The translations under genes were made by a program, and so were the position numbers. A stretch of 64,000 nt of DNA from Geobacteraceae bacterium (GTDB lineage: Bacteria > Desulfobacterota > Desulfuromonadia > Geobacterales > Geobacteraceae): the NCBI GenBank assembly GCA_024281055.1, contig JAMXLF010000031.1:1-64000 (forward strand), written 5' to 3'. Each line of letters opens with the position of its first letter. Within the stretch, counting starts at the first letter, position 1. Below the pieces are notes generated by a model, which saw nothing but the letters and a program-made list of their open reading frames with translations, did no database searches and was not told where the DNA came from. Positions 1 to 64,000 of the stretch are shown piece by piece.

Positions 1-260
1 GCGGCAAAAGGCCCCATCAATCCATACAGGAGCAGGTTGATGGACACCGCTATGGAAATGGTCGCCCGCGACCAGCCAAATTCATGCTCCAGCGGCACAA
101 TCAGAACGCCGGGAGTCGATCTGATCCCGGCGGTCGTCAAGAGCGTCAGGAACGTAACGGCTGCGACTATCCAGGCGTAATGCATCCCTTTCGGCACGTG
201 CCGGTTACTGAACTCCGACTGTTGATTCCCTTTGTTTGCATCACCTGATGCTTGCGACAT
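1..260 (-). CDS. MFS transporter, N-terminal part (truncated by window edge)
   Basis: About 86 N-terminal residues of a membrane transporter are visible; the rest lies left of the window. After a hydrophilic leader of about 25 residues (MSQASGDANKGNQ...) comes a first helix (WIVAAVTFLTLLTTAG), then a loop and second helix typical of the start of MFS proteins, including LEHEFGWSRATIS, which resembles the MCT/OFA-like branch. Start chosen at 260 because AGGAGG sits about 7 nt upstream. It follows the AhpD-like gene on the same strand and may share its promoter and the MocR operator. Substrate unknown. Confidence 0.75.
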   Translation of the reverse strand, partial: MSQASGDANKGNQQSEFSNRHVPKGMHYAWIVAAVTFLTLLTTAGIRSTPGVLIVPLEHEFGWSRATISIAVSINLLLYGLMGPFA

Positions 261-365
261 ACCGGCCTCCTCAAGGCGTAAATCCGATAAAAAAAACACC
301 TGCTCAACTGTTGCGGCGGGGCATCGTGCAACGCCCTGCCACACCTGGGTTCCCTCTCTCATCCA

Positions 366-638
366 CTACGGCCCCAGAAAATCACAGCCGTTCCCCGACA
401 GCACGACCTCCGCCGACACGGGAGCCCCGGGAACCACCACCCGGGAGGAAAACGCGTCCATCTTGGCGGCCGCCCCCTTGCGGACCCGGTTGCCCACCTC
501 GATGGCCGCTGCCACCTCATCGGGACTCGCCCCGAACTTCAGGGCCTTCTCTACGTGGGACTGGAGACAGGGCTGACAGTTGGCGGTGATCGATGCACCA
601 ATGGCCACGAGTTCCTTAATCTTCTCGCACAGTTTCAT
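366..638 (-). CDS. Carboxymuconolactone decarboxylase / AhpD-like protein
   Basis: A 90-residue single-domain protein of the AhpD/CMD family. The signature is a CxxC redox pair followed by His (TANCQPCLQSH, residues about 19-29), the AhpD-type peroxidase/disulfide relay motif; the helix around VEKALKFGASPDEVAAAIEV is typical of the fold. Family role: thiol-dependent reduction of peroxides or alkylated substrates, cytoplasmic. The start has a good ribosome site (GGAGGTGG just upstream). It is divergent from a MocR-type regulator and upstream of a transporter, so it is likely controlled by that regulator. Exact substrate cannot be read from sequence. Confidence 0.85.
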   Translation of the reverse strand: MKLCEKIKELVAIGASITANCQPCLQSHVEKALKFGASPDEVAAAIEVGNRVRKGAAAKMDAFSSRVVVPGAPVSAEVVLSGNGCDFLGP

Positions 639-720
639 GGTTCCACCTCCTGAATGAAGTTGCCCCCACTATAGGACGTTCCATGAAACCTGAACAGACG
701 CACCTCGGAAGTTTATCAAT

Positions 721-774
721 GGGTACAGTTACCACAGAACAAACTGTACCCGCCAAAAATAGAGAAAACTGTAC
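721..774. promoter_or_regulatory. Probable MocR operator: inverted plus direct repeat of AACTGTAC
   Basis: GGGTACAGTT (721-730) and AACTGTACCC (742-751) form a perfect 10-bp inverted repeat with an 11-bp spacer, and a third half-site AACTGTAC lies at 767-774, 25 bp (about 2.4 turns) downstream as a direct repeat. The cluster lies between the divergent AhpD-like and MocR genes. MocR regulators typically bind paired or direct repeats next to their own gene, so these are inferred as its operators. Confidence 0.7.
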
Positions 775-801
775 TTGTCCCTACTGCAGGAGGAGAGTAT
801 A

Positions 802-2259
802 GTGGGAACCATGAACGGAACCGGCCAAGGCGAATCAGGAAGCGTACGGCACCGCTACGAGGAGGTCGCCGCCAGGCTTGGCGCCATGATCGCCAACGGC
901 ACCTACCGGCCCGGCGAGCGGGTCCCGTCGGTCCGGGGCTTGAGCCGGCAGCTGCGGGTGAGCATCAACACCGTCCTCCAGTCGTACGCCCACCTGGAGA
1001 ACGCCGGCCTGATCGAGGCCAAACCCCAGTCCGGCTACTACGTCCGCGCCTCCCTCTCCACTCCCGAAGGAGAAGCGCAGAAACCGGCGGCGGCCTACCA
1101 CCCCCCGAGCGACGTGGTCTTGGGCGAGGAACCGCTCCGGGTCATGCACGCCCTTGCCGATTCATCGCTGGTCCCCCTGGGGCGCGGTGCTCCCAACCCG
1201 GACCTCCTGCCGGCCGAGAAGCTGAACCGGATGCTCGCCGTGGAGTCGCGGCGCTTCCGCAGCCAGTCCCTTGCCTACGGCTCCGCCCAGGGGCTCAGGA
1301 AACTCCGCCTCCAGATCGCCAAGCGCGCGATCACCGCCGGTTGCACTCTGGAGCCCGAGGAGATCGTCATCACCTCCGGCTGCGTGGAGGCCGTGACCCT
1401 GGCGCTCCAGGCCGCCTGCCGCCCCGGCGACACGGTGGCCATCGCCTCCCCGGTCTACTATACCTTCCTCAACTCCATCCAGTGGATGGGGCTGAAGGTG
1501 CTGGAGATCCCCGCCACACCCGGCGAGGGGATGAGCCTCGACGTCCTCGCCTACGCCATCGAACAGACCCCGATCCGTGCCTGCCTCACCATCGCCAACT
1601 TCAACAATCCGCTCGGGAGCGTCATGCCGGACGAGAAGAAGCGTGAGCTGGTGCGGCTCCTGGCGCGACACGACATCCCCCTCATCGAGGACGACGTCTA
1701 CGGCGACCTCGCCTTCGGCCCAGCGCGCCCTTCCGCCACCAAGGCGTACGACGAGAAGGGGCTCGTCCTCTACTGTTCCTCCTTCTCCAAGACCCTGGCG
1801 CCCGGCTACCGGGTCGGCTGGATCGTGCCGGGGAGGTTCCGGCAGCGGATCGAGTACCTCAAGTCCCTCTTCAACATCGCCACGGCCACGCCGCCCCAGC
1901 TGGCCATCGCCGAGTTCCTCGCCAACGGCGGCTACGACCACCACCTGCGCACGCTCCGCCGGATCTATGCCCGGCAGGTGGGCCAGGTCCGCGACGCCAT
2001 CTGCCGCAGCTTCCCGGCGGGGACGCGCGTCTCCCGCCCCGACGGCGGGTTCGTCCTCTGGGTGGAGATGCCGGAAGAGGTGGATGCCATGCGCCTCTTC
2101 GAGGAGGCGCTGCGCGAGGGGATCGGCATCGCCCCGGGGCCGCTCTTCACCACCGGCAACCGGTTCGGAAACTGCATCCGGGTGAGCGCCGCCTTCTGGT
2201 CGGAGCGGATCGAGCGGGCGCTGGCGACCCTGGGCGAGCTGGCGCACGCGATGACCTGA
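802..2259 (+). CDS. MocR-family PLP-dependent transcriptional regulator
   Basis: GntR winged helix-turn-helix (residues about 16-80, with GERVPSVRGLSRQLRVSINT) fused to a fold-type I aminotransferase-like domain that binds pyridoxal phosphate. The Schiff-base lysine is in SFSKTLAPGYRVGW (Lys330), and NFNNPLGS and YGSAQGLRKLR match conserved aminotransferase blocks. Such proteins act as vitamin B6- or amino-compound-responsive switches rather than enzymes. GTG at 802 is preferred: AGGAGGAG lies 5-6 nt upstream, whereas ATG 811 is too far from it. Divergent from the AhpD-like/MFS pair, its probable targets along with itself. Confidence 0.9.
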   Translation: MGTMNGTGQGESGSVRHRYEEVAARLGAMIANGTYRPGERVPSVRGLSRQLRVSINTVLQSYAHLENAGLIEAKPQSGYYVRASLSTPEGEAQKPAAAYHPPSDVVLGEEPLRVMHALADSSLVPLGRGAPNPDLLPAEKLNRMLAVESRRFRSQSLAYGSAQGLRKLRLQIAKRAITAGCTLEPEEIVITSGCVEAVTLALQAACRPGDTVAIASPVYYTFLNSIQWMGLKVLEIPATPGEGMSLDVLAYAIEQTPIRACLTIANFNNPLGSVMPDEKKRELVRLLARHDIPLIEDDVYGDLAFGPARPSATKAYDEKGLVLYCSSFSKTLAPGYRVGWIVPGRFRQRIEYLKSLFNIATATPPQLAIAEFLANGGYDHHLRTLRRIYARQVGQVRDAICRSFPAGTRVSRPDGGFVLWVEMPEEVDAMRLFEEALREGIGIAPGPLFTTGNRFGNCIRVSAAFWSERIERALATLGELAHAMT

Positions 2260-2275
2260 CATGCGGAGAAACAGC

Positions 2276-2299
2276 AAAGGCGGCCGATCGGCCGCCTTT
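2276..2299. terminator. Bidirectional terminator hairpin
   Basis: A perfect 24-bp palindrome, AAAGGCGGCCGA followed by its reverse complement, lies 16 bp after the MocR stop and 21 bp beyond the stop of the convergent ArsR-type gene. A-rich and T-rich ends suit termination in both directions. Confidence 0.75.
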
Positions 2300-2320
2300 G
2301 TCGTTGTTTGTATCGCCGCA

Positions 2321-3346
2321 TCAGGCTCGTTTGCCGCCCCGCTGATTTCGCTGCCGGTTCATGTCCCGCTCGTACGACTTGGCACTGTTGTAGCCGCGCT
2401 CGCCGAACGGTTGCAGCTCCTCCACCCAGTGCAGGTGAAGCACGGCGAGGGATTGCTCGATGTTGTCCCCCTGCTTCGACTTGTCCAGAACGCCGAGAAC
2501 GGAGAACTCGAACCCGCCTGCACCGCATTCGTCCAGGTCCTTCTGCAGCTCCCGGCTGAACACGACCTTCCCCATACGGAGCTGGAACAGCAGGCTCGTG
2601 CGGGTCCCCTCAAGATTCCGGCTGCTCCCCACGTATACCTTCCCGTTTGCCGTGTTGCGGAGCTGATAGACTCCCATGTCGGGGCGGTTCTGCTTGTACT
2701 GCCGCTTTATTTCCGCGCGGGCACTCCTCTCCCCCCTGCCGGCGGCGGGTCTCTCCGGCGCCGGCAGCGCCGGCTTCGCCGCAGAAGCGCCCGGCTGCGC
2801 CTCGCGCCAATACCACGTACCGTCCCGGCGGATCAGGCTTTCGTCCACCAGCAAGCGGCGGATGGTGCAGTAGTCGTCGAAGAGGGGCACAATGATCCCG
2901 GTCACTTCCTGTTCGCCGTAGCGCTGCCCCGGCACGAACCGCCGGGCGAACTGCTCCAGCACGATCAGGCGTTTCTTGTGCTGCGCCGGCAGCTTCTCCA
3001 GCCGGCCGTGCCGGAAAAAAGTTTCCAGGACCTTCCTCCGGTAGTCCTCCATGCGATCATCCTGGAGCTCCTTGCCGACCGGGTGCGCAGCGACGATCTC
3101 GCGCAAGGTGGTGTTGAACACCTCGTCGTTTGCCCGGAAGACGACATAGTACTGCTCCTTGCGGCTGCTGACCAGGCCGGCCTGCTCCAGCTTGCGCAGA
3201 TGGAACGAGACGGTCGAGGGGGCGAGGCCGTGCCTGCTGGCAATTTCCTCAACGTACTGGGAACGCTCCAGCAGGGAATTGACGATGGCCAGGCGGGACT
3301 GATCCGCAAGAGCCTTCATGATGGCGATGCTCTGGTCGGTTTTCAC
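2321..3346 (-). CDS. ArsR-type HTH - DUF2087 - GIY-YIG fusion protein
   Basis: A 341-residue protein with three parts. Residues about 5-80 are an ArsR-like winged helix (HGLAPSTVSFHLRKLEQAGL as the DNA-reading helices). Residues about 115-185 match DUF2087, often found behind such HTH domains. After a proline/alanine linker (about 185-222), residues 225 onward carry a GIY-YIG nuclease-like module (GVYQLRNTANGKVYVGSS). It lacks the metal-binding cysteine box of classical ArsR. GTG at 3346 is chosen as start for its AAAGGAG site; upstream codons in frame have none. A consensus-like promoter lies just upstream. Whether the nuclease part cleaves DNA or only binds it is unknown; the fusion itself is clear. 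Confidence 0.8.
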   Translation of the reverse strand: MKTDQSIAIMKALADQSRLAIVNSLLERSQYVEEIASRHGLAPSTVSFHLRKLEQAGLVSSRKEQYYVVFRANDEVFNTTLREIVAAHPVGKELQDDRMEDYRRKVLETFFRHGRLEKLPAQHKKRLIVLEQFARRFVPGQRYGEQEVTGIIVPLFDDYCTIRRLLVDESLIRRDGTWYWREAQPGASAAKPALPAPERPAAGRGERSARAEIKRQYKQNRPDMGVYQLRNTANGKVYVGSSRNLEGTRTSLLFQLRMGKVVFSRELQKDLDECGAGGFEFSVLGVLDKSKQGDNIEQSLAVLHLHWVEELQPFGERGYNSAKSYERDMNRQRNQRGGKRA

Positions 3347-3378
3347 GGATGACTCCTTTTCGATGTTTGTCGAATCAA

Positions 3379-3407
3379 AAAATAACCGAACCAAGCCAGA
3401 TTGTCAA
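3379..3407 (-). promoter_or_regulatory. Sigma70-type promoter for the ArsR-GIY-YIG gene
   Basis: On the minus strand TTGACA (3407-3402) and TATTTT (3384-3379) are separated by 17 bp, about 35 bp upstream of the GTG start. Nearby GATTCGA-type half-sites (around 3360-3375 and 3422-3430) could be the autoregulatory operator. Confidence 0.65.
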
Positions 3408-3428
3408 TCTGTTTTTATGACTATCGAA

Positions 3429-4265
3429 TCACTCCAGGCACGCCATGAACGAGCGGGCGGTAAGGAGGTTGGCCGCGGCATCGGGAAGCCCCAGTTTCGC
3501 CACGACCCGGCGACAGAGCTCCGGCGGATCGGCCGCAAAACCTTCAGCAGCAGTGCTCTGCACCGTCTCCCGGATCCGCTCCAACCATGCCCGGCTCTCC
3601 CCGAGGAGCCTCTCCACCCCGTCGCCCCGCACCGGCTCACCCCACGCCGAGAGAAGCAGGTCGGCACCGCACGACCTCAGCCGCTCCAGCGACGCCAGTG
3701 ACGCCGCGAAATCCGTGAAGATCGGCATCTCCCCGGGCACCGGCACGGCATCGCCCGTGATGAGCACGCCGGCGCGCCGGTCCCAGAGGGACAGGGAGCC
3801 GGCGGAATGGCCCGGCGTCGGGAGCACCTCCAGTGTCACCCCCTCCCCCAGCTCGAACCGGTCCCCCTCCGCCACCGACCGGTCCACCGCGACCGGCCCA
3901 CCCACCAGCTCGTGAAACCCCGGCACCGGGCGCTCGCGCTGCTGCAGTTCCGTGTCCTCGATCCAGTGCCATTCGGCGGCATGGGCAGCGACGGTGCAGC
4001 AGATGGCCGCCTTGATCGCCGCGGCCGCGCCCACGTGGTCCGGGTGACTGTGGGTGAGGACGAGCGTCGCGATCTCCTCCGGCTGCCGCCCCAGTTCCCG
4101 CAGATATTCGAAGATCCGCTGTTCGGCCCCGGCCACGCCGCTGTCGACGAGGAGGACCGTCTCGCCGCACACGAGAAAGACGTTCACCACACGGGGCAGG
4201 GGCCCGCGACGGAGGGGAACGGAGAAGGGAATGGTGACGATGTGGATGTGGGGGGTGATCTGCAT
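3429..4265 (-). CDS. MBL-fold metallo-hydrolase
   Basis: A 278-residue metallo-beta-lactamase fold protein. The zinc motif HSHPDH and later GHSAGSL and GDAVP supply the remaining ligands (His, His, Asp). Family members hydrolyse thioesters, lactones, phosphodiesters or glutathione conjugates; the sequence does not decide which. ATG 4265 is chosen because AAAGGAG sits about 8 nt upstream; a longer reading to 4343 would run through a hairpin. The 5' leader is unusual: it contains a valine-run leader peptide and two GC-rich hairpins (separate entries), suggesting attenuation. Confidence 0.85.
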   Translation of the reverse strand: MQITPHIHIVTIPFSVPLRRGPLPRVVNVFLVCGETVLLVDSGVAGAEQRIFEYLRELGRQPEEIATLVLTHSHPDHVGAAAAIKAAICCTVAAHAAEWHWIEDTELQQRERPVPGFHELVGGPVAVDRSVAEGDRFELGEGVTLEVLPTPGHSAGSLSLWDRRAGVLITGDAVPVPGEMPIFTDFAASLASLERLRSCGADLLLSAWGEPVRGDGVERLLGESRAWLERIRETVQSTAAEGFAADPPELCRRVVAKLGLPDAAANLLTARSFMACLE

Positions 4266-4295
4266 GGTCTGTGCTCCTTTCGGCAGATAAAGTAA

Positions 4296-4318
4296 GACCG
4301 CGGGGTGGTCCCGCGGTC
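4296..4318 (-). terminator. Second GC hairpin in the MBL gene leader
   Basis: A 9-bp stem (GACCGCGGG with CCCGCGGTC, 5-nt loop) followed on the minus strand by TTACTTTATC, about 30 nt before the MBL start codon. Sequence and loop resemble the upstream hairpin at 4348-4375, so it could be a second terminator or a ribosome-access hairpin. Confidence 0.5.
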
Positions 4319-4347
4319 CGTTTCGCTGGCCGGTGCGGCACAAACGA

Positions 4348-4375
4348 AAGGAGCGCGGGGTGGCCCGCGCTCCTT
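4348..4375 (-). terminator. Attenuator-type terminator after the leader peptide
   Basis: A perfect 12-bp stem (AAGGAGCGCGGG / CCCGCGCTCCTT) with a 4-nt loop, followed on the minus strand by TCGTTTGT. It lies 32 nt after the stop codon of the valine-run peptide, the spacing expected of an amino-acid attenuator. Confidence 0.65.
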
Positions 4376-4407
4376 GGTGTCTCAGTCAGACAGGCAGCGG
4401 CGAGCCG

Positions 4408-4470
4408 TCACGGGGTGACGACTACGACGACTGCCGGTACGGCTATGGGAGAAAAATGTGGCATCTTCAT
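4408..4470 (-). CDS. Valine-run leader peptide (20 aa)
   Basis: A 20-codon reading frame with start ATG at 4470 and stop at 4408. Residues 14-18 are five consecutive valines (codons GTC, GTC, GTA, GTC, GTC), with Val11 and Ile9 just before. It lies about 30 nt after a TTGACA promoter and 32 nt before a strong hairpin terminator. This is the layout of ilv-type leader peptides (such as E. coli ivbL), in which ribosome stalling at scarce Val-tRNA prevents termination. There is no good Shine-Dalgarno sequence, and the gene downstream is an MBL hydrolase, not a branched-chain biosynthesis gene. Confidence 0.6.
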   Translation of the reverse strand: MKMPHFSPIAVPAVVVVVTP

Positions 4471-4505
4471 GGAAGGAAATGTACGCCTGAGCTTTTCAGC
4501 TGTCA

Positions 4506-4533
4506 AGATTAGATGTGGTCTTGAGCATGTCAA
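4506..4533 (-). promoter_or_regulatory. Promoter for the leader peptide and MBL gene
   Basis: Minus-strand TTGACA (4533-4528), 16-bp spacer, TAATCT (4511-4506). Transcription would start about 30 nt before the leader peptide. It begins only 2 bp beyond the 3' end of the lipoprotein gene. Confidence 0.5.
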
Positions 4534-4534
4534 C

Positions 4535-4894
4535 TTATCTTGCCTTGACTAATTTGGGGTCAATCAGACACGTCCCCCTAACTGTGTACTTGAAGTATCC
4601 AAACATCGAATTAAAATACTCGTGGTCTACTACTCCGTCAAGCAAACCTACACAGCCTGGAACGCCTTCAATGGCTTCGTCCAGTGCTTCCTCGACGTTT
4701 GGAATTCCGGGGATGAATAAAATAATCGGCCCCGAATAACTCCCTTCCACCCTGGGGCCCCTGGTAAATTCAGGTATTCTTGATAAGTCGATATTCTTCG
4801 ACGAAATGATGGTAAAAGGTGTCAGCCTCTGAACACATCCCGACAGGGAACTCGCAAGGCAAATCAAGGTACACGTCAAAAGGAGCTTTTTCAT
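4535..4894 (-). CDS. Small predicted lipoprotein, function unknown
   Basis: 119 residues with a clear lipoprotein signal: MKKLLLTCTLICLASSLSGC, with lipobox LSGC and lipidated Cys at residue 20. The mature part has a conserved-looking core ending in DPKLVKAR and no catalytic motif I recognise. Upstream GTAGGTAATAA offers only a weak ribosome site. It is more AT-rich than its neighbours. Likely anchored in the inner leaflet of the outer membrane or in the inner membrane. Confidence 0.6.
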   Translation of the reverse strand: MKKLLLTCTLICLASSLSGCVQRLTPFTIISSKNIDLSRIPEFTRGPRVEGSYSGPIILFIPGIPNVEEALDEAIEGVPGCVGLLDGVVDHEYFNSMFGYFKYTVRGTCLIDPKLVKAR

Positions 4895-5081
4895 TTATTA
4901 CCTACCAAATTTGGATTCAGGCTGCAACAACCACATCGGAAAGGTAATCAGACTCCTTTTAAATGCTATCCCCAAATGATGCATAGTCAACGAAACTGCA
5001 TTAGCCTGTTTTATAATTTTGCATAGGGGAATATCAGCTGCTAGACTGAATTCGTTGGTGCACTATCGATTGGAGGGAGAG

Positions 5082-5498
5082 ATGAAGTCCTACCGCGAGG
5101 AACTCTGGTTCGAAACCCGCAGCCGGCGGGAGCTGATCAACATCACGCCGCAGGTGGCCGGCTGCCTGGCGAAAAGCGGCATCCGCGAGGGATTGTGCCT
5201 CGTGAACGCCATGCACATCAGCGCGAGCGTCTTCGTGAACGACGACGAGAGCGGCCTGCACCACGATTTCGAGGTCTGGCTGGAAGGGCTCGCGCCGGAG
5301 AAGCCCTATTCGCGCTACCGGCACAACTCGGGCGAGGACAACGCTGATGCCCACCTGAAGCGGACGATCATGGGGCGCGAGGTGGTGGTCGCGGTCACCG
5401 GGGGGAAACTGGACCTGGGGCCTTGGGAGCAGGTCTTCTACGGCGAGTTCGACGGGATGCGCCGCAAGCGGGTGCTGATGAAGATCATCGGGGAGTGA
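5082..5498 (+). CDS. YjbQ / UPF0047 family protein
   Basis: 138 residues matching the YjbQ family (secondary thiamine-phosphate synthase-type): [22 protein letters not shown], then [23 protein letters not shown], then [23 protein letters not shown], the conserved His/Asp/Glu-rich core. E. coli YjbQ has weak thiamine phosphate synthase activity; the physiological role is unsettled. ATG 5082 is chosen for its GGAGGGAGAG site. Only 9 bp separate it from the 2H/macro fusion gene, so the two are probably co-transcribed. Confidence 0.9.
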
Positions 5499-5507
5499 GG
5501 GAACGCC

Positions 5508-6587
5508 ATGACCGCTGACCACCGCAGGTTCTCAGTTTTCCTCGTTCCTGCCGCCGAGGACCGCCGCTGGGCGGAGGGGGTGATCCGCGAACTGGCCGCC
5601 CGTTATGACGCGCCACCCTTCGAGCCGCACGTGACGGTCTATGGCGGCCGCTTCGTTGAAGAATCGGAGCTGGAGCCGGTGCACCGCGCCCTGGCGGACG
5701 CAGCGGCGGAGACGGGACCGATCACCCTGCGCATCACGGGGTTCGGCGCGACGGCGGAGTATTTCAAGACCCTGTTCGTCGCCTTCGCCGAGGATCCCCG
5801 GCTGCGGCGGCTCTACGAGGTAGTGAGGGAAGCGGCGGTGCAGGGTTCCGGCTACGAGCTCGTGCCGCACCTCTCCCTTCTCTATGCCGATATCCCCCTG
5901 GCGGTGAAGAAGATGGCTGCGCGCACGGTCCATCTCGACCGGGAAGAGATGCGCTTCGACAGCCTAAAGATTGTCGTCCCTGACCCGGTCGCCGGCTGGC
6001 GCGACACCATGCGGTGGCAGACCCTATTCCGGGTGGGACTCCCCGCATTGCGCCTTATCCGCGGCGGGCGCGACGAGCTGCGGTTCGGCGCGCTCGGCGT
6101 TACCGTGGCGCCGCCCGAGTCCGCCCCTTTCCCGGTGGATGCGGAAATCGTGGAGGAGGACACCTGGCAGGTGCTGGGCGCAGGACCGGAAGTGATGGTG
6201 CCGGTCGAGCATTCGACGCAGATCATGACCGAGGTGCTGTCGGCCCAGCCGGTGCCCCTGGGGAGTGTCGTAGTCCGGGAAGGGGTTCCGCTCCGGCTCA
6301 TGGCCGTCGCGCACGATCTCAACCTTGAGCCGTCCTGCCGCCCGGAGTGGGTGGCGGCCGCCCTCGGCGAGGCATTCAGGGTCGCAGAGGCACGCTCGGT
6401 CCGCTCGCTTGCACTCCCCCTTCTGGGCGTCCGCCACGGGCGGCTGCCGGCTGCAGATTTCGTGCATCTCCTGGTCAGAATCATGCGGGAGCGGGCGCCG
6501 CACCACCTGCGCAAGCTCTGGCTCGTCGTGCCCGAAGAGGCGCGGGACGAGGTCCGGCGCCTGCTGGAGGAGGGGCGGGCGCGTTGA
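5508..6587 (+). CDS. 2H phosphoesterase (cyclic phosphodiesterase-like) fused to a macro-like domain
   Basis: 359 residues. The N-terminal half (about 5-170) is a 2H-family cyclic phosphodiesterase with the two His motifs HVTVYG (His41) and HLSLLY (His121), each H-x-T/S. The C-terminal half (about 185-355) is macro-domain-like: LMAVAHD, then a helix, then RSLALPLLGVRHGRLPAADF and a final KLWLVVPEE strand. Known 2H CPDases open ADP-ribose 1'',2''-cyclic phosphate; known macro phosphatases remove the phosphate from the product, so the two halves could act in sequence. That pairing is inference. The macro-like half lacks an obvious N-terminal Asn-rich motif. It follows yjbQ closely. Confidence 0.7.
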   Translation: MTADHRRFSVFLVPAAEDRRWAEGVIRELAARYDAPPFEPHVTVYGGRFVEESELEPVHRALADAAAETGPITLRITGFGATAEYFKTLFVAFAEDPRLRRLYEVVREAAVQGSGYELVPHLSLLYADIPLAVKKMAARTVHLDREEMRFDSLKIVVPDPVAGWRDTMRWQTLFRVGLPALRLIRGGRDELRFGALGVTVAPPESAPFPVDAEIVEEDTWQVLGAGPEVMVPVEHSTQIMTEVLSAQPVPLGSVVVREGVPLRLMAVAHDLNLEPSCRPEWVAAALGEAFRVAEARSVRSLALPLLGVRHGRLPAADFVHLLVRIMRERAPHHLRKLWLVVPEEARDEVRRLLEEGRAR

Positions 6588-6599
6588 GCAGCTGCGCAG

Positions 6600-8909
6600 C
6601 TACGCCAGGATGTCGTCCAGCGCGTCCCGCAGCGCTTCCATCGTGTACGGCTTGATCATGCGCGCCGAAAAGCCGTAGGAGCGGAAATCCGCGAGCACCG
6701 GGTTGTCCGCGTAGCCGCTTGAGACGATGACCTTCACGCGTGGGTCGATCTCCCGCAGCCGGTCGACAACCTCTTCCCCGCCGATCCCCCCTTTGACCGT
6801 CAGGTCGAGAATGACCACATCGAAGGAGACGCCGGCGTCATAGGCCTCGCGCACCTTCGCCAGGGCACCCTCGCCGTCCTCCGCACACTCCACCTCGTGC
6901 CCCAGGAGCAGGACCATCCTGGAGACCACGAGCCGCACGACATCCTCGTCGTCCATGACGAGAATTCTCCCCTTTCGCCTGGAGGGTGCGACGGGGGGCA
7001 GCGCTTTCGTCTCCTCCGCCTCCGGAGAAGCGGGGATGTAAAGGGAAAAGGTGCTCCCCCTGTCCGGTTCGGAAGCCACCTCGAGGACCCCGCCGTGGTT
7101 CCGCGCGATGGCGAACGCTGTCGCCAGCCCGAGCCCGCTCCCCTTGTGCTTGGTGGTGAAGTAGGGATCGAAGATCCTCGCCAGGTACTGCGCCGGAATC
7201 CCGATCCCCGAATCCCTGATGTCGGCCCTGACGAATTCGCCCCCTTCGGGAAGCGAGAGATGGGCTCCCGGCGGAATGACCATGCGATGGAGGGATATCT
7301 CCACCGTCCCGCCGTCGGGCATGGCCTCGCTGGCGTTCAGGACGATGTTCTGGATGACCTGGCCGACCTGCCCCTCGTCGGCGATCACCGGCCAGGGGCT
7401 GCCTGCGGACGCAAGGCGATATGTGGAGCGCGCGCCGCTCAGGGCGAACCTCGCCGCGTTCTCGATGACCGGAACGAGGTCGAGTTTCTTTCTGACCGGT
7501 TGCCCCCCCTTGGCAAAAGTCAGCAGCTGGTTGGTGAGGTTGATCGACATCTTCAGGGCCTGCTCGGCCTGTTCGAGGAGGTCGGCGGTGTTCTCGCCGC
7601 TGCCGAGGCTCGCCCTAGCCATGGAGATGTACCCGAACACCCCCTGAAGCAGGTTGTTGAAATCATGGGCGATGCCGCCCGCCAGGATCCCGACCGATTC
7701 GAGCTTCTGGAGCTTGAGCCGCTCCTCTTCCAGTTGCTTTCGTTGCGTGATGTCGGTGGTAACGACTATCGCCAACTGGGGCTCCCCCGCGGGGCTCCTG
7801 ATGAGGGAGACGTTGCTGACACCCCAAAAACACGAACCGTCTTCCCTGAGGAGGAGGTATTCCAGGTCCGTCAGGGCATCTCTCGTGACAAGCTCCCCCA
7901 GCGCCTCGACCGCTTTTTGCCGGTGTTCCGGAGCAACCCACTCGAAGAGGCTCCGGCCGAGCACGCCGGAATCGTCCGCATGACCGAACAGATCCAGTGC
8001 CCGCCGGTTGGCCATGCAGATACGGCCGGTCGGGTCGGCAACCGTGATCGCATTGGGGGAGGTCTCGGTCAGGAGACGGTACATCTTCTCGCTCTTGCGC
8101 AGGGCCTCGTCCGCGCGCCTCCTTTCAGTGACATCGCGGAAGGACCAGACGCGGCCAACGACGGCGCCTTCGAGAAGGAGGGGCGCGGAATACCGCTCGA
8201 ACACCCGCCCGTCTTTGAAGTGCACCTCGTCCATGTCCAACTCGGCGGTTCCGTATAGTGCCTTCACTTTCTTGAGAAACGCGTCGGGATCGCTCAGTTG
8301 GTCCAGCACAAAGGAGAGCATCGCGGCGTCGTCGCCGGAATCCATGATGGCCAGCGGGATCCTCCAGAGGTCAGCGAATATCCGGTTCGCCTGGATGGTC
8401 TTTCCCTGGGCGTAGACCGCCAGGATGCCGTCGGCGGTGGCTTCGAGAATGACCCGCAGGTGCGCTTCGTTCCGGCGAAGCGCTTCCTCGGCCTGCCTGC
8501 GGCCGGTGACGTCGGTGCCGAAGCCGACAATCTCCGTGATCCTTCCGGCATCGTCATAGCGATTGATGGAGCTCCAGGATACGATGCGTTTTTCGCCGCT
8601 GCGCGTTGTGAGGACCATCTCATAGTCACTCACATTTCCCCGATCGAGGGCCTCGAAAAGCCGCTCGACCTGAAGATACTCGGCGCCCGGATAAAAGGTC
8701 TGCCACCAGTTCGTGCCGATGAGCTCCGCACTCCCGTACCCCGTTACCTCCTCACCGGCCGGGTTGATGAAGAGGATAGTCCCGTCGGGGGCAATCATAC
8801 AGATGATAGCCGGGACCTTGCTGACGATCCGGCTCGCCAGGGCGCATTTCTCCTGTTGTGCGGCCAGCTCGGCGAGGAGCTCGTCCCTCGTTTTTTCCCT
8901 GTCACTCAT
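6600..8909 (-). CDS. PAS(3) hybrid sensor histidine kinase with C-terminal receiver
   Basis: 769 residues, no membrane helices, so a cytoplasmic sensor. Three PAS domains (about 25-145, 150-270, 275-400) precede a HisKA domain with the phospho-His box GGIAHDFNNLL (about residue 415), an HATPase domain (NIVLNASEAM as N box, DSGIGIP as G1, GSGLGLA as G2), and a receiver domain at the C-terminus (VMDDED acidic patch, phospho-acceptor in VVILDLT near residue 702, Lys in KPYT). Ligand unknown. It converges on the 2H/macro gene, only 12 bp apart, and no response regulator gene is adjacent. Confidence 0.9.
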   Translation of the reverse strand: MSDREKTRDELLAELAAQQEKCALASRIVSKVPAIICMIAPDGTILFINPAGEEVTGYGSAELIGTNWWQTFYPGAEYLQVERLFEALDRGNVSDYEMVLTTRSGEKRIVSWSSINRYDDAGRITEIVGFGTDVTGRRQAEEALRRNEAHLRVILEATADGILAVYAQGKTIQANRIFADLWRIPLAIMDSGDDAAMLSFVLDQLSDPDAFLKKVKALYGTAELDMDEVHFKDGRVFERYSAPLLLEGAVVGRVWSFRDVTERRRADEALRKSEKMYRLLTETSPNAITVADPTGRICMANRRALDLFGHADDSGVLGRSLFEWVAPEHRQKAVEALGELVTRDALTDLEYLLLREDGSCFWGVSNVSLIRSPAGEPQLAIVVTTDITQRKQLEEERLKLQKLESVGILAGGIAHDFNNLLQGVFGYISMARASLGSGENTADLLEQAEQALKMSINLTNQLLTFAKGGQPVRKKLDLVPVIENAARFALSGARSTYRLASAGSPWPVIADEGQVGQVIQNIVLNASEAMPDGGTVEISLHRMVIPPGAHLSLPEGGEFVRADIRDSGIGIPAQYLARIFDPYFTTKHKGSGLGLATAFAIARNHGGVLEVASEPDRGSTFSLYIPASPEAEETKALPPVAPSRRKGRILVMDDEDVVRLVVSRMVLLLGHEVECAEDGEGALAKVREAYDAGVSFDVVILDLTVKGGIGGEEVVDRLREIDPRVKVIVSSGYADNPVLADFRSYGFSARMIKPYTMEALRDALDDILA

Positions 8910-9112
8910 TGCAGTCTTTCGGGTAGTACGGAATCGTTGCCGGCACCGGGACTTGCAGTGGGCATGTGATTACGGCTATCGGCGGGTGGGGTGCTCTCAT
9001 TGATACACCCCGGGCAAGGTGAATGTCAAGAACTGACAAACGGCAGGTCACTACATGGCGAACACAGAATTATTCCGATATTCCCATCGATTTGGGAACC
9101 GGACCGCCTCCC

Positions 9113-9190
9113 GGCAAGGTAAAGAAGATGGTCGCCCCCTTCCCCGGTTCTCCCTCCCCCTTCTGGGGGTCCGCCACGGGCGGCTGCTGG
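9113..9190. pseudogene. Chimeric relic: kinase 3' end joined to a piece of the 2H/macro gene
   Basis: Two homologies meet here. Bases 9121-9160 resemble 11455-11490, the 3' end of the kinase at 11438 (minus strand GEPGKGATIFFTLP against GEPGKGATFFFTLP). Bases 9154-9190 resemble 6413-6450 on the plus strand, inside the macro-like domain of the 2H fusion gene (LLGVRHGRL in both), with about three mismatches over 37 bp. Neither fragment belongs to an intact gene. The rest of 8910-9206 shows no gene. Confidence 0.6.
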
Positions 9191-9206
9191 CGAAGCTGGA
9201 AGAGCC

Positions 9207-9632
9207 CTAAGGCTTCTCTTTCTTCCCCTTCGCAGCAACCCGCGCCGAAAATTTCTCGAAGTTTATGGCGAAGCGTTCGTGGGTCCCGCGGCCGATGACC
9301 TCGACCTCGTCGCGCGCCTCGATCTCCCACACCGTTCGCTTGCCGTCCACCTCGATCAGGCGCACCTTCGCGGTCACCTCCATCCCTACCGGCGTTGCCG
9401 CCTCGTGGGTCACATTGATCATCGTGCCCACGGTCCTCTCTCCCTCCTCCATGAAGGGTTTGAGCGCTTCCATGCAGGCCCATTCCATGAAGCCCACCAT
9501 ATAGCCGGTGGCAAACACTTCGGGCATCTTTCGGAACGGTTCCGCCTCCGGGTAGAGAAAGGGAACCGTCCTTTCCCGCGGCACCCGGTAGGTGAGGGTA
9601 TGCTCCAGTCCGACGGTCAATGTCTCTTTCAT
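9207..9632 (-). CDS. FlK-like hot-dog thioesterase
   Basis: 141 residues of the fluoroacetyl-CoA thioesterase-like family. VFATGYMVGFMEWACMEAL supplies the Thr and Glu positions used by FlK, and VGTMINVTHEAATPVGMEV the His, followed by the typical beta strands. The family cleaves small acyl-CoA thioesters; the substrate here is unknown. The C-terminus ends in a lysine-rich tail (AAKGKKEKP). It lies 13 bp upstream of the methyltransferase stop on the same strand order, so the two may be in one unit. Confidence 0.8.
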   Translation of the reverse strand: MKETLTVGLEHTLTYRVPRERTVPFLYPEAEPFRKMPEVFATGYMVGFMEWACMEALKPFMEEGERTVGTMINVTHEAATPVGMEVTAKVRLIEVDGKRTVWEIEARDEVEVIGRGTHERFAINFEKFSARVAAKGKKEKP

Positions 9633-9645
9633 GGCGACCTCCCCG

Positions 9646-10398
9646 TTAGTCGATGCGCCCAGCCCTTATGGAGAGCGGCCAGGCAACGCGTTTTGTTTCC
9701 CCAGGATCCCCCCAGGCGTCACGGAGTTCCTCCGCGACCGACAGGATGGCATCGTTGCCGGTCCGGACCGTGTATTCCTTGACTGCCGACCAGGTCGACA
9801 GGTAACCGATCAAATGGTCGAAGTGCCACTCCGCCGTCATGGCGAACTCAGGCGGCTCGATCTCCGCGAACGGAAACGGAAGCGTTCGGTAGCCGGCATC
9901 GACATGGCGCCGCTCCGGCGGCCAGTAGCTCCCCAGGATGTCGCGGTAGAGCCTGAACAGGACCCGGTCGAGCTCCGGGGTGAGCGTGAAGAGCCCGTAG
10001 GTGATGGCTGCAAAGACCGCACCCGGGCGGGCAACCCGCCGAACCTCCCCGTAGAAGCGCTCCAGGTCGAACCAGTGGAGGGCCTGTGCCGCAATGACCA
10101 GGTCCTGGCTCCCCTCCGGCAGGCCGGTCGCTTCTGCCGGAGCGACCAGGTAACGCACCCGTTCGTGGCCGACGGCCCGGACAATCTGCTCGGCGCTCGG
10201 GTCCACCCCGTACACCACCCGGAAGTAGCGGGCCAGGGCAACCGTGGCCTGCCCGGTCCCGCAGCCGCAGTCGAGGGCGCTGTCCTGCCGTGGCGCCACC
10301 CGTGCCAGCCATCGGAACATCTCCTCGGGGTACTCCGGGCGAAAGGCCCGGTAGGCATCCGCCAGTTGCGAGAAATGATCCTTGAACGTTTTGCCCAT
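9646..10398 (-). CDS. Class I SAM-dependent methyltransferase
   Basis: 250 residues. Motif I is ALDCGCGTGQATVAL, motif II VVYGVDPS, and the post-motifs PAEATGLPEGSQDLVIAAQALHW match the UbiE/COQ5-like methyltransferase_11 group. FAMTAEWHFDHLIGYLSTWSA is the C-terminal region common in YcgJ/trans-aconitate-methyltransferase-like proteins. Start at 10398 is chosen for AGGGAGGA upstream. Substrate unknown. Divergent from the LysR gene across an AT-rich palindrome-bearing gap. Confidence 0.85.
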   Translation of the reverse strand: MGKTFKDHFSQLADAYRAFRPEYPEEMFRWLARVAPRQDSALDCGCGTGQATVALARYFRVVYGVDPSAEQIVRAVGHERVRYLVAPAEATGLPEGSQDLVIAAQALHWFDLERFYGEVRRVARPGAVFAAITYGLFTLTPELDRVLFRLYRDILGSYWPPERRHVDAGYRTLPFPFAEIEPPEFAMTAEWHFDHLIGYLSTWSAVKEYTVRTGNDAILSVAEELRDAWGDPGETKRVAWPLSIRAGRID

Positions 10399-10442
10399 GA
10401 AGTCATCCTCCCTTTCTGGTTGCACTGTACCACACCAAAATG

Positions 10443-10490
10443 ATATAAATGAAATATATTATTTATATTACTTCAATAGATATTATCTAT
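10443..10490. promoter_or_regulatory. AT-rich divergent regulatory region with two palindromes
   Basis: ATATAAAT (10443-10450) and ATTTATAT (10461-10468) form a perfect inverted repeat with a 10-bp spacer; ATAGAT and ATCTAT (10476-10490) form a second with a 3-bp spacer. Both lie between the methyltransferase and LysR genes. T-N11-A type dyads are the usual LysR-type binding sites, so LysR binding is inferred. Confidence 0.5.
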
Positions 10491-10500
10491 CGATATCGCC

Positions 10501-11376
10501 ATGGAATTTCGCCAGATCAGATACCTGCTGGAGATCGTTCGCAGCGGCGGGTTCACCCGCGCCTCAGAGGTCCTGGGGATCGCCCAGCCGTCGCTCACGA
10601 TATCCGTCCAGAAGCTGGAAGACGAGTTGGGGGTCACACTCCTTAACCGGCAGGAACGGAAGATCGCCCTGACCGCCGAGGGGCGAACCTTCGTCGAACG
10701 GGCCCGCAAGATCGAAGAGCTTGTCCAGGGGGTGGCCCATGAGATGGAGGAGTTTCGGGGGCTTGGGAGGGGGGAGGTGCGAGTCGGCATTCCGGGCATG
10801 CTGGCAACCCATTACTTCCCCGCGGTCATCGCCGGCTTCAGGCGACAGTACCCGGGCCTGAAGCTCTCGGTCTATGCCGACGGCGCCAACACCATCCAGG
10901 GAATGATCGAATCCGGCGCGCTGGATGCCGGCATCGTTGCCGACGCCGGCTTTCCCGACTGGCTGGCCAGCCACCCCCTGCTGCGGGAGGAAATGGTGGC
11001 CTGCGTGGCGGTCGGCCATCCCCTGGCGGGAAAGCCCTCCATAACCCTCGAAGAGATGGCGCGGGAGCCGCTGGTTCTGTTCAGCGAGGGGTATTTTCAA
11101 CGGCAGTACCTGGCGGACGCCATGGCGGAGCGGGGGCTGGTCCCCCAGGTGGCCTTTGAGACCAACCTGATACCGCTTCTGAAAAAGATCGCGGCCGATG
11201 GTGGGGGAATCGCTACTCTGCTGAGGATGGCGGTCATCGAACCGGAACTGACGGCAATTCCCTTCGATCCCCCGATGTTCGTCAATGCGGCCGTCATCTG
11301 GAAGAAAAACGCCTACCTGTCCAAGGCGGCGCGGGCCTTTCTCGATTTCCTGCGGGTGGCTGCCGTCACAACCTGA
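10501..11376 (+). CDS. LysR-family transcriptional regulator
   Basis: 291 residues: N-terminal LysR HTH (MEFRQIRYLLEIVRSGGFTR, then ASEVLGIAQPSLTISVQKLE) and a substrate-binding domain beginning about residue 90 (GEVRVGIPGMLATHYFPAV), typical of the CynR/CysB-like branch. The inducer is unknown. There is no Shine-Dalgarno sequence before the ATG, which may indicate a leaderless or weakly translated message. It is divergent from the methyltransferase, a plausible target. Confidence 0.9.
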   Translation: MEFRQIRYLLEIVRSGGFTRASEVLGIAQPSLTISVQKLEDELGVTLLNRQERKIALTAEGRTFVERARKIEELVQGVAHEMEEFRGLGRGEVRVGIPGMLATHYFPAVIAGFRRQYPGLKLSVYADGANTIQGMIESGALDAGIVADAGFPDWLASHPLLREEMVACVAVGHPLAGKPSITLEEMAREPLVLFSEGYFQRQYLADAMAERGLVPQVAFETNLIPLLKKIAADGGGIATLLRMAVIEPELTAIPFDPPMFVNAAVIWKKNAYLSKAARAFLDFLRVAAVTT

Positions 11377-11437
11377 GAGGAGACGGGGCTGCACCGTCGG
11401 ATGTTCTCTGCTGCTCCGACCCCGGCGTCCCACTCCC

Positions 11438-12745
11438 CTATTCCGGCAACGTGAAAAAGAAGGTCGCTCCCTTCCCCGGCTCTCCCTCTCCCCACACCTC
11501 GCCACCGTGGCGCTGGACGATCCGGCGCACCGTCGCCAGCCCGATCCCTGTTCCGGGGAAATCGTGTGCGTTCCGGAGCCTCTGAAACGGAGTGAAGAGC
11601 TTGTCCGCGTCCTTCATGTCGAAGCCCGCCCCGTTGTCACGGACAAAGAAGGCCCGCTTTCCATCGCGGATAACCGACCCGAACTCGATGCGTGCTTCCG
11701 GCGTCATGCCCGTGTACTTCCAGGCGTTGCCGAGCAGGTTATCGAGGGCAACCTTGATCAATCGCGGATCACCCGCCGCGGCCAGATCGGGAGCGATGTC
11801 GAACTCCGCCCTCCGCTCCGGACCCGTCAGCTTCAGTACCGATGCGATTTCGCGGACCATCTGGCTCAGGTCCACCGTCTCCCGGCTGATCTCGCTCCGA
11901 ACGATCCGTGACAGGACCATCATGTCCTTGATCAGCTTGTCCATGTCCTCGTTCGCATCGCATATCACGTTGATCAGAAAACGGCCCTTTTCGTCCAGTG
12001 CCACCGGAAGATAATTATCCCGCAACATGTACGCTGCGGAAGAAGTCCGCGTGAGATAGTTTCGCATGTCGTGGGTGAGCGAATAGCCGAACGCTTCCAG
12101 CTCCCGGTTCGCCGCCGCCAGTTCCTCCGCCTTGCGCTCCAGTTCCCTCTCGAACCTCTTGTGGGCGGTTATGTCCCTCACGATGCAGACGATGCTGCTC
12201 CGGTCCACGGCCGTAACGGAGATCTCCTGGGGGAACGTGGTGCCGTCTTTTCGTCTGCCGACCGCTTCGCCCCGCCATTCGCCTTGTGCCAGGACGACGG
12301 GAAACACTTTCTCTTCGAACTTCGCTGTTTCGTCGGCACCATAGAAGAGGCGCCATGATGCGCCGAGCACCTCGGCAAGGTCGTCGTACCCGTGCAGTCT
12401 GGCCTGGGACTCGTTCAGGTAGGCGCACTCCCGCCTGCTGTCGAGGATGAAGATGCCGTCCATCGAGGCGTCCATGCCGGCCTGGTATTTAACCAGCGCC
12501 TTCTCCAGCTGCCTTCGCTTGAGCATGAGGTGGGATATGTAGGCGATGAACAGCAACAACACGCTCAGGAAAGCAAGGCGTACGGCGATCTCCCGTGAGC
12601 CGGGGGACAGTATCTGCCTGCGGACATCCCCTCCCGTCACCTCGGCGTTGATGATGCTGTCGAGCAGATAGGCCGCCACCATAAGAGTCGAGCCTGTCCC
12701 GATGATGCGGCCGACGTCACTCTTGAGAGGCCTGTTTCTCGCCAT
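11438..12745 (-). CDS. Membrane PAS sensor histidine kinase (riboswitch-controlled)
   Basis: 435 residues. An N-terminal segment holds two membrane helices (STLMVAAYLLDSI and AVRLAFLSVLLLFIAYISHL), then one PAS domain (about 100-215), a coiled region, an HisKA-like domain with YSLTHDMRNYL as phospho-His region, and an HATPase domain (DNLLGNAWKYT, RDNGAGFD, GTGIGLATV). Start at 12745 follows an AGAGGTGG site; a longer form to 12814 would begin inside the terminator hairpin. A GEMM-type riboswitch with terminator lies directly upstream, so expression should depend on a cyclic dinucleotide. Confidence 0.88.
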   Translation of the reverse strand: MARNRPLKSDVGRIIGTGSTLMVAAYLLDSIINAEVTGGDVRRQILSPGSREIAVRLAFLSVLLLFIAYISHLMLKRRQLEKALVKYQAGMDASMDGIFILDSRRECAYLNESQARLHGYDDLAEVLGASWRLFYGADETAKFEEKVFPVVLAQGEWRGEAVGRRKDGTTFPQEISVTAVDRSSIVCIVRDITAHKRFERELERKAEELAAANRELEAFGYSLTHDMRNYLTRTSSAAYMLRDNYLPVALDEKGRFLINVICDANEDMDKLIKDMMVLSRIVRSEISRETVDLSQMVREIASVLKLTGPERRAEFDIAPDLAAAGDPRLIKVALDNLLGNAWKYTGMTPEARIEFGSVIRDGKRAFFVRDNGAGFDMKDADKLFTPFQRLRNAHDFPGTGIGLATVRRIVQRHGGEVWGEGEPGKGATFFFTLPE

Positions 12746-12772
12746 GCAGCACCACCTCTGCCGGCTGCGGAG

Positions 12773-12831
12773 AAAAAGGAACAGCCGGGGCTGAAATATC
12801 GATATCGATGACATTTCGGCAACCCGGCTGT
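12773..12831 (-). terminator. Riboswitch expression platform (terminator)
   Basis: The minus strand has ACAGCCGGG (12831-12823), which is the 3' arm of the riboswitch, and its complement CCCGGCTGT (12789-12781), followed by TCC and T5 (12778-12773). Pairing of the two would terminate transcription; ligand binding would hold the first arm and let RNA polymerase pass. This predicts an ON switch. Confidence 0.75.
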
Positions 12832-12890
12832 CTCGGTGAGACCCTGTAGGCTTTCCGCCCCGCCCTCGCGAACGGTTGAGTATTATCGTC
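12810..12890 (-). promoter_or_regulatory. GEMM-I riboswitch, 3',3'-cGAMP (GEMM-Ib) type
   Basis: Minus-strand RNA shows the GEMM landmarks in order: GACGATAATACTCAACC, a hairpin with GCGA tetraloop (CCGTTC GCGA GGGCGG), GGCGGAAAGCC, a second hairpin (GGGTCT CACC GAGAC), and AGCCGGGTTGCCGAA. From memory this is very close to Geobacter cGAMP-sensing GEMM-Ib RNAs rather than to the Vibrio c-di-GMP type. It precedes the PAS kinase at 11438. Confidence 0.85.
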
Positions 12891-12918
12891 TACCATCTGA
12901 TGTTCAGAATGTTGCGCT

Positions 12919-12947
12919 AGATAAACATAACGGCTTCTTAATGTCAA
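12919..12947 (-). promoter_or_regulatory. Promoter upstream of the cGAMP-type riboswitch
   Basis: Minus-strand TTGACA (12947-12942), 17-bp spacer, TTATCT (12924-12919). Transcription would begin a little upstream of the riboswitch 5' arm. Nothing else was recognised in 12948-13150 apart from the sequence leading into the DUF2750 gene. Confidence 0.6.
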
Positions 12948-13160
12948 CGTGCTTATTACGGTTTCCCGCCAAACCAGCCTGTCGATTGCGCGCGGGTGGC
13001 CCTGATCCCTTCCCGTGGCTCGATCGGCTCGAAAATCCCTCGCAAAAGCCCTGCGCTTGTAATATGTATGGTAAAATTGAAGTTAAGCACTGGCACTCTG
13101 TAACTGGGTCGATAACAGGCCGTCTGAAGTCTTCGAGCAGCCGTCAGGGAGATGAAACCG

Positions 13161-13514
13161 ATGAGTGTGGAATATCTGGGCGAGAAGATTTTTCTCCAGG
13201 AAATCGGGGCCGGTGGGGAAGTTTGGGTGGCACGGGGGGGCTACAGGAACATCTATGCCATGGAAATCGACAACCTGGGGTTTTCCCTCCCGGTCTGGTC
13301 GAACAGGGAGCGCGTCGTCGCATTCCTCCAGAATGCCCGCCTGCTGGGGCCGCCATACGAACCGCACGCCATCCCCCTGGACGTCTTCACCAACGCGTGG
13401 CTTTCCGACAAGATGAAGGCCATTGCCGAGCTGCAGATCAACCCCGACGGCAAGGCAACGAGGGTACTCTGCCTCACCACCGAGGAATTCACCGCCTCCC
13501 AGGTCCCGAAATAG
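13161..13514 (+). CDS. DUF2750 family protein
   Basis: 117 residues matching DUF2750: GYRNIYAMEIDNLGFSLPVW, then SNRERVVAFLQNA, then GPPYEPHAIPLDVFTNAWL and ELQINPDGKATRVLCLTTEEF. Cytoplasmic; no biochemical role is established for the family. ATG 13161 is preferred because CAGGGAG ends 9 nt upstream, whereas it abuts ATG 13152. It precedes the MarR regulator but a promoter lies between. Confidence 0.75.
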   Translation: MSVEYLGEKIFLQEIGAGGEVWVARGGYRNIYAMEIDNLGFSLPVWSNRERVVAFLQNARLLGPPYEPHAIPLDVFTNAWLSDKMKAIAELQINPDGKATRVLCLTTEEFTASQVPK

Positions 13515-13541
13515 CATCCCCTGGATGTGACAACATTTGGG

Positions 13542-13580
13542 TTGATTGTTATCCACATTTAGTTGTATGATACAACTAAA
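13542..13580 (+). promoter_or_regulatory. marR promoter with overlapping operator
   Basis: TTGATT (13542-13547), 18-bp spacer, TATGAT (13566-13571). A perfect palindrome TTTAGTTGTAT-G-ATACAACTAAA (13558-13580) covers the -10 box and touches the ATG at 13580, so the protein should repress itself, and the mRNA is probably leaderless. Confidence 0.75.
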
Positions 13581-14029
13581 TGAAACGCCCACCGACCGAC
13601 TATACCCTCGACAAGTCCCTGGGATACCTCGCGGCCCGCTTCTCCCGGGTCCTGCTACGGCGCATCAATGCAGGGCTCACCCAGAGCGGCCTTGCCATCA
13701 CCGCCGAGCAGTACTCCTTTCTCGTCCAGCTCTGGGACCGCAACGGCCTTCCCCAGGGAGTTCTGGCCGACAAGACCGCCAAGGACAAGACCACCATGGC
13801 CCGCCTTGCCGCCGGGCTTGAATCCCGCGGTTTCATCGCCCGCCTGCCGAGCCCGAGCGACGCCCGGGAACGCCTCGTCTTTCTCACCGACGAGGGGAAA
13901 AGACTCATGGACGAGGCGACGGTGCTGGTCCGGGGGATCCTGGCAGAGGCCCAGCAGGGGATCGACGAGACCCGCCTGGAGATCTGCCGGGACGTCCTGC
14001 GTAGCGCCTGCCTCAACCTGCACACGTGA
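13580..14029 (+). CDS. MarR-family transcriptional regulator
   Basis: 149 residues with the MarR winged helix: QYSFLVQLWDRNGLPQGVLA, then DKTTMARLAAGLESRGFIAR as recognition helix and start of the wing, and PSDARERLVFLTDEGKRL as wing. Such proteins repress neighbouring efflux or detoxification genes until a phenolic or similar ligand binds. No Shine-Dalgarno sequence precedes the ATG, which lies at the edge of its own operator. The Bcr/CflA exporter follows 62 bp downstream behind a second copy of the operator half-site. Confidence 0.9.
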   Translation: MKRPPTDYTLDKSLGYLAARFSRVLLRRINAGLTQSGLAITAEQYSFLVQLWDRNGLPQGVLADKTAKDKTTMARLAAGLESRGFIARLPSPSDARERLVFLTDEGKRLMDEATVLVRGILAEAQQGIDETRLEICRDVLRSACLNLHT

Positions 14030-14042
14030 TGTTATTTCGCCC

Positions 14043-14069
14043 ACAATAGTTGTATCTGGCAACTATTGT
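14043..14069. promoter_or_regulatory. Second MarR operator before the efflux gene
   Basis: ACAATAGTTG (14043-14052) and CAACTATTGT (14060-14069) form a perfect 10-bp inverted repeat. It shares TAGTTGTAT with the palindrome over the marR promoter, so the same protein is expected to bind both. Confidence 0.65.
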
Positions 14070-14091
14070 CGCCACAGGAACGTTCAGCATT

Positions 14092-15336
14092 ATGGAAACG
14101 ACCACCACCGCCCCGGCCATCCAGCCGGTTGACATGACCCGGCGCCAGCTGGCACGGCTGGTCCTGATCCTCGGCGCCCTCACCGCCTTCAGCTCCATGT
14201 CCATCGACATGTATCTCCCCGCCTTCCCGCGGATCGCCCGGGACCTCGGCGTGCCGCTCGGCACGGTGCAGCTCTCCATCTCGGCCTTCCTGTTCGGCTC
14301 GGCAGCGGGACAGCTCTTTTACGGCCCCTTGGCCGACCGGTGGGGACGACGCACCCCGCTGCTCATGGGGCTCGCGCTGTACGTCGCCTCGACGGTGGGA
14401 TGTGCCTGCGTCCGCACGGGCGAAGGGCTCCTTTTCTGGCGCGTGGTGATGGCCGTGGGGGGTGGAGCCGGCATGGTGATCTCCCGCGCCGTGGTCCGCG
14501 ACCTCTACGACACCGCCGAGGCGGCACGGATGTTCTCGCTCCTCATGCTGGTCATGGGCGCCGCGCCGATCCTGGCACCCATCGTGGGGGGGCAGCTCCT
14601 CCTGGTCACCGGCTGGCGGGGCATCTTCGCCTTCCTGGGGGTGTTCGGGCTGGTTTCTCTCTTTGCGGCGGCGCTGGGCCTTCCCGAGTCACTGCCGGAA
14701 GAGCGCCGGATCCGGCGCAGCTTCGCGGACATGGCCGCGGTCTACGGCCACCTCCTCAAGAACCGCCGCTATCTCCGCTACGCCGTCGCCCTGGGGTGCA
14801 TCGCCGGGGTCAACTTCTCCTACATCGCGGGGGCGCCCTTCCTCTTCATCGAGCTCCATGGCGTCTCCCCCCAGCACTTCGGCTTCTTCTTCGGCGCCAA
14901 CGCCTGCGGGCTGATCGCCGCCTCCCAGGTCAACCGCCGGCTTCTGCGCCGCTTCAGCGCGCAGCGCATCCTCAACGCGGCGTTCACCGTGAACGGCCTG
15001 GCGGCCCTCCTCCTCACCGCCGCCGGAGTGACGGGCGTCGGCGGTTTTCCCGCCCAGGTCGCCCTCATCTTCGTCTGCATCTGCACGACCGGACTTCTCT
15101 ATCCCAACGTGACCGCCCTCGCCATGGCCCCCTTCGACAAGGCGGCGGGGAGCGCGTCGGCACTCCTGGGGACGATCCAGTACACCCTCGGCGCCACCGC
15201 CGGAGCGGTGGTGGGGATGCTCCACAACGGAACGGCGGGGCCGATGACCGCCACCATGGCTTTCTGCGGAATCGTGGGGCTTTGTGCCGCGATCGATCGG
15301 CACCCTTTATTTCCCCGGAAAAGTCTGGTATCGTAG
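14092..15336 (+). CDS. Bcr/CflA-family multidrug efflux MFS transporter
   Basis: 414 residues with 12 predicted helices. SSMSIDMYLPAFPRIARDLG and GQLFYGPLADRWGRRTPLL are hallmarks of the Bcr/CflA drug-proton antiporter group (motif A between helices 2 and 3), and MVISRAVVRDLYDTAEAARM is the conserved motif C/loop region. Inner membrane. Start at 14092 is chosen because the upstream in-frame ATG at 14050 lies inside the operator. Probably repressed by the MarR protein next door. Confidence 0.9.
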   Translation: METTTTAPAIQPVDMTRRQLARLVLILGALTAFSSMSIDMYLPAFPRIARDLGVPLGTVQLSISAFLFGSAAGQLFYGPLADRWGRRTPLLMGLALYVASTVGCACVRTGEGLLFWRVVMAVGGGAGMVISRAVVRDLYDTAEAARMFSLLMLVMGAAPILAPIVGGQLLLVTGWRGIFAFLGVFGLVSLFAAALGLPESLPEERRIRRSFADMAAVYGHLLKNRRYLRYAVALGCIAGVNFSYIAGAPFLFIELHGVSPQHFGFFFGANACGLIAASQVNRRLLRRFSAQRILNAAFTVNGLAALLLTAAGVTGVGGFPAQVALIFVCICTTGLLYPNVTALAMAPFDKAAGSASALLGTIQYTLGATAGAVVGMLHNGTAGPMTATMAFCGIVGLCAAIDRHPLFPRKSLVS

Positions 15337-15390
15337 GGGCAGGATCATAACGTTTCCGTAAACGACATAACAGAAAAAAGGAGAGCATTC

Positions 15391-15879
15391 GTGTCGAAGA
15401 CAGCTGTCGCACAAGCAATCGCCTCACCCTGTCCGCCGGTCGACCTGAGCGGCGAAGCCGGCTGGGTCCCCTTCGATGCCCCCTCGCTGGTGGGGGAATC
15501 ACTCCGCTTCGTCTCAGGCGACCCTGAGGGGAACCGCTTCCGGGTCCGCTACTTCCGCGACGGCGAGCAGCATCTCCACGCGCGCATCTGGTTCGGGCCC
15601 GAGACCGGCGGGCCGCCGGGCCATGCCCACGGAGGCTCCGTGGCCGCGGTGATGGACGAGGCCTTGGGGCTTGCCGCGTGGGCGGCAGGATACCCGATCG
15701 TGGTCGGCAACCTCAACGTCAGTTTCCGCGCCATGCTGCCGCTGGAGAAGGTGGTCACGCTCGAAAGCCGGGTGGTCTCCGCCGAGGGACGCAAGGTGAT
15801 GGTGCATGGTCGGCTCTTTTGCGGGGAGACGGTCTATGCCGAAGGGGAATGCCTCTGCATCACCATTCCGGGGAAGTGA
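15391..15879 (+). CDS. PaaI-like hot-dog thioesterase
   Basis: 162 residues, start GTG with GGAGAGC upstream. GPPGHAHGGSVAAVMDEALGLAAW is the PaaI/4HBT signature (HGG...DE, with the catalytic acidic residue in MDEA), followed by NVSFRAMLPLEKVVTLESRV. Acts on acyl-CoA thioesters; substrate unknown. It lies 54 bp after the efflux gene and 83 bp before the OsmC gene on the same strand. Confidence 0.85.
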   Translation: MSKTAVAQAIASPCPPVDLSGEAGWVPFDAPSLVGESLRFVSGDPEGNRFRVRYFRDGEQHLHARIWFGPETGGPPGHAHGGSVAAVMDEALGLAAWAAGYPIVVGNLNVSFRAMLPLEKVVTLESRVVSAEGRKVMVHGRLFCGETVYAEGECLCITIPGK

Positions 15880-15962
15880 GACGAGGCAATTTCCACCACG
15901 GCATTTGACACCTTCTTCCGGCGACTTACACTGTATGTCAACCAGGGAGAAAGGGGGAAACC

Positions 15963-16460
15963 ATGCCTGACGTCGCCTATGTTTCGGAGGTGCGGATCGA
16001 GCGGGTGAAGGGGCCGCTGCGCCGGGCGTACCTCCCGGCGGAGAAGGAGCCGGTCCTTTTCGGCGTCCATGGGGCGGTCGCCGCCCACTACGGGGTTACC
16101 CCGGACATCTCCGAGCCACACGCCACGACCCTCGACTACGTGGTCGCGGCCGCGGCCGGCTGACTGACCGGCACCTTCGGCGGTACGCTGGAGGCACGGA
16201 AGGTGAGGATCGGCGGGGATGGACTCGCATCGGATGCCCGGGGCGAGGTGGAGCTGCAGGAGGACAACGTCCTCGTCATCAGGCGGATCCACGTGGTCTA
16301 CCGGCTGGCAACCCCGGCCGAGGACCGGGATAAGGTCGACCGGGCCTATGCCGTCCACGCGGAGCACTGCCCGGTCTACCGCTCGCTCCGGGCGGCCATC
16401 GCCATCACGACCGACCTCGACTGGCGGGAAGAGAGGCACGAACAAGCCCGCACGTCCTGA
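15963..16460 (+). CDS. OsmC-family selenoprotein (in-frame UGA at residue 67)
   Basis: Reading from ATG 15963 (GGAGAAAGGGGGAAACC upstream) the frame meets TGA at 16161-16163 and continues open to TGA at 16458-16460, giving 165 residues. The TGA falls exactly where OsmC/Ohr-like proteins carry a catalytic Cys: AAAAG-U-LTGTFGG. After it the OsmC pattern resumes (LQEDNVLVIRRIHVVYRL, then AVHAEHCPVYRSLRAAI, with the second Cys). OsmC proteins reduce organic hydroperoxides with two cysteines; here the peroxidatic one would be selenocysteine. GC-rich pairing just downstream (ACCG..CGGT within 16168-16185) could serve as the SECIS hairpin. A Sec-unaware reading would give two fragments. Confidence 0.8.
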
Positions 16461-16543
16461 CTATAGCGGCTCATCCGGCTCATCGGGGATGAGGTGGCCC
16501 TGCTGCTGGATATCGATTTGGTCAGGGGGAAGTAGTCCCGCCG

Positions 16544-17446
16544 TCAGATCCTCATCAGCCAATACAGGGCGGGGAGGGAGCCGAACGAGCAGACGATGCC
16601 GAGACCGACCAGCGCTATCGCCAGCTCAGCCTCCATGCCCGCCACCACGGCGAGGGCTCCGGCGGTTACCATCGGGGGCATGCCAGCCTCCATCACGGAG
16701 ACACCGACGGCCATGCCGTTCATGCCCGCCAGCCGGCACGCCAGCAGCACGACCAGGGGAGCGGCGAGCATCTTGATGCCGAGCCCGACGCCGATGGGAG
16801 CGGCCAGATGCCGGGAAGTCCGCATCCTGAGCTGAAGGCCGATCGCGGTCATCACGATGGGCACCAGGGGCATGGCCAGCCACCTGAGCGCCAGGGAAAA
16901 AGCGTCAGGGTAGCGCCAGGAGCTGATGGCAAGTCCAACGCCAAGTGCCACGGTGGGCGGGAACAGGAACATCTTGCGGAGGACGGCGGAAACGGAGATG
17001 GAACTCCCCTGGCCGTACAGGGAGAGGATGAGCGAGCCGTAGGTGGCGAAGATGATCATGGTGCCGATCTGGTCGTAAATGATCAGGTGGGGAAGCCCCG
17101 CCGCGCCGAAGAAGGCCCTGATGATCGGTATGCCGAGAAAGGACGTGTTGCCCAGGGGGACGACCAGCAGCAGCACGCCGACAACCGGCCTCGGCCACCC
17201 AAAGATACGGGCCGCGGCGAGGATGAGCCCCACGGAGAGAACGAGGAGGGCCCACGGGATCACCGCGGCGAGCAGGGTTTCCGGCGAAAAGGTTATCCTG
17301 GGGGCATTGGTGAGGATGAGCGCCGGCAGGCAGACGTACAGGGCGATCATGTTCAGCACCAGGGGAGTCTTCTCCGGCAGTCTCTTGAGGCGCCCCAGCA
17401 CCACGCCCAGAAAAATGAAGCCGACGATGATCACGAAGTTCTGCAT
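16544..17446 (-). CDS. AEC (auxin efflux carrier) family transporter
   Basis: 300 residues, about ten hydrophobic helices in two inverted halves. VPLGNTSFLGIPIIRAFFG is the conserved AEC motif and MEAGMPPMVTAGALA its partner in the second half. The family exports or takes up malate, malonate and similar carboxylates in bacteria; substrate not decidable here. Inner membrane. Convergent with the OsmC gene. The 83-bp gap 16461-16543 holds nothing recognised. Confidence 0.88.
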   Translation of the reverse strand: MQNFVIIVGFIFLGVVLGRLKRLPEKTPLVLNMIALYVCLPALILTNAPRITFSPETLLAAVIPWALLVLSVGLILAAARIFGWPRPVVGVLLLVVPLGNTSFLGIPIIRAFFGAAGLPHLIIYDQIGTMIIFATYGSLILSLYGQGSSISVSAVLRKMFLFPPTVALGVGLAISSWRYPDAFSLALRWLAMPLVPIVMTAIGLQLRMRTSRHLAAPIGVGLGIKMLAAPLVVLLACRLAGMNGMAVGVSVMEAGMPPMVTAGALAVVAGMEAELAIALVGLGIVCSFGSLPALYWLMRI

Positions 17447-17552
17447 ATGGTGTCAGGGTAGCAAGCGGTCCACAATAAGGAAAATACATTATCCTTATCG
17501 ATTCCATAACGATTCTTTATCGTTTTTAGAGCCACCTGCGTGATGACGGCCA

Positions 17553-18305
17553 CTAACGTCGGCGTTCCGCCTTCGAGTTCCCTGCTTTCGCATCGGCAAG
17601 TTCTCGGAAACGGAGCGCCACGTCGGGACCCGCGGGCGCTCCCGTGGCCTCTTCCTCGTGCTTGAAGAAGACGAAGACCCGCTCCCACCGCTGCGCCCGG
17701 ATCCGTTCCAGCCACCGAGCCAGGTCTGACTCAGTGTAGTCGGTCCGGCGCAGGCGCAGATACCCCCAGGCTGCCGTGCCGACGATCTCCTGGGCCGGGC
17801 TCTCGTCGGTATCCTCGATGCAGAGGCTGAAGCCCCGCTCGCGGAGGAGGTCCGGCGCGCCGGCTTCGAGCCAGGTCGGGCTGCGGAAATCGAAGGCGCA
17901 CAGGATGTTGTCGGGGATGAGCGGGAGAAACTCCTCCAGTGCCGAGAAGTTCTTGCGCGCGTGGAAGCTCTTGGGGAACTGGAAGAGAACCGGCCCCAGC
18001 TTTTCGCCCAAAACCGCCACCGTCCGGAAGAAGTAGTCGGTCTCCTCCTCCACGTTCCGGAGCTGCTTCAGGTGCGTGATGACCTGGGACGCCTTGAGGG
18101 CGAAGAAAAAATCGTCGGGGACCTGCTCCGCCCAGGGGGCGAGGACCCGCTCGGTGGGCATGTGGTAGAAGGTGTAGTTGATCTCCACCGCGTTGAGCCG
18201 CTCCCCGTAGAAGCGAAGCATTTCCCTGGGGGAGATCTTTTCCGGATAGAAGATCCCCTTCCATTCCTTGTACCCGTACCCGCTCGTGCCGACATGGATT
18301 TTCAT
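17553..18305 (-). CDS. DUF72 (YecE-like) protein
   Basis: 250 residues of the DUF72 TIM-barrel family: HVGTSGYGYKEWKGIFYPEK at the N-terminus, then LNAVEINYTFYHMPTE, FFFALKASQVITHLKQL and VLFQFPKSF, all conserved blocks. Biochemical activity is unknown; cytoplasmic. Start at 18305 has GAGGAG 5-9 nt upstream. Its C-terminal tail (DAKAGNSKAERRR) is basic. Confidence 0.85.
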   Translation of the reverse strand: MKIHVGTSGYGYKEWKGIFYPEKISPREMLRFYGERLNAVEINYTFYHMPTERVLAPWAEQVPDDFFFALKASQVITHLKQLRNVEEETDYFFRTVAVLGEKLGPVLFQFPKSFHARKNFSALEEFLPLIPDNILCAFDFRSPTWLEAGAPDLLRERGFSLCIEDTDESPAQEIVGTAAWGYLRLRRTDYTESDLARWLERIRAQRWERVFVFFKHEEEATGAPAGPDVALRFRELADAKAGNSKAERRR

Positions 18306-18428
18306 GGTCACTCCTCTTTAACTGCACCGGTGTTTCCCCCTCACCCTACCCCTCTCCTTTAGGCCCGATGTTGGGGTCCACCAGGGGAGAGGGAACTAAG
18401 AGCCTCCCTCCCTCCACCCTCTCTCTAT

Positions 18429-18479
18429 CTCTCTCCCAGAGGGAGAGAGCATTATGTTCTCCCCCCTTTATGGGGGGAG
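18429..18479. repeat. Two GC hairpins of the REP-like family at the ligD 3' end
   Basis: CTCTCTCCC-AGA-GGGAGAGAG (18429-18449) and CTCCCCCC-TTTAT-GGGGGGAG (18459-18479) are perfect hairpins. The second lies inside the ligD reading frame, whose stop is at 18452. The stretch 18310-18428 is low-complexity C/T-rich DNA of the same kind. Confidence 0.6.
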
Positions 18480-20128
18480 GAAGGAGGGGGGCGGGAGGAG
18501 CTGGGGGAGGGTGCAAGACCATCGTTTTCCAGATTGCCGCTCTCGCGCACCACCTCGCGGGGGGCCTTGTCCTCGCGCATCCGCAGGAAGACGGGATGCC
18601 TCATGACCGCATCCTCGGTCCAGCCGGAAAACGCCACCTCGCAGACCAGCTCCGGCCGTACCCAGGTGGCCGGGGTGTTGGTTTTCGGCTCCACCCTGAA
18701 GGGGCACTCCTCCCGGACCAGGGGACGCAGCAGCTCGTGGACTTTCCGCAGATCCTCCGCACTGAAGCCCCCTCCCGCGTGGCCGATGTAGACCAGTTCG
18801 TCCCCCTCGTATACGCCAAGGACCAGGGCGCCGAACTCCCTCCCCTCCCCCCGCGGTGCCGTGAACCCCGCGATCACCCCCTCCTGGGTGAGCTGCGTCT
18901 TCACCTTGAGCCACTGCCCGCCCCGTATCCCCATCCGGTACGGGCTCCGGGCATGCTTGGCGACGATCCCCTCGAGCCCCCTTTCCCTCACGACCTTGAA
19001 AAACAGGACGCCGTCCCGTTCCACGTGGTCACAGAACCGGACCCGCGGGGAAGCCGGCAGGATCCTCTTCAGGAGGTCCTTTCGCCTGAGGAGCGGAAGG
19101 CCGGTCAGGTCGTGCCCCTGGAAGTGGAGAAGGTCGAAGACGTAGTAGAGGAGGTGCCCCCGTCCCGATTCCCGGTAATTCTGCAGCCGCTGGAAATCGG
19201 GCGCTCCCCGGTCGTCCACGACGACGATCTCGCCGTCCAGGACCGCCTCGAATCCGAAGGTCCGCAGCTCGGCCACGATGGGCGAAAATTTCTCGTTCAA
19301 CGGGAGAAGATTTCTGGAATAGAGCGCCACCTCGCCGTCCCGGACCTCGGCCACGGCCCGGTAGCCGTCCCACTTCACCTCGAAGACCCAGTCCGGGTGG
19401 TCGAAGGGCGCGCCGACCGGGGTCGCGAGCATCGGGTGGACGCCGTGGGGCATGGGGGTGAGTGGCGCATCCGCCAGCTCGTCACTCTCCTGCACCTCCC
19501 GGAGACGGACCCGCTCCAGTTTCCTCTGCCGGGATGACTCCGCCGGCCCGCCCGCGAGGAGCTCCTCCAGGGTCCGGTCCGAGACGACGGAGCGGTTCTC
19601 CGCAAGGATCTCCCCCGTGCCGGCGAAGCGGTCCCTCTTCTTCAGGAGGAGCCACGATTTTTCATCCTTCCCCGTCTTCACCAGGGCGAACTCACCCCGG
19701 AGCTTCTCTCCCGCGAGGACGAACTTCAGGTCCCCCTTGCGCAAACCCTCCAGGAGAAGCCGCTCGCTCTCGCTTCGATCCCGCGCCGCGGGGTGGCGGT
19801 AGGCACCCCGGTCCCAGACGATGACGCCCCCCGCACCGTAGTTCCCCTCCGGTATCACCCCCTCGAAATCCCCGTAATCGAGGGGATGGTCCTCGACCAT
19901 GACGGCGAGCCTCTTAACGGCGGGGTCGAGGGATGGCCCCCTGGGGACGGCCCAGCTCTTCAGCACCCCCTCCAGCTCGAGCCTGAGGTCGTAATGGAGG
20001 GTGCGGGCCGCGTGCTTGTGGACCACGAAGCGCAACTCCCCCTCCCCGTGGCGTTCGGCCGGTTCCGGTTCGGGGGTCTCCCCGAATGTGCGCTTGGCTG
20101 CGTATTCCGTTAAAAGAGGTTTCTTCAT
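18452..20128 (-). CDS. ligD: LigD-type ATP-dependent DNA ligase with 3'-phosphoesterase domain (no polymerase domain)
   Basis: 558 residues. Residues about 30-150 are the phosphoesterase domain (RFVVHKHAARTLHYDLRLEL, EDHPLDYGDFEGVIPEGNYG). From about 230 comes the ATP-dependent ligase adenylation domain, with nucleotidyl Lys in EVKWDGYRAV and motifs DGEIVV, EGIVAKHARSPY and WLKVK, then an OB domain ending WTEDAVMRHPVFLRMREDK. It seals broken ends in bacterial non-homologous end joining. The polymerase domain is a separate upstream gene, so LigD is split. The last 20 or so residues (APSPSSSRPPPSS...) are encoded by REP-like repeat DNA. Confidence 0.92.
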   Translation of the reverse strand: MKKPLLTEYAAKRTFGETPEPEPAERHGEGELRFVVHKHAARTLHYDLRLELEGVLKSWAVPRGPSLDPAVKRLAVMVEDHPLDYGDFEGVIPEGNYGAGGVIVWDRGAYRHPAARDRSESERLLLEGLRKGDLKFVLAGEKLRGEFALVKTGKDEKSWLLLKKRDRFAGTGEILAENRSVVSDRTLEELLAGGPAESSRQRKLERVRLREVQESDELADAPLTPMPHGVHPMLATPVGAPFDHPDWVFEVKWDGYRAVAEVRDGEVALYSRNLLPLNEKFSPIVAELRTFGFEAVLDGEIVVVDDRGAPDFQRLQNYRESGRGHLLYYVFDLLHFQGHDLTGLPLLRRKDLLKRILPASPRVRFCDHVERDGVLFFKVVRERGLEGIVAKHARSPYRMGIRGGQWLKVKTQLTQEGVIAGFTAPRGEGREFGALVLGVYEGDELVYIGHAGGGFSAEDLRKVHELLRPLVREECPFRVEPKTNTPATWVRPELVCEVAFSGWTEDAVMRHPVFLRMREDKAPREVVRESGNLENDGLAPSPSSSRPPPSSPHKGGRT

Positions 20129-20157
20129 GGTTTTGGAATATTGATAACCCCTCCTTA

Positions 20158-20209
20158 CCTCCCCTTAGCTTAAGGGGAGGAATATACCCCCTCTTAAGTT
20201 AAGAGGGGG
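20158..20209. repeat. Pair of perfect hairpins between the two ligD genes
   Basis: CCTCCCCTTA-GCT-TAAGGGGAGG (20158-20180) and CCCCCTCTTA-AGT-TAAGAGGGGG (20187-20209) each form a 10-bp stem. They belong to the REP-like CCTCCCC family seen elsewhere in the window and fill the 96-bp gap within the NHEJ operon. Confidence 0.7.
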
Positions 20210-20224
20210 AAAGGGGGAGTTACG

Positions 20225-21130
20225 TCACAAATGCGGCAGTCTTTGCCGCTTCGTCAGCACCTCCCGGAACAAATCCCCCTCCTTCTCCGCCCGCCTCACG
20301 GCCTCCTCATGGCCGACCTGGAACCTTTCCCGGTCCCCCTTCCCTGCCAAATTCTCCAGTTCCTCCCAGGACAGGGGAAAGGAGACGACCGGCTTTTCCC
20401 GGGCCCGCAGTGAGTAGACGCAGACCATGGTCTTTGCGGCGTCGTTCTGGGACCAGTTGATGAAGACCCGCCCGGTGCGCTGCTCCTTCGCCATTTTCGC
20501 CGTCACCAGGTCCGGGTAGTTTTTCTGCAGGGTTACCGCCACGGCCTTCGAGAAGGTACTGGTAGCCTCGAAGGTCGTCCCCGGCAAGTTCAGGGGGACG
20601 TAGATGTGAAGTCCCTTCTGGCCGGAGGTCTTGACGAAGCTCACCAGGCCGAGCCGGGAAATAATCTCCCGCAGGACCAGCGCCACCCGGGCGCACGCCA
20701 GGATGTCCGCCCCCTCGCCCGGGTCCAGGTCGAAGACCATGGCGTCGGGCGTTTCGGTTGAAGCGGCCCGGGCCAGGGGGACGTGGAGTTCGAGAGAGGC
20801 GAGGTTCGCCACCCAGATGAGGGTCGCCAGGTCGTTCACGAGGCAGACCGTCATCGGCTCGCCGTCGTCCTGGAGAAGCTCGGCCGTCTCGGTCCAGGCC
20901 GGCCGGTGGGAGGGGCAGCGCTTCTCGAAAAAGAACTCCCGGTCCACCCCGTCGGGGTAGCGCTTCAGCGTGAGCGCCCGATCTTTCAGGTGGGGGAGCA
21001 TGACCTCCGCGATCCTGCGGTAGTAGTCCAGTATATGGGCCTTGGTGACGCCAAAGGCCGGGTAGAGCACCTTGTCCAGGTTGGCGAGGGAGAGCCTTCT
21101 CCCGGCTATTTCAACGACCTGCCGGTTCAC
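20225..21130 (-). CDS. LigD polymerase domain (archaeo-eukaryotic primase type), stand-alone
   Basis: 301 residues covering the complete NHEJ polymerase module: NLDKVLYPAFGVTKAHILDYY, FFEKRCPSHRPAW, the catalytic DLDPG (AMVFDLDPGEGAD), SGQKGLHIYVPL and RTGRVFINWSQNDAAKT. It fills gaps with ribo- or deoxyribonucleotides at broken ends, cytoplasmic, with Ku and ligase. The GTG start at 21130 overlaps the stop of the second ku gene (GTGA), indicating translational coupling. Confidence 0.92.
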   Translation of the reverse strand: MNRQVVEIAGRRLSLANLDKVLYPAFGVTKAHILDYYRRIAEVMLPHLKDRALTLKRYPDGVDREFFFEKRCPSHRPAWTETAELLQDDGEPMTVCLVNDLATLIWVANLASLELHVPLARAASTETPDAMVFDLDPGEGADILACARVALVLREIISRLGLVSFVKTSGQKGLHIYVPLNLPGTTFEATSTFSKAVAVTLQKNYPDLVTAKMAKEQRTGRVFINWSQNDAAKTMVCVYSLRAREKPVVSFPLSWEELENLAGKGDRERFQVGHEEAVRRAEKEGDLFREVLTKRQRLPHL

Positions 21131-21912
21131 CGGTCCTTCTTCACGTCGCGCATGGCCGCCTCCAGCGCCGCCATGAGATCGGGCGGCCCCTCCCCCTCTT
21201 CCGCCGCCACCGCGGGGGCCTCCACCGGGGCCTGTTCCTTCGCCTTCCGCTTCAGGAGCTCGAGAATCCCGACGCGCCGCGCGTCCGCATACTTGTCCGG
21301 GGCGAACTCCGTCGTCATCTTCTCGATGTCCCCCTTCATCCGGCGCTTTTCCTCGGCCGCAACCTTTCCTTCCTTCGGCACCACATCCCGGTCGGGGAGG
21401 ACATCTTCGCTGTAGTGGAGCGTGGTGAGGGCGAGCGCCCCCTCCCGGCTCGCCACCGCCACGAGATACTCCCGTTCGGCCAGCACGAACCTGGCGAGGC
21501 CGGCCCGGTTCGTCCGGTGCAGCACCTCGGCCAGGAGCCGGTAGGCCTTTTCGCCCCCCTTCGTGGGAACCAGGTAGTACGGGCGGTCGAAGTAGACCGG
21601 GTCCACCTCCTCCATGTCGATGAACTCGACGATCTCGATGGTGCGGCTCCGCTCGGGCGTGACGGACTCCAGCTCCTCGTCCGTCACGGGGATATAGTGG
21701 TCGGGCCCGATCTCGTACCCTCTGATGATCTCCTCCGGGGGAATCATCGCGTCCTCTTTCGGGCAGAGCATCCTGCGGGCCAGGGGAGAGTAATCGGTAC
21801 TATGGAGGAGGCGAAAGGAGACCCGGCCGGGGGTAACGGCTCTCACCAGTTGGACCGGAATCGCCACCAGGCTGAAACTGATCGTCCCGCTCCATATTCC
21901 CTGCGCAGCCAT
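21127..21912 (-). CDS. ku: Ku protein (second copy)
   Basis: 261 residues of bacterial Ku: GIWSGTISFSLVAIPVQLVRA at the N-terminus, the core with RRMLCPKEDAMIPPEEIIRGYE and DMEEVDPVYFDRPYYLVPTKG, and a C-terminal extension rich in Ala/Glu (about 230-261). Ku homodimers or heterodimers ring broken DNA ends and recruit LigD. The start lies immediately beside the stop of the upstream ku, and its stop overlaps the polymerase gene. It is clearly different in sequence from the first copy, so a heterodimer is possible. Confidence 0.92.
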   Translation of the reverse strand: MAAQGIWSGTISFSLVAIPVQLVRAVTPGRVSFRLLHSTDYSPLARRMLCPKEDAMIPPEEIIRGYEIGPDHYIPVTDEELESVTPERSRTIEIVEFIDMEEVDPVYFDRPYYLVPTKGGEKAYRLLAEVLHRTNRAGLARFVLAEREYLVAVASREGALALTTLHYSEDVLPDRDVVPKEGKVAAEEKRRMKGDIEKMTTEFAPDKYADARRVGILELLKRKAKEQAPVEAPAVAAEEGEGPPDLMAALEAAMRDVKKDR

Positions 21913-21913
21913 A

Positions 21914-22684
21914 TCAGGCCACCTTCTTCAGGCTTGCTTCGAGCGCCTGCAGCAGCTGGTCCGACGCCGTGGGCTGCACGTACTTCGGGCGCAGGACCGC
22001 GATCTTTTCGCCACGGGCCTTTTTCTCGATCAGCTCCTGGAGTTTTCTCTGGTGTTCGTTCACGAACTTCTCCGGCTGGAAGGGAGCGGTCAGCTGGCCG
22101 ATCAGGTCGCGCCCGATCTTCAGTTCCTTTTCCGACACGGGGATTTCCTTGAGCCCGAGGGAGCTCACTGCGACCACCTCGTCGGCATACCGCAGGGTGG
22201 TGAGGCGAATGATCCCGCCCCGTGCCCGCAGTGCCCCGAGATAGGAGCGCTTGCGCATGGTCCAGGTGCAGATTCCCGCAATCGCCATCTCCTCCAGGAG
22301 CTCGACGAGTTCGCCGTATCCCGCAAGGACCGTGTCCGGTTCCAGGTAGTAGACCCGCTCCAGGAAGATGGGGTCGATCTCAGCGGCCGGGACGAACTCG
22401 TGGACCTCGATCGCCCGGCTCCCCTCGGGCGCGGTCTGCTCCAGCTCCTCCGGGTCGACAATGAGGTACTTTCCCTCCTCCACCTCGAACCCCCTGGTCT
22501 GCGCCTCCACGGGCACCGGTTTCTTCTCGTAGGCGCAGATCATCAGCTGGTGGAGCCGCACCCGGTCGCTCCGGTGCAGGAGGTGGAACTGGATCCGCTC
22601 CTCCTTCACCGCGGCATGCAGCTTCACGGGGACACTCGTCTCCCCGAAATGGATGGCACCTTTCCAGATCGTTCCTCCCGCCAT
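21914..22684 (-). CDS. ku: Ku protein (first copy)
   Basis: 256 residues: GTIWKGAIHFGETSVPVKLHAA, then HQLMICAYEKKPVPVEAQTRGFEV and PAAEIDPIFLERVYYLEPD, the standard Ku core, with a short basic C-terminal end (ALEASLKKVA). Start at 22684 is chosen over upstream in-frame codons because the Ku fold begins a few residues later and GGGGGATC precedes it. First gene of the four-gene NHEJ operon ku-ku-pol-lig, transcribed leftward. Confidence 0.9.
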   Translation of the reverse strand: MAGGTIWKGAIHFGETSVPVKLHAAVKEERIQFHLLHRSDRVRLHQLMICAYEKKPVPVEAQTRGFEVEEGKYLIVDPEELEQTAPEGSRAIEVHEFVPAAEIDPIFLERVYYLEPDTVLAGYGELVELLEEMAIAGICTWTMRKRSYLGALRARGGIIRLTTLRYADEVVAVSSLGLKEIPVSEKELKIGRDLIGQLTAPFQPEKFVNEHQRKLQELIEKKARGEKIAVLRPKYVQPTASDQLLQALEASLKKVA

Positions 22685-22783
22685 GGCAGATCCCCCGTCG
22701 TCCGTCGGCCTTACCCGTACGACAAGTATCCCACAAAATGGCCCCCTGTCCACGGAGGTGGGTCTGCGTCGAGTCGCTGCGGG

Positions 22784-23974
22784 CTACGATTCCCGCGTGC
22801 GTTTCACGTCCGTTGCGAGCGCGGCGAGCGCGCAGAGGGCGACGACGGCCGCAAAGATGACATTCGCCGTATCGGGTGCGGTGAACCGGGACAGGACGCC
22901 GATGCCGATTACGGGAAGGGAATTCCCCAGGTAGCAGGCGACCAGGTAGCTGGAAATCACCTCCGCGCGCTTTTCGGCGGGCGCGATCTGGTTGACGACC
23001 TGGAGGCTCCCCCGGTATCCCAGGGCTGCCGCTAGGCCGCTCACGGCGGTCCCGGCGATAAGGAGCGGGAGCGATCTCAGCTCCTGGGCCGCCATCAGCA
23101 GGGCGAGGCTCGGAACGATGAGCGCAAGGCCGCCCAGCATGGCAGTCCGGATCTTCAGGCGCTGCGTCGCGATGATGGCGACGGCTGCCACGAGAAAGAG
23201 CTCGAAGACGACATCGCCGCCAAGGGTCAGGTTCGTTTCGTGCAGGTCCTGGATCAGGAGGGAAGGAATGAGCGCCGCATAGAAGGCGCACATGGCGAAG
23301 GTGGCGAATGCGGTCACGGCGGGGGAGAAAAAACGGGGCCGTATCTCCAGCGGGACGCCGAGCCGGGGCCGGAGGGACACCTCGCTCAGGGTTCCGGCCG
23401 CCTCGACGGTTTCCCGGGTTCCCCGGATGAGGAGCGCCATGGCGCCCAGCAGCGCCAGGTAGAGGCAGAAGCCGAGTCGAAGCGGGGCCGGGGCGTACTG
23501 GGCCAGCACCCCCTCCATGAGCGGTCCGACGGCCAGCCCGACCATGTTCGCGCTAGAGGCCATGACGCTCGCGCCGGTCTTGTCTTTCCCCTCCGCAAGC
23601 TCGGCGAGCCAGGCCGTATTCGTCCCCGAGGCAAGCCCGATCGCCAGCCCGCTCACCACGCGGCCCGCGAACAGCCAGGCGGTCCCGGAGACGCACAGGA
23701 AGATGGCGGTGCTCACGCAGGCAAGGCCGATGGCCGCCAGGGCCACCCGGCGGCGGCCGAGCCGGTCCGAAAGCCGCCCCAGGAAGAAGAGCGCGGTAAG
23801 GTTCCCGACCACATAAACGGCATAGATAAGGGTAAGCGTCAGCTCGGAAAAGCCGAATTCGCGCTGGTAGAGCACGTAGAGCGGCGTGACCATGGTGCTC
23901 CCCACGAAGGTGACGGCCAGGTTGGCCGCGACGACGTGGCTGGCAACGGTGCCTGTGAAGCGGGGCTGGGACAT
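22784..23974 (-). CDS. MFS transporter
   Basis: 396 residues, twelve helices. FFLGRLSDRLGRRRVALAAI is MFS motif A and FAGRVVSGLAIGLASGTNTA motif C-like, pointing to the drug/proton antiporter branch. Inner membrane; substrate unknown. It runs in the same direction as the NHEJ operon, ending 99 bp upstream of the first ku, but no functional link is evident. Confidence 0.88.
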   Translation of the reverse strand: MSQPRFTGTVASHVVAANLAVTFVGSTMVTPLYVLYQREFGFSELTLTLIYAVYVVGNLTALFFLGRLSDRLGRRRVALAAIGLACVSTAIFLCVSGTAWLFAGRVVSGLAIGLASGTNTAWLAELAEGKDKTGASVMASSANMVGLAVGPLMEGVLAQYAPAPLRLGFCLYLALLGAMALLIRGTRETVEAAGTLSEVSLRPRLGVPLEIRPRFFSPAVTAFATFAMCAFYAALIPSLLIQDLHETNLTLGGDVVFELFLVAAVAIIATQRLKIRTAMLGGLALIVPSLALLMAAQELRSLPLLIAGTAVSGLAAALGYRGSLQVVNQIAPAEKRAEVISSYLVACYLGNSLPVIGIGVLSRFTAPDTANVIFAAVVALCALAALATDVKRTRES

Positions 23975-24161
23975 GGATTATATTGTAGCGGGTTTATCGG
24001 GGGGAACAACTGCGGGGGAGACAAAGTCGGCCGGCGTGATCATTCCCGCAGTGAATATCCACGTGACGTCATTCATGCTTGTGAAATGCCCGGGACATCG
24101 GATACACTGTGATATTCACCTTCCGGGGGAAATTAACCATCAACCAACAGGGGGAAGTGCG

Positions 24162-24272
24162 TTGGATAATAAACTGGCAATTTTACTCGTAATCGTCGCT
24201 GTTGTCCTGGTGTCGTTCATACCCGCGCTCGTGAGGCATTTTCGGGACATTATGAAAGATAAGAAGAAGTAA
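24162..24272 (+). CDS. 36-residue single-helix membrane protein
   Basis: TTG start with AGGGGGA 7 nt upstream. The product is one hydrophobic helix (LAILLVIVAVVLVSFIPALV) followed by a short basic tail (RHFRDIMKDKKK), a layout of small inner-membrane proteins. A longer in-frame reading back to 23886 would overlap the divergent MFS gene and has no ribosome site. Function unknown. The rest of 23975-24529 holds only the terminator below. Confidence 0.55.
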   Translation: MDNKLAILLVIVAVVLVSFIPALVRHFRDIMKDKKK

Positions 24273-24463
24273 CTACGTGGGCCCGGCACAGGAGTTACGC
24301 GCCCAGACACGAAGCATCAGTCGCACCCGGGGCACACGCCGCCAGGTCCTTGGAGCCCCGTCACGAGCAGCCGGCCCCCATGCGGTTCACCCGCCGACAG
24401 CGCCTCGCCCGCCACTCGGCGGCAAAAAACACGAATAAGGCACGCCCCGCTTCCGAACCACAT

Positions 24464-24492
24464 GAAAGGCCGCTCGATACGAGCGGCCTTTC
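24464..24492. terminator. Terminator hairpin
   Basis: GAAAGGCCGCTCG and its exact complement separated by ATA form a 13-bp stem 38 bp beyond the stop of the leftward beta-propeller gene and after the small rightward membrane gene; it can serve both. Confidence 0.65.
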
Positions 24493-24529
24493 CCTTGTCC
24501 ACACTCTGACAAACTTCGGCACCCGGGCT

Positions 24530-25669
24530 TCAATGCAGCCGGTTCAGGGTGTTGGTGCCGTCATCCACAAAGAAGATCCCTCCGTTCGGGACGAAGGTGA
24601 GACCGAACAGCGTGCCGGCCCCCGGCGGTGAGCCGGTGTTGTCGAGCAGCTTTGTGGCGAGCTGGTTTCCCTGGGGCGTGATCTCGGTGATGAAGCCGTC
24701 ATTGCCGTTGACGGTCAGGATGTTGCCGTTGTCGGCGACCACGAGCCCGAGGGGATCGTTCAGGCTCCCGCCGGAGGAGAGGGTCAGGCCTGTGCCTGCC
24801 GAGTCAGTACGGGCAAGGGCGTTGGGTATCACCTGGATGCGGTTGTTCAGGCTGTCGGCAACATAGAGTGCCCGAGGCCCCGCTTGTGCGGAGTCCGCTA
24901 TGGTGTTGCCCCCCGGGCTGAGGCCGACGCCGGTCGGCCCGATGACGAGCGCGGCCGGGTCGGTCCGCTCGGCGAAGCCCGAACCGATCACGGTCTTGGC
25001 CACGACCTTGGGCTCACCCCCCTGTGGGATGTCCAGGTCGATGCGGACCACGGTACCCTGGTTCACGGTCTGACCGTTGGCTGCAACGGTGCCGTTGAGG
25101 ACGTTGGTGACGAACAGTTTGGCCTGGTGGTCGGTGTCGGCGACGGTCATGTCCCACGGGCCGTTGATGGGGTCGCCGGAGATGGTTTTCACCGGGTTTC
25201 CGTTACTGTCGATAACGATCAGGCACCCGGCCTTGGCCGTGGCAGCCATGCCGTCAGCCGTGGGAAGGCTGCCGACCACGACCCACCCCGAGCGCAGAGT
25301 GACGAGCGCGGTCGTCAGGCCGACGCCGCCGGGACACGCACCGGGGAGAGTGTCGGGGTCGAGCTGGGCAAACAGGTCAACCGTTCCGTCCGGCGCAACT
25401 TGGACAATCGTCGAGCCGGTTCCCTGCAGGTTGTTGACGTTATTGAAATTGCTCACCAGGATGTGGCCCGCCTGCAGCTTGCCCACCGTGCGCAGTACCC
25501 TGGCAACGCCGTAGGGGTTGACGTCGCCGTTCGCGGGCACCGTCGAAGCCACCGTGGTTATGGTGTCGAGCCGGTTCAGGATGGCGCCGACCGCTGCCTG
25601 GGCAACCCCGCTCACCACCAGCAGCGTCAGAACAGTGAAAACGGGGATCGTGAATCTCTGTCTCTTCAT
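24530..25669 (-). CDS. Exported NHL/SMP30-like beta-propeller protein (riboswitch-controlled)
   Basis: 379 residues. N-terminal signal peptide (FTIPVFTVLTLLVVSGVAQA, cleavage after AQA). The mature part has repeated propeller blades ending in patterns such as RALYVADSLNNRIQVIPNA, DPLGLVVADNGNILTVNGND and FGLTFVPNGGIFFVDDGTNT, typical of NHL-like six-bladed propellers. Likely periplasmic or secreted; no catalytic residues identified. Start at 25669 has AGGAGGAATCC upstream. A second GEMM riboswitch and its terminator lie in the 5' leader, so a cyclic dinucleotide should control it. Confidence 0.75.
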   Translation of the reverse strand: MKRQRFTIPVFTVLTLLVVSGVAQAAVGAILNRLDTITTVASTVPANGDVNPYGVARVLRTVGKLQAGHILVSNFNNVNNLQGTGSTIVQVAPDGTVDLFAQLDPDTLPGACPGGVGLTTALVTLRSGWVVVGSLPTADGMAATAKAGCLIVIDSNGNPVKTISGDPINGPWDMTVADTDHQAKLFVTNVLNGTVAANGQTVNQGTVVRIDLDIPQGGEPKVVAKTVIGSGFAERTDPAALVIGPTGVGLSPGGNTIADSAQAGPRALYVADSLNNRIQVIPNALARTDSAGTGLTLSSGGSLNDPLGLVVADNGNILTVNGNDGFITEITPQGNQLATKLLDNTGSPPGAGTLFGLTFVPNGGIFFVDDGTNTLNRLH

Positions 25670-25810
25670 GGATTCCTCCTTTGTGTTTTGGCCTGGAACC
25701 GTTCCCGCCGGACGGATTCCGTCCCGGACGGGCTTTCGCGGACACCTGATCACCCCCTTTCTCTTGCAAATCAATCCGACCTCCTCCCGGTCATTCCCTC
25801 CAACCCCTGC

Positions 25811-25860
25811 ACAAACAAAATGGCCGAGCCACCCAAATGCGTCATTTGGCAGCTCGGCCA
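25811..25860 (-). terminator. Expression platform terminator of the second riboswitch
   Basis: On the minus strand GGCCGAGC(T)GCCAAATG pairs with CATTTGG(GT)GGCTCGGCC, followed by ATTTTGTTTG. The first arm is the 3' strand of the GEMM aptamer, so ligand binding should prevent termination. Confidence 0.75.
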
Positions 25861-25929
25861 TCTCCGTCCCGAAGATCCGTGGCTTTCCGTCCCTTTCTCG
25901 CGAAAGGTTTGGCTTTATCGAAACGTCAT
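25842..25929 (-). promoter_or_regulatory. GEMM-I riboswitch (cyclic dinucleotide)
   Basis: Minus strand shows CGATAAAGCCAAACC, a hairpin with GCGA tetraloop (CTTTC GCGA GAAAGG), GACGGAAAGCC, a second variable hairpin (GGATCTTCGGGACGG region) and GGCCGAGCTGCC. This fits the GEMM-I fold. I cannot tell c-di-GMP from cGAMP with certainty; the GCGA loop and GGAAAGCC resemble the first copy at 12810. Confidence 0.75.
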
Positions 25930-25957
25930 CCCATGGCGTGGACATCCAACCGCTTCA

Positions 25958-25985
25958 TGTATACCATGGAAAATTCCGCCGTCAA
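25958..25985 (-). promoter_or_regulatory. Promoter upstream of the second riboswitch
   Basis: Minus-strand TTGACG (25985-25980), 16-bp spacer, TATACA (25963-25958), about 30 bp before the riboswitch. Confidence 0.6.
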
Positions 25986-26207
25986 CCCGTACCTGTCGAC
26001 AGAGCAATGTTCCTCTCGTGACCACCGGAAAGTTGCTCCCTATGTGCTACCCCCTGCCGGAGGTGGTGCAAAACCGCCGTGGTCCCACATGCGGTTGCGG
26101 GGCCCTGGCACGGGTCGCCCGACGATCCCGAGGCGCTCGAGGGTGGCGCGCCACTCGTATGCATAGGGGCAAGTTTGGCCGGCCTTCATCCGGGTGCTTT
26201 TCCCTGG

Positions 26208-26236
26208 TTGACATCCGCCGCGGCGATGATTAGTTT
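26208..26236 (+). promoter_or_regulatory. Candidate lon promoter
   Basis: TTGACA (26208-26213), 17-bp spacer, TAGTTT (26231-26236), 31 bp before the lon start. No CIRCE-like repeat was seen. The stretch 25986-26207 has no convincing gene; on the minus strand it reads as a possible protein remnant (EWRATLERLGIVGRP) that I could not identify. Confidence 0.5.
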
Positions 26237-26266
26237 CTCCGGAAGAGACTATACAGGAGCCTGCCC

Positions 26267-28678
26267 ATGAGCGAACAGCACGATGACATAATCGAAGCCG
26301 AATTCAACGGCAAGCCGGTGGAGGAGGAGGCGGGGGGACTGATCCTCGCCACCGAGGTCCTGCCGGCCGGTCTGCCGATCGTCCCCCTGCGCCCCCGCCC
26401 GGCCTTTCCCAACATGCTCATCCCTCTGGCGGTGAACGAACCCGGCCAGGTCCAGGCAGTGAAACGGGCCGCAGAGAGCCCCTCCCGGGCCCTCGGTCTC
26501 GTCCTGGTGAAGGAGCCCGACGCCCCCGACGGCCCGGGCAACCTCCACGGGGTCGGAGTGGTTGGGAAGATCGTCAAGGTCCTCCACACCGACGAGGAGA
26601 GCACCCACGTCCTCATCAACACCCTGGAGCGCTTCACCGTCGAGGAGGTGAGCGAGGCCGGCGGCGGGCTCTTCGCCCGGGTGCGCTACCAGTACAGCAC
26701 CGAACTCTCCGTCAACCCGGAGCTCAAGGCCTACTCCATGGCGGTGCTCGCCACCCTCAAGGAGCTCATCCAGATCAATCCCCTCTACTCCGAGGAGCTG
26801 AAGCTCTTCCTCAGCCGCTCCAGCCTCGACGACCCGGGTCGGCTCGCCGACTTCGCCGCCCACCTCACCTCCGCCGACGGCCAGGAGCTGCAGCAGGTGC
26901 TGGAGAGCTTCGACGTGCGCCGGCGGATCGACATGGTCCTTGTCCTCCTCAAGAAGGAGCTGGAGGTATCGCGGCTCCAGACGAAGATCACGAAGCAGAT
27001 CGAGGAAAAGATCAGCGCACAGCAGCGGGAGTTCTTCCTCCGGGAGCAGCTGAAGGCGATCAAGAAGGAGCTGGGGCTGGAGAAGGAGGGGAAAGCGGCG
27101 GAGATCGAGAAGTTCGAGGAGCGCCTCAAGGGGCTGAAGCTGAACGACGAGGCCGAGCGGGCCGTCACCGAGGAGATCGAGAAGCTCCGGCTCCTGGAGC
27201 CAGCCTCCCCCGAGTACCACGTCTCCCGCAGCTACCTCGACTGGCTCACCGTCCTGCCGTGGGGGAAGTTCAGCCGGGACTCCTACAACCTGGAGAAGGC
27301 CCGGCGCATCCTCGACCGCGACCACTTCGGCCTTGACGACGTGAAGGAACGGATCCTCGAGTTCATCGCCGTAGGGAAGATGAAGGGGGACATCTCCGGT
27401 TCGATCCTCTGCCTCGTCGGCCCCCCCGGCGTGGGAAAGACCTCCGTGGGGAAAAGCATCGCCGACGCCCTGGGGCGCACCTTCTACCGTTTCTCCCTGG
27501 GAGGGATGCGGGACGAGGCGGAGATCAAGGGGCACCGGCGCACCTACATCGGCGCCATGCCCGGGAAGTTCCTCCAGGCCATGAAGAGCGCCGGCACGGC
27601 CAACCCGGTGCTGATGCTGGACGAGATCGACAAGGTGGGTGCCTCCTTCCAGGGGGACCCGGCCTCGGCGCTGCTCGAGGTCCTCGACCCGGAGCAGAAC
27701 GCCGCCTTCCGGGACCACTACCTGGACGTCCCCTTCGACCTCTCCAACGTCCTCTTCGTCGCCACGGCGAACCAGCTCGACACTATCCCGGCGCCGCTTC
27801 TGGACCGGATGGAGGTGATCCGCCTCTCCGGCTACATCCTGGAGGAGAAGCTGGAGATCGCCCGGCGCTACCTCATCCCCAAGGCCCTGAAAAACCACGG
27901 CCTGAAGCCCCGGCAGGTCACCATCCGCAAGGAGGCCCTGGCGGCCCTCATCGACGGCTGGGCCCGGGAGGCGGGGGTGCGGACCCTGGAGAACCGCATC
28001 AGGAAACTCATGCGGAAGGCCGCGCGGGAATTCGCCTCGGGGCGCACGGAGCCTTTGGCCGTCGGCCGGAAGGACCTCCCCGGGCTCCTCGGCCAGCCCC
28101 CCTTCGCCACGGAGGAGCTCTTCGAGGCTGCGCCCGGCGTGGTCACCGGGCTTGCCTGGACGAGCCTCGGCGGCGCCACCCTCCCCATCGAGGCGACCGC
28201 CGTGCCGAGCAGGAACAAGGGGTTCCGGCAGACCGGGCAGCTGGGGAATGTGATGGTGGAGAGCTCGGAGATCGCCTACTCGTACGTCATGGCCCACCTG
28301 AAGGAGTACGGCGCGCCCGAGGACTTCTTCGACACCCGCTTCGTCCACCTCCACGTCCCTGCTGGCGCGACCCCCAAGGACGGCCCCTCGGCGGGGGTCA
28401 CCATGGCCACGGCGCTCATCTCCATGATGCGGGGTAAGCCCGTGCGGGCGAAGCTCGGCATGACCGGCGAGCTCACCCTCACCGGCCGGGTCCTCCCCAT
28501 CGGCGGGGTGAAGGAGAAGACCATCGCCGCCCGCCGCGCCGGGCTCAAGGTCCTTGTCTTCCCCGAGGGAAACCGCACGGACTTCGCCGACCTCCCCGAC
28601 TACCTGAAGGAAGGGCTTGAGGTGCATTTCGCCCGGGAGTACAAGGACGTGTACAAGGTGGCGTTCGGGAAGAAGTAA
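26267..28678 (+). CDS. lon: ATP-dependent protease Lon
   Basis: 803 residues, normal for Lon. N-terminal LON substrate-binding domain (PIVPLRPRPAFPNMLIPLAV), coiled-coil linker (FFLREQLKAIKKELG), AAA+ module with Walker A GPPGVGKTSVGKS (about residue 385) and Walker B LMLDEIDK, and a C-terminal serine protease with catalytic Ser in PKDGPSAGVTMA (about 707) and Lys in GGVKEKTIAARR (about 750). Degrades misfolded and regulatory proteins in the cytoplasm. Has its own promoter and a strong terminator-like palindrome after it. ATG at 26267 has AGGAGCC upstream. Confidence 0.97.
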   Translation: MSEQHDDIIEAEFNGKPVEEEAGGLILATEVLPAGLPIVPLRPRPAFPNMLIPLAVNEPGQVQAVKRAAESPSRALGLVLVKEPDAPDGPGNLHGVGVVGKIVKVLHTDEESTHVLINTLERFTVEEVSEAGGGLFARVRYQYSTELSVNPELKAYSMAVLATLKELIQINPLYSEELKLFLSRSSLDDPGRLADFAAHLTSADGQELQQVLESFDVRRRIDMVLVLLKKELEVSRLQTKITKQIEEKISAQQREFFLREQLKAIKKELGLEKEGKAAEIEKFEERLKGLKLNDEAERAVTEEIEKLRLLEPASPEYHVSRSYLDWLTVLPWGKFSRDSYNLEKARRILDRDHFGLDDVKERILEFIAVGKMKGDISGSILCLVGPPGVGKTSVGKSIADALGRTFYRFSLGGMRDEAEIKGHRRTYIGAMPGKFLQAMKSAGTANPVLMLDEIDKVGASFQGDPASALLEVLDPEQNAAFRDHYLDVPFDLSNVLFVATANQLDTIPAPLLDRMEVIRLSGYILEEKLEIARRYLIPKALKNHGLKPRQVTIRKEALAALIDGWAREAGVRTLENRIRKLMRKAAREFASGRTEPLAVGRKDLPGLLGQPPFATEELFEAAPGVVTGLAWTSLGGATLPIEATAVPSRNKGFRQTGQLGNVMVESSEIAYSYVMAHLKEYGAPEDFFDTRFVHLHVPAGATPKDGPSAGVTMATALISMMRGKPVRAKLGMTGELTLTGRVLPIGGVKEKTIAARRAGLKVLVFPEGNRTDFADLPDYLKEGLEVHFAREYKDVYKVAFGKK

Positions 28679-28713
28679 CGCGTTCCTGGCGCGGCTGAAC
28701 TTATTTCCGGGGC

Positions 28714-28745
28714 AGACCTCCGAGGTTTTAAAACCTCGGAGGTCT
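28714..28745. terminator. 32-bp perfect palindrome after lon
   Basis: AGACCTCCGAGGTTTT followed directly by its reverse complement, 35 bp after the lon stop and 30 bp before the convergent VOC gene's stop. Likely a bidirectional terminator; it could also be a repeat element. Confidence 0.6.
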
Positions 28746-28775
28746 TCAGGGCCTCAACTTGGAAGCAAACCGGAA

Positions 28776-29249
28776 CTATTTCTGCGCCATCCGGGCGAAA
28801 AAGGCCCGGGCACCCTCCTCCATCTGCTGCGGCGTCAGGTCCCTGATGTGGGTAGCAAGCATCCAGCTGTACCCGAAGGGGTCCTGCACGGTGCCGGCAC
28901 GGTCCCCCCAGAACATGTCCTCGACCGGCATCCGGCTCTCGGCACCCGCCTCTAAGGCCTTCGCGAAGGCCGCGTCCACGTTCTCCACATACAGGTAGAA
29001 GCTCACGGGAGAACTCCCCGCGGTTTCCGCGCTTTTGCAGGGATTCTGGGGATTCTCCTCACCCATCATGATGATCGAGTCCCCGATCCGCAACTCGGCG
29101 TGCATCACCCCCGTGCCGTCCGGCCCCGGCATGGTGAACAGCTCCTGGGCGCCGAAGGCCCGCTGGTAAAAGGCCATGGCCTTGCGGGCATCCTTGAACA
29201 TGAACATCGGTGTGACGGCGTGAAATCCTTCCGGGATCGCCTTTGTCAT
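28776..29249 (-). CDS. VOC-family (glyoxalase/PhnB-like) protein
   Basis: 157 residues with the two beta-alpha-beta-beta-beta halves of the VOC fold: AVTPMFMFKDARKAMAFYQRAFGAQEL, then HAELRIGDSIIMMGEE, then YLYVENVDAAFAKALEAGAE and FWGDRAGTVQDPFGYSWMLA. It matches the PhnB/DUF1428-like subgroup, often of unknown substrate. Start at 29249 has AGGAGG 6 nt upstream; a longer reading to 29405 lacks one. Confidence 0.85.
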   Translation of the reverse strand: MTKAIPEGFHAVTPMFMFKDARKAMAFYQRAFGAQELFTMPGPDGTGVMHAELRIGDSIIMMGEENPQNPCKSAETAGSSPVSFYLYVENVDAAFAKALEAGAESRMPVEDMFWGDRAGTVQDPFGYSWMLATHIRDLTPQQMEEGARAFFARMAQK

Positions 29250-29355
29250 GGTTTTCCTCCTGGTCTTTGGTCCCCCCTTTCTTCGAGGGAACCCGCTCTT
29301 TTTCTCAAATTGTAGTATTCCGGCAGCGGAACGCAACCTCCTTCGCCCTTCAAAC

Positions 29356-29384
29356 TTGACATTATTACAAAAATTTAATAATAT
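29356..29384 (+). promoter_or_regulatory. Strong consensus-like promoter for the Cache-HAMP-PAS kinase
   Basis: TTGACA (29356-29361), 17-bp spacer, TAATAT (29379-29384) in a locally AT-rich stretch. Predicted start near 29391 gives a leader of about 115 nt. Confidence 0.75.
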
Positions 29385-29390
29385 GAAACG

Positions 29391-29504
29391 GTTTTCGGAC
29401 TGCAACGGTTCTTGTGCGGATCAAATGGCAAGGCGACAGCTTTAGCGAAAGATGGAGGCTACCGTCGTAGCGAGGTACATGAAGCCGTGGCCGGTTTTTT
29501 CCAG
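29391..29504 (+). other. Long 5' leader, possibly structured RNA
   Basis: Between the promoter and the kinase start. It contains GCTAC-CGTC-GTAGC (a 5-bp hairpin near 29458-29471), repeated GGCTACC/GGTAC complementarities and a terminal GCCGTGGC hairpin followed by CGG and T6 (29490-29499), which looks like a terminator. No known riboswitch family was recognised. Confidence 0.35.
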
Positions 29505-31622
29505 ATGTCCATACGAAAACAGTTCCTGCTCGCCGCCCTGATCGTGGCCCTTCCCATGTTGATAGTCATCGTCTATGCAGGTCTCGATAAGCGCGACGAG
29601 GATATCGACGAAGCTCGCGAAGACATCCGGCAGTTGGCAGATTCGATCACGTCCGATCAGAAGAACCTGGTCGCCGGAGCACAGCAGCTGGTGGGGGCGC
29701 TGGCGCAATTGCCCCAGGTCAGAAGCCACGATGCTGCCAAAGCTCGCCGGCTCCTGGGGGACGTTCTCAGGATGAACCCCCAGTACCAGGATATCATCAT
29801 AGCCGACCGCGCCGGAAAAGTCTGGGCAACGGCCCTTCCCGTGAAAACGTCCTTTTCCGTGGACGACCGGCGGTACTTCAGGAACGCCCTCGCCACCGGC
29901 CGATTCTCGTCGGGCGAATACAGCATCGGCAGGACGACCGGCACGCGGACGGTCAGCTTCGGCTACCCCTTCATGGACGAGCGGGGCAAGATCGCCGGCG
30001 TCATCGGCGTCAAGCTCGACCTTGAATACCTCAGAACTATCCTGCTCCAGTCAAAGCTGCCGCCCGGCTCCAATTACCTGATCATCGACCACAAGGGAAA
30101 GATCATCGGGAGGGGGATTAATCCTTCGGAGCTGATCGGAAAATCGATCCGGCCGGAACTCCTGCAGCAGATGCAGAAGGGGCCCGACGGGGATTTCTAC
30201 ACGGGCAGAGCCGTGGATGGCATCGAGCGCCTCTCGTACTACCGCAAACTGCGCCTTGCCGGCGAGGAGGTGCCCTACCTGTATATCCGCGCCGGCATAC
30301 CGGTCAGGGAAATCACGGCGCACGCCAACAGGAATCTTTTCCTCAACCTGGCTTTTCTGACGCCGTTCATGATTGCCGCTTTTTTTCTCGCCTGGGTCGT
30401 CGGCATCCGCTCCATCGTGGAGCGGGTAAAAACACTGGAGGAGGCGTCCCAACGGCTGGCCGGGGGCAACCTCGACGTCAGGGTTTCGGAACGTGTCAGG
30501 GGAGGTGAGTTGGGGACCCTGGGCCGGACATTCGACACCATGGCCCGCCAGCTTGCGGAAAACGAGCGCGAGCTGCGCGAAAGTAAGGAATTCCTGAGCA
30601 CCATCATCGAGACCGAGCCCGAATGCGTTCACCTTCTCGATGCAGACGGCTCCATTCTCATGATGAACCGCGCAGGGCTCGAGATGATGCAGGTGGAATC
30701 GTTCGACCAGGTCAAGGGTACATCGGTCTACCCCCTCATCGACCCGGACTATCTCGAAGCTTTCGCGTCCATGGTCAAGGAAGTCTTCGACGGCAAACCC
30801 AGCCACCTTGTGTTCAGATGTGGAAACAGAGTACAGCCGCTCTGGTTCGAGACCCACGCCGTCCCCCTCAGGAACGACGGCGGAGAAGTCGTCTCTCTCC
30901 TCGGGATAACGCACAATATCACCGAGCGCAAGGAAATGGAGCGCATGAAGGACGAGATCATCTCCGCCGTCAGCCACGAGATGCGCACACCCTTGACGGC
31001 CATCGTCGGGTATATCCAGCTCATGGTGGAAAACCAGCTGGACGAGGCGCAGACGAAACAATACCTCGGCACCGTGCACAGGGAGACGGAGCGCCTGAAG
31101 GAGTTGATCAACAATTTTCTCGACTTCCAGCGGCTGCGAGCCAGGAAAGGCTTTTACGACTTCAAGCCCCTGGCGGCCCGCCCGCTGCTGGAAGAGACCG
31201 GCAACCTCTTCGCCACTGCGTCGGACAAGCACCGCATCACCATCGACGCCGACAGGGAGCTGCCGATGTTCCTTGGTGACGGGGAAGGTCTCCACCGGGC
31301 GCTCAGCAACCTCCTCTCCAACGCCATCAAGTATTCGCCCAACGGCGGCACCATCGTTCTCGGGGCAGACCATGACGAAACGTCCGTGACGGTATGGGTC
31401 AAGGACGAAGGTATCGGAATCCCCGAGGAAGAGCTGACCAAGGTTTTCGACCGGTTTTACCGGGTGGACAACTCGGCCCGCCGCTCCATTGGCGGGACAG
31501 GCCTCGGTCTTGCGCTGGTACGGGAAATCGTCCGGGCTCACGGAGGGCAGGTCTGGGCTGACAGCTCGTTGGGGCAGGGAAGCACCTTTTACGTCTCTTT
31601 ACCGGTCGTGACAAGCAACTGA
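29505..31622 (+). CDS. Membrane sensor histidine kinase: dCache-HAMP-PAS-HisKA-HATPase
   Basis: 705 residues. Helix 1 (FLLAALIVALPMLIVIVYAGL), an extracytoplasmic double-Cache-like sensor (about 35-275, with DRRYFRNALATGRF and GVIGVKLDLEYL), helix 2 (LAFLTPFMIAAFFLAWVVGI), HAMP, PAS (about 370-480), HisKA with VSHEMRTPLTAIVGYIQL, and HATPase (NLLSNAIKYSPNGG, KDEGIGIP, GGTGLGLALV). Senses a small molecule in the periplasm, probably an organic acid or similar, by family analogy. Start at 29505 is chosen because the helix begins soon after; the ribosome site is poor, and a longer reading to 29412 would run through the leader RNA. Confidence 0.88.
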   Translation: MSIRKQFLLAALIVALPMLIVIVYAGLDKRDEDIDEAREDIRQLADSITSDQKNLVAGAQQLVGALAQLPQVRSHDAAKARRLLGDVLRMNPQYQDIIIADRAGKVWATALPVKTSFSVDDRRYFRNALATGRFSSGEYSIGRTTGTRTVSFGYPFMDERGKIAGVIGVKLDLEYLRTILLQSKLPPGSNYLIIDHKGKIIGRGINPSELIGKSIRPELLQQMQKGPDGDFYTGRAVDGIERLSYYRKLRLAGEEVPYLYIRAGIPVREITAHANRNLFLNLAFLTPFMIAAFFLAWVVGIRSIVERVKTLEEASQRLAGGNLDVRVSERVRGGELGTLGRTFDTMARQLAENERELRESKEFLSTIIETEPECVHLLDADGSILMMNRAGLEMMQVESFDQVKGTSVYPLIDPDYLEAFASMVKEVFDGKPSHLVFRCGNRVQPLWFETHAVPLRNDGGEVVSLLGITHNITERKEMERMKDEIISAVSHEMRTPLTAIVGYIQLMVENQLDEAQTKQYLGTVHRETERLKELINNFLDFQRLRARKGFYDFKPLAARPLLEETGNLFATASDKHRITIDADRELPMFLGDGEGLHRALSNLLSNAIKYSPNGGTIVLGADHDETSVTVWVKDEGIGIPEEELTKVFDRFYRVDNSARRSIGGTGLGLALVREIVRAHGGQVWADSSLGQGSTFYVSLPVVTSN

Positions 31623-31655
31623 TACGTCCGTTGTGTGGTCTGATGCGAGAAAAGG

Positions 31656-31681
31656 AAAGCCCGTTTTTGTGCGGGTTTTTT
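31656..31681 (+). terminator. Rho-independent terminator after the kinase
   Basis: AAAGCCCG and CGGGTTTTTT surround a short loop, ending in a T run, 34 bp after the stop. Confidence 0.65.
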
Positions 31682-31719
31682 AGTTCGTGTCTTTCGTGCG
31701 GTTCGAGGATACGTTTTTT

Positions 31720-32202
31720 TCAGCCTTTCTCAGATTCACCATCCGCCTCGTATTTGGCGAGCCGGCTGCGCGCTTCGAGCAGTTCGGCAATCATCCGCTC
31801 TTCGTTGAGCACCAGGTCCCTGATCTTTGCCAGGGTCAAGGCCGTCGTCAGGAACGAGATCAGCCGCATGAACATCTCCCAGTAGATGAATAAGGCGTGC
31901 GAGTAGGGATGGTGCGTTAAGCGGTCCGACAGGTACCAGCAGATCGCGGACGCGATGGCGGCACCCACTCCTTCTTTGCGGCCACAATACCAGCCTGCAA
32001 TGGCCACCGGGATGAAGTAGAAGATGAAGAACCCGAACTCGTACCCGGTGATGTAGTCGAGCCAGCCGATCAGGGCCAGCGAGGCCACGCTCACTGCCTT
32101 CACTGCGCCGAGATGAGTTTCGAAGGCAGTGGGGTGCGTAAACCGCCCCGGGGCGGCCGGGACTGCGGTGTTCGTATCTTTCGTGGACAACGGCCCTTTC
32201 AT
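31720..32202 (-). CDS. Four-helix membrane protein, sensor-like
   Basis: 160 residues. Hydrophobic segments VSVASLALIGWLDYITGY, FGFFIFYFIPVAIAGWYCG, AAIASAICWYLSD and FMRLISFLTTALTLAKI are followed by a predicted coiled coil (LVLNEERMIAELLEARSRLAKYE). This matches the membrane-input region found at the N-terminus of many diguanylate cyclases and kinases in this group, but no output domain follows. Its ATG overlaps the stop of the YkgJ-like gene (ATGA), so the two are translationally coupled. Confidence 0.7.
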   Translation of the reverse strand: MKGPLSTKDTNTAVPAAPGRFTHPTAFETHLGAVKAVSVASLALIGWLDYITGYEFGFFIFYFIPVAIAGWYCGRKEGVGAAIASAICWYLSDRLTHHPYSHALFIYWEMFMRLISFLTTALTLAKIRDLVLNEERMIAELLEARSRLAKYEADGESEKG

Positions 32203-32516
32203 GGCCTGCCTCGTTTCCTGCGGTCGCGGTTCTCTTTCCGGGTGAACCTGGCGGCGGGCCGGCGATAGCCGCAGTCGGGTGGCAGCCCCTTGAACGTCGG
32301 GAGGAGCTCGGGGGTGAGCTGCAGGCAGTGGGGGTTTATCTCGAAGCGGCGTTCGAAGATCTTGCAGCGGCGGGTGGTTTTGTCCAGGTAGTGGCAGGCC
32401 GTCTCGGTGTAGATGATCTTCCCCCGGCCGTCCTCCAGCTTATCATAGCAGCAGCGGCCGCACTGCTTGCAGAGGCTGTCCCAGCCGGCATCGTCGTAAG
32501 TCGTGGTGTCGGTCAT
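32199..32516 (-). CDS. YkgJ/YcgN-like cysteine-cluster protein
   Basis: 105 residues with the YkgJ-type zinc/iron-chelating pattern: CKQCGRCCYD (CxxCxxCC), TACHYLDKTTRRCKIFERR and INPHCLQLTPE, then DCGYR. Family function is unknown; a metal site is expected from the eight cysteines. Overlaps the downstream membrane gene by 4 bp. Confidence 0.85.
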   Translation of the reverse strand: MTDTTTYDDAGWDSLCKQCGRCCYDKLEDGRGKIIYTETACHYLDKTTRRCKIFERRFEINPHCLQLTPELLPTFKGLPPDCGYRRPAARFTRKENRDRRKRGRP

Positions 32517-32638
32517 TTAAGGATGATAATGGCGGGGACTGGGTAAAGGGAGATGCTATAATCAGGGAGAATGAACTGCGAAAACTCATCGCGGGGCTAT
32601 CTGGGATGGGTCGGGTTGAGGTGGGATGACGACTACAA

Positions 32639-32657
32639 TATCAAGATTGTCTTGATA
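32639..32657. repeat. 8-bp inverted repeat in the left prophage junction region
   Basis: TATCAAGA-TTG-TCTTGATA followed by an A7 run. It is the only clear structure in the gene-free stretch 32517-32741, where GC content drops; it may be an operator or part of the prophage end. Confidence 0.4.
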
Positions 32658-32741
32658 AAAAAACCGCGTCGAAAAATTTGACATGATTTTGACTTTGATG
32701 GGGAGCAGGATTTGCCACTCATTGCTTTAGTTCCCTAGTTC

Positions 32742-33176
32742 TTACGGATAAATTACTTTTTTGCTAGTCTCAGAAACCGCAGCGTGAAGATCAAGGATAT
32801 ACCTCCTATTAACGGACTGATCACGTAAAGCTAATGCTAAATGAATAATTGCATTGTTTAATTCAGCGTCCTCTGGGATTCTGGTATCCAAAAGCAAGTG
32901 AATCTTATTTACGAGTCGAACTATTACCGGGTACTGAAAGATGCCGTTAATTTCAGGATCCGTGAGCCCCAGCAATTCAGAAAGAAGTTCAAGAAGGTGG
33001 TCATTTTTCCATTGTCTACGTTTGCTTGCGGCATCAAAGGCCGCCTGCCGGTTAATTTTTTGATGCTCGTTATTTATGACTGCTTTGGTAATCCTGTGCT
33101 GTACAAAAGCAGTTAGAGCGGCAACTGAGACCATTCCCCCAACAGTTATGATTGCCGACGCTACGTTGTCTGACAC
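32742..33176 (-). CDS. Cargo gene: one-helix protein, unknown function
   Basis: 144 residues: an N-terminal hydrophobic segment (ASAIITVGGMVSVAALTAFV), then a basic/polar stretch and helices (LLELLSELLGL, LVNKIHLLLD). No family recognised. AT-rich compared with host genes, in the leftward cargo block of the prophage. Probably membrane-anchored with a cytoplasmic helical domain. Confidence 0.5.
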   Translation of the reverse strand: MSDNVASAIITVGGMVSVAALTAFVQHRITKAVINNEHQKINRQAAFDAASKRRQWKNDHLLELLSELLGLTDPEINGIFQYPVIVRLVNKIHLLLDTRIPEDAELNNAIIHLALALRDQSVNRRYILDLHAAVSETSKKVIYP

Positions 33177-33254
33177 GTTATTTCCCTTGATTCTTATTGC
33201 CTGTTAGAACGATATAAAAACCGGCCGCACGATAGACTTGTACTCAAGTGATGT

Positions 33255-33818
33255 CTATTTGCCTAGCATTGCTTTAAACTCTTCCTGCGTGATACCCGCC
33301 TTATCGCCCGCCTCAATCATAGCAGCCATGCCGCCAAGCATATATGTCTGGATCTTTTCAGCACTGGTCTTGATTTCGGCCATCTTCTTTATACTCGGCG
33401 CGTCCGCGTAATCGATAAAATCACTCACGATAGAAGACTTATATAGATAACAATTAGAAAGCGCCTCGTGGGCCTTGTCGAGTTTCTGTTTTGCTTCTTG
33501 ATTACGCAAGTTCGGCACCTTAATATTAGATATCTCGCTCCACTTCGAGTTTATTGGCTGCTTGATCCGAAGGGCGATCTGGGTAGCGCCGACGATATCT
33601 CCATTACCAAGCGTGTCCGCAAATGGAGCATATATCTGATCGGCGTCTTTGATTTTTGCCATCATCTCCGAGTAATAAGCCGTGAAAAGCTCCTTATCGG
33701 ACTTAACAGGAGCTGAGTTCTTATCAGAAGTAAGATTCGCAAACAAACCAGCTCCAATTGCAGCTACCACAAAAATCCCGATAACAACAAGGCATCCGCT
33801 TTTAAAAGAGAGCTTCAT
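33255..33818 (-). CDS. Cargo gene: membrane-anchored protein, unknown function
   Basis: About 187 residues from ATG 33818: an N-terminal helix (GCLVVIGIFVVAAIGAGLFA) then a soluble, helix-rich domain ending EEFKAMLGK, probably outside the membrane. AAGGAGGGG lies 12 nt upstream; ATG 33857 is possible but overlaps the preceding gene's end. No family recognised. Could be a superinfection or phage-defence factor by position only. Confidence 0.55.
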   Translation of the reverse strand: MKLSFKSGCLVVIGIFVVAAIGAGLFANLTSDKNSAPVKSDKELFTAYYSEMMAKIKDADQIYAPFADTLGNGDIVGATQIALRIKQPINSKWSEISNIKVPNLRNQEAKQKLDKAHEALSNCYLYKSSIVSDFIDYADAPSIKKMAEIKTSAEKIQTYMLGGMAAMIEAGDKAGITQEEFKAMLGK

Positions 33819-33840
33819 GTTTGGATCCACTTTCCCCTCC

Positions 33841-34209
33841 TTATTGCTCCCCCACATCTTGGGGCCGTATAGTCCAGATGTTTATTTCATATATAGCGCC
33901 CAGGTCAGTAATCCTCTGCAGGTAACGTTCATCGCCAGGCTTTTCCAGAATCAGGAGCACACCCGGCTTCCGGCCGGTCTTGAGAGCATAGTACAATGAC
34001 TGGCCGACACTCTCAGCCCATTTCGGGGCAAAATCCACCTCGACCGCATACTCACTTGTTATACAGTCGACCCTTGTACGATCATCTAGGACGACTTCCG
34101 TTTCTCCCCCCATCTTCTTACACCAAGCTTCCTGGTATACCTTTTCTTTGTATAAATGGCCGGCAAACGCCAGGGACGGGAACATTATAATAAATAGGAG
34201 CAGCCGCAC
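33841..34209 (-). CDS. Cargo gene: exported protein with endonuclease-like fold
   Basis: About 122 residues from GTG 34209: a signal peptide (LLLFIIMFPSLAFAG) then GGETEVVLDDRTRVDCITSE, YAVEVDFAPKWAESVGQSLY and KPGVLLILEKPGDERYL. The pattern Asp...Glu-x-Asp followed by a helix with GQSLYYA resembles the PD-(D/E)xK core, though the usual Lys is Asp. Similar small proteins occur in phages without known function. Export of a nuclease-like protein is unusual. Seven bases after the preceding gene's stop. Confidence 0.55.
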   Translation of the reverse strand: MRLLLFIIMFPSLAFAGHLYKEKVYQEAWCKKMGGETEVVLDDRTRVDCITSEYAVEVDFAPKWAESVGQSLYYALKTGRKPGVLLILEKPGDERYLQRITDLGAIYEINIWTIRPQDVGEQ

Positions 34210-34216
34210 TGGGTAA

Positions 34217-34609
34217 TTATTGCCCCTTAAGTTCACTAAGACCTTCTCGGATATTCTTATCAGCCTCATTACAATACGTTAGAGCATTTGGAGCGCAGGT
34301 AACACACATGCTTGTATTATAGGCGGCCACCCCTAAGATATAATTAGATTCATGGGGTGGTAAACGATCAGCGTCAGCATAAAGAGCATCAACTTTAGGC
34401 CTCATCTTGCTCATAATCTCGATACATTTTTTATAATCCTCATTGCTTCCAGATTTTCTTAACTTAGCCATATTCTTACCGACGTTAACGGCAGAACGCA
34501 ATGTATCCGCATAAGCAACCATATATTTAATATCCTTCGACTTACTCTTAGTCTCACCAAAAGAAGAATAGGGCATAAAAACCAGTAATAAGAAAACAAA
34601 TATTCTCAT
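34217..34609 (-). CDS. Cargo gene: exported four-cysteine protein, unknown function
   Basis: 130 residues. Start at 34609 has GAGGAGGGG just upstream. Signal peptide RIFVFLLLVFMPYSSFG, mature part with C in KKCIEIMSK and a cluster TSMCVTCAPNALTYCNEAD, suggesting disulfides in the periplasm. No family recognised. Begins 11 bp after the repressor stop, so it is likely co-transcribed with the repressor and expressed in the lysogen (lysogenic-conversion type). Confidence 0.55.
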   Translation of the reverse strand: MRIFVFLLLVFMPYSSFGETKSKSKDIKYMVAYADTLRSAVNVGKNMAKLRKSGSNEDYKKCIEIMSKMRPKVDALYADADRLPPHESNYILGVAAYNTSMCVTCAPNALTYCNEADKNIREGLSELKGQ

Positions 34610-34619
34610 CTCCCCCTCC

Positions 34620-35051
34620 TCACGCGCAATTAGAGTTAGCCCCAGCTCCTCCATCCGCCTCATTAGCCACGCCCGGCTTTTTTTCACCAGGATCGAGCAG
34701 GTCGAGCTGAGCCTCGACAGCTTTGATCTTCTTGTCATCACCCTCATCCACGATCCGCACCAGCTTATTCACCAGCTTCAGCTTCTTTTTCTCTGCAGGG
34801 CCGATTTTGGATAGCCAGATCGGCGCCGCTTCAGCTGCAATTGCCTTCTGATCACCACCAACAATAAATCGATCGAGAGATATTCCCTCTTTAACGCAAA
34901 ATGCGATGACTTCCTCAAATGGGATTGAATTTCTACTTCTCCAAGATGCCACCGTTGTCTGCTTGACGCCGAACAAATCCCCTAAGGCCGCATCAGAGCC
35001 CAATCCTTTAAGACTTCGAATTTCATCAAGAATTTCAGATGCAGTACGCAT
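34620..35051 (-). CDS. Phage CI-type repressor
   Basis: 143 residues. The N-terminal domain (ASEILDEIRSLKGLGSDAALGD, then LFGVKQTTVASWRSRNSIPFEEVI) is the CI-repressor HTH family. No S24 peptidase domain follows; instead a helical C-terminus (AEKKKLKLVNKLVRIVDEGDD) and a Gly/Ala-rich end. It should keep the prophage silent by binding the TTAAC dyads upstream. Without an autoproteolysis domain, induction would not follow the LexA-like route. Start at 35051 is the first Met before the HTH. Confidence 0.8.
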   Translation of the reverse strand: MRTASEILDEIRSLKGLGSDAALGDLFGVKQTTVASWRSRNSIPFEEVIAFCVKEGISLDRFIVGGDQKAIAAEAAPIWLSKIGPAEKKKLKLVNKLVRIVDEGDDKKIKAVEAQLDLLDPGEKKPGVANEADGGAGANSNCA

Positions 35052-35085
35052 AAATAATTTTATCGCAATTTGAGTTAAATTTTTA

Positions 35086-35140
35086 TTGACCATTAACGCG
35101 TTTTGCGTTAACTTCAATTTATCAGTTAATCAAGATTAAC
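35086..35140. promoter_or_regulatory. Early promoter and repressor/Ner operators
   Basis: Plus-strand TTGACC (35086-35091), 17-bp spacer, TAACTT (35109-35114). TTAACGC-GTTTT-GCGTTAA (35093-35111) overlaps the spacer and GTTAAT-CAAG-ATTAAC (35125-35140) lies downstream. These dyads sit between the divergent repressor and Ner-like genes and are the likely operators. Confidence 0.7.
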
Positions 35141-35159
35141 CACAAAGGACAAAAAATAT

Positions 35160-35366
35160 ATGGAGCCACGTGAGATCAAGGCGTTGATGATGCTCAACAA
35201 CATCACAAACGCCTCTATAGCGAAAAAGGGCAAGGTCACCCGCACCTGGGTATCCCTGGTGCTCAACAACCGGCGCCGGTCGTCGCGTATCCGTAAGCTG
35301 ATCGCCAAGGCGGTCGGCAAGCCCGTGCACGAGCTCTGGCCGCCGCAGAAGGAGAATGCAGCATGA
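35160..35366 (+). CDS. Ner/Cro-like DNA-binding protein
   Basis: 68 residues with an HTH: IKALMMLNNITNASIAKKGK then VTRTWVSLVLNNRRRSSRIR. First rightward gene opposite the repressor, the position of ner in Mu, whose product shuts down early transcription. AAAGGACA upstream serves as ribosome site. The stop overlaps the next start (ATGA). Confidence 0.75.
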   Translation: MEPREIKALMMLNNITNASIAKKGKVTRTWVSLVLNNRRRSSRIRKLIAKAVGKPVHELWPPQKENAA

Positions 35367-35584
35367 ACCGGAGGCAAATCGTAAAGGAAGTCCAGCAACT
35401 AATCAGCAGACCAGGCGCACGGGCGACATTTACTCAAGCCCGGCGGCTTGCCGAGATGAACGGTCTTATCGCGCCCCTGGGCGCTGAAGCGGATACTCAG
35501 ATGGGTCAAGTCGTAATGGGTCAAATATATCCCATACAAACATCGGACAGAACAGAATCGACCGGCGTACCCATCGAAAGCTGA
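35363..35584 (+). CDS. Small early protein, unknown function
   Basis: 73 residues, overlapping the ner-like stop by 4 bp. The first half is basic and helical (MNRRQIVKEVQQLISRPG, FTQARRLAEMNGLI); the second half has no clear structure and overlaps the 3' end of an opposing zinc-ribbon gene (35466-35584). It may be a shortened version of a longer early gene interrupted by that insertion. Confidence 0.45.
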   Translation: MNRRQIVKEVQQLISRPGARATFTQARRLAEMNGLIAPLGAEADTQMGQVVMGQIYPIQTSDRTESTGVPIES

Positions 35585-35999
35585 CAAAAAATTCTTTAGC
35601 AGCCGCTAGTTTGGCAGCTTGAGTCTTGCATCCTTTGCAAGCGAACAAACCGGGCTCAGAAACGAACTTATCAGCTCTTTCGACCGGGAAACGGGAAATC
35701 TTGTGACACTTCAGACACTCAAAATCAAGCGAGGTTATATCGGCGATCCCGGTGATATCTCCGACATGCACATTGTAATGAACGAACCTGAAATTAGCAG
35801 CCGGAAGCTTTTCTGCTGCGCTGGTAAAGCGTGGATAGAACTTGAAGAACCGCTCAAAATCATTGCTTTGGCTACTCAGATACCCGCAACGAGGGCATCC
35901 AATATTCTTAACCTCCCTAATAGCATCAAACACATCAGGACTGAATTGAAAGCGGCACAAACATTTTCGGCAAATGAATCTGGCTTCCTTGGGAAACAT
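35466..35999 (-). CDS. Four-CxxC zinc-ribbon protein, antisense insertion
   Basis: 177 residues on the strand opposite the early operon. Two pairs of cysteine knuckles: CRKC and CPRC in the first third, CLKC and CKGC later, so two zinc ribbons are likely. The C-terminal region (FRWVRRSILFCPMFVWDIFD) is hydrophobic. Start at 35999 has GGAGG 6 nt upstream. AT-richer than neighbours; looks like a later-acquired accessory gene. No family recognised. Confidence 0.6.
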   Translation of the reverse strand: MFPKEARFICRKCLCRFQFSPDVFDAIREVKNIGCPRCGYLSSQSNDFERFFKFYPRFTSAAEKLPAANFRFVHYNVHVGDITGIADITSLDFECLKCHKISRFPVERADKFVSEPGLFACKGCKTQAAKLAAAKEFFVSFRWVRRSILFCPMFVWDIFDPLRLDPSEYPLQRPGAR

Positions 36000-36066
36000 G
36001 TTCATCCTCCGGTCTCGGGATTCTAACAAAAGTAAGATGGGTTTAACAGAAAAAACGAGGGCCGTC

Positions 36067-36498
36067 ATGTCCAATCGCACACGCAAAATTGATACGAGTG
36101 TATCCAGCCAGATGAGCCTGATTGATACAGGGTTGTCCGAGGGCTCCCTTGATATCAGCCTGGGGATCAAGCAGACGCTCAGTCTTCAGATGAAAGGTTA
36201 TGACCGGTGGATGGTGGCCGCGCAGATCGGCCGGGCCACCGGCAAGGAAGTCTCCAAGGAGACTCTTGACAAGCTCGTTTCTGCCGACCCCGCTTATCAG
36301 CCCACACTACTGCAAGGCACCGCGATCTGCGCCATCACCAAGAAACTCAGTGTTTTTCAGTACTGCCTGGAGCCACTCGGATCGGATGTGCTCGACCCTG
36401 CAGACAGAGACCTGATCGAGCTTGCCCGGCTGATGGAGAAGCATAAGCAGATCGAGACCGAAATGATGCAAATCCGCGTACGAAGGGGGCTTAAATGA
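36067..36498 (+). CDS. Early phage protein, unknown function
   Basis: 143 residues from ATG 36067 (GAGGG upstream). Contains MSLIDTGLSEGSLDISLGIKQ and DRWMVAAQIGRATGKEVSKETL, a pattern I associate with DNA-binding accessory proteins found next to transposase genes in Mu-like prophages of this group. The C-terminus is a charged helix (LARLMEKHKQIETEMMQIRV). Overlaps the next gene by 4 bp. Confidence 0.55.
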   Translation: MSNRTRKIDTSVSSQMSLIDTGLSEGSLDISLGIKQTLSLQMKGYDRWMVAAQIGRATGKEVSKETLDKLVSADPAYQPTLLQGTAICAITKKLSVFQYCLEPLGSDVLDPADRDLIELARLMEKHKQIETEMMQIRVRRGLK

Positions 36499-36650
36499 AA
36501 AACGCCCTGGGCGCCATGTTGCTGCTTGCCGGCCTCGCCCTGGCCGGTTCGGACGGCGAGTATTTTCCTGTCACCAACCTGATCGGCCTCGGCCTTATCC
36601 TGGCCGCCGCCATACTTACAACGGAAAGGAAGCATTATGCCCAGCTATAA
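36495..36650 (+). CDS. Small two-helix membrane protein
   Basis: 51 residues: LGAMLLLAGLALAGS and LIGLGLILAAAILTT are two hydrophobic helices joined by DGEYFPVTN. The ATG overlaps the preceding stop (ATGA) and its 3' end overlaps the next start by 14 bp, the tight packing typical of this operon. Function unknown. Confidence 0.6.
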   Translation: MKNALGAMLLLAGLALAGSDGEYFPVTNLIGLGLILAAAILTTERKHYAQL

Positions 36651-36927
36651 CCGCATCGGCGCCGTGAAGATCACCGTGGCGATCCTGCGCTACCTATCCG
36701 AGCAGCGCCAGCCGGTTCGGGGCCAGGATGTGGCCGATGCCATCGGCCAGAAGCACAGCCTGACCATGAGCTATCTGGTATCCCTGGAGGATGAGGGGCT
36801 CATCCGCTCCGTGGGCGGCTGCTACGAGCTCGGCACGGGGCTGGCGCTCCTCTATGCCCGGTACAAGAGCCTGCTGGAGGGGAAGATCGACCGGCTGCAG
36901 CGGGAGCTGCAGGAACTGGAGGTTTAA
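36637..36927 (+). CDS. Winged-helix DNA-binding protein
   Basis: 96 residues resembling the N-terminal wHTH of IclR/Rrf2-type proteins: VKITVAILRYLSEQRQPVRG, then QDVADAIGQKHSLTMSYLVS and LEDEGLIRSVGG. The C-terminal helix (LEGKIDRLQRELQELEV) may dimerise. Ends exactly one base before the next gene. Likely an early regulator. Confidence 0.65.
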   Translation: MPSYNRIGAVKITVAILRYLSEQRQPVRGQDVADAIGQKHSLTMSYLVSLEDEGLIRSVGGCYELGTGLALLYARYKSLLEGKIDRLQRELQELEV

Positions 36928-38232
36928 ATGGCAGCACACATCCCAATTGCCTGCCGGTTGTGCCACGCAAGCACCGAATGCCCCAACTGCTGCAAGGTTT
37001 GTCAGGGGCCGTGTGTTTCGCCGCGGCCGCAATCCTGCTGCAGCGATAGCAAGTTCATTCATCTTGTCTCCAGGTGCCGTGCAAACAAGGTGGAGCTGAC
37101 CCCTTGGGAACGGGACCTGTCATGTCTGATCACCGTGCCGGCCAGTGATATCAACTTCACATCCGTCCTGGAGCGGGTCGATAGCGGTCTGATCCGGCGG
37201 GCACTCGCGGAGATCGAGGGCCAAAACTCAGTAAAGACCAAAGAACTGGCGCTACGGCGCCAATTGCGGAAATTGACTCTAGATACAACCACCAATGACG
37301 GGAGGGAGAACATGGGAAAAGCGGAAGTAAAGGCGTTTGACGAGGCCGTACAGATCGGCGAACGCAAGGCCGAGGCGGCGAAACAGGAGCTGGCGGAACT
37401 CAAGGCACAGACGGAAGAGAACCTCCAAAGGGTCCACAATTTTGGAGTAATGGCGGGCCGAATTCAAGCTTTCAAGACCGTTCAGCTGCTCTCCGAATTC
37501 CTTGCTTTCAAACAGATCGCCCAGATCATCGACAACGGAGATTACAAGTTAATTCCGGGGGTTACAAGTATTGACTCCTATTTTGAGCACCTTGGAATCA
37601 AGGGAACCACCGGCTACAACAACCTGAAAATAGCCCGCGCTTTGGAGTCCGAAGAGGTCCAACTGCTGGAGCGTGTCGGTTTCACCCGCCGCGACCTCCT
37701 CGGCTACGCCTCCCTCCCCGAAGAGAAGCGCTTGGAGATCAAAGAAGGCAAGGTCATCAACATCGAAAGCGCCTCCAAGGAGGAGATCAAGGACCTGATC
37801 GAGCAGGTGATCGTGGAGTCGCGGCAGGCGAAGGACGAGGCGGACAAGACCATCAAGGCCAAGGACAAGGTGCTGAAAGACAAGGAGACGCTCATCAACC
37901 GGCAGGCCAAGGACCTGGCCAAATTCGAGCACGAGGCCGAGGCCCGGGGGCTCACTGCCGACGAGGATGCCTGCCTGAAGAACATCGAGAACCTGAAGAT
38001 GAGCTTCGACGGCTACCTGGAACGACTCGACCCGGTTTTCCTCCTCAACCAGTACGACGATGTCACCCCGCGCATGCGGGCCATGGCCATCAGCGCCATC
38101 CACTACATGCGCATGCAGGTCCTGGCCGCCTACGACACGGCGGTCACCACCCACGGCAACCCGTCCATGAACCCGGAACTCCTGGAGGATTTCCAGCGCT
38201 GGCAGACGGCCGGCGTCGCACCCACCGAGTAG
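36928..38232 (+). CDS. Cys-rich N-domain joined to coiled-coil protein (two in-frame starts)
   Basis: 434 residues. Residues 1-50 are cysteine-rich (CRLCHASTECPNCCKVCQGP, then SCC), 50-125 a helical region, and from 129 a different protein seems to begin: ATG 37312 (MGKAEVKAFDEAVQIGERK) has GGGAGGGAGAAC upstream and would give 306 residues rich in coiled coil. Probably two gene products are made from one frame, or two genes fused. Found upstream of the transposase gene in this phage type; role unknown. Confidence 0.55.
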   Translation: MAAHIPIACRLCHASTECPNCCKVCQGPCVSPRPQSCCSDSKFIHLVSRCRANKVELTPWERDLSCLITVPASDINFTSVLERVDSGLIRRALAEIEGQNSVKTKELALRRQLRKLTLDTTTNDGRENMGKAEVKAFDEAVQIGERKAEAAKQELAELKAQTEENLQRVHNFGVMAGRIQAFKTVQLLSEFLAFKQIAQIIDNGDYKLIPGVTSIDSYFEHLGIKGTTGYNNLKIARALESEEVQLLERVGFTRRDLLGYASLPEEKRLEIKEGKVINIESASKEEIKDLIEQVIVESRQAKDEADKTIKAKDKVLKDKETLINRQAKDLAKFEHEAEARGLTADEDACLKNIENLKMSFDGYLERLDPVFLLNQYDDVTPRMRAMAISAIHYMRMQVLAAYDTAVTTHGNPSMNPELLEDFQRWQTAGVAPTE

Positions 38233-38267
38233 CACCTTTGCAATGAAATCCTGACCAGGAGCGGACC

Positions 38268-39950
38268 ATGTGGCAACGAGAGCTAGTCTGGGAACTGAAA
38301 AACGCCAAGTCACAAGAGCGTAAAGAGATATTCGAGAAGTACTCGGCCCAGTACGGCATAAGCGTCTCCCACCTCTACCGGATCGCCGGGGAATACGGCT
38401 TTAAAAGCGGCCGCAAAGAGCGCAGCGACAAGGGAAAGACGGTCCTCAACCTGGAGCAGAAGGAGTTCGTTGGCGCCTTCATCCGGGCCACCCGCCGCGA
38501 GAACAAGGGGTGCATCGCCCCGGTGGAAAACGCCCTGGAGTTCGCCATCGACAACGGGATCATCACCCGCAACCAGGTGAGCGTCGGCACCGTGCAACGC
38601 AACCTCCGGGAGCTGCAGATGAACAAAAAATGTCAGAACGCCGCCACACCCCACACCGAGCTGCGCTCGCTCCATCCCAACCACGTCCACGAGGTCGACG
38701 TCTCCACCTGCATCCAGTATTACCTGGACGATGCCGGCCTCTCCATCATGCGCGAAGACGAGTTCTACAAGAACAAGCTGGAAAACTTCAAAAAGATCAA
38801 GACCCCGCTGCAGCGCTACATCCTGGAGGACCACTTCAGCGGTTTCCTTTTCGTCAAGTACTACGTTTCCTCCGGCGAGACGGCCGAAAACCTGTTCGAC
38901 TTCCTCTGCTCCGCCTGGGAGGCCAAGTCGGACAGCCGCTTCGCCTTGCGCGGGGCGCCGAAACAGATGCTCATGGACGGCGGCTGCCGGGCCAAGGCCA
39001 AGGCCATGGGACTCGGCTTCTGGGATGGCCTTGATATCGAGATACTTCCCGGCAAGCCGGGCAACTCCCGCCGCCAGGGAGGGGTCGAGACCCATCACAA
39101 CATCTGGGAAATGTGGTTCGAGACCCGCCTGCGTATCGATCCCGCCACCACCCCGGAAGACCTGAACCGCAAGACATTCGAGTTCTGCCTCTGGTTCAAC
39201 GCCACCCGCAAGCACACCCGCCACGGCATGACGCGACTCTCGTGCTGGCTCCTCATCACCGCCGAGCAGCTGCGCGATGTGCCGGAGCGGCCGGAAATGC
39301 AGGACCTCCTGGACAAGCCCGAAGAGGAGCGCACCGTCTGCGGCGGGAAGATTTCCTTCCAGGGGAAGGAATTCAGCACCCGCGGCCTGGGGATCCCTGC
39401 CAACGCCAAGGTGATGGTGATCAAGAACCTGATGAAGTGGAAAGACGGCATCATCACCGTCGCCTACGAATCGCGCCGCTACGAGATCAAGGCGATCGAG
39501 AAGCTTCCCGCGGTTCAGGGGGGATTTTCCGCCAACGCCGCCGTCATCGGCCAGGAATACAAGGCCCGGCCCGAAACCCCGGCCCAGAAGGCGGCAAAGC
39601 GCATGGACCAGCTGGCCTACGGCAGCGCCGAGCCCAACCGGCGGAAGGAAACCCCCTTCTACGGGCTTAACGCCTTCGAGGGTTTTGCGGACAAGGTGGA
39701 CAACCTGGCGGTCATGCCGAAGCGGGGAACCGCCATCGAGCTGCAGCGGGAGGAGATTCGCCTCCCCATCACCGAGGCATTCAAACGCCTCAAGGGCCAC
39801 ATGACTCCCCAGCTCAACCGCGACCTGCGTGAAGCCTACGGCGAAACCATCGAGGCGGCCGAACTGGAGCGGGTGGTGGCTCAGATCATCGAGACGGGCG
39901 CCTTCAGCCGTGCCGAGGCTGAAGGGCGCAGGATGAATGCTGAATTATGA
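38268..39950 (+). CDS. MuA-type DDE transposase
   Basis: 560 residues. N-terminal HTH region (KYSAQYGISVSHLYRIAGEYG), then an rve/RNase H-like catalytic core with the DDE triad: Asp144 (HEVDVST), Asp237 (LMDGGCR) and Glu274 (GGVETHHN), a beta-barrel domain (VCGGKISFQGKEF, NAKVMVIKNL) and a C-terminal tail that would contact MuB. Carries out replicative transposition of the phage genome. Located just upstream of the MuB-like ATPase, as in Mu. No close end sites were recognised within the window. Confidence 0.92.
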   Translation: MWQRELVWELKNAKSQERKEIFEKYSAQYGISVSHLYRIAGEYGFKSGRKERSDKGKTVLNLEQKEFVGAFIRATRRENKGCIAPVENALEFAIDNGIITRNQVSVGTVQRNLRELQMNKKCQNAATPHTELRSLHPNHVHEVDVSTCIQYYLDDAGLSIMREDEFYKNKLENFKKIKTPLQRYILEDHFSGFLFVKYYVSSGETAENLFDFLCSAWEAKSDSRFALRGAPKQMLMDGGCRAKAKAMGLGFWDGLDIEILPGKPGNSRRQGGVETHHNIWEMWFETRLRIDPATTPEDLNRKTFEFCLWFNATRKHTRHGMTRLSCWLLITAEQLRDVPERPEMQDLLDKPEEERTVCGGKISFQGKEFSTRGLGIPANAKVMVIKNLMKWKDGIITVAYESRRYEIKAIEKLPAVQGGFSANAAVIGQEYKARPETPAQKAAKRMDQLAYGSAEPNRRKETPFYGLNAFEGFADKVDNLAVMPKRGTAIELQREEIRLPITEAFKRLKGHMTPQLNRDLREAYGETIEAAELERVVAQIIETGAFSRAEAEGRRMNAEL

Positions 39951-39969
39951 AATGTGAAAAGGAGAGCAC

Positions 39970-41283
39970 ATGCCACGAGGACGTAAAGCAAGCCCTGACA
40001 CGCTCCCGAAATGGTCGTTGCCGTACAAGCCGATCCTCCTGAAGCAGCTGACCATGGAATGCGGCATTACCCAGAAGGATTTCGCGGACACGCTGGCCCC
40101 CCGGCTGGGGCGACGCAGTCTCAGCCGCACCAGCGCCAATCTCACCATCAACCGCGGTGGTATCCCGGTCTCCATACCTAACTACAAACGGACGGTGGAG
40201 CAGATGCTCCTGGAACGGGAGACGGTGCGCAGGTGGCTGGCGGACCACGGGCTATCCATCGCCGATATCTGGCGCGAAGCCGCCAACCCAATGCGATCCA
40301 ACTATCCGGCCGGCCACGCCGAGCGCAGTCGGGTGGGCACCTTGGCGGGGATGGCGCGCACCCGCAACGCCCTTGTTTTACGTGATCCAAATTCAATCCA
40401 CGAGGAGGAGACAAGCATGCAGAAACTGAAGATCCCCAGAAACATCCTGCAGAAGTACAAGCTGTTCAAGAGCCCCTTTGACGACGATCCCCGCAACGAC
40501 AAAGAGGTTTTCCGCAGCGAGGAGCACCGCTACATCGAGTACGTCATGCTCGACGCCGCCCAGAACAACGGCTTCGTGGCCGTCATCGGCGAGGTCGGCT
40601 CCGGCAAGACCGTCATGCTCCGGGCCGTCATGGACAAGCTCCTCACTGACGACAAGGTGCGCATCATCTTCCCCCAGATCATGGAAAAAGACCGGATCAC
40701 CAGCGGCTCCCTCTGCGACGCCATCATCATGGACCTGGGAGGCGCCTCCGCCAAGTCTCCCAACAAGCTTGAGCAGAAGGCCCGCAAGGTAAAGGAACTG
40801 CTTGAGGCCCAGGCAAAGGCCGACAAAAACGTGGTGCTCATAATCGAGGAGGTCCACGACCTGAACAAGCCGGCCCTCAAGTATCTGAAACGGTTCAACG
40901 AGATGGTGCTGGGCTTCCGGAAACTCCTCGGCGTCGTTCTCCTGGGGCAGACCGAACTGAACGACATCCTGGACGAGTCGACCAACCGTGACATCCGCGA
41001 GGTGATCCAGCGGATCCAGATCGCGCGCATCACCGGCCTTGGTGACAACATCCACGGCTACCTCAAGCACCGCTTCGCCATGGTCGGCGCCGATGTCGAC
41101 AAGATCATCACCCGCGAGGCGGTTGACGCCCTGGAAAAACGGCTTGTCGATACCGATCTGAGAGGGGACAAGGTCAGCCAGGCGTACCCCCTCGCCGTCA
41201 ACAACTACATGGCCAACGCGATGATTATGGCCCACGAGATGGGCGAGGAAATGGTCACCGCCGACGTTATCCATGCGATCTGA
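39970..41283 (+). CDS. MuB-type transposition ATPase with N-terminal HTH extension
   Basis: 437 residues. Residues about 20-105 hold an HTH-like region (LTMECGITQKDFADTLAPRL), as in MuB; from about 190 the AAA+ ATPase: Walker A GEVGSGKT (207-214), Walker B VVLIIEEVHDL and LLGVVLLGQTEL sensor region. MuB binds target DNA and delivers it to the transposase. An internal ATG at 40417 (residue 150) has GAGGAGGAG upstream and could give a shorter ATPase. Its stop is followed by a REP-like repeat. Confidence 0.88.
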   Translation: MPRGRKASPDTLPKWSLPYKPILLKQLTMECGITQKDFADTLAPRLGRRSLSRTSANLTINRGGIPVSIPNYKRTVEQMLLERETVRRWLADHGLSIADIWREAANPMRSNYPAGHAERSRVGTLAGMARTRNALVLRDPNSIHEEETSMQKLKIPRNILQKYKLFKSPFDDDPRNDKEVFRSEEHRYIEYVMLDAAQNNGFVAVIGEVGSGKTVMLRAVMDKLLTDDKVRIIFPQIMEKDRITSGSLCDAIIMDLGGASAKSPNKLEQKARKVKELLEAQAKADKNVVLIIEEVHDLNKPALKYLKRFNEMVLGFRKLLGVVLLGQTELNDILDESTNRDIREVIQRIQIARITGLGDNIHGYLKHRFAMVGADVDKIITREAVDALEKRLVDTDLRGDKVSQAYPLAVNNYMANAMIMAHEMGEEMVTADVIHAI

Positions 41284-41284
41284 C

Positions 41285-41320
41285 ACCCTTCCCTGACAAG
41301 GGGAGGGATGGGGAGGGGTT
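41285..41320. repeat. REP-like element (CCTTCCC..GGGGAGGG)
   Basis: CCTTCCC-TGACAA-GGGGAGGG followed by ATGGGGAGGGGTT, the same family as 53104, 57744 and 59429. It fills the gap between the muB stop and the next start codon. Confidence 0.75.
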
Positions 41321-41506
41321 ATGCTGATCCAACAGAACGAAAAGGGTGAGATCAAGGGCATGGGACCGCAGCACGCCTGTCCCGGGTTCGGGGCTCCCGG
41401 CCACGATTACAACCACTGCAAGACATGCTGGAGCAACTATGAGCGCTACCTCGCGGCCCTGGCCGTGAGCCGGAAGGCGGCCGAAGCCCAGGGGGTGCGG
41501 CCATGA
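41321..41506 (+). CDS. Small protein with CxxC, unknown function
   Basis: 61 residues; AACPGFGAPGHDYNHCKTCW supplies three Cys and two His that could bind zinc. GGGGAGGGGTT of the repeat just upstream may act as its ribosome site. The stop overlaps the next start (ATGA). Confidence 0.5.
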   Translation: MLIQQNEKGEIKGMGPQHACPGFGAPGHDYNHCKTCWSNYERYLAALAVSRKAAEAQGVRP

Positions 41507-41598
41507 GCGAGAGAACGCGCAAGCTCCTCGCGGCGATCGTCTTCACCGGCGCCGCGATCGTGCTCTCGGTCATCGCGCTGCGGGAGGTGCTGCCATGA
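41503..41598 (+). CDS. 31-residue single-helix membrane protein
   Basis: MSERTRKLL followed by one helix (AAIVFTGAAIVLSVIAL) and a short end. Start and stop each overlap neighbours by 4 bp, which supports it as a real coupled gene. Function unknown. Confidence 0.55.
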   Translation: MSERTRKLLAAIVFTGAAIVLSVIALREVLP

Positions 41599-41831
41599 TC
41601 GAGGTGATCACCGCCGTCATCACCCGCGACCGGATCACCGTCACTGCCATCGGTGACAAGGGCGGCGTCCGGGAAGAGTACCAGACCGATGAGCACGGCA
41701 TCCTCGGCTGCGCTGAGGGGAACTTCGAGGAAGAGCCGGAGATCAACAGCAGCGAGGAGCTGCTGGAAGAGTTGACCCAGCTGACCGACCAGGCCAAGAA
41801 CGTATTTTTAGCGCTGAACACCATCGAATAA
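41595..41831 (+). CDS. Acidic early protein, unknown function
   Basis: 78 residues: an N-terminal beta-rich part (VITAVITRDRITVTAIGDKG) and an acidic helical end (EELLEELTQLTDQAKNVFLA). Coupled to the gene upstream by ATGA overlap. No family recognised. Confidence 0.5.
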   Translation: MIEVITAVITRDRITVTAIGDKGGVREEYQTDEHGILGCAEGNFEEEPEINSSEELLEELTQLTDQAKNVFLALNTIE

Positions 41832-41847
41832 AGGAGAACAAACCGCA

Positions 41848-42678
41848 ATGAACTTTTACAGCTACGCACCGCAATTCGGCATGCAGTACCACGCGACCAA
41901 GGAGGAGGCGAAAGAGACGGCCGCCAAGGCCATCCGGCAGCTCCTCCATAACGGCATCACCGGCCCCGATGTCGAGAGCATCACCTGGGGCGAGGTCCGC
42001 GAGCGGGCCTCTACTGAGGATGACCAGATATACACGCTCCATAACCAGCTCCGTCTCACCCATGAGCGGCAGTATCCCCAGGTAATCGACGGCAAGATGC
42101 ACGATCACCAGGGGAACCTCATCCTGATGAAGAACATCCATGAAATGGACTTGATGTATCACGACTTGGTCATGAGCATCGCCGTCATCTGGAAAGACCT
42201 CTCCGGAAAGATCGCCCGCTTCAAGCAGCACAATTTCGAGGATGTGACCACCGTCCTCGATCTCCTGTTCGAGAAATTCCAGGTCAAGCGCGGCGGCCGG
42301 GACGGCAACATGACATTCTTCACCCACGACCGCAAGTTCAAGCTCTGCATCGCCATTCAGAAATGCATCGATTTCGGCCCCGAGCTGCGGGTGGCCGAAG
42401 CAAAGCTGCAGGAGGCGCTCCACGAGATGACCTCTGCGGACACCGGCGACCTCACCACCCTTGTTACCGCTGCCTTTAAGCTCGACAGCGGCAAGGTGCG
42501 GGTGGCCGAGATCCTGCGCCTGCGCCGGTACAAGATCGCCAACGAGAAATGGAACGAGGCGATGCTTATCATCGACCAGGCCATACTGGTCATCTCCTCC
42601 AAGAAGCAGATCCGGCTCTATGAGCGCAACGTACAAGGTGAGTACGTCAACATCCCGCTGGATATCGCGGCACTGTAG
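41848..42678 (+). CDS. DUF3164-like Mu-type early protein with N-terminal extension
   Basis: 276 residues. From about residue 80 the sequence follows the DUF3164 family found in Mu-like phages (KMHDHQGNLILMKNIHEMDL, FKQHNFEDVTTVLDLLFEKF, NMTFFTHDRKFKLCIAIQK). The first 75 residues (HATKEEAKETAAKAIRQLLH) look like a separate small domain fused on. The family lies between transposition genes and gemA; role unknown. AAAGGAG upstream. Confidence 0.65.
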   Translation: MNFYSYAPQFGMQYHATKEEAKETAAKAIRQLLHNGITGPDVESITWGEVRERASTEDDQIYTLHNQLRLTHERQYPQVIDGKMHDHQGNLILMKNIHEMDLMYHDLVMSIAVIWKDLSGKIARFKQHNFEDVTTVLDLLFEKFQVKRGGRDGNMTFFTHDRKFKLCIAIQKCIDFGPELRVAEAKLQEALHEMTSADTGDLTTLVTAAFKLDSGKVRVAEILRLRRYKIANEKWNEAMLIIDQAILVISSKKQIRLYERNVQGEYVNIPLDIAAL

Positions 42679-42687
42679 GGGGCGTTC

Positions 42688-42885
42688 ATGATGGATCTCA
42701 ACCTGGGCACGAGGTCCCCGGAGCGCATGGTCGACAAGGCGATCGTCAACAACTACCGCCAGGGGCCGCTGGAGAAATGCTGCTGCTTCTGCGTCCTCAA
42801 GCTGGCGGTGCCGGACCGGTGGTGTGACATGGTCGGGCGGCAGGTCGAGCTCGGCAAGGTGTGCGATCGGTATAAAGGGGCCTGA
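42688..42885 (+). CDS. Cys-cluster protein, unknown function
   Basis: 65 residues with CCCFC and two further cysteines (RWCDM, KVCDRY), suggesting a metal site. Start at 42688 or the next codon 42691; GGGGGCG upstream is weak. No family recognised. Confidence 0.45.
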   Translation: MMDLNLGTRSPERMVDKAIVNNYRQGPLEKCCCFCVLKLAVPDRWCDMVGRQVELGKVCDRYKGA

Positions 42886-42906
42886 TTGACCGCTGAAGTT
42901 CGGGCC

Positions 42907-42932
42907 GGAACTTGTTGTCGACAACAGGTTCC
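42907..42932. repeat. 26-bp near-perfect palindrome
   Basis: GGAACTTGTTGTC and GACAACAGGTTCC are complementary at 12 of 13 positions with no loop. It lies in the 101-bp gap between two small genes and may be an operator or an intra-operon terminator. Confidence 0.5.
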
Positions 42933-42986
42933 GACCCACTCTTGAACGGTTAACACTGCCAAGCGGCTTGGCCGCAAGGAGGAGCT

Positions 42987-43265
42987 ATGAGACAGACCGG
43001 CAGCATCCATTTCGCCCGCTACGAGGAAAGCGATCGCCTGCAGCGCGTGCTCGACTTTATGCTCGACGGTCTTCCTCATACCGGGCTGGAGATCATCGAG
43101 GGGGCAAAGGTCACTGCGGTCAGTGCGGCGGCTGACGAGCTGCGCGAAAACGGCTTTGCCATGGAGTGCATCAAGAAACTCTGTCCGCCCACATACAAGC
43201 TCTTCAACGTCGAGCATGCCATGACTCTGGCCGTCCAGCTCCTGGCCAACAAGGAGGCCGCCTGA
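42987..43265 (+). CDS. Early phage protein, unknown function
   Basis: 92 residues, start with AGGAGG upstream. RLQRVLDFMLDGLPHTGLEI followed by a helix (AVSAAADELRENGFAMECI) suggests a winged-helix-like arrangement, but I cannot name a family. Comparable small proteins occur in Mu-like early regions. Confidence 0.55.
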   Translation: MRQTGSIHFARYEESDRLQRVLDFMLDGLPHTGLEIIEGAKVTAVSAAADELRENGFAMECIKKLCPPTYKLFNVEHAMTLAVQLLANKEAA

Positions 43266-43266
43266 A

Positions 43267-43392
43267 ATGGAAACGATCGATGAGATCGCCGATGGCTTCA
43301 GTGAGGTTTATCGCCAAATGGTCATCGAGCGCGTGCGTCTTGAGGGCCAGCTGGAGCGGCTGCGCGATCCGGCCGATGAGGAGCATTTCTGA
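43267..43392 (+). CDS. 41-residue helical protein
   Basis: METIDEIADGFSEVYRQMVI then a charged helix ending EEHF. Starts 1 bp after the previous stop and its stop overlaps the next start (TGATG). Too short for a family call. Confidence 0.45.
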   Translation: METIDEIADGFSEVYRQMVIERVRLEGQLERLRDPADEEHF

Positions 43393-43574
43393 TGCCGCGC
43401 TACAGTGAGAACCCCCGCAATAACGTCCTGTCGCTTCGGGTCAGCGATGAAGAAATGAAGACACTGGAACGGCTCACGCCGTTTAAATCGCGCAGCGACA
43501 TCCTGCGCGCGGCTCTCTCGGAGTACCTGGAGAAGCTCGCGGACATATCCTCCGGGCCGTTGACCAGCGCATGA
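43392..43574 (+). CDS. Ribbon-helix-helix DNA-binding protein
   Basis: 60 residues: NNVLSLRVSDEEMKTLERLT provides the beta strand and first helix, SRSDILRAALSEYLEKL the second, the Arc/CopG pattern. Likely a small repressor within the early operon. Overlaps both neighbours. Confidence 0.7.
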   Translation: MPRYSENPRNNVLSLRVSDEEMKTLERLTPFKSRSDILRAALSEYLEKLADISSGPLTSA

Positions 43575-43798
43575 GCAGTTTTCGTCCCGCGCCTCCCCAG
43601 GAGGAGATTAGCGAGCGAATAGCCATCATGGTGATTGACGGCGGCATGGATCCCCTGGAGGCGTCACGCCTTGCCCGCGAGCGCCCATGGGAAACAGATC
43701 CCCGCTGGGGAATGCCGAAGGAGCAACTGGACCTGGAGATGCCGCCATGGAAACAGGCGGTCAGGGAGTTCCTGGATGGACATGGAAAAGATCGATGA
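43571..43798 (+). CDS. Small protein, unknown function
   Basis: 75 residues. ISERIAIMVIDGGMDPLEASRLA resembles the helical start of phage proteins that act on DNA, but no catalytic motif is present. Coupled to the RHH gene by ATGA; its 3' end overlaps the next gene by 23 bp. Confidence 0.45.
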   Translation: MSSFRPAPPQEEISERIAIMVIDGGMDPLEASRLARERPWETDPRWGMPKEQLDLEMPPWKQAVREFLDGHGKDR

Positions 43799-43919
43799 AA
43801 GCGCTTGGTGGCAACTCTGCCTTGATTGGTCGGAAAATGAGGGGGGGGGGGGCTTCGATACCCCGTTCGACGTTCGAGGTTCGATGTTCGAGGTTGAAAA
43901 CAGCGGAGGATCAAGATGA
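43776..43919 (+). CDS. Small protein disrupted or extended by a G12 tract
   Basis: 47 residues from ATG 43776 (GGGAG 7 nt upstream): MDMEKIDESAWWQLCLDWSE, then Gly residues encoded by twelve consecutive G (43841-43852) and a tail encoded by TTCGA-type repeats. The Trp/Cys-rich first half looks genuine; the second half is repeat-derived. Length change of the G tract would shift the frame. Confidence 0.4.
   Translation: MDMEKIDESAWWQLCLDWSENEGGGGFDTPFDVRGSMFEVENSGGSR
43841..43901. repeat. G12 homopolymer followed by GTTCGA-type repeats
   Basis: Twelve G (43841-43852) then repeated units of the form GTTCGACGTTCGAGGTTCGA between 43862 and 43895. A related stretch (TTCGATGTTCAACGTTCAATG) lies at 61460-61480. 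Either a mobile simple repeat or a slippage-prone tract. Confidence 0.6.
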
Positions 43920-44065
43920 GAAAGCGACACAAAAAAGCATTGTTGGCTCGAAGGATATGTCCTGCATGCAAGGAGACTCTGCCTGACCATCGGTATGTTG
44001 ATCTCGATATGAAGGTAAGGTGTCCAAATATTCGATGTCCGAGCTGCGTGGCTTTAAATGGGTAA
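43916..44065 (+). CDS. Mini zinc-ribbon protein (Com-like)
   Basis: 49 residues: a basic start (MRKRHKKALLARR), then ICPAC, CPNIRC and CPSC. The paired CxxC motifs resemble one-knuckle zinc-ribbon proteins such as Mu Com, but similarity is limited to the cysteines. GGAGG lies 6 nt upstream of the ATG, which overlaps the previous stop. Confidence 0.55.
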   Translation: MRKRHKKALLARRICPACKETLPDHRYVDLDMKVRCPNIRCPSCVALNG

Positions 44066-44090
44066 TTAGATAACGGAATGGAGGTGTGCT

Positions 44091-44318
44091 ATGGAGCAAT
44101 GCGGAATCAGCACCAGTGACGGATTATCCGCCCTGGTTGAGCAGTTTAATGTCAACAGCCCGGTGGGGTCTGCGGTCACGCTGCTGCACCCATACAACGG
44201 ATCAGTTGCCCACACCAACGTCAAACATCCGGCGTATGTGACCCGTGACGGTATACCTGCTGTATATCTCTCTGGTCAGGTCGGACCGTGGGAACTGGAG
44301 TACGTGACAAGCGGATAA
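44091..44318 (+). CDS. Small protein, unknown function
   Basis: 75 residues, GGAGG 7 nt upstream. Beta-rich sequence (SAVTLLHPYNGSVAHTNVKH, DGIPAVYLSGQVGPWELEYV) suggests a small barrel. Its TAA stop lies in the left arm of an attC-like palindrome. Confidence 0.5.
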   Translation: MEQCGISTSDGLSALVEQFNVNSPVGSAVTLLHPYNGSVAHTNVKHPAYVTRDGIPAVYLSGQVGPWELEYVTSG

Positions 44319-44372
44319 CGGCTTCGCCTTGTAGGGCGGAGCGCAGCGGAGACCCCACCAAGGCGGGGTTAT
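44315..44372. repeat. attC-like imperfect palindrome 1
   Basis: Arms ATAAC (44315-44319) and GTTAT (44368-44372), inner arms CGCCTTG (44325-44331) and CAAGGCG (44359-44365), and a 16-nt centre CGGAGCGCAGCGGAGA, with unpaired bases between. This bulged long-stem layout with AAC/GTT ends resembles integron attC sites. A second copy lies at 44812. The outer heptamers do not match the attC consensus fully. Confidence 0.5.
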
Positions 44373-44392
44373 ATTTGCGAAAGGGGATCGTG

Positions 44393-44626
44393 ATGCAAGA
44401 AATTTCGTACCGTGACAAAGCAGGAGAATTGCACCGGGCAATGGAATTTTTCCAGGGGAGAACGGAAACGGAGACGCGGGAGCAGATGAAAGCCCGTTTT
44501 GCGGAACTGGAGGGGGAGCACGAAATCATCTCCATGAAGCGGGAGAAGATCGGGCGCAATGCACCTTGCCCCTGCGGTTCCGGCGTGAAGTTCAAAAAGT
44601 GCTGCATTGACAAGGTGCGATTGTGA
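44393..44626 (+). CDS. SEC-C motif protein (zinc-binding)
   Basis: 77 residues from ATG 44393. N-terminal helical part (FFQGRTETETREQMKARFAE) and a C-terminal SEC-C zinc knuckle IGRNAPCPCGSGVKFKKCC, the motif at the C-terminus of SecA and in many small proteins. It lies between the two attC-like elements. Overlaps the next start by 4 bp. Confidence 0.75.
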   Translation: MQEISYRDKAGELHRAMEFFQGRTETETREQMKARFAELEGEHEIISMKREKIGRNAPCPCGSGVKFKKCCIDKVRL

Positions 44627-44808
44627 AATTCGACTGCCGGAAATGTCCCGCCTGCCGTGAGAACGCTGACAAGGTGAAGTGCATCAAGACGGTGACGTGC
44701 CGGGCTTCTGGCAACGTCGGCAACAGATACGGAATGCTCTATGTGCAAGTCGGACCGAACTACATCGGCAAGAGATACCGTGTCATCATCGAGGAAGTTG
44801 CAGAGTAA
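44623..44808 (+). CDS. Small cysteine-rich protein
   Basis: 61 residues from GTG 44623: CRKCPACRENADKVKC then TVTCRAS, four to five cysteines for zinc, followed by a beta-rich end (GMLYVQVGPNYIGKRYRVII). Second gene of the cassette between the attC-like elements. Function unknown. Confidence 0.55.
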   Translation: MKFDCRKCPACRENADKVKCIKTVTCRASGNVGNRYGMLYVQVGPNYIGKRYRVIIEEVAE

Positions 44809-44811
44809 ATA

Positions 44812-44868
44812 TAACGACCCCGCGCTTGACCGGCGGAGCGAAGCGAAGTCCGGTCCTAGCGCTCGTTA
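44812..44868. repeat. attC-like imperfect palindrome 2
   Basis: TAACG (44812-44816) with CGTTA (44864-44868), GCGCT (44822-44826) with AGCGC (44858-44862), GACCGG (44828-44833) with CCGGTC (44850-44855), central loop CGGAGCGAAGCGAAGT. The loop matches that of the copy at 44315 at 13 of 16 positions while the arms differ but still pair. Confidence 0.55.
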
Positions 44869-44875
44869 GGGCCAG

Positions 44876-44896
44876 CGCGCGGGCAACGCCCGCGCG
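44876..44896. repeat. GC hairpin after the second attC-like element
   Basis: CGCGCGGGC-AAC-GCCCGCGCG, a perfect 9-bp stem 19 bp before the next start codon. It may dampen read-through or be part of the same insertion. Confidence 0.5.
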
Positions 44897-44914
44897 GATC
44901 ACGGAGGAGGAGAC

Positions 44915-45079
44915 ATGAGAAAGCCAGATACTTGCGCCAAGAAAAAATGCGGCTGGTCCGGGACCGATGATCAGAAGGTGAAAAAGAGAAACCATCGCTA
45001 CAAGCTACCTGTTTACGATCTCGTCTGTCCGAAGTGTGGCGGGAAAGAATTTTATCCTGGAGAAGAGGTGGAGGAGTAA
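44915..45079 (+). CDS. Small zinc-ribbon protein
   Basis: 54 residues with CAKKKCGW and CPKCGG, a split CxxxxC/CxxC zinc ribbon. GGAGGAGGAG sits upstream of the ATG. TAATG overlap with the next, broken gene. No family recognised. Confidence 0.6.
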   Translation: MRKPDTCAKKKCGWSGTDDQKVKKRNHRYKLPVYDLVCPKCGGKEFYPGEEVEE

Positions 45080-45297
45080 TGAGCTACTAGGACGGCAAAC
45101 CAACCCCGACGCACAAGGTCTCTTTCTACGGCGTTCATTGCTACTTCGACTGCAACTCCGGTGCGCTGTGGGGCGTGAATCAGGTTTGTGACTGGCTGGT
45201 TCTCCCTCTCGCCGCGCTCCACATGACGTTTGCCTTTCTCGTCCCGGGAGCGGGACGCAATGGGTTTCCCCTGGTCATATTGGAGAGATACGAATGA
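45079..45297 (+). pseudogene. Small gene interrupted by TAG at codon 4
   Basis: The frame begins ATG AGC TAC TAG (45079-45090) and then stays open for 67 codons (DGKPTPTHKVSFYGVHCYFD, CNSGALWGVNQVCDWLVLPL and so on) until TGA at 45295, which overlaps the next ATG. Start and stop overlaps with both neighbours suggest a once-intact gene of 71 residues; TGG to TAG would explain the break. Suppression of amber or restart downstream cannot be ruled out. Confidence 0.6.
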
Positions 45298-45506
45298 AAG
45301 CCGAGATAGGGACCATGATGACTCGCAAGGATTTTATTAAGCATTTCGGTGGCGATGCTGAAGCATGTGAGAAGTTCGCCACATTTCTCGCCTGTGCCGC
45401 TTTTGATAATCACGCCAAAAAATATGAACTCGATCTTGAGGGCGTCACAGAGGCTGGCATCGAAAAGGGCGACTGGACTATCACAATCCAGCGAACAGAC
45501 ATTTGA
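45294..45506 (+). CDS. Small protein, unknown function
   Basis: 70 residues. MTRKDFIKHFGGDAEACEKF and YELDLEGVTEAGIEKGDWTI look like a compact alpha/beta domain. GGAGAG upstream. Ends with an ATGA-like overlap into the frame before gemA. Confidence 0.5.
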   Translation: MKAEIGTMMTRKDFIKHFGGDAEACEKFATFLACAAFDNHAKKYELDLEGVTEAGIEKGDWTITIQRTDI

Positions 45507-45517
45507 GAGGTGAGGCC

Positions 45518-46102
45518 ATGAAACCTAACCGTCAATTCAAGCGCCACGCCGGTGCCGGAATCACCCGCGGCCAGGTCACCGCGATCAAGATGGGACAGAA
45601 GCAGCTCGGCATCGATGACGAAACCTACCGCGATATCCTCTGGACGCGCTATGACGGTGCTACCAGCTGTCTCGATCTCAACTTTGACCAAGCGAAAGAC
45701 CTGATCGAGGATTTTGTTTCCCGCGGTTTCGTCTTGGTTCAGCCGGAATCGAAGGCGCGCAAGAAGCGCCAGAAGCAGAGCTATCCCCCCCGGCCGCCGC
45801 GCGGCGACAAGAAGGTGATCGCCCTGGCGACGAAAGACGAGATCGACAAGGTGAACGCGATCGCGGCCCTCATCGAGTGGCGGGTTGAGAACGGCCTGGA
45901 GCGGTTCCTAGCCGCCCGCATGGGGATCAAGGACGGCAAGGTACGCACCTCCCGGGATGCCTATCTGGCCATCGAGGGGCTGAAGAAGCTGTTCGAGAAT
46001 TATATGAAAAAGCTGCATGGCCCGAACTGGTGGATCCAGCGCTTCGACGATCCGGGTATCATGACCTACATTGCCGAGCACAAGCCGGCGGAATACCGGT
46101 AG
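45518..46102 (+). CDS. gemA: GemA (Mu gp16-like, DUF1018)
   Basis: 194 residues. ITRGQVTAIKMGQKQLGIDD then YRDILWTRYDGATSCLDLNF, with the WTR element and DEIDKVNAIAALIEWRVENG, match the GemA/DUF1018 family of Mu-like phages, a regulator that affects host DNA superhelicity and gene expression in Mu. Start at 45518 has GAGGTGAGG upstream. Its TAG stop is the first codon of a TAGGGGC repeat. Confidence 0.85.
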   Translation: MKPNRQFKRHAGAGITRGQVTAIKMGQKQLGIDDETYRDILWTRYDGATSCLDLNFDQAKDLIEDFVSRGFVLVQPESKARKKRQKQSYPPRPPRGDKKVIALATKDEIDKVNAIAALIEWRVENGLERFLAARMGIKDGKVRTSRDAYLAIEGLKKLFENYMKKLHGPNWWIQRFDDPGIMTYIAEHKPAEYR

Positions 46103-46156
46103 GGGCGGCCCCGCGTGGCCGCCCAGAACAGGGCAACCACATGGGGTTGCCCCTAC
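46100..46156. repeat. TAGGGGC two-hairpin repeat, copy A
   Basis: TAGGGGCGGCC...GGCCGCCC and GGGCAACC...GGTTGCCCCTA form two stems separated by AGAACA. Begins exactly at the gemA stop TAG and ends 10 bp before the next start codon. Copies at 49590 and 54232 have the same layout. Confidence 0.8.
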
Positions 46157-46166
46157 GAGAAACAAT

Positions 46167-46634
46167 ATGTCCTGGCTTGACGAGCTGAAAATAGAAGACC
46201 TGCGCGGCGACTATGCCGTGATCGCGGCGGCGATCGGTCTGGAAAACACCGTCGTGCTCGCCGAGGAGCTGGGGATAGGTCCGCTGCCGTTGCCGCGTCT
46301 CGCCGGTCCCCTGCGCCATCCCGACCAGCTCCGGAGCGGCTACGTCGACCTGTTCGAAGTCCTCGGCATGGAACTGACCGATGCGATCGCCGGGAAGGTC
46401 ATGAAATACGACGGCGGCCAGCTCTATCTTCCCCAAGCGAAGCATGTCCTCCTCGCGGCCAAAGAGCGGTATGTGAAGAAACACGACAAGGTCAGCAACC
46501 GGCGCCAGCTCGCCCGCGAGACACGCCTCTCCCTTCGTCACGTTTACCGGGTTTGTCAGGATAAAACCGAGGAGCGGCGCCGGAAAAGGGATGAAGACCC
46601 TGACCAGTTGAGCCTTTTACCGATTTCGGATTGA
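46167..46634 (+). CDS. mor: Mor-family transcriptional activator
   Basis: 155 residues. The middle part (LRSGYVDLFEVLGMELTDAI, YLPQAKHVLLAAKERYVKKH) is the Mor dimerisation domain, and NRRQLARETRLSLRHVYRVCQ the C-terminal HTH, as in Mu Mor and C. Activates middle/late transcription. It follows gemA, as in Mu, and precedes the terminator and lysis genes. There is only one such gene in the window, so it may do the work of both Mor and C. Confidence 0.85.
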   Translation: MSWLDELKIEDLRGDYAVIAAAIGLENTVVLAEELGIGPLPLPRLAGPLRHPDQLRSGYVDLFEVLGMELTDAIAGKVMKYDGGQLYLPQAKHVLLAAKERYVKKHDKVSNRRQLARETRLSLRHVYRVCQDKTEERRRKRDEDPDQLSLLPISD

Positions 46635-46688
46635 CATCGCGGCCCGGTCGCGGTATTGATTTCCGAATCCTTCACCCAGGAGGCCCAT

Positions 46689-46901
46689 ATGCAAACACCA
46701 TCATTCTGTGGCAACAAACTCTGTGCTCTCCATGATTTCCATGATGACTACAGCAACACGCATGACCGTTGTGAAATTGAGGACAATCGAGGGCGTAGAG
46801 AGGTAAAGCGGCACCTTTACGCCAATCAGGACGGCAGCCGTAGATATTACCTCTGCGACGTTTGCCATTCCGCTGTAGAGATGACAAAGCTTTCAGCATA
46901 A
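46689..46901 (+). CDS. Small two-CxxC protein
   Basis: 70 residues from ATG 46689 (AGGAGG 6 nt upstream). FCGNKLCALHDF and YYLCDVCHSAV supply four cysteines and several His; a zinc finger is likely. Followed by a strong terminator, so it ends the early/middle operon. Confidence 0.55.
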   Translation: MQTPSFCGNKLCALHDFHDDYSNTHDRCEIEDNRGRREVKRHLYANQDGSRRYYLCDVCHSAVEMTKLSA

Positions 46902-46924
46902 TTCATCCCTCATAGTTCATCCTT

Positions 46925-46948
46925 AAAAAGCCCCTCACGGGGCTTTTT
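46925..46948 (+). terminator. Rho-independent terminator of the early region
   Basis: AAAAAGCCCC-TCAC-GGGGCTTTTTT, a 10-bp stem followed by T6; a textbook terminator separating early from late genes. Confidence 0.85.
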
Positions 46949-47204
46949 TCGTCAATGACCCCGTCACACGACCTTTTGCGCCCCCTCCTTTAGTATCCCA
47001 CCTGTGCTTTGTTCTCCTTTCACCCGGCCGCTCCGGCTTCGGCAACCGGGGCGGCCACCTACCAAACCCATGAAATTCACAGGCCCCAGGACGGCAGTCT
47101 CCGTGATCCTGCCCGAGGGCCGATCATAACGCGATAGCCGGCGATACAGTACCGGCGAAAAACGGGGGAGGCTCCAGCCTCCTCCGACGACCTGGAGGTG
47201 CTGG
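46949..47204. other. Gap expected to hold the Mor-dependent late promoter
   Basis: No convincing gene. It contains a GC hairpin (CCGGCCGCTCCGG region, 47024-47058) and GGAGGCTCCAGCCTCC (47167-47182). No sigma70 -35 box is evident, as expected for an activator-dependent promoter upstream of the lysis genes. Assignment by position only. Confidence 0.35.
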
Positions 47205-48104
47205 ATGCTCGACTGGTTGAGAAAGACCTGGATGCTCCTGGCGATCATCGTCGCCGGACTCTGTATTTTCGGTGATGCAGCTCAGCTCGCCGTGACGATC
47301 TATGGCCTGTCCGCCGCCTGTCTCGTGCTGCTATTGGCTGATTTCATCCTCGATTCCCGGGAGCGGTGGGGACTCTTCCCTGCCCTTGATCTCAACTTCG
47401 CCATCAAAAAGGCTCTAGAGGCCCCGCTCGGCGCGGCGATCGTCTTCGTCAGCATCATCGCCCTGATCATCGCCATCCTCTTCCTTGCCGTCCCATCGGC
47501 CCGCGCCTCCGCCCTGGATGATGCCCGGCCATATCTGCCGGTGCTCTCGAAGTCGCTCGACTCCAACTGGCCGGCTGCCCCGCTTCGCCATATTCCGGCT
47601 GGCCAGGTGGAGCAGGAATCGTCCTGGAAGACAAAGGCCACTCTCAAAACCTCCCGCGAACTCGGCCGGGGCCTGGTGCAGATGACCATCGCCTACGATG
47701 CCAAGGGCCGCGAGCGGTTCAACATCTATAAGGACGCCTGCCGGGTTGCTGCACTCAAGACATGGGATTGGAGAAATGACCCCTACAACCCGCGCTGCCA
47801 GCTGACGTTCCTCGTACTTCAGGACCGCGCCAACTTCTGCCAGGTGCGTCCCTTTTTCATCGACGATACCCAGGCATGGAAAGGGGCGCTCGTCTGCTAC
47901 AACGCCGGGTCGGGCCGCTGGCTGCAACGTCGGCGAACCGCCAAGGTAAAGGGGCTACCCGCCGACCGCTGGGACGGCGGTCTCGACCGGGCCTGGACAG
48001 GAGGTGAAACCGCCCTGCTCTATGGGCGGCCGTTATACGAAGCGGTGAACGAATACCCGCGCGTCATTTTTCTCCGGGCTGCGAAGTACCGGGGATTGGT
48101 ATAG
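47205..48104 (+). CDS. Membrane-anchored endolysin (lytic transglycosylase-like)
   Basis: 299 residues. Three hydrophobic helices in the first 95 residues (MLLAIIVAGLCIFGDA, LSAACLVLLLADFIL, AIVFVSIIALIIAILFLAV), then a lysozyme-like domain: Glu in QVEQESSWKT (catalytic candidate), RELGRGLVQMTIAYD and ALVCYNAGSGRWL, the pattern of SLT-type enzymes. Cuts peptidoglycan at lysis. Membrane anchoring before release resembles SAR-type endolysins. First gene of the late block. Confidence 0.75.
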   Translation: MLDWLRKTWMLLAIIVAGLCIFGDAAQLAVTIYGLSAACLVLLLADFILDSRERWGLFPALDLNFAIKKALEAPLGAAIVFVSIIALIIAILFLAVPSARASALDDARPYLPVLSKSLDSNWPAAPLRHIPAGQVEQESSWKTKATLKTSRELGRGLVQMTIAYDAKGRERFNIYKDACRVAALKTWDWRNDPYNPRCQLTFLVLQDRANFCQVRPFFIDDTQAWKGALVCYNAGSGRWLQRRRTAKVKGLPADRWDGGLDRAWTGGETALLYGRPLYEAVNEYPRVIFLRAAKYRGLV

Positions 48105-48128
48105 CCATCGACAAAGGAGACCATCATC

Positions 48129-48647
48129 ATGAAAAAAGTTGCCCTCGCTTTCATCTGTATCTGCCTCTGGACCATCCTTGCCTTGATTGGCGTCGCCTTC
48201 GCAGCTGACGCAACTGCCCCGGCCGCATCGAGCGGCATTATGGCCGGGTTCCTGAATAACACGCTCTTTCCCTTTCTGACCGCCTTGCTGATGGGCCTCA
48301 TCACCTATGGCGCCAAATTGCTTGCCACCAAGTACAATCTGCAGATCCTCGCGGACAATAACGACATGCTGATGAAGCTGGCGGCCCAGGGGATTGCCTT
48401 CGCAGAGGAGAAGGCCGCCACGTTCGCGGACAGCAAGGTACCCCTTAACGGCAACGACAAGATGACGCAGGCCGTGTCGTACATCATCAACGCCATGCCG
48501 AAGGTTACTCCGGAGCAGGCGCAGAATGCCGTGCATGCGGTCCTGGCCATGATCCCGGGAGCCGGAGCCAGCGGAGCGAGCACCTTTGTTCCGGCCGCAA
48601 CCACGATCCCGGCGCCCGCGGCTACGACTATCCCCACGGCGTCCTGA
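48129..48647 (+). CDS. Holin-like membrane protein
   Basis: 172 residues: signal-like first helix (VALAFICICLWTILALIGVAFA), second helix (FLNNTLFPFLTALLMGLITYGA), then a helical region with KLAAQGIAFAEEKAATFADS and an Ala/Thr/Pro-rich tail. The order and the LAAQGIAFAEEKA pattern recall phage holin families of the LLH type. By position between endolysin and spanin-like genes it is the best holin candidate. Confidence 0.6.
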   Translation: MKKVALAFICICLWTILALIGVAFAADATAPAASSGIMAGFLNNTLFPFLTALLMGLITYGAKLLATKYNLQILADNNDMLMKLAAQGIAFAEEKAATFADSKVPLNGNDKMTQAVSYIINAMPKVTPEQAQNAVHAVLAMIPGAGASGASTFVPAATTIPAPAATTIPTAS

Positions 48648-48648
48648 C

Positions 48649-48870
48649 ATGGCGGCCGGGGCACTGTCATCCATACTGGCGATCCTGGCCTACCTCGTCC
48701 CGTTTGTCGTCGACGCTCTGAAGAAGTACCAGGTCACCACCCAAGGGGGAAACCACGATGCCAACATCCAGGAATTTCGCAAAAGCCTTGCCGATGGCGA
48801 TCGCAACGGCATTGCTGCTCGCCTTGCTGATCAGCACGACCGGGTGCGCGCGGCGCTATGTGGCCGTTGA
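48649..48870 (+). CDS. Candidate inner-membrane spanin (Rz-like) subunit
   Basis: 73 residues: an N-terminal helix (LSSILAILAYLVPFVVDAL) then a polar helical part (DANIQEFRKSLADGD). The 3' half overlaps the start of a lipoprotein gene in another frame, the hallmark arrangement of Rz/Rz1 pairs. Sequence alone does not prove it. Confidence 0.5.
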   Translation: MAAGALSSILAILAYLVPFVVDALKKYQVTTQGGNHDANIQEFRKSLADGDRNGIAARLADQHDRVRAALCGR

Positions 48871-48973
48871 TGCCGGCGCCCCGGCCAATGCCACCCAGGG
48901 TGATCTGGACAGGTGCTTCCAGGACAATGAGCTGCTCTTGAAGGCGCTGGAAGAGTGCAGGGCGGGTAAATGA
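48758..48973 (+). CDS. Candidate outer-membrane spanin lipoprotein (Rz1-like)
   Basis: 71 residues: signal FAKALPMAIATALLLALLIS with lipobox STTGC (Cys30), and a short mature part (about 42 residues). Starts inside the gene at 48649 in another frame, overlapping it by 113 bp. Rz1 proteins are usually proline-rich and this one is not. Confidence 0.5.
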   Translation: MPTSRNFAKALPMAIATALLLALLISTTGCARRYVAVDAGAPANATQGDLDRCFQDNELLLKALEECRAGK

Positions 48974-49293
48974 CCATCACGCTCAACTGGGAAGCCGTTG
49001 CGGTCCTCACCACCCTTTTCCTCGCCTGGAACGGCTTCTTTTTCTTCATCATCCGTTGGCTGGTCAGCCGCATGATCTCCAGTATGGAGAATCGGATCAA
49101 CGAGACATCGGACGGTCTCCAGAAACACCGCGAGGATTACCTACTCTTTCTCGGCAAGCTGCCCATCGACTACTACCGCCGCGAGGACATGATCCGCTTC
49201 GAGACCATCACCCACGCGAAGCTGGACGCCCTGGCGGGCGACATACGACAACTGGAGTGCCGCAAATGCCCAACACCCACGGCCCAACCATAG
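48970..49293 (+). CDS. Membrane protein, phage late region
   Basis: 107 residues: N-terminal helix (AVAVLTTLFLAWNGFFFFII) then a coiled region (MENRINETSDGLQKHREDYL) and an end with CRKC. Similar one-helix/coiled-coil proteins lie between lysis and packaging genes of Mu-like phages (gp24/25 region). ATGA overlap with the lipoprotein gene. Confidence 0.55.
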   Translation: MTITLNWEAVAVLTTLFLAWNGFFFFIIRWLVSRMISSMENRINETSDGLQKHREDYLLFLGKLPIDYYRREDMIRFETITHAKLDALAGDIRQLECRKCPTPTAQP

Positions 49294-49592
49294 ACCCCGA
49301 AAAGGCCCGGCGAGAGAACCTCCGCTGGTTCATCCTCCTCACCCTCAACTCGGCCCGGCCGATCGGCACGAGCGAGGCGGTCATTCTCTCCACCGTCCAG
49401 GGGATCATCCCGGATGTGACGCCGCGTGAGGTCAGGAACGAGCTCGACTACCTCTTTCACCGTGAGCTCATCACCCTGGAGCGCCGCGATTCCCCGGTCT
49501 GGCATGCCGATCTCACCCGTACCGGCATCGATGTCGTGGAATACACCGTTCCCTGCGACCCCGGCATTGCCCGGCCGCAGAAATACTGGTAG
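49266..49592 (+). CDS. Winged-helix phage protein (Mu gp26-region)
   Basis: 108 residues. RENLRWFILLTLNSARPIGT, VILSTVQGIIPDVTPREVRN and ELDYLFHRELITLERRDSPV form a wHTH pattern; WHADLTRTGIDVVEYTVPCD is typical of a family next to gp27 in Mu-like phages. Its TAG stop begins repeat copy B. Confidence 0.65.
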   Translation: MPNTHGPTIDPEKARRENLRWFILLTLNSARPIGTSEAVILSTVQGIIPDVTPREVRNELDYLFHRELITLERRDSPVWHADLTRTGIDVVEYTVPCDPGIARPQKYW

Positions 49593-49646
49593 GGGCAACC
49601 CCGCGTGGTTGCCCTGTCCTGGGCGCCCACACAGGGGCGCCCCTAC
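49590..49646. repeat. TAGGGGC two-hairpin repeat, copy B
   Basis: TAGGGGCAACC...GGTTGCCC and GGGCGCCC...GGGCGCCCCTA. Starts at the TAG stop of the preceding gene and ends 10 bp before ATG 49657. Compared with copy A the two stem types are in the opposite order. Confidence 0.8.
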
Positions 49647-49656
49647 AAGGATTGAG

Positions 49657-50193
49657 ATGCCGCCCAAGAGCAAGATATACGCGCTCCCCGAGCCAATACG
49701 TGCGTGGCTTGACGAAACGCTTGCCGCCAACGGCGGCCAGCAGTTCAAGCGCCTGGAGGAGGAGCTGGCCAAGAAGGGGTACCTGATTACCGACTCCTCT
49801 CTCCAGCGCTACCATGCCAACGACCTGGAGCCACGGCTCAAGGCCCTGAAGCTCGCCACCGAGAGTGCCCGTACCGTGGCGGCCGCCATGGGGGAAAACG
49901 ACGGCACCATGCTGGAGGCCCTCACCGGTCTCTGCCAGGAGCGGCTTTTCAACATCCTCATCGAGCTTGGCCCCGACAGCGAGAGCATCAAGAATTACGA
50001 CCTCGCCAAGATGGCCCGGGCGATCAGTAACCTCGCCAGGGCGAGCATCGACGTGAAGAAGTTCGTGGCGGATGCACGGAAGAAGGCGCTGGCCGATGCC
50101 GCCGATGCCGTGGAAAAGGCAGCCAAGCAGCAAGGTCTCAACGCCGAGCAGGCAGCATTTTGGCGTAACCAGGTTCTGGGAGTCGGATTATGA
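49657..50193 (+). CDS. gp27-like protein (DUF3486), small terminase-like
   Basis: 178 residues. IYALPEPIRAWLDETLAANG then EEELAKKGYLITDSSLQRYH is the DUF3486 DNA-binding start; the rest is helical (ARTVAAAMGENDGTMLEALT). Mu gp27 is thought to act with the terminase in packaging. Directly upstream of and overlapping the terminase gene by 4 bp. Confidence 0.85.
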   Translation: MPPKSKIYALPEPIRAWLDETLAANGGQQFKRLEEELAKKGYLITDSSLQRYHANDLEPRLKALKLATESARTVAAAMGENDGTMLEALTGLCQERLFNILIELGPDSESIKNYDLAKMARAISNLARASIDVKKFVADARKKALADAADAVEKAAKQQGLNAEQAAFWRNQVLGVGL

Positions 50194-51818
50194 CGATGGC
50201 AACGGCCGCACAGCTTCCGGGAGACGTGGAGCGGATCCTTAGCTTCGACGAGCTTCCCCCCAGGGTGCGGCGCATTCCATCTGACCACAACCCGCTCGCC
50301 TCCGGTGTCCTCATGGATCCCCAGCGCGAATGGATCAGGCAGTGCCACGAAAACGACCTGATGATCGCGGAAAAGGGACGCCGCACCGGCATTACCTACT
50401 CCACCGCCCTTGATTCCACCATCATCGCCGCGTCTTCCGCCGACGCCGGCGGCGACAACATCTACTACATCGGCGACACCAAGGAAAAGGGCCTTGAGTT
50501 CATCGGCTACTGCGCCCACATGGCCAAGGTCATGGCGGCAGCCATGGCCGACGGCTTCATGGGGATCGAGGTCTTTCTCTTCGAGGATCAGCAGGAAGAC
50601 GGAAGTTCCAAGCAGATCACCAGCTACCGGATCCGCTTCGCCTCCGGCTTCCAGATCGTGGCGCTTTCCTCGAACCCGGCCAACATCCGGGGCTTGCAGG
50701 GGATCGTCATCATCGACGAGGCGGCATTCCACAAGAACGTCCAGGCTGTGGTCGACGCCTGCAACGCGCTCCTCATCTGGGGCGGCAAGATCCGGGTGAT
50801 CTCCACCCATAATGGCGACCGCAACCCCTTCAACCAGCTGATCCTGGACGCCGACGCCGGCGTAAACCCGTTCAAGGTGTTCCGCTGCACCTTCGACGAC
50901 GCCGTGGCGGCCGGGCTGTTCGAGAGGGTCTGCATGATGCGTAAGTGGGAGCCGACCGAGGAGCGGAAACGCACCTGGTACAACCGCATTCGCGGCAGCT
51001 ACGGCAGCAACCGCGCCGCCATGCTGGAAGAATTGGACGCCATTCCGCGGGAGGGTTCCGGCGTGGCGATCCCTGGCGTGGTCATCGAGAGCTGCATGAA
51101 GGAAGCACGGCCGGTGGTGCGCCTGTCCCTCGATAGCGAGTTCGGACTCAAGCCGGTCGATGAGCGGCGCCGCTGGTGCGACGACTGGATCAGGGCCAAC
51201 ATTGACCCACTGTTGGAGCTGCTCGATCCGAAGCTCGATCATTATTTCGGGTTCGACTATGCCCGCTATATGGACCTCGGCTGTTTCGGCCCTATCGAGG
51301 TCGAGCAGGACCTAACCAGGAAGGTTCCCTGGATCATCGAGCTTTACAATGTGCCCAAGAGCCAACAGCAGCAGATACTTTTCTACGTCATCCGCCGCTT
51401 GCCTCGGTTCCGGTGCGGCGCCATGGATGCCACCGGCAACGGCCAGGGCCTTGCCGAGGACACCGCCGACGAGTTCGGACGGATGAACATTCTGCAGGTC
51501 ACACTGAATGATGCCTGGTATCGGGCGAACATGCTCAGCTTTGTGGAGGCATTCGAAGACCGGACGATCGACGTGCCGCGCGACGCCGACGTCAAGAACG
51601 ACCTGAGAATGCTGGTCCGGATAAACGGCATCACCAAGCTGCCGAACCTGCGCGTGGTGGACACCAAGGATGGCGAGAAGAAGCGCCACGGCGACTCGGC
51701 TATCATGCTGGCTCTTGGATGGTTCGCCTCGAACCAGGATGCCGGCCCCCCCTGGGGCGCCTCCCGTGGCCGGCGCGAATCCGTGAACATGCTGAAGGGA
51801 TACGACAATGCCGCGTAA
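50190..51818 (+). CDS. Terminase large subunit (Mu gp28-like)
   Basis: 542 residues. ATPase with Walker A-like EKGRRTGITYST and Walker B GIVIIDEAAFH, followed by ISTHNGD coupling motif; the C-terminal nuclease domain has acidic positions in FGFDYARYMD, MDATGNG and KKRHGDSAIM. Drives packaging of phage DNA into heads from transposed copies. Overlaps the portal gene by 11 bp. Confidence 0.9.
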   Translation: MTMATAAQLPGDVERILSFDELPPRVRRIPSDHNPLASGVLMDPQREWIRQCHENDLMIAEKGRRTGITYSTALDSTIIAASSADAGGDNIYYIGDTKEKGLEFIGYCAHMAKVMAAAMADGFMGIEVFLFEDQQEDGSSKQITSYRIRFASGFQIVALSSNPANIRGLQGIVIIDEAAFHKNVQAVVDACNALLIWGGKIRVISTHNGDRNPFNQLILDADAGVNPFKVFRCTFDDAVAAGLFERVCMMRKWEPTEERKRTWYNRIRGSYGSNRAAMLEELDAIPREGSGVAIPGVVIESCMKEARPVVRLSLDSEFGLKPVDERRRWCDDWIRANIDPLLELLDPKLDHYFGFDYARYMDLGCFGPIEVEQDLTRKVPWIIELYNVPKSQQQQILFYVIRRLPRFRCGAMDATGNGQGLAEDTADEFGRMNILQVTLNDAWYRANMLSFVEAFEDRTIDVPRDADVKNDLRMLVRINGITKLPNLRVVDTKDGEKKRHGDSAIMLALGWFASNQDAGPPWGASRGRRESVNMLKGYDNAA

Positions 51819-54234
51819 CAACGGTCTCTATCTGCCGGATGGCAGTTTCATGCGCTTCACCGAGGATCCGGCCCAGCCGACTTCCCTCTCCCAGGAGATC
51901 GCCGTCCGTTCCAAGACTCTCGATTACTGGGGGCTGGCGAATCTCTACCTGCCCAACCCCGACCCGATCCTGAAGAGCCAGGGGAAAGACATCCGCGTTT
52001 ACCAGGATTTGATGACCGACGATCGCGTCGCCGGATCCATCACCAACCTGATCAATGCGGTCCTCGCCCTGTCGTGGGACATCGACCAGGGAAAGAGCAA
52101 GAGCCGCCGGGCCAAGGCGATCAAGGATATCTTCGCCCGATTGCCGCTGACGCGGATCAGCGAGCAGGTCATCCGCGGCGCCCGCGGTTACGGCTACTGC
52201 CCGACCGAGATGGTCATGGTCCGTCGGGACGGCTTGAACGTCCCGGTCGACCTCGTGCCCAAGCCGCAGAGGTGGTTCGTCTTTTCCCAGGAAAACCAAC
52301 TCCGCTTCCTCACCCGCACAAACCTTCTCCAGGGCGAGGAGCTCCCGGCCCGGCGCTTCCTCTGCCCGACCAACGAGGCGAGCTACGAGAACCCCTACGG
52401 GCTCGGGCTCCTGTCCCGCTGCTTCTGGCCGGTCACCTTCAAGCGGGGCGGCTGGCGGTTCTGGATCCAGTTCTCCGAAAAGTTCGGCCAGGTCTGGCCC
52501 ATCGGCAAGCTTCCCCGCTCCGCCACCCAGGAACAGATCGACCATTTCCTGGAGATCCTGGAGCGGATGATCCAGGACGGCTGCAGCGTGATCCCCGACG
52601 ACGGCAGCGTCGACCTGAAGGAATCGGGCTCCAAGGGCGCCACCTCCGACATGTACCGCGGCATCATCCAGGAGGCGAACAGCGCCATCTCCACGGTCTG
52701 GCTCGGCCACGCCGGCGCCGGCGAGTCACAGAGTGGCGGCAAGCTCGGTGACGACAAGCTCTCCATCGAGGTGCGCAAGGACGTGCGCGACTCGGCCGTG
52801 CGGCTGATGGAGGAGTTCTATAACCAGGTCATCGATTACATCTGCGAGGAGAACTGGGGATCCGCCGAAGGCGCCCCGCGGTTCACCTTCATCATCGAGA
52901 AGGAAGTCGACATCAAGCAGGCCGAGCGCGACGAGAAGCTCGCCGCGTCCATGGCCGCATCCGGCTGGGAGCTGACCGGAGAGTACTGGAAGCGCATCTA
53001 CAATCTCCAGGACGGCGACCTGAAGGAGAAGGCCCCGGCCGCCGAATCGTCAAAACCGCCGACCCTGCCGCTCGCTGGCCCGGACAAGATGTTCGCTGAC
53101 TCTCCCTCCCTTGATAAGGGGAGGGATGGGGAGGGGTTGCCCGACAATACCGATTACCTCGCCGTGCGCCTGGAGCAGGAAGCCCAGCCGTACCAGGAGG
53201 CATGGCTCGCCGCCGCACTCAAAGAGGTCGACCGCGCCGGCAACCTGGTCGATCTCCGTCAAGACCTTCTTGACGCGAAGATGGATATCGGCGCCATGGG
53301 GAAGACGATCGGCGACGCGATCATGCTCGGCCGCCTCCTTGGCATGGCCGAGGTCCAGGACGAGATAGCGGCCTCCGAGACCGGCGCCACTTTCGCTGAG
53401 GTCGCGCGCATGCACGAGCTCGTGGCCTGGGGACCGTGGTTCGAGTTCTCCACGCCGCCGATCGCAAACCGGGGCTCGATCATTTCCGCCCTCCGTCTCC
53501 CCTTCAAAGAAGCGATCGCCTTCTTCCGCGACAAGGTGAACATCCCCACCGAGCGGTGGAATGACCTCTTCCTCGACGCCCACTCCCGGGGTTTCATGAT
53601 CGCCGGCGCGCTTAAAGGAGAGCTCCTCTCCGATCTGCGCGACGCGGTCGACCAGACGATCAGCCAGGGACTCACGCTCCGCGAGTTCCGGCAACAGTGG
53701 GATGCGATCGTCGAGCGCTACGGCTGGACGTACAAGGGGGGGCGTAACTGGCGCACCCGCGTGGTCTATGAGACCAACACGCGCCAGGCATACAACGCCG
53801 GCCGCTGGGAGCAGGTCACCGACCCGGACGTTTTGAAGACCCGTCCCTATCTCCTTTACCGACACGGCGACTCTGTGCATCCCCGGCCACTCCATCTGGC
53901 ATGGAACGGCACGGTGCTTCCGGCCGATGACCCGTGGTGGGCAACCCATGCCCCCCAGAACGGGTGGGGGTGCAAGTGTACCGTCTTCTCCGTTGGGGAT
54001 CGCGACCTTGCCCGGATGCCCAACGCCAAGCGCCGGGCGCCGAACGACGGCACCTACGAGTGGACCGACAAGCAGGGACGCACCTTCACCATCCCCAACG
54101 GCATCGATCCCGGCTTCCAGTATAACCCGGGCGCGGCTGCGAAAAAGAGCTACAGCATCCTCGAGGATCGGATCAAACAATTGCCTCCCGACATCGGCAA
54201 GCGGATCCGCGCCGAGATCGCGGCGAAATCGTAG
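51808..54234 (+). CDS. Fused portal (DUF935, gp29) and head morphogenesis (gp30/Mu F-like) protein
   Basis: 808 residues. Residues 1 to about 430 are the Mu-type portal (TDDRVAGSITNLINAVLALS, YGYCPTEMVMVRRDGLNVPV, SDMYRGIIQEANSAISTVWL). Residues about 445-808 are a gp30-like minor head protein with the Mu F motif VVYETNTRQAYNAGRWEQ and HAPQNGWGCKC. In Mu they are separate proteins. The junction (about 432-445, DSPSLDKGRDGEGL) is encoded by a REP-like repeat, in frame. Its TAG stop starts repeat copy C. Confidence 0.85.
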   Translation: MPRNNGLYLPDGSFMRFTEDPAQPTSLSQEIAVRSKTLDYWGLANLYLPNPDPILKSQGKDIRVYQDLMTDDRVAGSITNLINAVLALSWDIDQGKSKSRRAKAIKDIFARLPLTRISEQVIRGARGYGYCPTEMVMVRRDGLNVPVDLVPKPQRWFVFSQENQLRFLTRTNLLQGEELPARRFLCPTNEASYENPYGLGLLSRCFWPVTFKRGGWRFWIQFSEKFGQVWPIGKLPRSATQEQIDHFLEILERMIQDGCSVIPDDGSVDLKESGSKGATSDMYRGIIQEANSAISTVWLGHAGAGESQSGGKLGDDKLSIEVRKDVRDSAVRLMEEFYNQVIDYICEENWGSAEGAPRFTFIIEKEVDIKQAERDEKLAASMAASGWELTGEYWKRIYNLQDGDLKEKAPAAESSKPPTLPLAGPDKMFADSPSLDKGRDGEGLPDNTDYLAVRLEQEAQPYQEAWLAAALKEVDRAGNLVDLRQDLLDAKMDIGAMGKTIGDAIMLGRLLGMAEVQDEIAASETGATFAEVARMHELVAWGPWFEFSTPPIANRGSIISALRLPFKEAIAFFRDKVNIPTERWNDLFLDAHSRGFMIAGALKGELLSDLRDAVDQTISQGLTLREFRQQWDAIVERYGWTYKGGRNWRTRVVYETNTRQAYNAGRWEQVTDPDVLKTRPYLLYRHGDSVHPRPLHLAWNGTVLPADDPWWATHAPQNGWGCKCTVFSVGDRDLARMPNAKRRAPNDGTYEWTDKQGRTFTIPNGIDPGFQYNPGAAAKKSYSILEDRIKQLPPDIGKRIRAEIAAKS
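53104..53138. repeat. REP-like element inside the portal/head fusion
   Basis: CCCTCCC-TTGATAA-GGGGAGGG then ATGGGGAGGGG, translated as SPSLDKGRDGEG. Same family as 41285, 57744 and 59429. Confidence 0.8.
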
Positions 54235-54288
54235 GGGCGGCCCCATGTGGCCGCCCGCATCAGGGCAACCACACGGGGTTGCCCCTAC
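54232..54288. repeat. TAGGGGC two-hairpin repeat, copy C
   Basis: TAGGGGCGGCC...GGCCGCCC and GGGCAACC...GGTTGCCCCTA, close to copy A. Begins at the TAG stop of the portal/head gene and ends 11 bp before ATG 54300. Confidence 0.8.
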
Positions 54289-54299
54289 AGAGCACACAA

Positions 54300-54797
54300 A
54301 TGGCCGGCGAGCTCATCAAGATAACGAACAACCTCCCCGAGGTGCAGGCGAAGCTGAAAGAGATCGCCCGGCGATCGGGAAGCATGCGGCCGGCCTTCAA
54401 GGGGATGGGTGAGTACCTGAAGTTGTCTACGCGGCAGGATCGCTTCGACAAAGAGACCGACCCCCATGGGAAGAAGTGGAAGGCGATCAAGGAAGCTACG
54501 CGAGCCCGCAAGGCCCGGAAGGGAAAGCCGACCGATATCCTCCACGAGGACCTGAACCTCCGGGACACCATCGATTATGACCCGGGGGAGGAGACGCTCC
54601 TCTTCGGCTCCCCGCAGAAATACGCCGCGGCCCAGCAGCTGGGAGCGGAGATCACCGTCCGGCGCCGGGGCGGCAAATCGAAGAGACGCCGCCAGGGGCC
54701 GGGGAAGATCAAGATCGACGCCCGGGAATTCCTGGGCGTGAGTATGGCCGACGAGGTCGAGCTCCTCGCGATCGCCGGAGACTATTTGTTGGCATAA
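54300..54797 (+). CDS. Virion morphogenesis protein (Mu gpG-like)
   Basis: 165 residues. FDKETDPHGKKWKAIKEATR and LRDTIDYDPGEETLLFGSPQ, then YAAAQQLGA and REFLGVSMADEVELL are the conserved blocks of the phage virion morphogenesis (tail completion, gpG/gpS) family. Acts in tail formation. The start lies close behind repeat copy C, so its ribosome site is repeat-derived or absent. Confidence 0.85.
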   Translation: MAGELIKITNNLPEVQAKLKEIARRSGSMRPAFKGMGEYLKLSTRQDRFDKETDPHGKKWKAIKEATRARKARKGKPTDILHEDLNLRDTIDYDPGEETLLFGSPQKYAAAQQLGAEITVRRRGGKSKRRRQGPGKIKIDAREFLGVSMADEVELLAIAGDYLLA

Positions 54798-55036
54798 CGC
54801 GAAATTCCCTCTGTGCCGCTTTTTCACCTCGGTACATACCTATGCCGCACTTTTGCGGGTCGGGCCGGCTGAGGGCCTTGTAAACAGTTTATAAACATAT
54901 TTTTGGCGCTCCGGTTGTGAGTCAGCGGCCACCGAAAAAACCGGAAATCGGGATGGCAGTCGGTGACCGGGTCACATGAGGTTGATCGAATGATGTTGTA
55001 CGGTGCACTGGCACCGTACCGGAAAAGGAGGAGAAG
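54798..55036. other. Late intergenic region with palindromes and an AT-rich core
   Basis: No gene seen. It holds an AT-rich stretch (GTTTATAAAC, 54891-54900) that could be a promoter, GTGACCGGGTCAC (54963-54975), and a perfect hairpin GTACGGTGC-ACTG-GCACCGTAC (54998-55019) 18 bp before the Acb2-like gene. This gap suggests the small gene after it has its own control. Confidence 0.45.
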
Positions 55037-55249
55037 GTGACAGAGAAAGAGCTCGACAACCTGTTCAGCTACCACCCGCCGAAGGGAAACCAGGTGAACC
55101 GCTACAACGACATCCGCGAGGTGGGGCGGCTTTTCGCCAAGACCATCCTTGACAGCACCCCTCCCGGAGCGGACCAGACGGCGGCGATCCGGAAGGTCCG
55201 CGAGGCGGTCATGACGGCCAACGCGGCGATCGCCTGCGGGGAGGAATGA
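55037..55249 (+). CDS. Acb2/Tad1-like anti-defence protein (cyclic nucleotide sponge candidate)
   Basis: 70 residues from GTG 55037 (GGAGGAG upstream). FSYHPPKGNQVNRYNDIREV, then a helix and AAIRKVREAVMTANAAIACG, match the pattern I know for the Acb2/Tad1 hairpin family (YHPPK..Q..RY..IR; AVM.ANAAIA). Acb2 of Pseudomonas phages binds cyclic di- and trinucleotides and blocks CBASS; Tad1 binds gcADPR-type molecules and blocks Thoeris. It sits alone between gpG and protease genes, behind a hairpin-rich gap. Binding has not been shown for this protein. Confidence 0.7.
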   Translation: MTEKELDNLFSYHPPKGNQVNRYNDIREVGRLFAKTILDSTPPGADQTAAIRKVREAVMTANAAIACGEE

Positions 55250-55251
55250 GC

Positions 55252-56403
55252 ATGGCACAATGGGATCTCGTTTTCACCACCGGCGAGCATACCGACGGAA
55301 ACGGCAACAAGAAGGTCTGGACCGAAGCCGACCTTGACCGGATCGTCGCCCTGTTCAACCCGAAGTTCCACGAGCCGCCCCTGGTGCTCGGCCATCCTTC
55401 CGACAACGCCCCGGCGTTCGGCTGGGTCGAGCAGATGAAAAGGATCGGCACCGGGCTCTACGTGGCTTACAAGGGCGTCGTTGACGAGTTTAAGGAGTGG
55501 AACCGGAAGGGGATGTTCAAGAAGAAGTCGATCGCACTCTACCCGAACGGCATGCTCCGCCATGTTGGCTACCTCGGCGCGATGCCCCCCGCCATCAAAG
55601 GTCTTCCCGATTTCGCCTTTGCCGATGGCGACCTGGGCAAACCGGTCGTCTGGGAGTTCTGCGACATGGATGACATGACCATCGCCGGGCTCTTCCGCCG
55701 GCTGCGCGAATTCATCATCTCCAAGTTCGACAAGGAAACGGCCGACCAGGTCATCCCCGATTATGAAGTAACCGGTCTGCAGGTGTCCGCCTGCATGCCG
55801 GATGAAAAGGAAGTAGACGACATGGGCCTGACCGGCCCCACCTACAAGGAGGCAGAAATGGATCAAAAGGCATTTGACGCTCTCTCGAAGAGGGTCGAAG
55901 GGCTGGAGGCCGGGATCAAGTCGATCAACGACAGCATCGCCGCCTTCGGCGAAACCATGAAGGGGCTGAACGGCACGATCACCGCCATACAGACCCAGTT
56001 CACCCAGGGCGAAGAGGCCGCCGCCCGTCGCGAGTTCACCGCGTTCTGCGAGGGGCTCAAGACCCGCATCCTCCCCGCCGAGATCCCGACCATCGTCGAT
56101 CAGATGATGAACCTTCGGAAAGCGACCGACGTGGAATTCAGCGAGGGGGGCGAGACGAAGAAGCGCAGCGCCGTCGACGACTTCAAGCTGAAGCTCCAGG
56201 GGCGCGCCGAAACCGTCCAGTTCGGCGAGTTCGCAACCGGTGACCTGGCCGGGCAGCGTGAGGCCGGCGGCGAGGATGCCGTTGCCATCGCCCAGAAGGC
56301 ACAGGAGTTCCAGGACGCGGAGGCCAAGGCCGGCCGTACCATCACCATCGCCGACGCCGTGACCCACGTTCGGAATGAAGCAGGCAAAGGAGGTGCCCGA
56401 TGA
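55252..56403 (+). CDS. Phage protease/scaffold protein (Mu gpI-like)
   Basis: 383 residues. The N-terminal half is Mu I-like protease (PLVLGHPSDNAPAFGWVEQM, GMFKKKSIALYPNGMLRHVG, YLGAMPPAIKGL); the C-terminal half is a coiled scaffold (DALSKRVEGLEAGIKSINDS). An internal ATG near 55858 (GAGGCAGAA upstream) could start a scaffold-only form, as with Mu gpI and gpZ. Matures the procapsid. ATG 55252 chosen for spacing from GGGGAGG. Confidence 0.85.
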   Translation: MAQWDLVFTTGEHTDGNGNKKVWTEADLDRIVALFNPKFHEPPLVLGHPSDNAPAFGWVEQMKRIGTGLYVAYKGVVDEFKEWNRKGMFKKKSIALYPNGMLRHVGYLGAMPPAIKGLPDFAFADGDLGKPVVWEFCDMDDMTIAGLFRRLREFIISKFDKETADQVIPDYEVTGLQVSACMPDEKEVDDMGLTGPTYKEAEMDQKAFDALSKRVEGLEAGIKSINDSIAAFGETMKGLNGTITAIQTQFTQGEEAAARREFTAFCEGLKTRILPAEIPTIVDQMMNLRKATDVEFSEGGETKKRSAVDDFKLKLQGRAETVQFGEFATGDLAGQREAGGEDAVAIAQKAQEFQDAEAKAGRTITIADAVTHVRNEAGKGGAR

Positions 56404-56762
56404 GCGGGAAACCCGGATTTTATCGATCATACATAGCCCTCGCTGCCATCCTTGCCTACCGTATCGTGAACTTCGGCGCCGATGACGGCACCGTTGCCCC
56501 GGCAGTCGACGGCAGCAAGTTCCTCGTTGGCACCACCCAGATCGTCGGCGCCGACGATGCGGGGGACCAGGTCGACATCTGCCGCGACGGCCTCCCCGAG
56601 GTCCAGTATGGCGGAGTGGTCGCCAAGGGCGATCCTCTCACCTCCGACGCCGACGGCAAGGCGATCAAGGCGGTGGAAGGAAACTACATCATCGGCTACG
56701 CCGAGGTGGACGGCGTCGAGGACGATATCGGCCTGTACTTCGCTTCGCCGGACAAAATCTAA
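56400..56762 (+). CDS. Head decoration-type protein
   Basis: 120 residues, beta-rich: AILAYRIVNFGADDGTVAPA, VGTTQIVGADDAGDQVDICR and DPLTSDADGKAIKAVEG resemble DUF2190-like capsid-stabilising proteins placed between scaffold and capsid genes. ATGA overlap with the protease gene. Confidence 0.65.
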   Translation: MSGKPGFYRSYIALAAILAYRIVNFGADDGTVAPAVDGSKFLVGTTQIVGADDAGDQVDICRDGLPEVQYGGVVAKGDPLTSDADGKAIKAVEGNYIIGYAEVDGVEDDIGLYFASPDKI

Positions 56763-56778
56763 AGGAGGTCCATAAACC

Positions 56779-57732
56779 ATGGCCAGAACCCCGTTTCCCA
56801 TAATACCCGCCCTCTGCGCGGTAGCGATCGGCTACCGCAACGAGGAGATGATCGCCGACCAGGTGCTCCCCTACGTCACGGTCCCGGCCCGCGAGTTCTA
56901 CTACCTCGACTTCACCGGTATCGACATTTTCACCGTCCCCGAACTGGAGATCGGCCGCAAGTCCTCCCCCAACGAGGTCGAGTTCGGCGCCGAGCGAAAG
57001 CTCGCAGGGGTCAAGGATTACGGCCTCAAGGACCGCATTCCCCAGGCGGACATCGATGCCGCCGCCAAAGGACCCTATCCGTACGATCCCCAGGCCCGTA
57101 GCGCCGACGCCATGATGAAGATCGTGAAACTCGGCCGCGAGGTCCGCGTTGCCCGGCTCGTGTTCAACAAGGCGATGTATAGGCCCGACCTGCAGACGAT
57201 CCTGGACAAGAATACCAACTTCCAGAACTCTGACACCGATCCGATTGGCGTCATTTCCGACGCCCTTGACAAGCCGCTCTTTCGCCCCAACGTGGTCACT
57301 CTTGGGCAGCGGGCATGGACGATCCTGCGGCGTCATCCCAAGGTGGTGAAGGCGTGCAACGGTTCGCTCGCCGCCGATACGGGCCTTGCCACCCGACAGG
57401 CCGTGGCCGAGCTGCTGGAAGTGAAAAAGATCAACGTCGGCGCCGGATGGGTCAATGTTGCCAAAAAAGGGCAGAAACCCGTGCGGGCTCGCGTCTGGGG
57501 TGGCCACATGGCCATGTACTACGAAGATACCCAGGTGCAGAACACGGAAGGGGGTGCCACCTTCGGTTATACCGCCCGCTATGGTCAGCCGTGGGGGGGT
57601 GCCATGTTCGACAAGGATATCGGCCCCCAGGGTGGTGAAGAGGTCCGCGTCGGCGAAACCATCCGCGAGATGATCACCTTCAACGAAGGGGCGTACTTCA
57701 TCGGCAACGTAACCGGAGAGGATCCGATCTAA
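56779..57732 (+). CDS. Major capsid protein
   Basis: 317 residues with the Mu-type/HK97-fold capsid pattern: MIADQVLPYVTVPAREFYYL near the N-terminus, and RPNVVTLGQRAWTILRRHPK, WGGHMAMYYEDTQVQNTEGG in the body. Expected as the most abundant structural protein. AAAGGAGG upstream. Followed by a double REP-like element. Confidence 0.8.
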   Translation: MARTPFPIIPALCAVAIGYRNEEMIADQVLPYVTVPAREFYYLDFTGIDIFTVPELEIGRKSSPNEVEFGAERKLAGVKDYGLKDRIPQADIDAAAKGPYPYDPQARSADAMMKIVKLGREVRVARLVFNKAMYRPDLQTILDKNTNFQNSDTDPIGVISDALDKPLFRPNVVTLGQRAWTILRRHPKVVKACNGSLAADTGLATRQAVAELLEVKKINVGAGWVNVAKKGQKPVRARVWGGHMAMYYEDTQVQNTEGGATFGYTARYGQPWGGAMFDKDIGPQGGEEVRVGETIREMITFNEGAYFIGNVTGEDPI

Positions 57733-57743
57733 CCCCTCCCTGG

Positions 57744-57820
57744 CCCTCCCCTTCTCAGGGGAGGGTATACAAACAGTGCCTCCTCCTCCCCCCTGACAAG
57801 GGGGGAACGAGGGGGGTTAG
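57744..57820. repeat. Double REP-like element after the capsid gene
   Basis: CCCTCCCC-TTCTCA-GGGGAGGG (57744-57765) and CCCCCC-TGACAA-GGGGGG (57788-57805) plus flanking CTCC runs. It fills the gap between the capsid gene and the next gene. Confidence 0.8.
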
Positions 57821-57828
57821 GAGCAATT

Positions 57829-58224
57829 ATGAACAGACGCAACGCAATTCGCATCGGCTTCGCCGTCCTGGCGCTCGTCGCCCTGGGCGCCGTCGCCTTC
57901 GCCGGTCTTCCTTCCACCCCGGGCAACACGATCATCCAGAACCTGCACGGCCTGGCCGACAAGAATACCCGCAGCGACGATGTAACCGGCACGAAAGGGG
58001 TATTCAAGAGCTACACATCCGCCGGCTATACCGGCATCGAGGCGACCGTGGTCGACACGAGCGGCGCCGGTGTGAACGTCCAATGGTTCGAGGATGGCCA
58101 GCTCGTCTGGGTCGGCTCGACCTTCTCCGCCACCAACGACAAGGGTACCCAGTTCGCGGCCGTGAGCTACCAGCCCTATTCCACTGCGAGCCGCAAGCTC
58201 AAGTCGGTGATCCGGAGGCAGTAG
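57829..58224 (+). CDS. Protein with N-terminal signal-like helix, unknown function
   Basis: 131 residues. IRIGFAVLALVALGAVAFAG looks like a signal peptide or membrane anchor, unusual among virion genes; the mature part is beta-rich (GYTGIEATVVDTSGAGVNVQ). No family recognised. Weak ribosome site (TAGGAGC). Could be a surface or exclusion protein placed as cargo. Confidence 0.5.
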   Translation: MNRRNAIRIGFAVLALVALGAVAFAGLPSTPGNTIIQNLHGLADKNTRSDDVTGTKGVFKSYTSAGYTGIEATVVDTSGAGVNVQWFEDGQLVWVGSTFSATNDKGTQFAAVSYQPYSTASRKLKSVIRRQ

Positions 58225-58697
58225 TGAGTTACTCCACCCTGGCCAGCCTCATCGAGCGTTTCGGGGAAAACCTCCTCATCCGGCTCACCGATGACACCCA
58301 GACCGCCATCGATGAGACAAAGGTTGCCCGGGCGATCGCTGCTGTCGACGGCAAGATTGACTCCTTCCTGCGCCAGGTCTATACCCTGCCGCTTCCGGAG
58401 GTACCCGACGAGCTGGCGGACGCCGCACTCGATATGGTGATCGCCCGGATCTACGCCGACAAGCCCGAGAGGGAGGTTCCCAAGGATGTGAAGGATCGGG
58501 CGCGGGAGGCCCTGGACTGGCTGGAAAAGATCAAGAAGGGGCTGGCGACGCTCTCGGTCGCCACCCTTCCCGTGGCACCGGGCACCAACGGCGAGACCGG
58601 CAAGGGCTTCTTCAAGACGAGCAAGACGAAACGCGATCGCATCTTCGACGACGAGCGGCTCGACAGTTTCACGGGGCGTCCCCATGGCCGGCGGTGA
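58224..58697 (+). CDS. gp36-like protein (DUF1320)
   Basis: 157 residues from GTG 58224 (GGAGG 6 nt upstream). LIERFGENLLIRLTDDTQTA then IAAVDGKIDSFLRQVYTLPL and REALDWLEKIKKGLATLSV are the DUF1320 blocks of Mu gp36. Probable head-tail connector or tail terminus protein. The start overlaps the preceding TAG. Confidence 0.85.
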   Translation: MSYSTLASLIERFGENLLIRLTDDTQTAIDETKVARAIAAVDGKIDSFLRQVYTLPLPEVPDELADAALDMVIARIYADKPEREVPKDVKDRAREALDWLEKIKKGLATLSVATLPVAPGTNGETGKGFFKTSKTKRDRIFDDERLDSFTGRPHGRR

Positions 58698-59211
58698 CCA
58701 GATCACGGCCATCGAGGATGCGATCATCGCGCGGCTGCAGGCCATCCTTCAGCAACCTGGGCTTTCGGCCGCGGCGCTCACTTATCCCGACAAGAACTTC
58801 GATGAGTACGAGCCGATACACGGCAACGGCGAGATCCTCGTGGTCTATACCGGCGAAGACGACGGCCCGACCGAGGACACCGGTCTGGTCGTCCAGGAGC
58901 GGGAGATGCTCTTCGAGCTCACCTTCCTCTTCTCCTCGCTCCGAGCCGTGGGAAAGACGGGAGGGCTCAACGCCCACCTGGAGGCGTCGAGGATGGGGCT
59001 TACCGGCTACAAGCCGGACGGATGCACAAAGAAGATGACGCTCGTGAGCGTCGACCGGGTGAAGCGCTACAAGAAACGCTGGTGGCAGTACACACAGATC
59101 TGGAAGGCCGTGGCCATGAACGTCGAGATCCTCGAGGAGGAGCAGCCGGTATATCTCACCCGGGCCACGGCATTCGATAACGGCATCGAGAAAACCCTGG
59201 AGGTACCTTGA
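58684..59211 (+). CDS. gp37-like protein (DUF1834)
   Basis: 175 residues. AIEDAIIARLQAILQQPG, ILVVYTGEDDGPTEDTGLV and LFELTFLFSSLR match Gp37/DUF1834 of Mu-like phages, a tail-region protein. The stop is 1 bp from the next start region. Confidence 0.8.
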   Translation: MAGGDQITAIEDAIIARLQAILQQPGLSAAALTYPDKNFDEYEPIHGNGEILVVYTGEDDGPTEDTGLVVQEREMLFELTFLFSSLRAVGKTGGLNAHLEASRMGLTGYKPDGCTKKMTLVSVDRVKRYKKRWWQYTQIWKAVAMNVEILEEEQPVYLTRATAFDNGIEKTLEVP

Positions 59212-59212
59212 T

Positions 59213-59494
59213 ATGGCAGACAAGAAGTACATCTACAGCGGCCCGCTCACCGGCGTGACGCTCGCCCCGGACGAGCCGGGAGGCAAGCCCCGCGAGGTGA
59301 TGCTCCATCCCGGGCGCACGGTAAGCCTTCCGTCGGACAATCACTACGTCAAATCCCTGCTTGCCAGAAAGTTTCTGGCAGAGGTGCAAGAAGAAACCAC
59401 CCTCACTCCCCCTGGGGGCAAGGCCGCCCCCTCCCCTGACAAGGGGAGGGCCGGGGAGGGGTTAGACAAGGAGGTGAAACCCAATGCCAGCTAA
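59213..59494 (+). CDS. gp38-like small protein with repeat-encoded tail
   Basis: 93 residues. The first 60 (YIYSGPLTGVTLAPDEPGGK, VKSLLARKFLAEVQEE) resemble the small protein before the sheath in Mu-like phages. The tail (APSPDKGRAGEGL) is encoded by a REP-like element. Confidence 0.65.
   Translation: MADKKYIYSGPLTGVTLAPDEPGGKPREVMLHPGRTVSLPSDNHYVKSLLARKFLAEVQEETTLTPPGGKAAPSPDKGRAGEGLDKEVKPNAS
59429..59465. repeat. REP-like element at the end of the gp38-like gene
   Basis: CCCTCCCC-TGACAA-GGGGAGGG then CCGGGGAGGGGTTAG, translated as SPDKGRAGEGL. Confidence 0.8.
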
Positions 59495-60938
59495 TTTTCT
59501 CCATGGCGTGGAGACCATCACCATCGATGTCGCGGGCAAGCCGATCACGGTCGTGAAGTCGGCGGTCGTGGCCCTGGTCGGCACCGCCCCGATCTACGAG
59601 GCGGCCGCGGCCGACCGCACCGTCAACTCGGTGCAGCTCGTCCTCTCCGACATCGACGCGGCCCGCTATTTCGGCTCCGAGACCACACCCGGCTACACCA
59701 TCCCTCAGGCCCTGAAGGCCATCTTCAAGAAGGGGGCGGCTACCGTGGTGGTCGTAAACGTCTTCGACCCCGCCACGCACAAATCGAGCGTCGAAGCCGA
59801 GGCGGCCCAGTTCGGCGCCGACGGCACTCTTACCCTGGCACACCGGGGCGTGGCGAACCTGGTGCTCAAAAGCCAGGACGGCGCTACCACCTTTGTCCTC
59901 AATACCGATTACGCCCTCGACCCTGCAACCGGCATCGTCACCCGGATCGCCGGGGGTGCGATCGGCGCCGCGGCCAACGTGACGGCCGCCTATGACTATG
60001 CCGACCCGACCAAGGTGGAGAACGCCGATGTGATCGGCACGGTCGACGAGGGCGGCAACCGCACCGGTCTCCAGGCGCTCCTCAACTGTTACAGCCTCTT
60101 CGGCTTTAAGGCGAAGATCATCGTCGCCCCGGCCTTCTCCACCCAGGCATCGATCGCCACCGAGATGGACGCGGTCGCCGGCAAGACCAAGGGGATCGCC
60201 CTTGTCGACGCGCCGATCGGCACCACGTTCCAGCAGGCTCTCACCGGACGCGGACCAGCCGGGACCATCAACTTCCAGTCCTCCAGCCGCCGCGTCGTTC
60301 TCTGCTTCCCGGCGCTCCAGGTGTACGACCCGGGATCAAACGCCAACGTCCTCCAGCCCTTTAGCCAGTTCCTGGCCGGGATCATCGCCTGGAAGGACAA
60401 CGAGCTCGGCTACTGGTGGAGCCCCTCCAACACCCTGATCGACGGGATTGTCGGCATAGAGCTGCCGCTCACGGCGGAGATCAACGACCCGAACAGCGAG
60501 GTGAATGCCCTGAACGCCGCCGGGATCGTGACCGTCTTCAATAGCTACGGCACCGGCTTCCGCACCTGGGGGAACCGCTCCGCGGCCTACCCCACGGACA
60601 CGGCCAAGGAGAGCTTCATCTGCACGCAGCGCGTCGCCGACGTGATCGAGGAGTCGATCGAGTACTCCATGATCCAGCGGATCGACGCACCGGTGAACAA
60701 CGCCTGGATCGACGCCGTGACCGAGGACGTGCGGTCCTTCCTTCGCAAGCTCGCCCAGGACGGGGCGCTCATCGACGGTACCTGCTGGTACGACCCCGCC
60801 GACAACCCGGTCGAGGAGCTGGCCCTGGGCCATGTCACCTTCCGTTACGACTGGTGCGACCCGGCCACGGCCGAGCGGATCACCTTCAAGCGCACCTTGA
60901 ACCTCGGCTATCTCAAGACCCTGGGAGGTAACCAATGA
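59484..60938 (+). CDS. Contractile tail sheath protein (Mu gpL-like)
   Basis: 484 residues. VVALVGTAPIYEAAAADRTV, NKPL-like core with FKKGAATVVVVNVFDPATHK and the C-terminal sheath domain (WGNRSAAYPTDTAKESFICT, YDWCDPATAERITFKRTLNL). It forms the contractile sheath of a myovirus tail. AAGGAGGTG upstream inside the preceding gene. Confidence 0.92.
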   Translation: MPANFLHGVETITIDVAGKPITVVKSAVVALVGTAPIYEAAAADRTVNSVQLVLSDIDAARYFGSETTPGYTIPQALKAIFKKGAATVVVVNVFDPATHKSSVEAEAAQFGADGTLTLAHRGVANLVLKSQDGATTFVLNTDYALDPATGIVTRIAGGAIGAAANVTAAYDYADPTKVENADVIGTVDEGGNRTGLQALLNCYSLFGFKAKIIVAPAFSTQASIATEMDAVAGKTKGIALVDAPIGTTFQQALTGRGPAGTINFQSSSRRVVLCFPALQVYDPGSNANVLQPFSQFLAGIIAWKDNELGYWWSPSNTLIDGIVGIELPLTAEINDPNSEVNALNAAGIVTVFNSYGTGFRTWGNRSAAYPTDTAKESFICTQRVADVIEESIEYSMIQRIDAPVNNAWIDAVTEDVRSFLRKLAQDGALIDGTCWYDPADNPVEELALGHVTFRYDWCDPATAERITFKRTLNLGYLKTLGGNQ

Positions 60939-61453
60939 GCGTCGAAGTCAAGCGTCTCACCAACGCCAACGTCTACCTGAACGGCAAGTCCTACCTCGGC
61001 AAGGCGGCCGAGGCAAAACTCCCCGACGTGGTGGCCACCCTCACCGAGCACGCCGCCCTTGGCATGGTCGGTAAGCTGGAGCTCCCGTCCGGTCTCGACA
61101 AGATGGAGATGACCATCAAGTGGAACTCCCTCTACCCTGATGTCATGATCGCCGCGGGTAACCCCTTCCAGGGGGTGCAGCTGCAGCTGCGTGGCAGCCA
61201 GGAGACCTACGCCGGTGCCGGACGCATTAAAGAAGAACCGGTGGTGGTGTTCATCGCCGGCCAGTTCAAGAAGTTCCCCATGGGGGGCTTCAAGCAACAC
61301 GACAACGTCGACGCCGAGACCGCCCTCACCGTCACCTACATCCGGCTCGTCATCGGCGGCAGCGACATCGTCGAAATCGATGTCCTTGCCAACATCTGGA
61401 AGGTCGGGGGCGCCGACATCCTCGCCAACTACCGCGACAACATCGGCGGGTAA
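60935..61453 (+). CDS. Tail tube protein
   Basis: 172 residues of the contractile tail tube family: TNANVYLNGKSYLGKAAEAK, PSGLDKMEMTIKWNSLYPD and a conserved beta-rich core to ANYRDNIGG. Forms the inner tube. ATGA overlap with the sheath gene. Confidence 0.9.
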   Translation: MSVEVKRLTNANVYLNGKSYLGKAAEAKLPDVVATLTEHAALGMVGKLELPSGLDKMEMTIKWNSLYPDVMIAAGNPFQGVQLQLRGSQETYAGAGRIKEEPVVVFIAGQFKKFPMGGFKQHDNVDAETALTVTYIRLVIGGSDIVEIDVLANIWKVGGADILANYRDNIGG

Positions 61454-61479
61454 AGGCCGTTCGATGTTCAACGTTCAAT

Positions 61480-61506
61480 GTAGGGGCGACCGGCTGGTCG
61501 CCCTGA
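61480..61506. repeat. Partial TAGGGGC repeat, copy D
   Basis: TAGGGGCGACC-GGCT-GGTCGCCCTG, one hairpin only, preceded by GTTCGATGTTCAACGTTCAA simple repeats. Lies 27 bp after the tail tube stop. Confidence 0.7.
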
Positions 61507-61581
61507 TTCACCGACCAAAGGAATTAACCCGCAAGTCTACATCCTTTGGTCTTCATTTTTTATAACCCGAAAGGAGCAAGC

Positions 61582-61982
61582 ATGAAGATCACGAAGAAGA
61601 GCAAACCAGACGTCCTGGTCGTGGAGAACGTGGAGATCGTCGAGCCGACCGTGGAGGAGCTGATACAGGCAGAGCGGATCTCCGGCAAGAGCACCGGGTT
61701 CGAGTTCCTCGCCGCGGTCCTGTCCCAGACCGGGACATTCGACGGCAAGCCCCGCGTGCCGGAAGACTTGAAGAGGCTGTCAAGCAAGGATTTTTTGACG
61801 CTTGTCGGCGAATTGGGGCTTGCGGATACCGAGACCTTGCCGAACGGGTCATCTACCTCGTCCGGGAAGGAAGGTTCCGGAACGAGCGTGTGATGGCGAT
61901 GCGGATTGGTGAGTTGGAGTACTGGGTGGGAAAGGTCAATGGCTACATCAATGATCTGAATAAGAGGTTGAGCGACTCCTGA
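61582..61982 (+). CDS. Tail assembly chaperone with -1 programmed frameshift
   Basis: Zero frame 61582-61893 gives 103 residues, ending in a Ser/Gly-rich tail that looks untranslated-like. At 61791-61797 the heptamer T_TTT_TTG fits the X_XXY_YYZ rule in the reading frame. A -1 shift there gives 61 more residues (RDLAERVIYLVREGRFRNER, then GELEYWVGKVNGYINDLNKR) ending at TGA 61982, 133 in total. Two-product chaperones before the tape measure gene are general in tailed phages. AAAGGAGC upstream of ATG 61582. Confidence 0.8.
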
Positions 61983-62133
61983 CGATCCACGCCACGAATC
62001 GCACTGGAAGGCTGGCCAGATAAAGGATGGCTGTCAGGACATATAGCCCGCTGGAAAACGCAAGACAGAAGATGATAAATCCAAGGCCAACCAAGCAAAA
62101 CCAGAAGACCGTTTTCAGGAAGATGATTTCCAT
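61948..62133 (-). CDS. Possible two-helix membrane protein, antisense
   Basis: 61 residues on the minus strand: FLKTVFWFCLVGLGFIIFCL and GLYVLTAILYLASLPVRFVA are hydrophobic, with a basic end (IVRSRSTSYSDH). It opposes the tail operon, overlaps the frameshifted chaperone end by 35 bp and has no clear ribosome site. May be cargo or spurious. Confidence 0.3.
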   Translation of the reverse strand: MEIIFLKTVFWFCLVGLGFIIFCLAFSSGLYVLTAILYLASLPVRFVAWIVRSRSTSYSDH

Positions 62134-62149
62134 GAGGACATCATAGCAC

Positions 62150-64000
62150 ATGACGAAATCCTTTCAAATAGCCCTCGTGCTTACCGCTCTCGACAGGGCG
62201 TCCGCGCCGGTCAATAAGGTGACCGAAGCGGTCGGCAAGATCGGAGGCGCCGCTGACAAGGTGTCGGCCAAGCTGGAAAAGGTCAGGGAGAAGCTGAAAA
62301 AGATATCCGACAGTGCCGAGACCTTTGGTCGCAGAACCATGATCTCCGGTGCCCTGACGGCCGGTGCTGTGAGCAAGGTCATGCAACCGTTCGAGGAATT
62401 GGAGGATGTCACGGCGCGGATGGAGCTCGCCTATTCCAATGCCCAGGGAAAGGCGAGCAAGTATTTCGAGAGCATCCGCCGGCAGACCGTCGAGCTCGGC
62501 AACCAGCTCCCCGGCACGACGAGAGACTTTGCCCAGCTGGCAACCTCCCTCAAAGAGGCGGGCATCACCGAACAAGCCGTTGCCAACGGCGGACTCAAGG
62601 CGGCCGGCTACCTGCGCACCATCTTTGACGAGCATGATTCCAAGAAGGTTGCGGAGGTGGTGGCCGGCTCGCTCCATGCCTTCAATCTCAACGACGATTC
62701 GCTGAAGAAATACATCGACATCATGCAGCGGGCTCACTACGCCTTCGGTATGAGCCTGGAGGACTTCAAGTACGGCCTTCCCTACATCGCCCGCTCCTAC
62801 GGGCTTCTGAATCCCAAGGGCGGCCTCCAGGCGGCAACGAATCAGACGATCATGATGGGGATGCTGAAGCAGGGGGGGATGGAAGGCTCGATGATCGGTG
62901 AATCGATCGGCTCCTTCTACTCCCAGCTCGCCACGCGGGGAAGCCGGCTGGAGTTCGGTCTCGGCCGCCGCGGTCTCATGACCAAGGCTGGCGAGTACCT
63001 GAAAAAATACCATACCGACCTCACCGTCTTCGACAAGAAGGGGTCATACGTTGGCGACGAGGCGCTTGTCAAGCAGATCTGGCGGCTGAAGGAGCTGGGC
63101 GCCACGGCCCAGGAGATCGCCATCATCGGCAATTCTCTGGCCGGCGCGGTCGGGTCGACCATCTTCACCAAGCTCTATCAGCAGGGGCCGGAGGGGTGGG
63201 CGAAGGCCCAGGAACGGTTGCAAAACCAGCTCGACCTTGACCAGAAGATCGCGCGGCTCCTCACGACCTTGAAGAACGTCAAGGAAGCGGGGATGGGTAC
63301 GGTGACCAACCTGGCCGCTACCATCGGCGGAGCGCTCGCACCGGAGTTGAAGAAACTTTTCAACTGGCTGAACGATGGCGCTGGGAAGCTCCAGGTGTTC
63401 TTCGAGAAACAGGAGAAGGGAGACACCGCGGTATGGAAGCTCACCAAGCGGATAGTGATGCTGGTCTCAGGGGTGGGGGCTCTTGGCGTGGTCGTGGGGG
63501 GCGTGTCATTAGCCATCTCCCTGATGCTCAAGCCGATTGCAGCTCTGCTGGGCGTCATGGGTCTTTTGCGCAAAGGCGGTGGAGGAATCGGTGGTGTCCT
63601 CGGCGGCATTGCGGGGAAGACAGGGGGTCCACTGCCGGTTTACGTGGTCAATAAGCACCTCTCCATGCTCCCCGGCGAGGGGTGGGGCTTCCCGGGGAAA
63701 GGTGGAGACCTTCCCGGCGGCATCGGCAAAGCCGGCAAGATCGGCAAGCTTGCCCGGGTAGGCTCTGCCCTTGGCGCAGCCACTCAGGTGGGGGGCGCCT
63801 TGGTCGGAGGTTACGCCATCGGGACAATTCTCAACGATGTGATCAATGTTGGCATGGAGAAGGCGACGGGAAGCAAATCTATCGGGGATTGGCTCTATGA
63901 TAAGTTGCACCCTCCGGTGGGAAAGCTGGCGACTCAGGCCATAAGTAATACCACCGTCAACTTTTCCCCCCAGGTTCATGTGCCCCCCGGCGCCGACTCT
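62150..64000 (+). CDS. Tail tape measure protein (3' truncated by window edge)
   Basis: 617 residues visible, no stop before the edge. FQIALVLTALDRASAPVNKV at the N-terminus, a coiled coil (about 35-75), TRDFAQLATSLKEAGITEQA and AGAVGSTIFTKLYQQG in the body, then hydrophobic segments (VMLVSGVGALGVVVGGVSLA) and Gly-rich repeats, the usual layout of TP901/Mu-type tape measures. Sets tail length and helps DNA entry. Position directly after the chaperone confirms it. AGGA upstream is a modest ribosome site. Confidence 0.88.
   Translation, partial: MTKSFQIALVLTALDRASAPVNKVTEAVGKIGGAADKVSAKLEKVREKLKKISDSAETFGRRTMISGALTAGAVSKVMQPFEELEDVTARMELAYSNAQGKASKYFESIRRQTVELGNQLPGTTRDFAQLATSLKEAGITEQAVANGGLKAAGYLRTIFDEHDSKKVAEVVAGSLHAFNLNDDSLKKYIDIMQRAHYAFGMSLEDFKYGLPYIARSYGLLNPKGGLQAATNQTIMMGMLKQGGMEGSMIGESIGSFYSQLATRGSRLEFGLGRRGLMTKAGEYLKKYHTDLTVFDKKGSYVGDEALVKQIWRLKELGATAQEIAIIGNSLAGAVGSTIFTKLYQQGPEGWAKAQERLQNQLDLDQKIARLLTTLKNVKEAGMGTVTNLAATIGGALAPELKKLFNWLNDGAGKLQVFFEKQEKGDTAVWKLTKRIVMLVSGVGALGVVVGGVSLAISLMLKPIAALLGVMGLLRKGGGGIGGVLGGIAGKTGGPLPVYVVNKHLSMLPGEGWGFPGKGGDLPGGIGKAGKIGKLARVGSALGAATQVGGALVGGYAIGTILNDVINVGMEKATGSKSIGDWLYDKLHPPVGKLATQAISNTTVNFSPQVHVPPGADS

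Follow-up and report, generated by a model that had tools for sequence, protein, structure and literature searches.

A predicted OsmC-family selenoprotein gene in a Geobacteraceae genome, with selenocysteine at the peroxidatic position

The OsmC gene and its in-frame UGA

The window, i.e. the whole stretch of 64,000 nucleotides of a Geobacteraceae genome analysed here, holds one OsmC-domain gene at 15963-16460 of the forward strand, whose reading frame is interrupted by a UGA. The gene starts with ATG at 15963, contains TGA at 16161-16163 (codon 67) and ends with TGA at 16458-16460, giving a predicted selenoprotein of 165 amino acids plus stop, with selenocysteine (Sec) at residue 67. The frame is open throughout the 98 sense codons between the internal UGA and the terminal stop, and the Pfam OsmC domain PF02566 matches residues 56-150 of the read-through protein, spanning the UGA (E = 1.6e-12; 48.1 bits, with a gathering cut-off of 27.5). 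This agrees with the claim of an earlier note on this DNA that the OsmC sequence runs on in frame past the UGA. A PF02566 search of the whole genome detected the window gene as the only OsmC place. Standard ORF finding returns two pieces, one of 66 amino acids (15963-16163) and one of 85 amino acids starting from GTG (16203-16460), just as had been predicted for ordinary annotation.

Upstream of the gene, a promoter-like site (15905-15932, forward strand; TTGACA-N16-TACACT) matches the consensus at 10 of 12 positions and ends 30 bases 5' of the ATG, making it a candidate promoter by consensus match only. Genes for a MarR regulator, an MFS transporter and a 4HBT thioesterase lie just upstream in the same direction (13580-15879, forward strand), and are not kept as neighbours in related loci. 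Elsewhere in the window there are two riboswitches of the c-di-GMP-I type on the reverse strand (12815-12891 and 25844-25922), the first of which directly precedes a PAS histidine kinase ORF (11438-12814, reverse strand). The LigD functions at 18452-21130 (reverse strand) are split over two ORFs, one with phosphoesterase and ligase and the other with primase-polymerase.

Codon 67 is TGA in 19 and TGT in six of 25 related loci found by a scan of named genomes, and the protein is collinear beyond this codon, which argues that the UGA is more than a chance event. The six loci with Cys, and a profile alignment that places position 67 on a Cys in the OsmC-like structures 2opl and 2onf, bear out the proposal that the TGA at 16161 occupies the peroxidatic Cys position. 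The two fragments returned by ORF finding are also what would be expected if the UGA were an ordinary stop that a nonsense mutation or a sequencing error had introduced into a Cys-type OsmC gene, leaving a pseudogene or two fragments. This is extremely improbable, as the 19 other loci with TGA at the identical codon come from 18 genomes, including those of Geobacter argillaceus ATCC BAA-1139 and Rubrobacter taiwanensis. Substitution beyond the UGA is also of the coding type, with codon changes relative to four close Sec relatives found mainly at third positions both before and after the UGA, and sel genes are present in the genome. A sequencing error, which the earlier note had allowed for, is untenable given this recurrence of TGA.

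Selenocysteine machinery and the SECIS-type hairpin

The earlier note had made its reading depend on the presence of selA, selB, selC and selD, and all four are found in the window's genome. There is one full-length SelA only, two SelB proteins (74% identical), and two tRNA-Sec genes above the gathering score, which ARAGORN confirms with anticodon tca and which are alike at 89 of 98 positions. SelD is itself a predicted selenoprotein, since the N-terminal part of its gene (L023:1501-2421) contains an in-frame UGA (KAAGUAAKLG). As selD-like matches occur in 14 of 14 control genomes, above the cut-off in two, the count for the window's genome is restricted to the match above the cut-off. The selC and selB loci (L002, L003, L021 and L022) lie on contigs C70, C38 and C89, with one selC near one selB on C38. 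The doubled selB and selC reflect either a real duplication or assembly contamination (3.42%).

The other genomes behind the named loci number 24, 18 with UGA and six with Cys at the site. SelA is found in 17 of the 18 UGA genomes and four of the six Cys genomes, with the same counts for SelB (E<=1e-60), after exclusion of additional weak matches to PF03841, probably paralogues, that occur in some genomes. tRNA-Sec (E<=1e-9, part of the candidates scored) is found in 13/18 and 4/6, respectively; the five UGA genomes with no tRNA-Sec at this threshold are MAGs for which part of the candidates was scored. In one UGA genome (G167, locus L048), likewise a MAG, tRNA-Sec is present, and no SelA or SelB was found. 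Two Cys genomes (G150 and G153) are without SelA, SelB and tRNA-Sec alike.

A SECIS prediction had been advised for 16161-16210, and a SECIS-type hairpin is indeed present there. The predicted upper hairpin (16174-16194, forward strand) has a 9-bp stem and a GUA loop, with 19 nt from UGA to loop. These values satisfy the constraints of the bacterial SECIS consensus model as given in the accessible part of its source, i.e. an apical loop of 3-9 nt, an upper stem of 4-16 bp, a G in the first two loop positions and a distance of 16-37 nt from the UGA (PMC13188914). In five Geobacter-type Sec genes a GUA or GUG loop begins 19 nt past the UGA. The 14 other Sec genes share a consensus hairpin of 7 bp with its loop after 26 nt, which appears in the individual minimum free energy (MFE) structure of 12 of the 14 and is absent in L048 and L050. 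Owing to these two registers, folding all 19 Sec sequences into one SECIS consensus was unsuccessful (-2.4 kcal/mol). The Cys forms have a weak consensus hairpin (-3.66 kcal/mol).

The choice of synonymous codons in the hairpin is unusually fixed across phyla. In the 14 non-Geobacter Sec genes the hairpin codons include GGC in 14/14 and CTG in 13/14, and GCG accounts for 29 of the 33 Ala codons at +7 to +12, compared with 67 of 230 (29%) elsewhere in those genes (binomial P 3e-12, relatedness ignored). At conserved degenerate codons, the most frequent third base has a higher mean share at +1 to +13 than before the UGA both in the Geobacter group (0.855 vs 0.758) and in the other Sec genes (0.839 vs 0.669), the corresponding values for the Cys forms being 0.624 and 0.603. 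Folding energy gives a mixed picture. For 61 nt compared with dinucleotide shuffles it is unusual (z -3.59), whereas for the 48 nt from the UGA of the window gene compared with synonymous-codon shuffles z is -0.48, and 31% of shuffles are as good. The synonymous shuffles give z values that are mostly negative and weak, which counts against a SECIS.

A suppressor or altered tRNA could in principle decode the UGA as Cys or Trp instead of Sec. Cys is the sole alternative residue seen at the site (6/25 loci), the genome encodes SelA, SelB, SelD and a tRNA-Sec whose anticodon is tca, the OsmC gene's own terminal stop is TGA, and the SECIS-type hairpin lies at the expected distance, all of which make this recoding very improbable. 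The UGA at 16161-16163 is almost certainly coding and read as Sec, judging from the sequences compared. We infer that SelB and Sec-tRNA-Sec would recognise the hairpin just 3' of this UGA and insert Sec at residue 67.

Relatives, distribution and Cys forms

A search of 147 genomes around the window's own, which is included in that number, gave a match at E<=0.001 in 10. Of these, L019 was rejected as a weak match that fails to align as a homologue. Without it and the window there are eight genomes with nine loci, four of which have UGA at the site and five Cys. The 25 loci from the scan of named genomes overlap with these nine. As the second peptide pattern of the scan assumed Cys, any bias would be only toward Cys forms. 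PF02566 matches all 25 members of alignment A2 at E<=0.001. Among viral contigs, 22 pattern matches yielded no confirmed relatives.

By record title, the 19 UGA loci belong to five phyla, comprising Geobacter/Geobacteraceae, Terriglobia and Bryobacterales, Rubrobacter and other Actinomycetota, Chloroflexi, and Gemmatimonadota. Apart from the two named strains, the records are titled as MAGs, in which misbinning is possible; one titled 'Acidimicrobiia' (L040) falls among Acidobacteriota in the tree. G. argillaceus (NZ_VLLN01000026.1) carries two UGA copies of the OsmC gene (L027 and L029) about 18 kb apart on one contig. A copy in a Bryobacterales MAG (L051:5199-5442) keeps the UGA and loses the frame soon after, possibly through a deletion or assembly error. 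Within 5 kb of the 26 loci, window included, no neighbour family occurs at more than three, and there is no conserved neighbour pointing to a pathway; the two families reaching 3/26, dehydrogenase-like and FAD-oxidase-like as judged by eye, have no fixed placement.

In a tree of 25 sequences with the Sec/Cys site masked, a branch supported at 100/100 separates the six Cys forms from the rest. This Cys branch is placed beside the Geobacter Sec forms, and the node uniting the two has support of 94/97, just below the program's star. The tree is midpoint-rooted for drawing only, and its sampling is modest. A single Sec-to-Cys replacement is the simplest reading of this tree, and Sec was probably replaced by Cys in one Thermodesulfobacteriota lineage. 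Within the sampled family, Sec looks older than Cys. On balance we favour a second OsmC selenoprotein subfamily in which Sec would be ancestral and the commonest form in at least five phyla, Cys would be one derived replacement, and one and the same homologous coding sequence would carry the SECIS loop in two registers, at a spacing of 19 nt in Geobacter and of 26 nt in the other groups. Two registers in one homologous gene make SECIS evolution testable.

Fold, proposed chemistry and comparison with known systems

Comparison with OsmC proteins, as the earlier note had advised, was favourable by Pfam, by profile alignment to structures and by structure matches. An AF2 model built with Cys in place of Sec has a pLDDT of 81.4 and a pTM of 0.78, with low confidence at residues 21-50 (block means 57-65). 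Foldseek returned 50 PDB matches at E<=0.001, of which the best are OsmC/Ohr proteins; except for two uninformative titles, all 50 are titled as OsmC, Ohr or OsmC-like/putative osmotic-stress proteins. The model thus supports an OsmC fold. Across the 25 sequences of A2, counting Sec as Cys, there is no variation at positions 67 and 136 or at Asp58. Cys136 (16368-16370, forward strand), in a CPV motif, is a candidate resolving cysteine; of 2opl and 2onf in the profile alignment, only 2onf has a Cys at this position. PF02566 above its gathering score, the OsmC fold and two conserved redox residues (67 and 136) together place the protein in the OsmC superfamily.

The chemistry of OsmC/Ohr proteins is established, and they are reduced by lipoyl proteins. 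By analogy with this chemistry, Sec67 and Cys136 may form a peroxidatic and resolving pair. The Sec67 selenolate, on a long helix (56-78), would attack a hydroperoxide, the resulting selenenic acid would be resolved by Cys136, and the Sec67-Cys136 selenenylsulfide would then be reduced by a cellular dithiol. Our main reading is therefore of an OsmC-fold, Sec-dependent peroxidase, with Sec inserted at residue 67 by SelB and the hairpin, resolution by Cys136, and replacement of Sec by Cys in one lineage. We give this statement as a whole a probability of roughly 0.65. Its weakest part is the peroxidase role, which is suggested by fold and residue analogy only. Alternatively, this OsmC protein could depend on Sec but use a different substrate, e.g. 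low-molecular-weight disulfides or persulfides, in keeping with its weak kinship to characterised OsmC models (TIGR03562, 23 bits with a cut-off of 85.8) and the lack of a neighbour gene giving a pathway. The conservation of two redox-type residues (67 and 136) and the structure matches to OsmC/Ohr peroxidases argue against such a role, which we regard as rather unlikely.

The window protein resembles the Cys-type OsmC/Ohr peroxidases, such as E. coli OsmC (1nye/1qwi) and Thermoplasma Ta0195 (2onf), in its fold and in the position of the reactive residue. It differs from them in having Sec for Cys, and is 9-22% identical to them in the listed structure matches. Within its own subfamily, the Cys forms (L031, L032, L034 and L036-L038) are 54-62% identical, collinear and alike in motif with Cys at the site, but they have TGT at this codon, the weak hairpin and, in two of six genomes, no sel genes. 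The window protein scores below the cut-off of every NCBIfam OsmC model, so annotation may break such genes into fragments or label them pseudogenes. As relatives in several phyla have the same UGA, this entire branch within the OsmC family is probably easy to misannotate.

The earlier note had also stated that OsmC-like selenoproteins are known from surveys. Such proteins do exist, but the window gene belongs to a separate subfamily. The accessible text of the Sargasso Sea and GOS surveys describes an OsmC-like selenoprotein (COG1765/PF02566) with the motif UxxT (PMC1088965; PMC2398784), whose family appears to be NCBIfam NF041052 (OsmC_like_Se). The window protein shares with it an OsmC domain, Sec at the corresponding position in the alignment and, going by the same parts of those surveys, a SECIS within the coding region (PMC1088965; PMC2398784). 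The motifs differ: two Sec members above the NF041052 cut-off have U-L-L-T and U-M-F-S, and the window subfamily has U-L-T-G-T or U-L-L-G-T. In the window protein itself (U-L-T-G-T), Thr is found at +2 and +4 and Gly at +3, which does not fit UxxT. NF041052 scores the window protein at 17.8 bits, below its curated cut-off of 95, and only 5/25 A2 members reach E<=0.001 with this model. BLASTP of the window protein against the two NF041052 Sec members gave nothing significant (best E 0.13).

The literature found to pair OsmC with selenoproteins comprises surveys and reviews of selenoproteins, a review of metalloproteins and a methods paper on thiol oxidoreductases. According to the available portion of a 2026 review, which covers 119 families and subfamilies, differing Sec motifs represent differing subfamilies. 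Its table, as far as accessible, has one OsmC entry (UxxT) and no second, and cites two Haft papers, which might mention the present subfamily. The accessible part of a 2006 survey listing Geobacter selenoproteins does not mention OsmC. Given the failure to reach the NF041052 cut-off, the lack of BLASTP support and the single OsmC entry in the review table, the window gene apparently represents a new, unlisted OsmC selenoprotein subfamily (ULTGT/ULLGT), separate from the UxxT proteins. This would add a widely spread redox selenoprotein subfamily, whose window member lies under the cut-off of all NCBIfam OsmC models, to the known OsmC proteins.

Follow-up and report, generated by a model that had tools for sequence, protein, structure and literature searches.

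The closest described counterparts of the protein considered here are the Acb2 proteins of Pseudomonas phages PaMx33/PaP2 and of T4 (Vs.4), and the Tad1 proteins, which fall in the same Pfam hairpin family. Both are phage proteins that sequester the alarm nucleotides of bacteria: Acb2 forms a hexamer, takes up cyclic di- and trinucleotides and blocks CBASS, and Tad1 binds gcADPR and inhibits Thoeris. The Acb2 protomer is composed of a short helix followed by two long antiparallel helices, and it binds 3',3'-cGAMP; c-di-GMP is absent from the high-affinity Acb2 ligands given in the same review (PMC12043709). In that review, Acb2 is described, with reference to Huiting et al. 2023, as active upon prophage induction and not in lysogenic maintenance, and ThsB1 of Thoeris is described as sensing the major head protein. 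The signal pocket of Tad1 makes use of N-terminal beta-strands and loops (PMC12043709). A further group consists of PHROG 1454 and the phage proteins named "Acb2/Tad1 hairpin domain-containing", for which PHROGs gives no functional assignment.

The window, meaning the whole 64,000-nucleotide stretch of a Geobacteraceae genome analysed here, contains an open reading frame of 70 codons, hereafter acb2, which an earlier note made from the sequence alone had assigned to the Acb2/Tad1 hairpin family on the strength of the motifs YHPPK..Q..RY..IR and AVM.ANAAIA. Both motifs are present, and the Pfam profile PF24729 (Acb2_Tad1_hairpin) was matched across its whole length (E 2.9e-12, 47 bits against a curated cut-off of 27 bits; the experimentally studied Acb2 of PaMx33 gives 66 bits). 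PHROG 1454, of function unknown, was matched in PHROGs, and a search of NCBIfam gave no match. Of 198 IMG/VR stretches with acb2 peptide patterns, 185 code for a relative, which sets the number of viral relatives at 185 at least (the nearest is 74 % identical) and shows that the reading frame is real and not a chance one. Relatives numbered 145 in sequenced phages, and a scan of GTDB genome contigs gave 10 further loci. The PF24729 domain was found in three of 147 related genomes, the source genome being counted among the three, and the prophage gene is the only copy in the host genome. An alignment of 37 sequences shows no variation at F10, R27, D46, R52, R55, E56, T60, A61, N62 and A66, and most relatives have an invariant core as well as the Tyr and the basic residue found in the dinucleotide pocket of Acb2. 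The protein is a new member of the known Acb2/Tad1 hairpin family, and is most like Acb2. The coordinates of acb2 and of the other features discussed are shown in Table 1.

Table 1 Features of the window, with positions counted from its first nucleotide
Feature	Position	Strand	Evidence
cGAMP-type-pocket GEMM-I riboswitch	12815..12891	-	RF01051 39.3 bits, cut-off 35
PAS histidine kinase behind the 12815-12891 riboswitch	11438..12814	-	PF02518, PF13426, PF00512
c-di-GMP-I-GGC riboswitch	25844..25922	-	RF03167 67 bits
CI-type prophage repressor	34620..35117	-	PF07022
Transcription activator of the Mor family, which presumably drives the late operons	46071..46634	+	PF08765, phrog_836 (late transcriptional activator)
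Mu-type portal fused to Mu F-like protein	51808..54234	+	PF06074 261 bits, PF04233 53 bits
Neck / tail completion protein, Mu gpG type	54279..54797	+	PF05069, phrog_26
Regulatory gap of 239 nt from neck gene to acb2, presumed counterpart of the site of late promoter PI in Mu	54798..55036	+	junction comparison
Palindrome GTTTATAAAC, candidate activator site	54887..54896	+	only copy in the 64-kb window
Perfect hairpin GTACGGTGC-ACTG-GCACCGTAC, nine base pairs, just 5' of the ribosome-binding site	54998..55019	+	
Ribosome-binding site AAAAGGAGGAG of acb2	55023..55033	+	sequence
acb2-family gene, 70 aa, GTG start	55037..55249	+	PF24729, AlphaFold2 model, BFVD fold matches
Head-maturation protease, Mu gpI type	55246..56403	+	phrog_976 E 9.6e-77
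Major head protein, in the operon of acb2	56779..57732	+	phrog_1005 E 3.9e-72

Relatives in well-known phages were found to be unannotated or wrongly named (L094-L100; L095 492-698). The copy in Cyanophage S-2L carries no annotation, and gp90 of Brevibacillus phage Jenst is misnamed "putative phosphomannomutase".

AlphaFold2, supplied with the 37-row alignment, returned a model of high confidence (pLDDT 94, pTM 0.81) with helices at residues 3-9, 17-40 and 45-67, that is, one short and two long antiparallel helices as in the published Acb2 protomer. The model has no beta-strand, and the protein differs in this from Tad1, whose N-terminal beta-sheet domain helps to form the gcADPR pocket. Acb2/Tad1 hairpin proteins headed the matches among the viral models of BFVD, with E values from 0.002, so that structure prediction, like the profile search, bears out the family assignment. 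A fold search of the PDB returned no Acb2 or Tad1 at E<=10, two-helix hairpins being weak queries for such searches, and sequence searches of the PDB with the single sequence and with the 37-row profile gave no significant Acb2 match. With a broader profile built from relatives only, Acb2 and Tad1 being left out, the best PDB match was "Acb2 homolog 43" (9PTQ, E 9e-5), followed by the T4 Vs.4/Acb2 and Tad1 structures (E 0.2-0.4). Homolog 43 (76 aa) resembles the 70-residue protein in its length and in being without a long insert, although identity between the two is low.

The protein was also aligned with the Acb2 proteins of PaMx33 and T4. R27 falls on T4 K23 and on PaMx33 K26, which we take to be a residue of the Acb2 pocket, with equal spacing, the basic residue following the Tyr by 15 positions. 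Y12 falls on T4 Y8, a residue whose replacement by Ala disrupts dinucleotide binding and Panoptes triggering. Where the pocket of T4 Acb2 has T68 and F82, the 70-residue protein has R52 and A66; the F82 equivalent is Ala in PaMx33 Acb2 also, and the T68 equivalent there is Thr. As with the known Acb2 proteins, the gene is a phage gene of less than 100 codons, whereas identity to them is about 20 % and the inter-helix loop is shorter, the whole protein having 70 aa against 88-93 aa. On these grounds the family resemblance is firm. The (S)RE..A.T..E..MW segment of Tad1 has a counterpart, and the PHROG 1454 group is the direct family of the protein, with identity of up to 74 % and the patterns F.YHPP..Q...Y..IR and (R/E)EA.M.ANA.IA in common.

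The prophage around acb2 is Mu-like, as the earlier note had held, with repressor, Mor, portal, neck, protease and head genes, and it also contains GemA, head proteins and a tail sheath. The description of the gene as sitting alone was wrong, because its stop codon and the ATG of the head-maturation protease gene share nucleotides (ATGA, 55246-55249); acb2 is the first gene of the head-assembly operon of the prophage, and for this reason its product is probably made only during phage multiplication. This placement inside the late head operon differs from that in PaMx33, in which acb2 lies on the strand opposite to the adjoining structural gene. Across the family the gene neighbours, derived from crude gene calls, are mixed and not always late, with relatives also found beside unrelated or replication genes, and a late-operon location was therefore dropped as a rule for the whole family. 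A second, divergent PF24729 protein in a genome of the same order (L102, G100:C75, 1441-1695, minus strand) lies among genes resembling phage head genes, so that these hairpins may have come to lie next to head genes on more than one occasion.

The Mu late promoter PI drives gene I and requires the activator C, and by analogy the gap upstream of acb2, which has counterparts in the related phages L001 and L136-L138, may correspond to PI. Neither a consensus sigma-70 promoter nor a terminator was found in it, which would be compatible with a promoter dependent on an activator, or with transcription running on from the upstream late genes. The palindrome GTTTATAAAC is present between the neck and protease genes of three related Mu-like phages (the window; L136:3939; L138:3935) and is a candidate site for a Mor/C-type activator; the same CAGTTTATAAAC recurs in the corresponding gap of L136 and L138, both of which are without acb2. 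Directly ahead of the ribosome-binding site with which the head operon starts there is a hairpin with GGTGC..GCACC arms, in the window, in L001 (4181-4205), which has acb2, and in L137 (3965-3985). An exclusive link of the hairpin with acb2 was rejected: a comparable dyad occurs in L137, which is without acb2, and other members of the family show no excess of upstream palindromes. Nor could the gap of 239 nt be upheld as a structured RNA (folding z -1.06, no Rfam match).

In L001 acb2 is 75 % identical to the gene in the window, with a portal of 29 % and a protease of 47 % identity, and the junction and the ATGA overlap are as in the window. In L136-L138 the portal is 61-71 % and the protease 46-64 % identical, and the junction is alike but without acb2. 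Since acb2 is more alike than its neighbours and yet is missing from nearer kin, it is best read, from these comparisons, as an accessory gene that can be exchanged and that was inserted where the late operon begins.

A regulatory consequence for the host had also been proposed, namely that the window carries two GEMM riboswitches, one of the cGAMP type, and that a sponge expressed in the lysogen would rewire host signalling through them. Both riboswitches are present. In the one at 12815-12891, model column 11, which we take to be Vc2 G20, is A and not G, the published cGAMP-type change, and this places it with the cGAMP-type GEMM-I riboswitches; the one at 25844-25922 has G at the G20 equivalent. 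Past the cGAMP-type aptamer (12745-12800, minus strand), CAGCCCCGGCTG is followed by TTCCTTTTTC in a terminator-like arrangement, so that transcription may be what the expression platform controls, and translation of the kinase may begin at the ATG near 12745 and not at 12814. Among 25 GGDEF matches in the host, one reads GHLVGS where canonical enzymes show GD, and belongs to a GAF-GGDEF protein on contig C8 (L134, G000:C8:64000-72000, 3408-4526, plus strand). The spacing of its Ser to GGDEF equals that of GacA Ser347, and this Ser signature marks Hypr cGAMP synthases; by simple spacing the second selectivity position of GacA, Tyr303, falls on Ala, and the Hypr label is therefore provisional. 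Under that provisional label, the protein is likely to supply cGAMP to the 12815-12891 riboswitch. A cGAMP network in the host is plausible, given the riboswitch and the Hypr-like GGDEF, and the host premise of the proposal is in part borne out; expression of the sponge in the lysogen and the rewiring of host genes are not supported.

The host genome (99.6 % complete, 103 contigs) gave no SMODS or AGS_C cyclase match, and no CBASS cyclase was found in it; its Cas10 matches were sub-threshold and overlapped GGDEF matches, and a search with PF21654 (DncV-like cyclase) was uninformative, its controls having given no signal. With no such cyclase match in the host, the presumed CBASS target would have to be in other hosts of the phage. 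A complete Thoeris locus, ThsA (702 bits)-ThsB1-ThsB2, leads straight to E1-E2 (Cap2, 572 bits) and JAB (Cap3) genes (L133, G000:C44:28000-38529, 5474-10285). Four other genomes of the phylum have E1-E2 after a patatin gene and a cyclase-like gene, these two being identified from sequence and order only; this is the type II CBASS order. When the host genome was searched with one such cyclase, only its last 32 residues were found, fused to ThsB2; at its end ThsB2 carries some 32 residues (ENAACLVNLISEKSDPGAVEKRGGGRYG) that match the C-terminal tails of type II CBASS-like cyclases, with 53 % identity to L146. The closest of the other ThsB proteins (78 % identical, G272) has residue 161 as its last, and in the ten other genomes with a match no alignment extends beyond about residue 162. 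Because only the cyclase tail remains, fused to ThsB2, the CBASS cyclase and effector appear to have been replaced by Thoeris in this host, and the tail may be either a scar of this operon replacement or part of a chimera in which Cap2 conjugates ThsB via the borrowed tail.

The reading that we favour, with a probability of about two in three, is that acb2 encodes a late-expressed anti-CBASS sponge of the Acb2 family and is an accessory gene of the Mu-like prophage. Upon induction or infection, a Mor/C-type activator would turn on the junction promoter, and the sponge would be made along with the head protease and the major head protein. It would then oligomerise and bind the cyclic oligonucleotides of CBASS-type cyclases, by which the CBASS death effectors would be kept off until assembly is finished; in the lysogen the late operon would be expected to be silent. 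The T68/F82 changes, the absence of a PDB fold match, the lack of a SMODS or AGS_C cyclase in the sequenced host and the mixed neighbours of the family count against such a sponge. The altered pocket residues would also suit a small head-assembly or virion accessory that uses the hairpin fold and is no sponge, as would the location between the neck and protease genes and the G100 relative that also lies near head-like genes. The closest phages are without the gene, which argues that it is not needed for assembly, and relatives adjoin unrelated or replication genes as well, so that this role is doubtful. A Tad1-type anti-Thoeris function has to be weighed because Tad1 has the hairpin in common and the host carries Thoeris, with ThsA, ThsB1 and ThsB2 all in place; Tad1 shares PF24729 with the protein, its structures are among those that follow homolog 43 in the PDB search, and the major head protein, which ThsB1 senses according to review PMC12043709, is a product of the acb2 operon. 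The pocket of Tad1, however, makes use of N-terminal strands and loops, and the strandless model of the 70-residue protein makes this function quite improbable.

There is very little chance, in our estimate, that the lysogen produces the sponge, with the result that free cGAMP falls and riboswitch-controlled host genes are shut off. The cGAMP-type riboswitch before the histidine kinase, the host GAF-GGDEF with its Hypr signature Ser and the binding of 3',3'-cGAMP by Acb2 (PMC12043709) speak for it, but acb2 heads a late, presumably activator-dependent operon and overlaps the head protease, the gap lacks a consensus sigma-70 promoter, and the high-affinity ligands listed for Acb2 do not include c-di-GMP (PMC12043709). 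The nearness of acb2 to the riboswitches in the window carries no meaning, because second messengers diffuse. Rewiring of a quiet lysogen is unlikely, since the PI-type junction and operon position predict, and the review describes for Acb2, activity upon induction and inactivity in lysogenic maintenance. A slim chance, at most, is given to a variant in which spontaneous or partial induction lets the sponge drain cGAMP below the need of GEMM-Ib riboswitches, in which case a counter-defence gene would affect the physiology of the host.

The favoured reading of acb2 as an anti-CBASS sponge would make a member of the Acb2 family the opening gene of the head-protease operon in a Mu-like phage, where it is swapped in and out at the neck/protease junction. 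If it is true, synthesis of the sponge would be timed with that of the head protein, a trigger of Thoeris according to review PMC12043709. Of wider value is the host locus itself, in which a ThsB that appears to carry the tail of a lost CBASS cyclase stands before the genes of Cap2 and Cap3.
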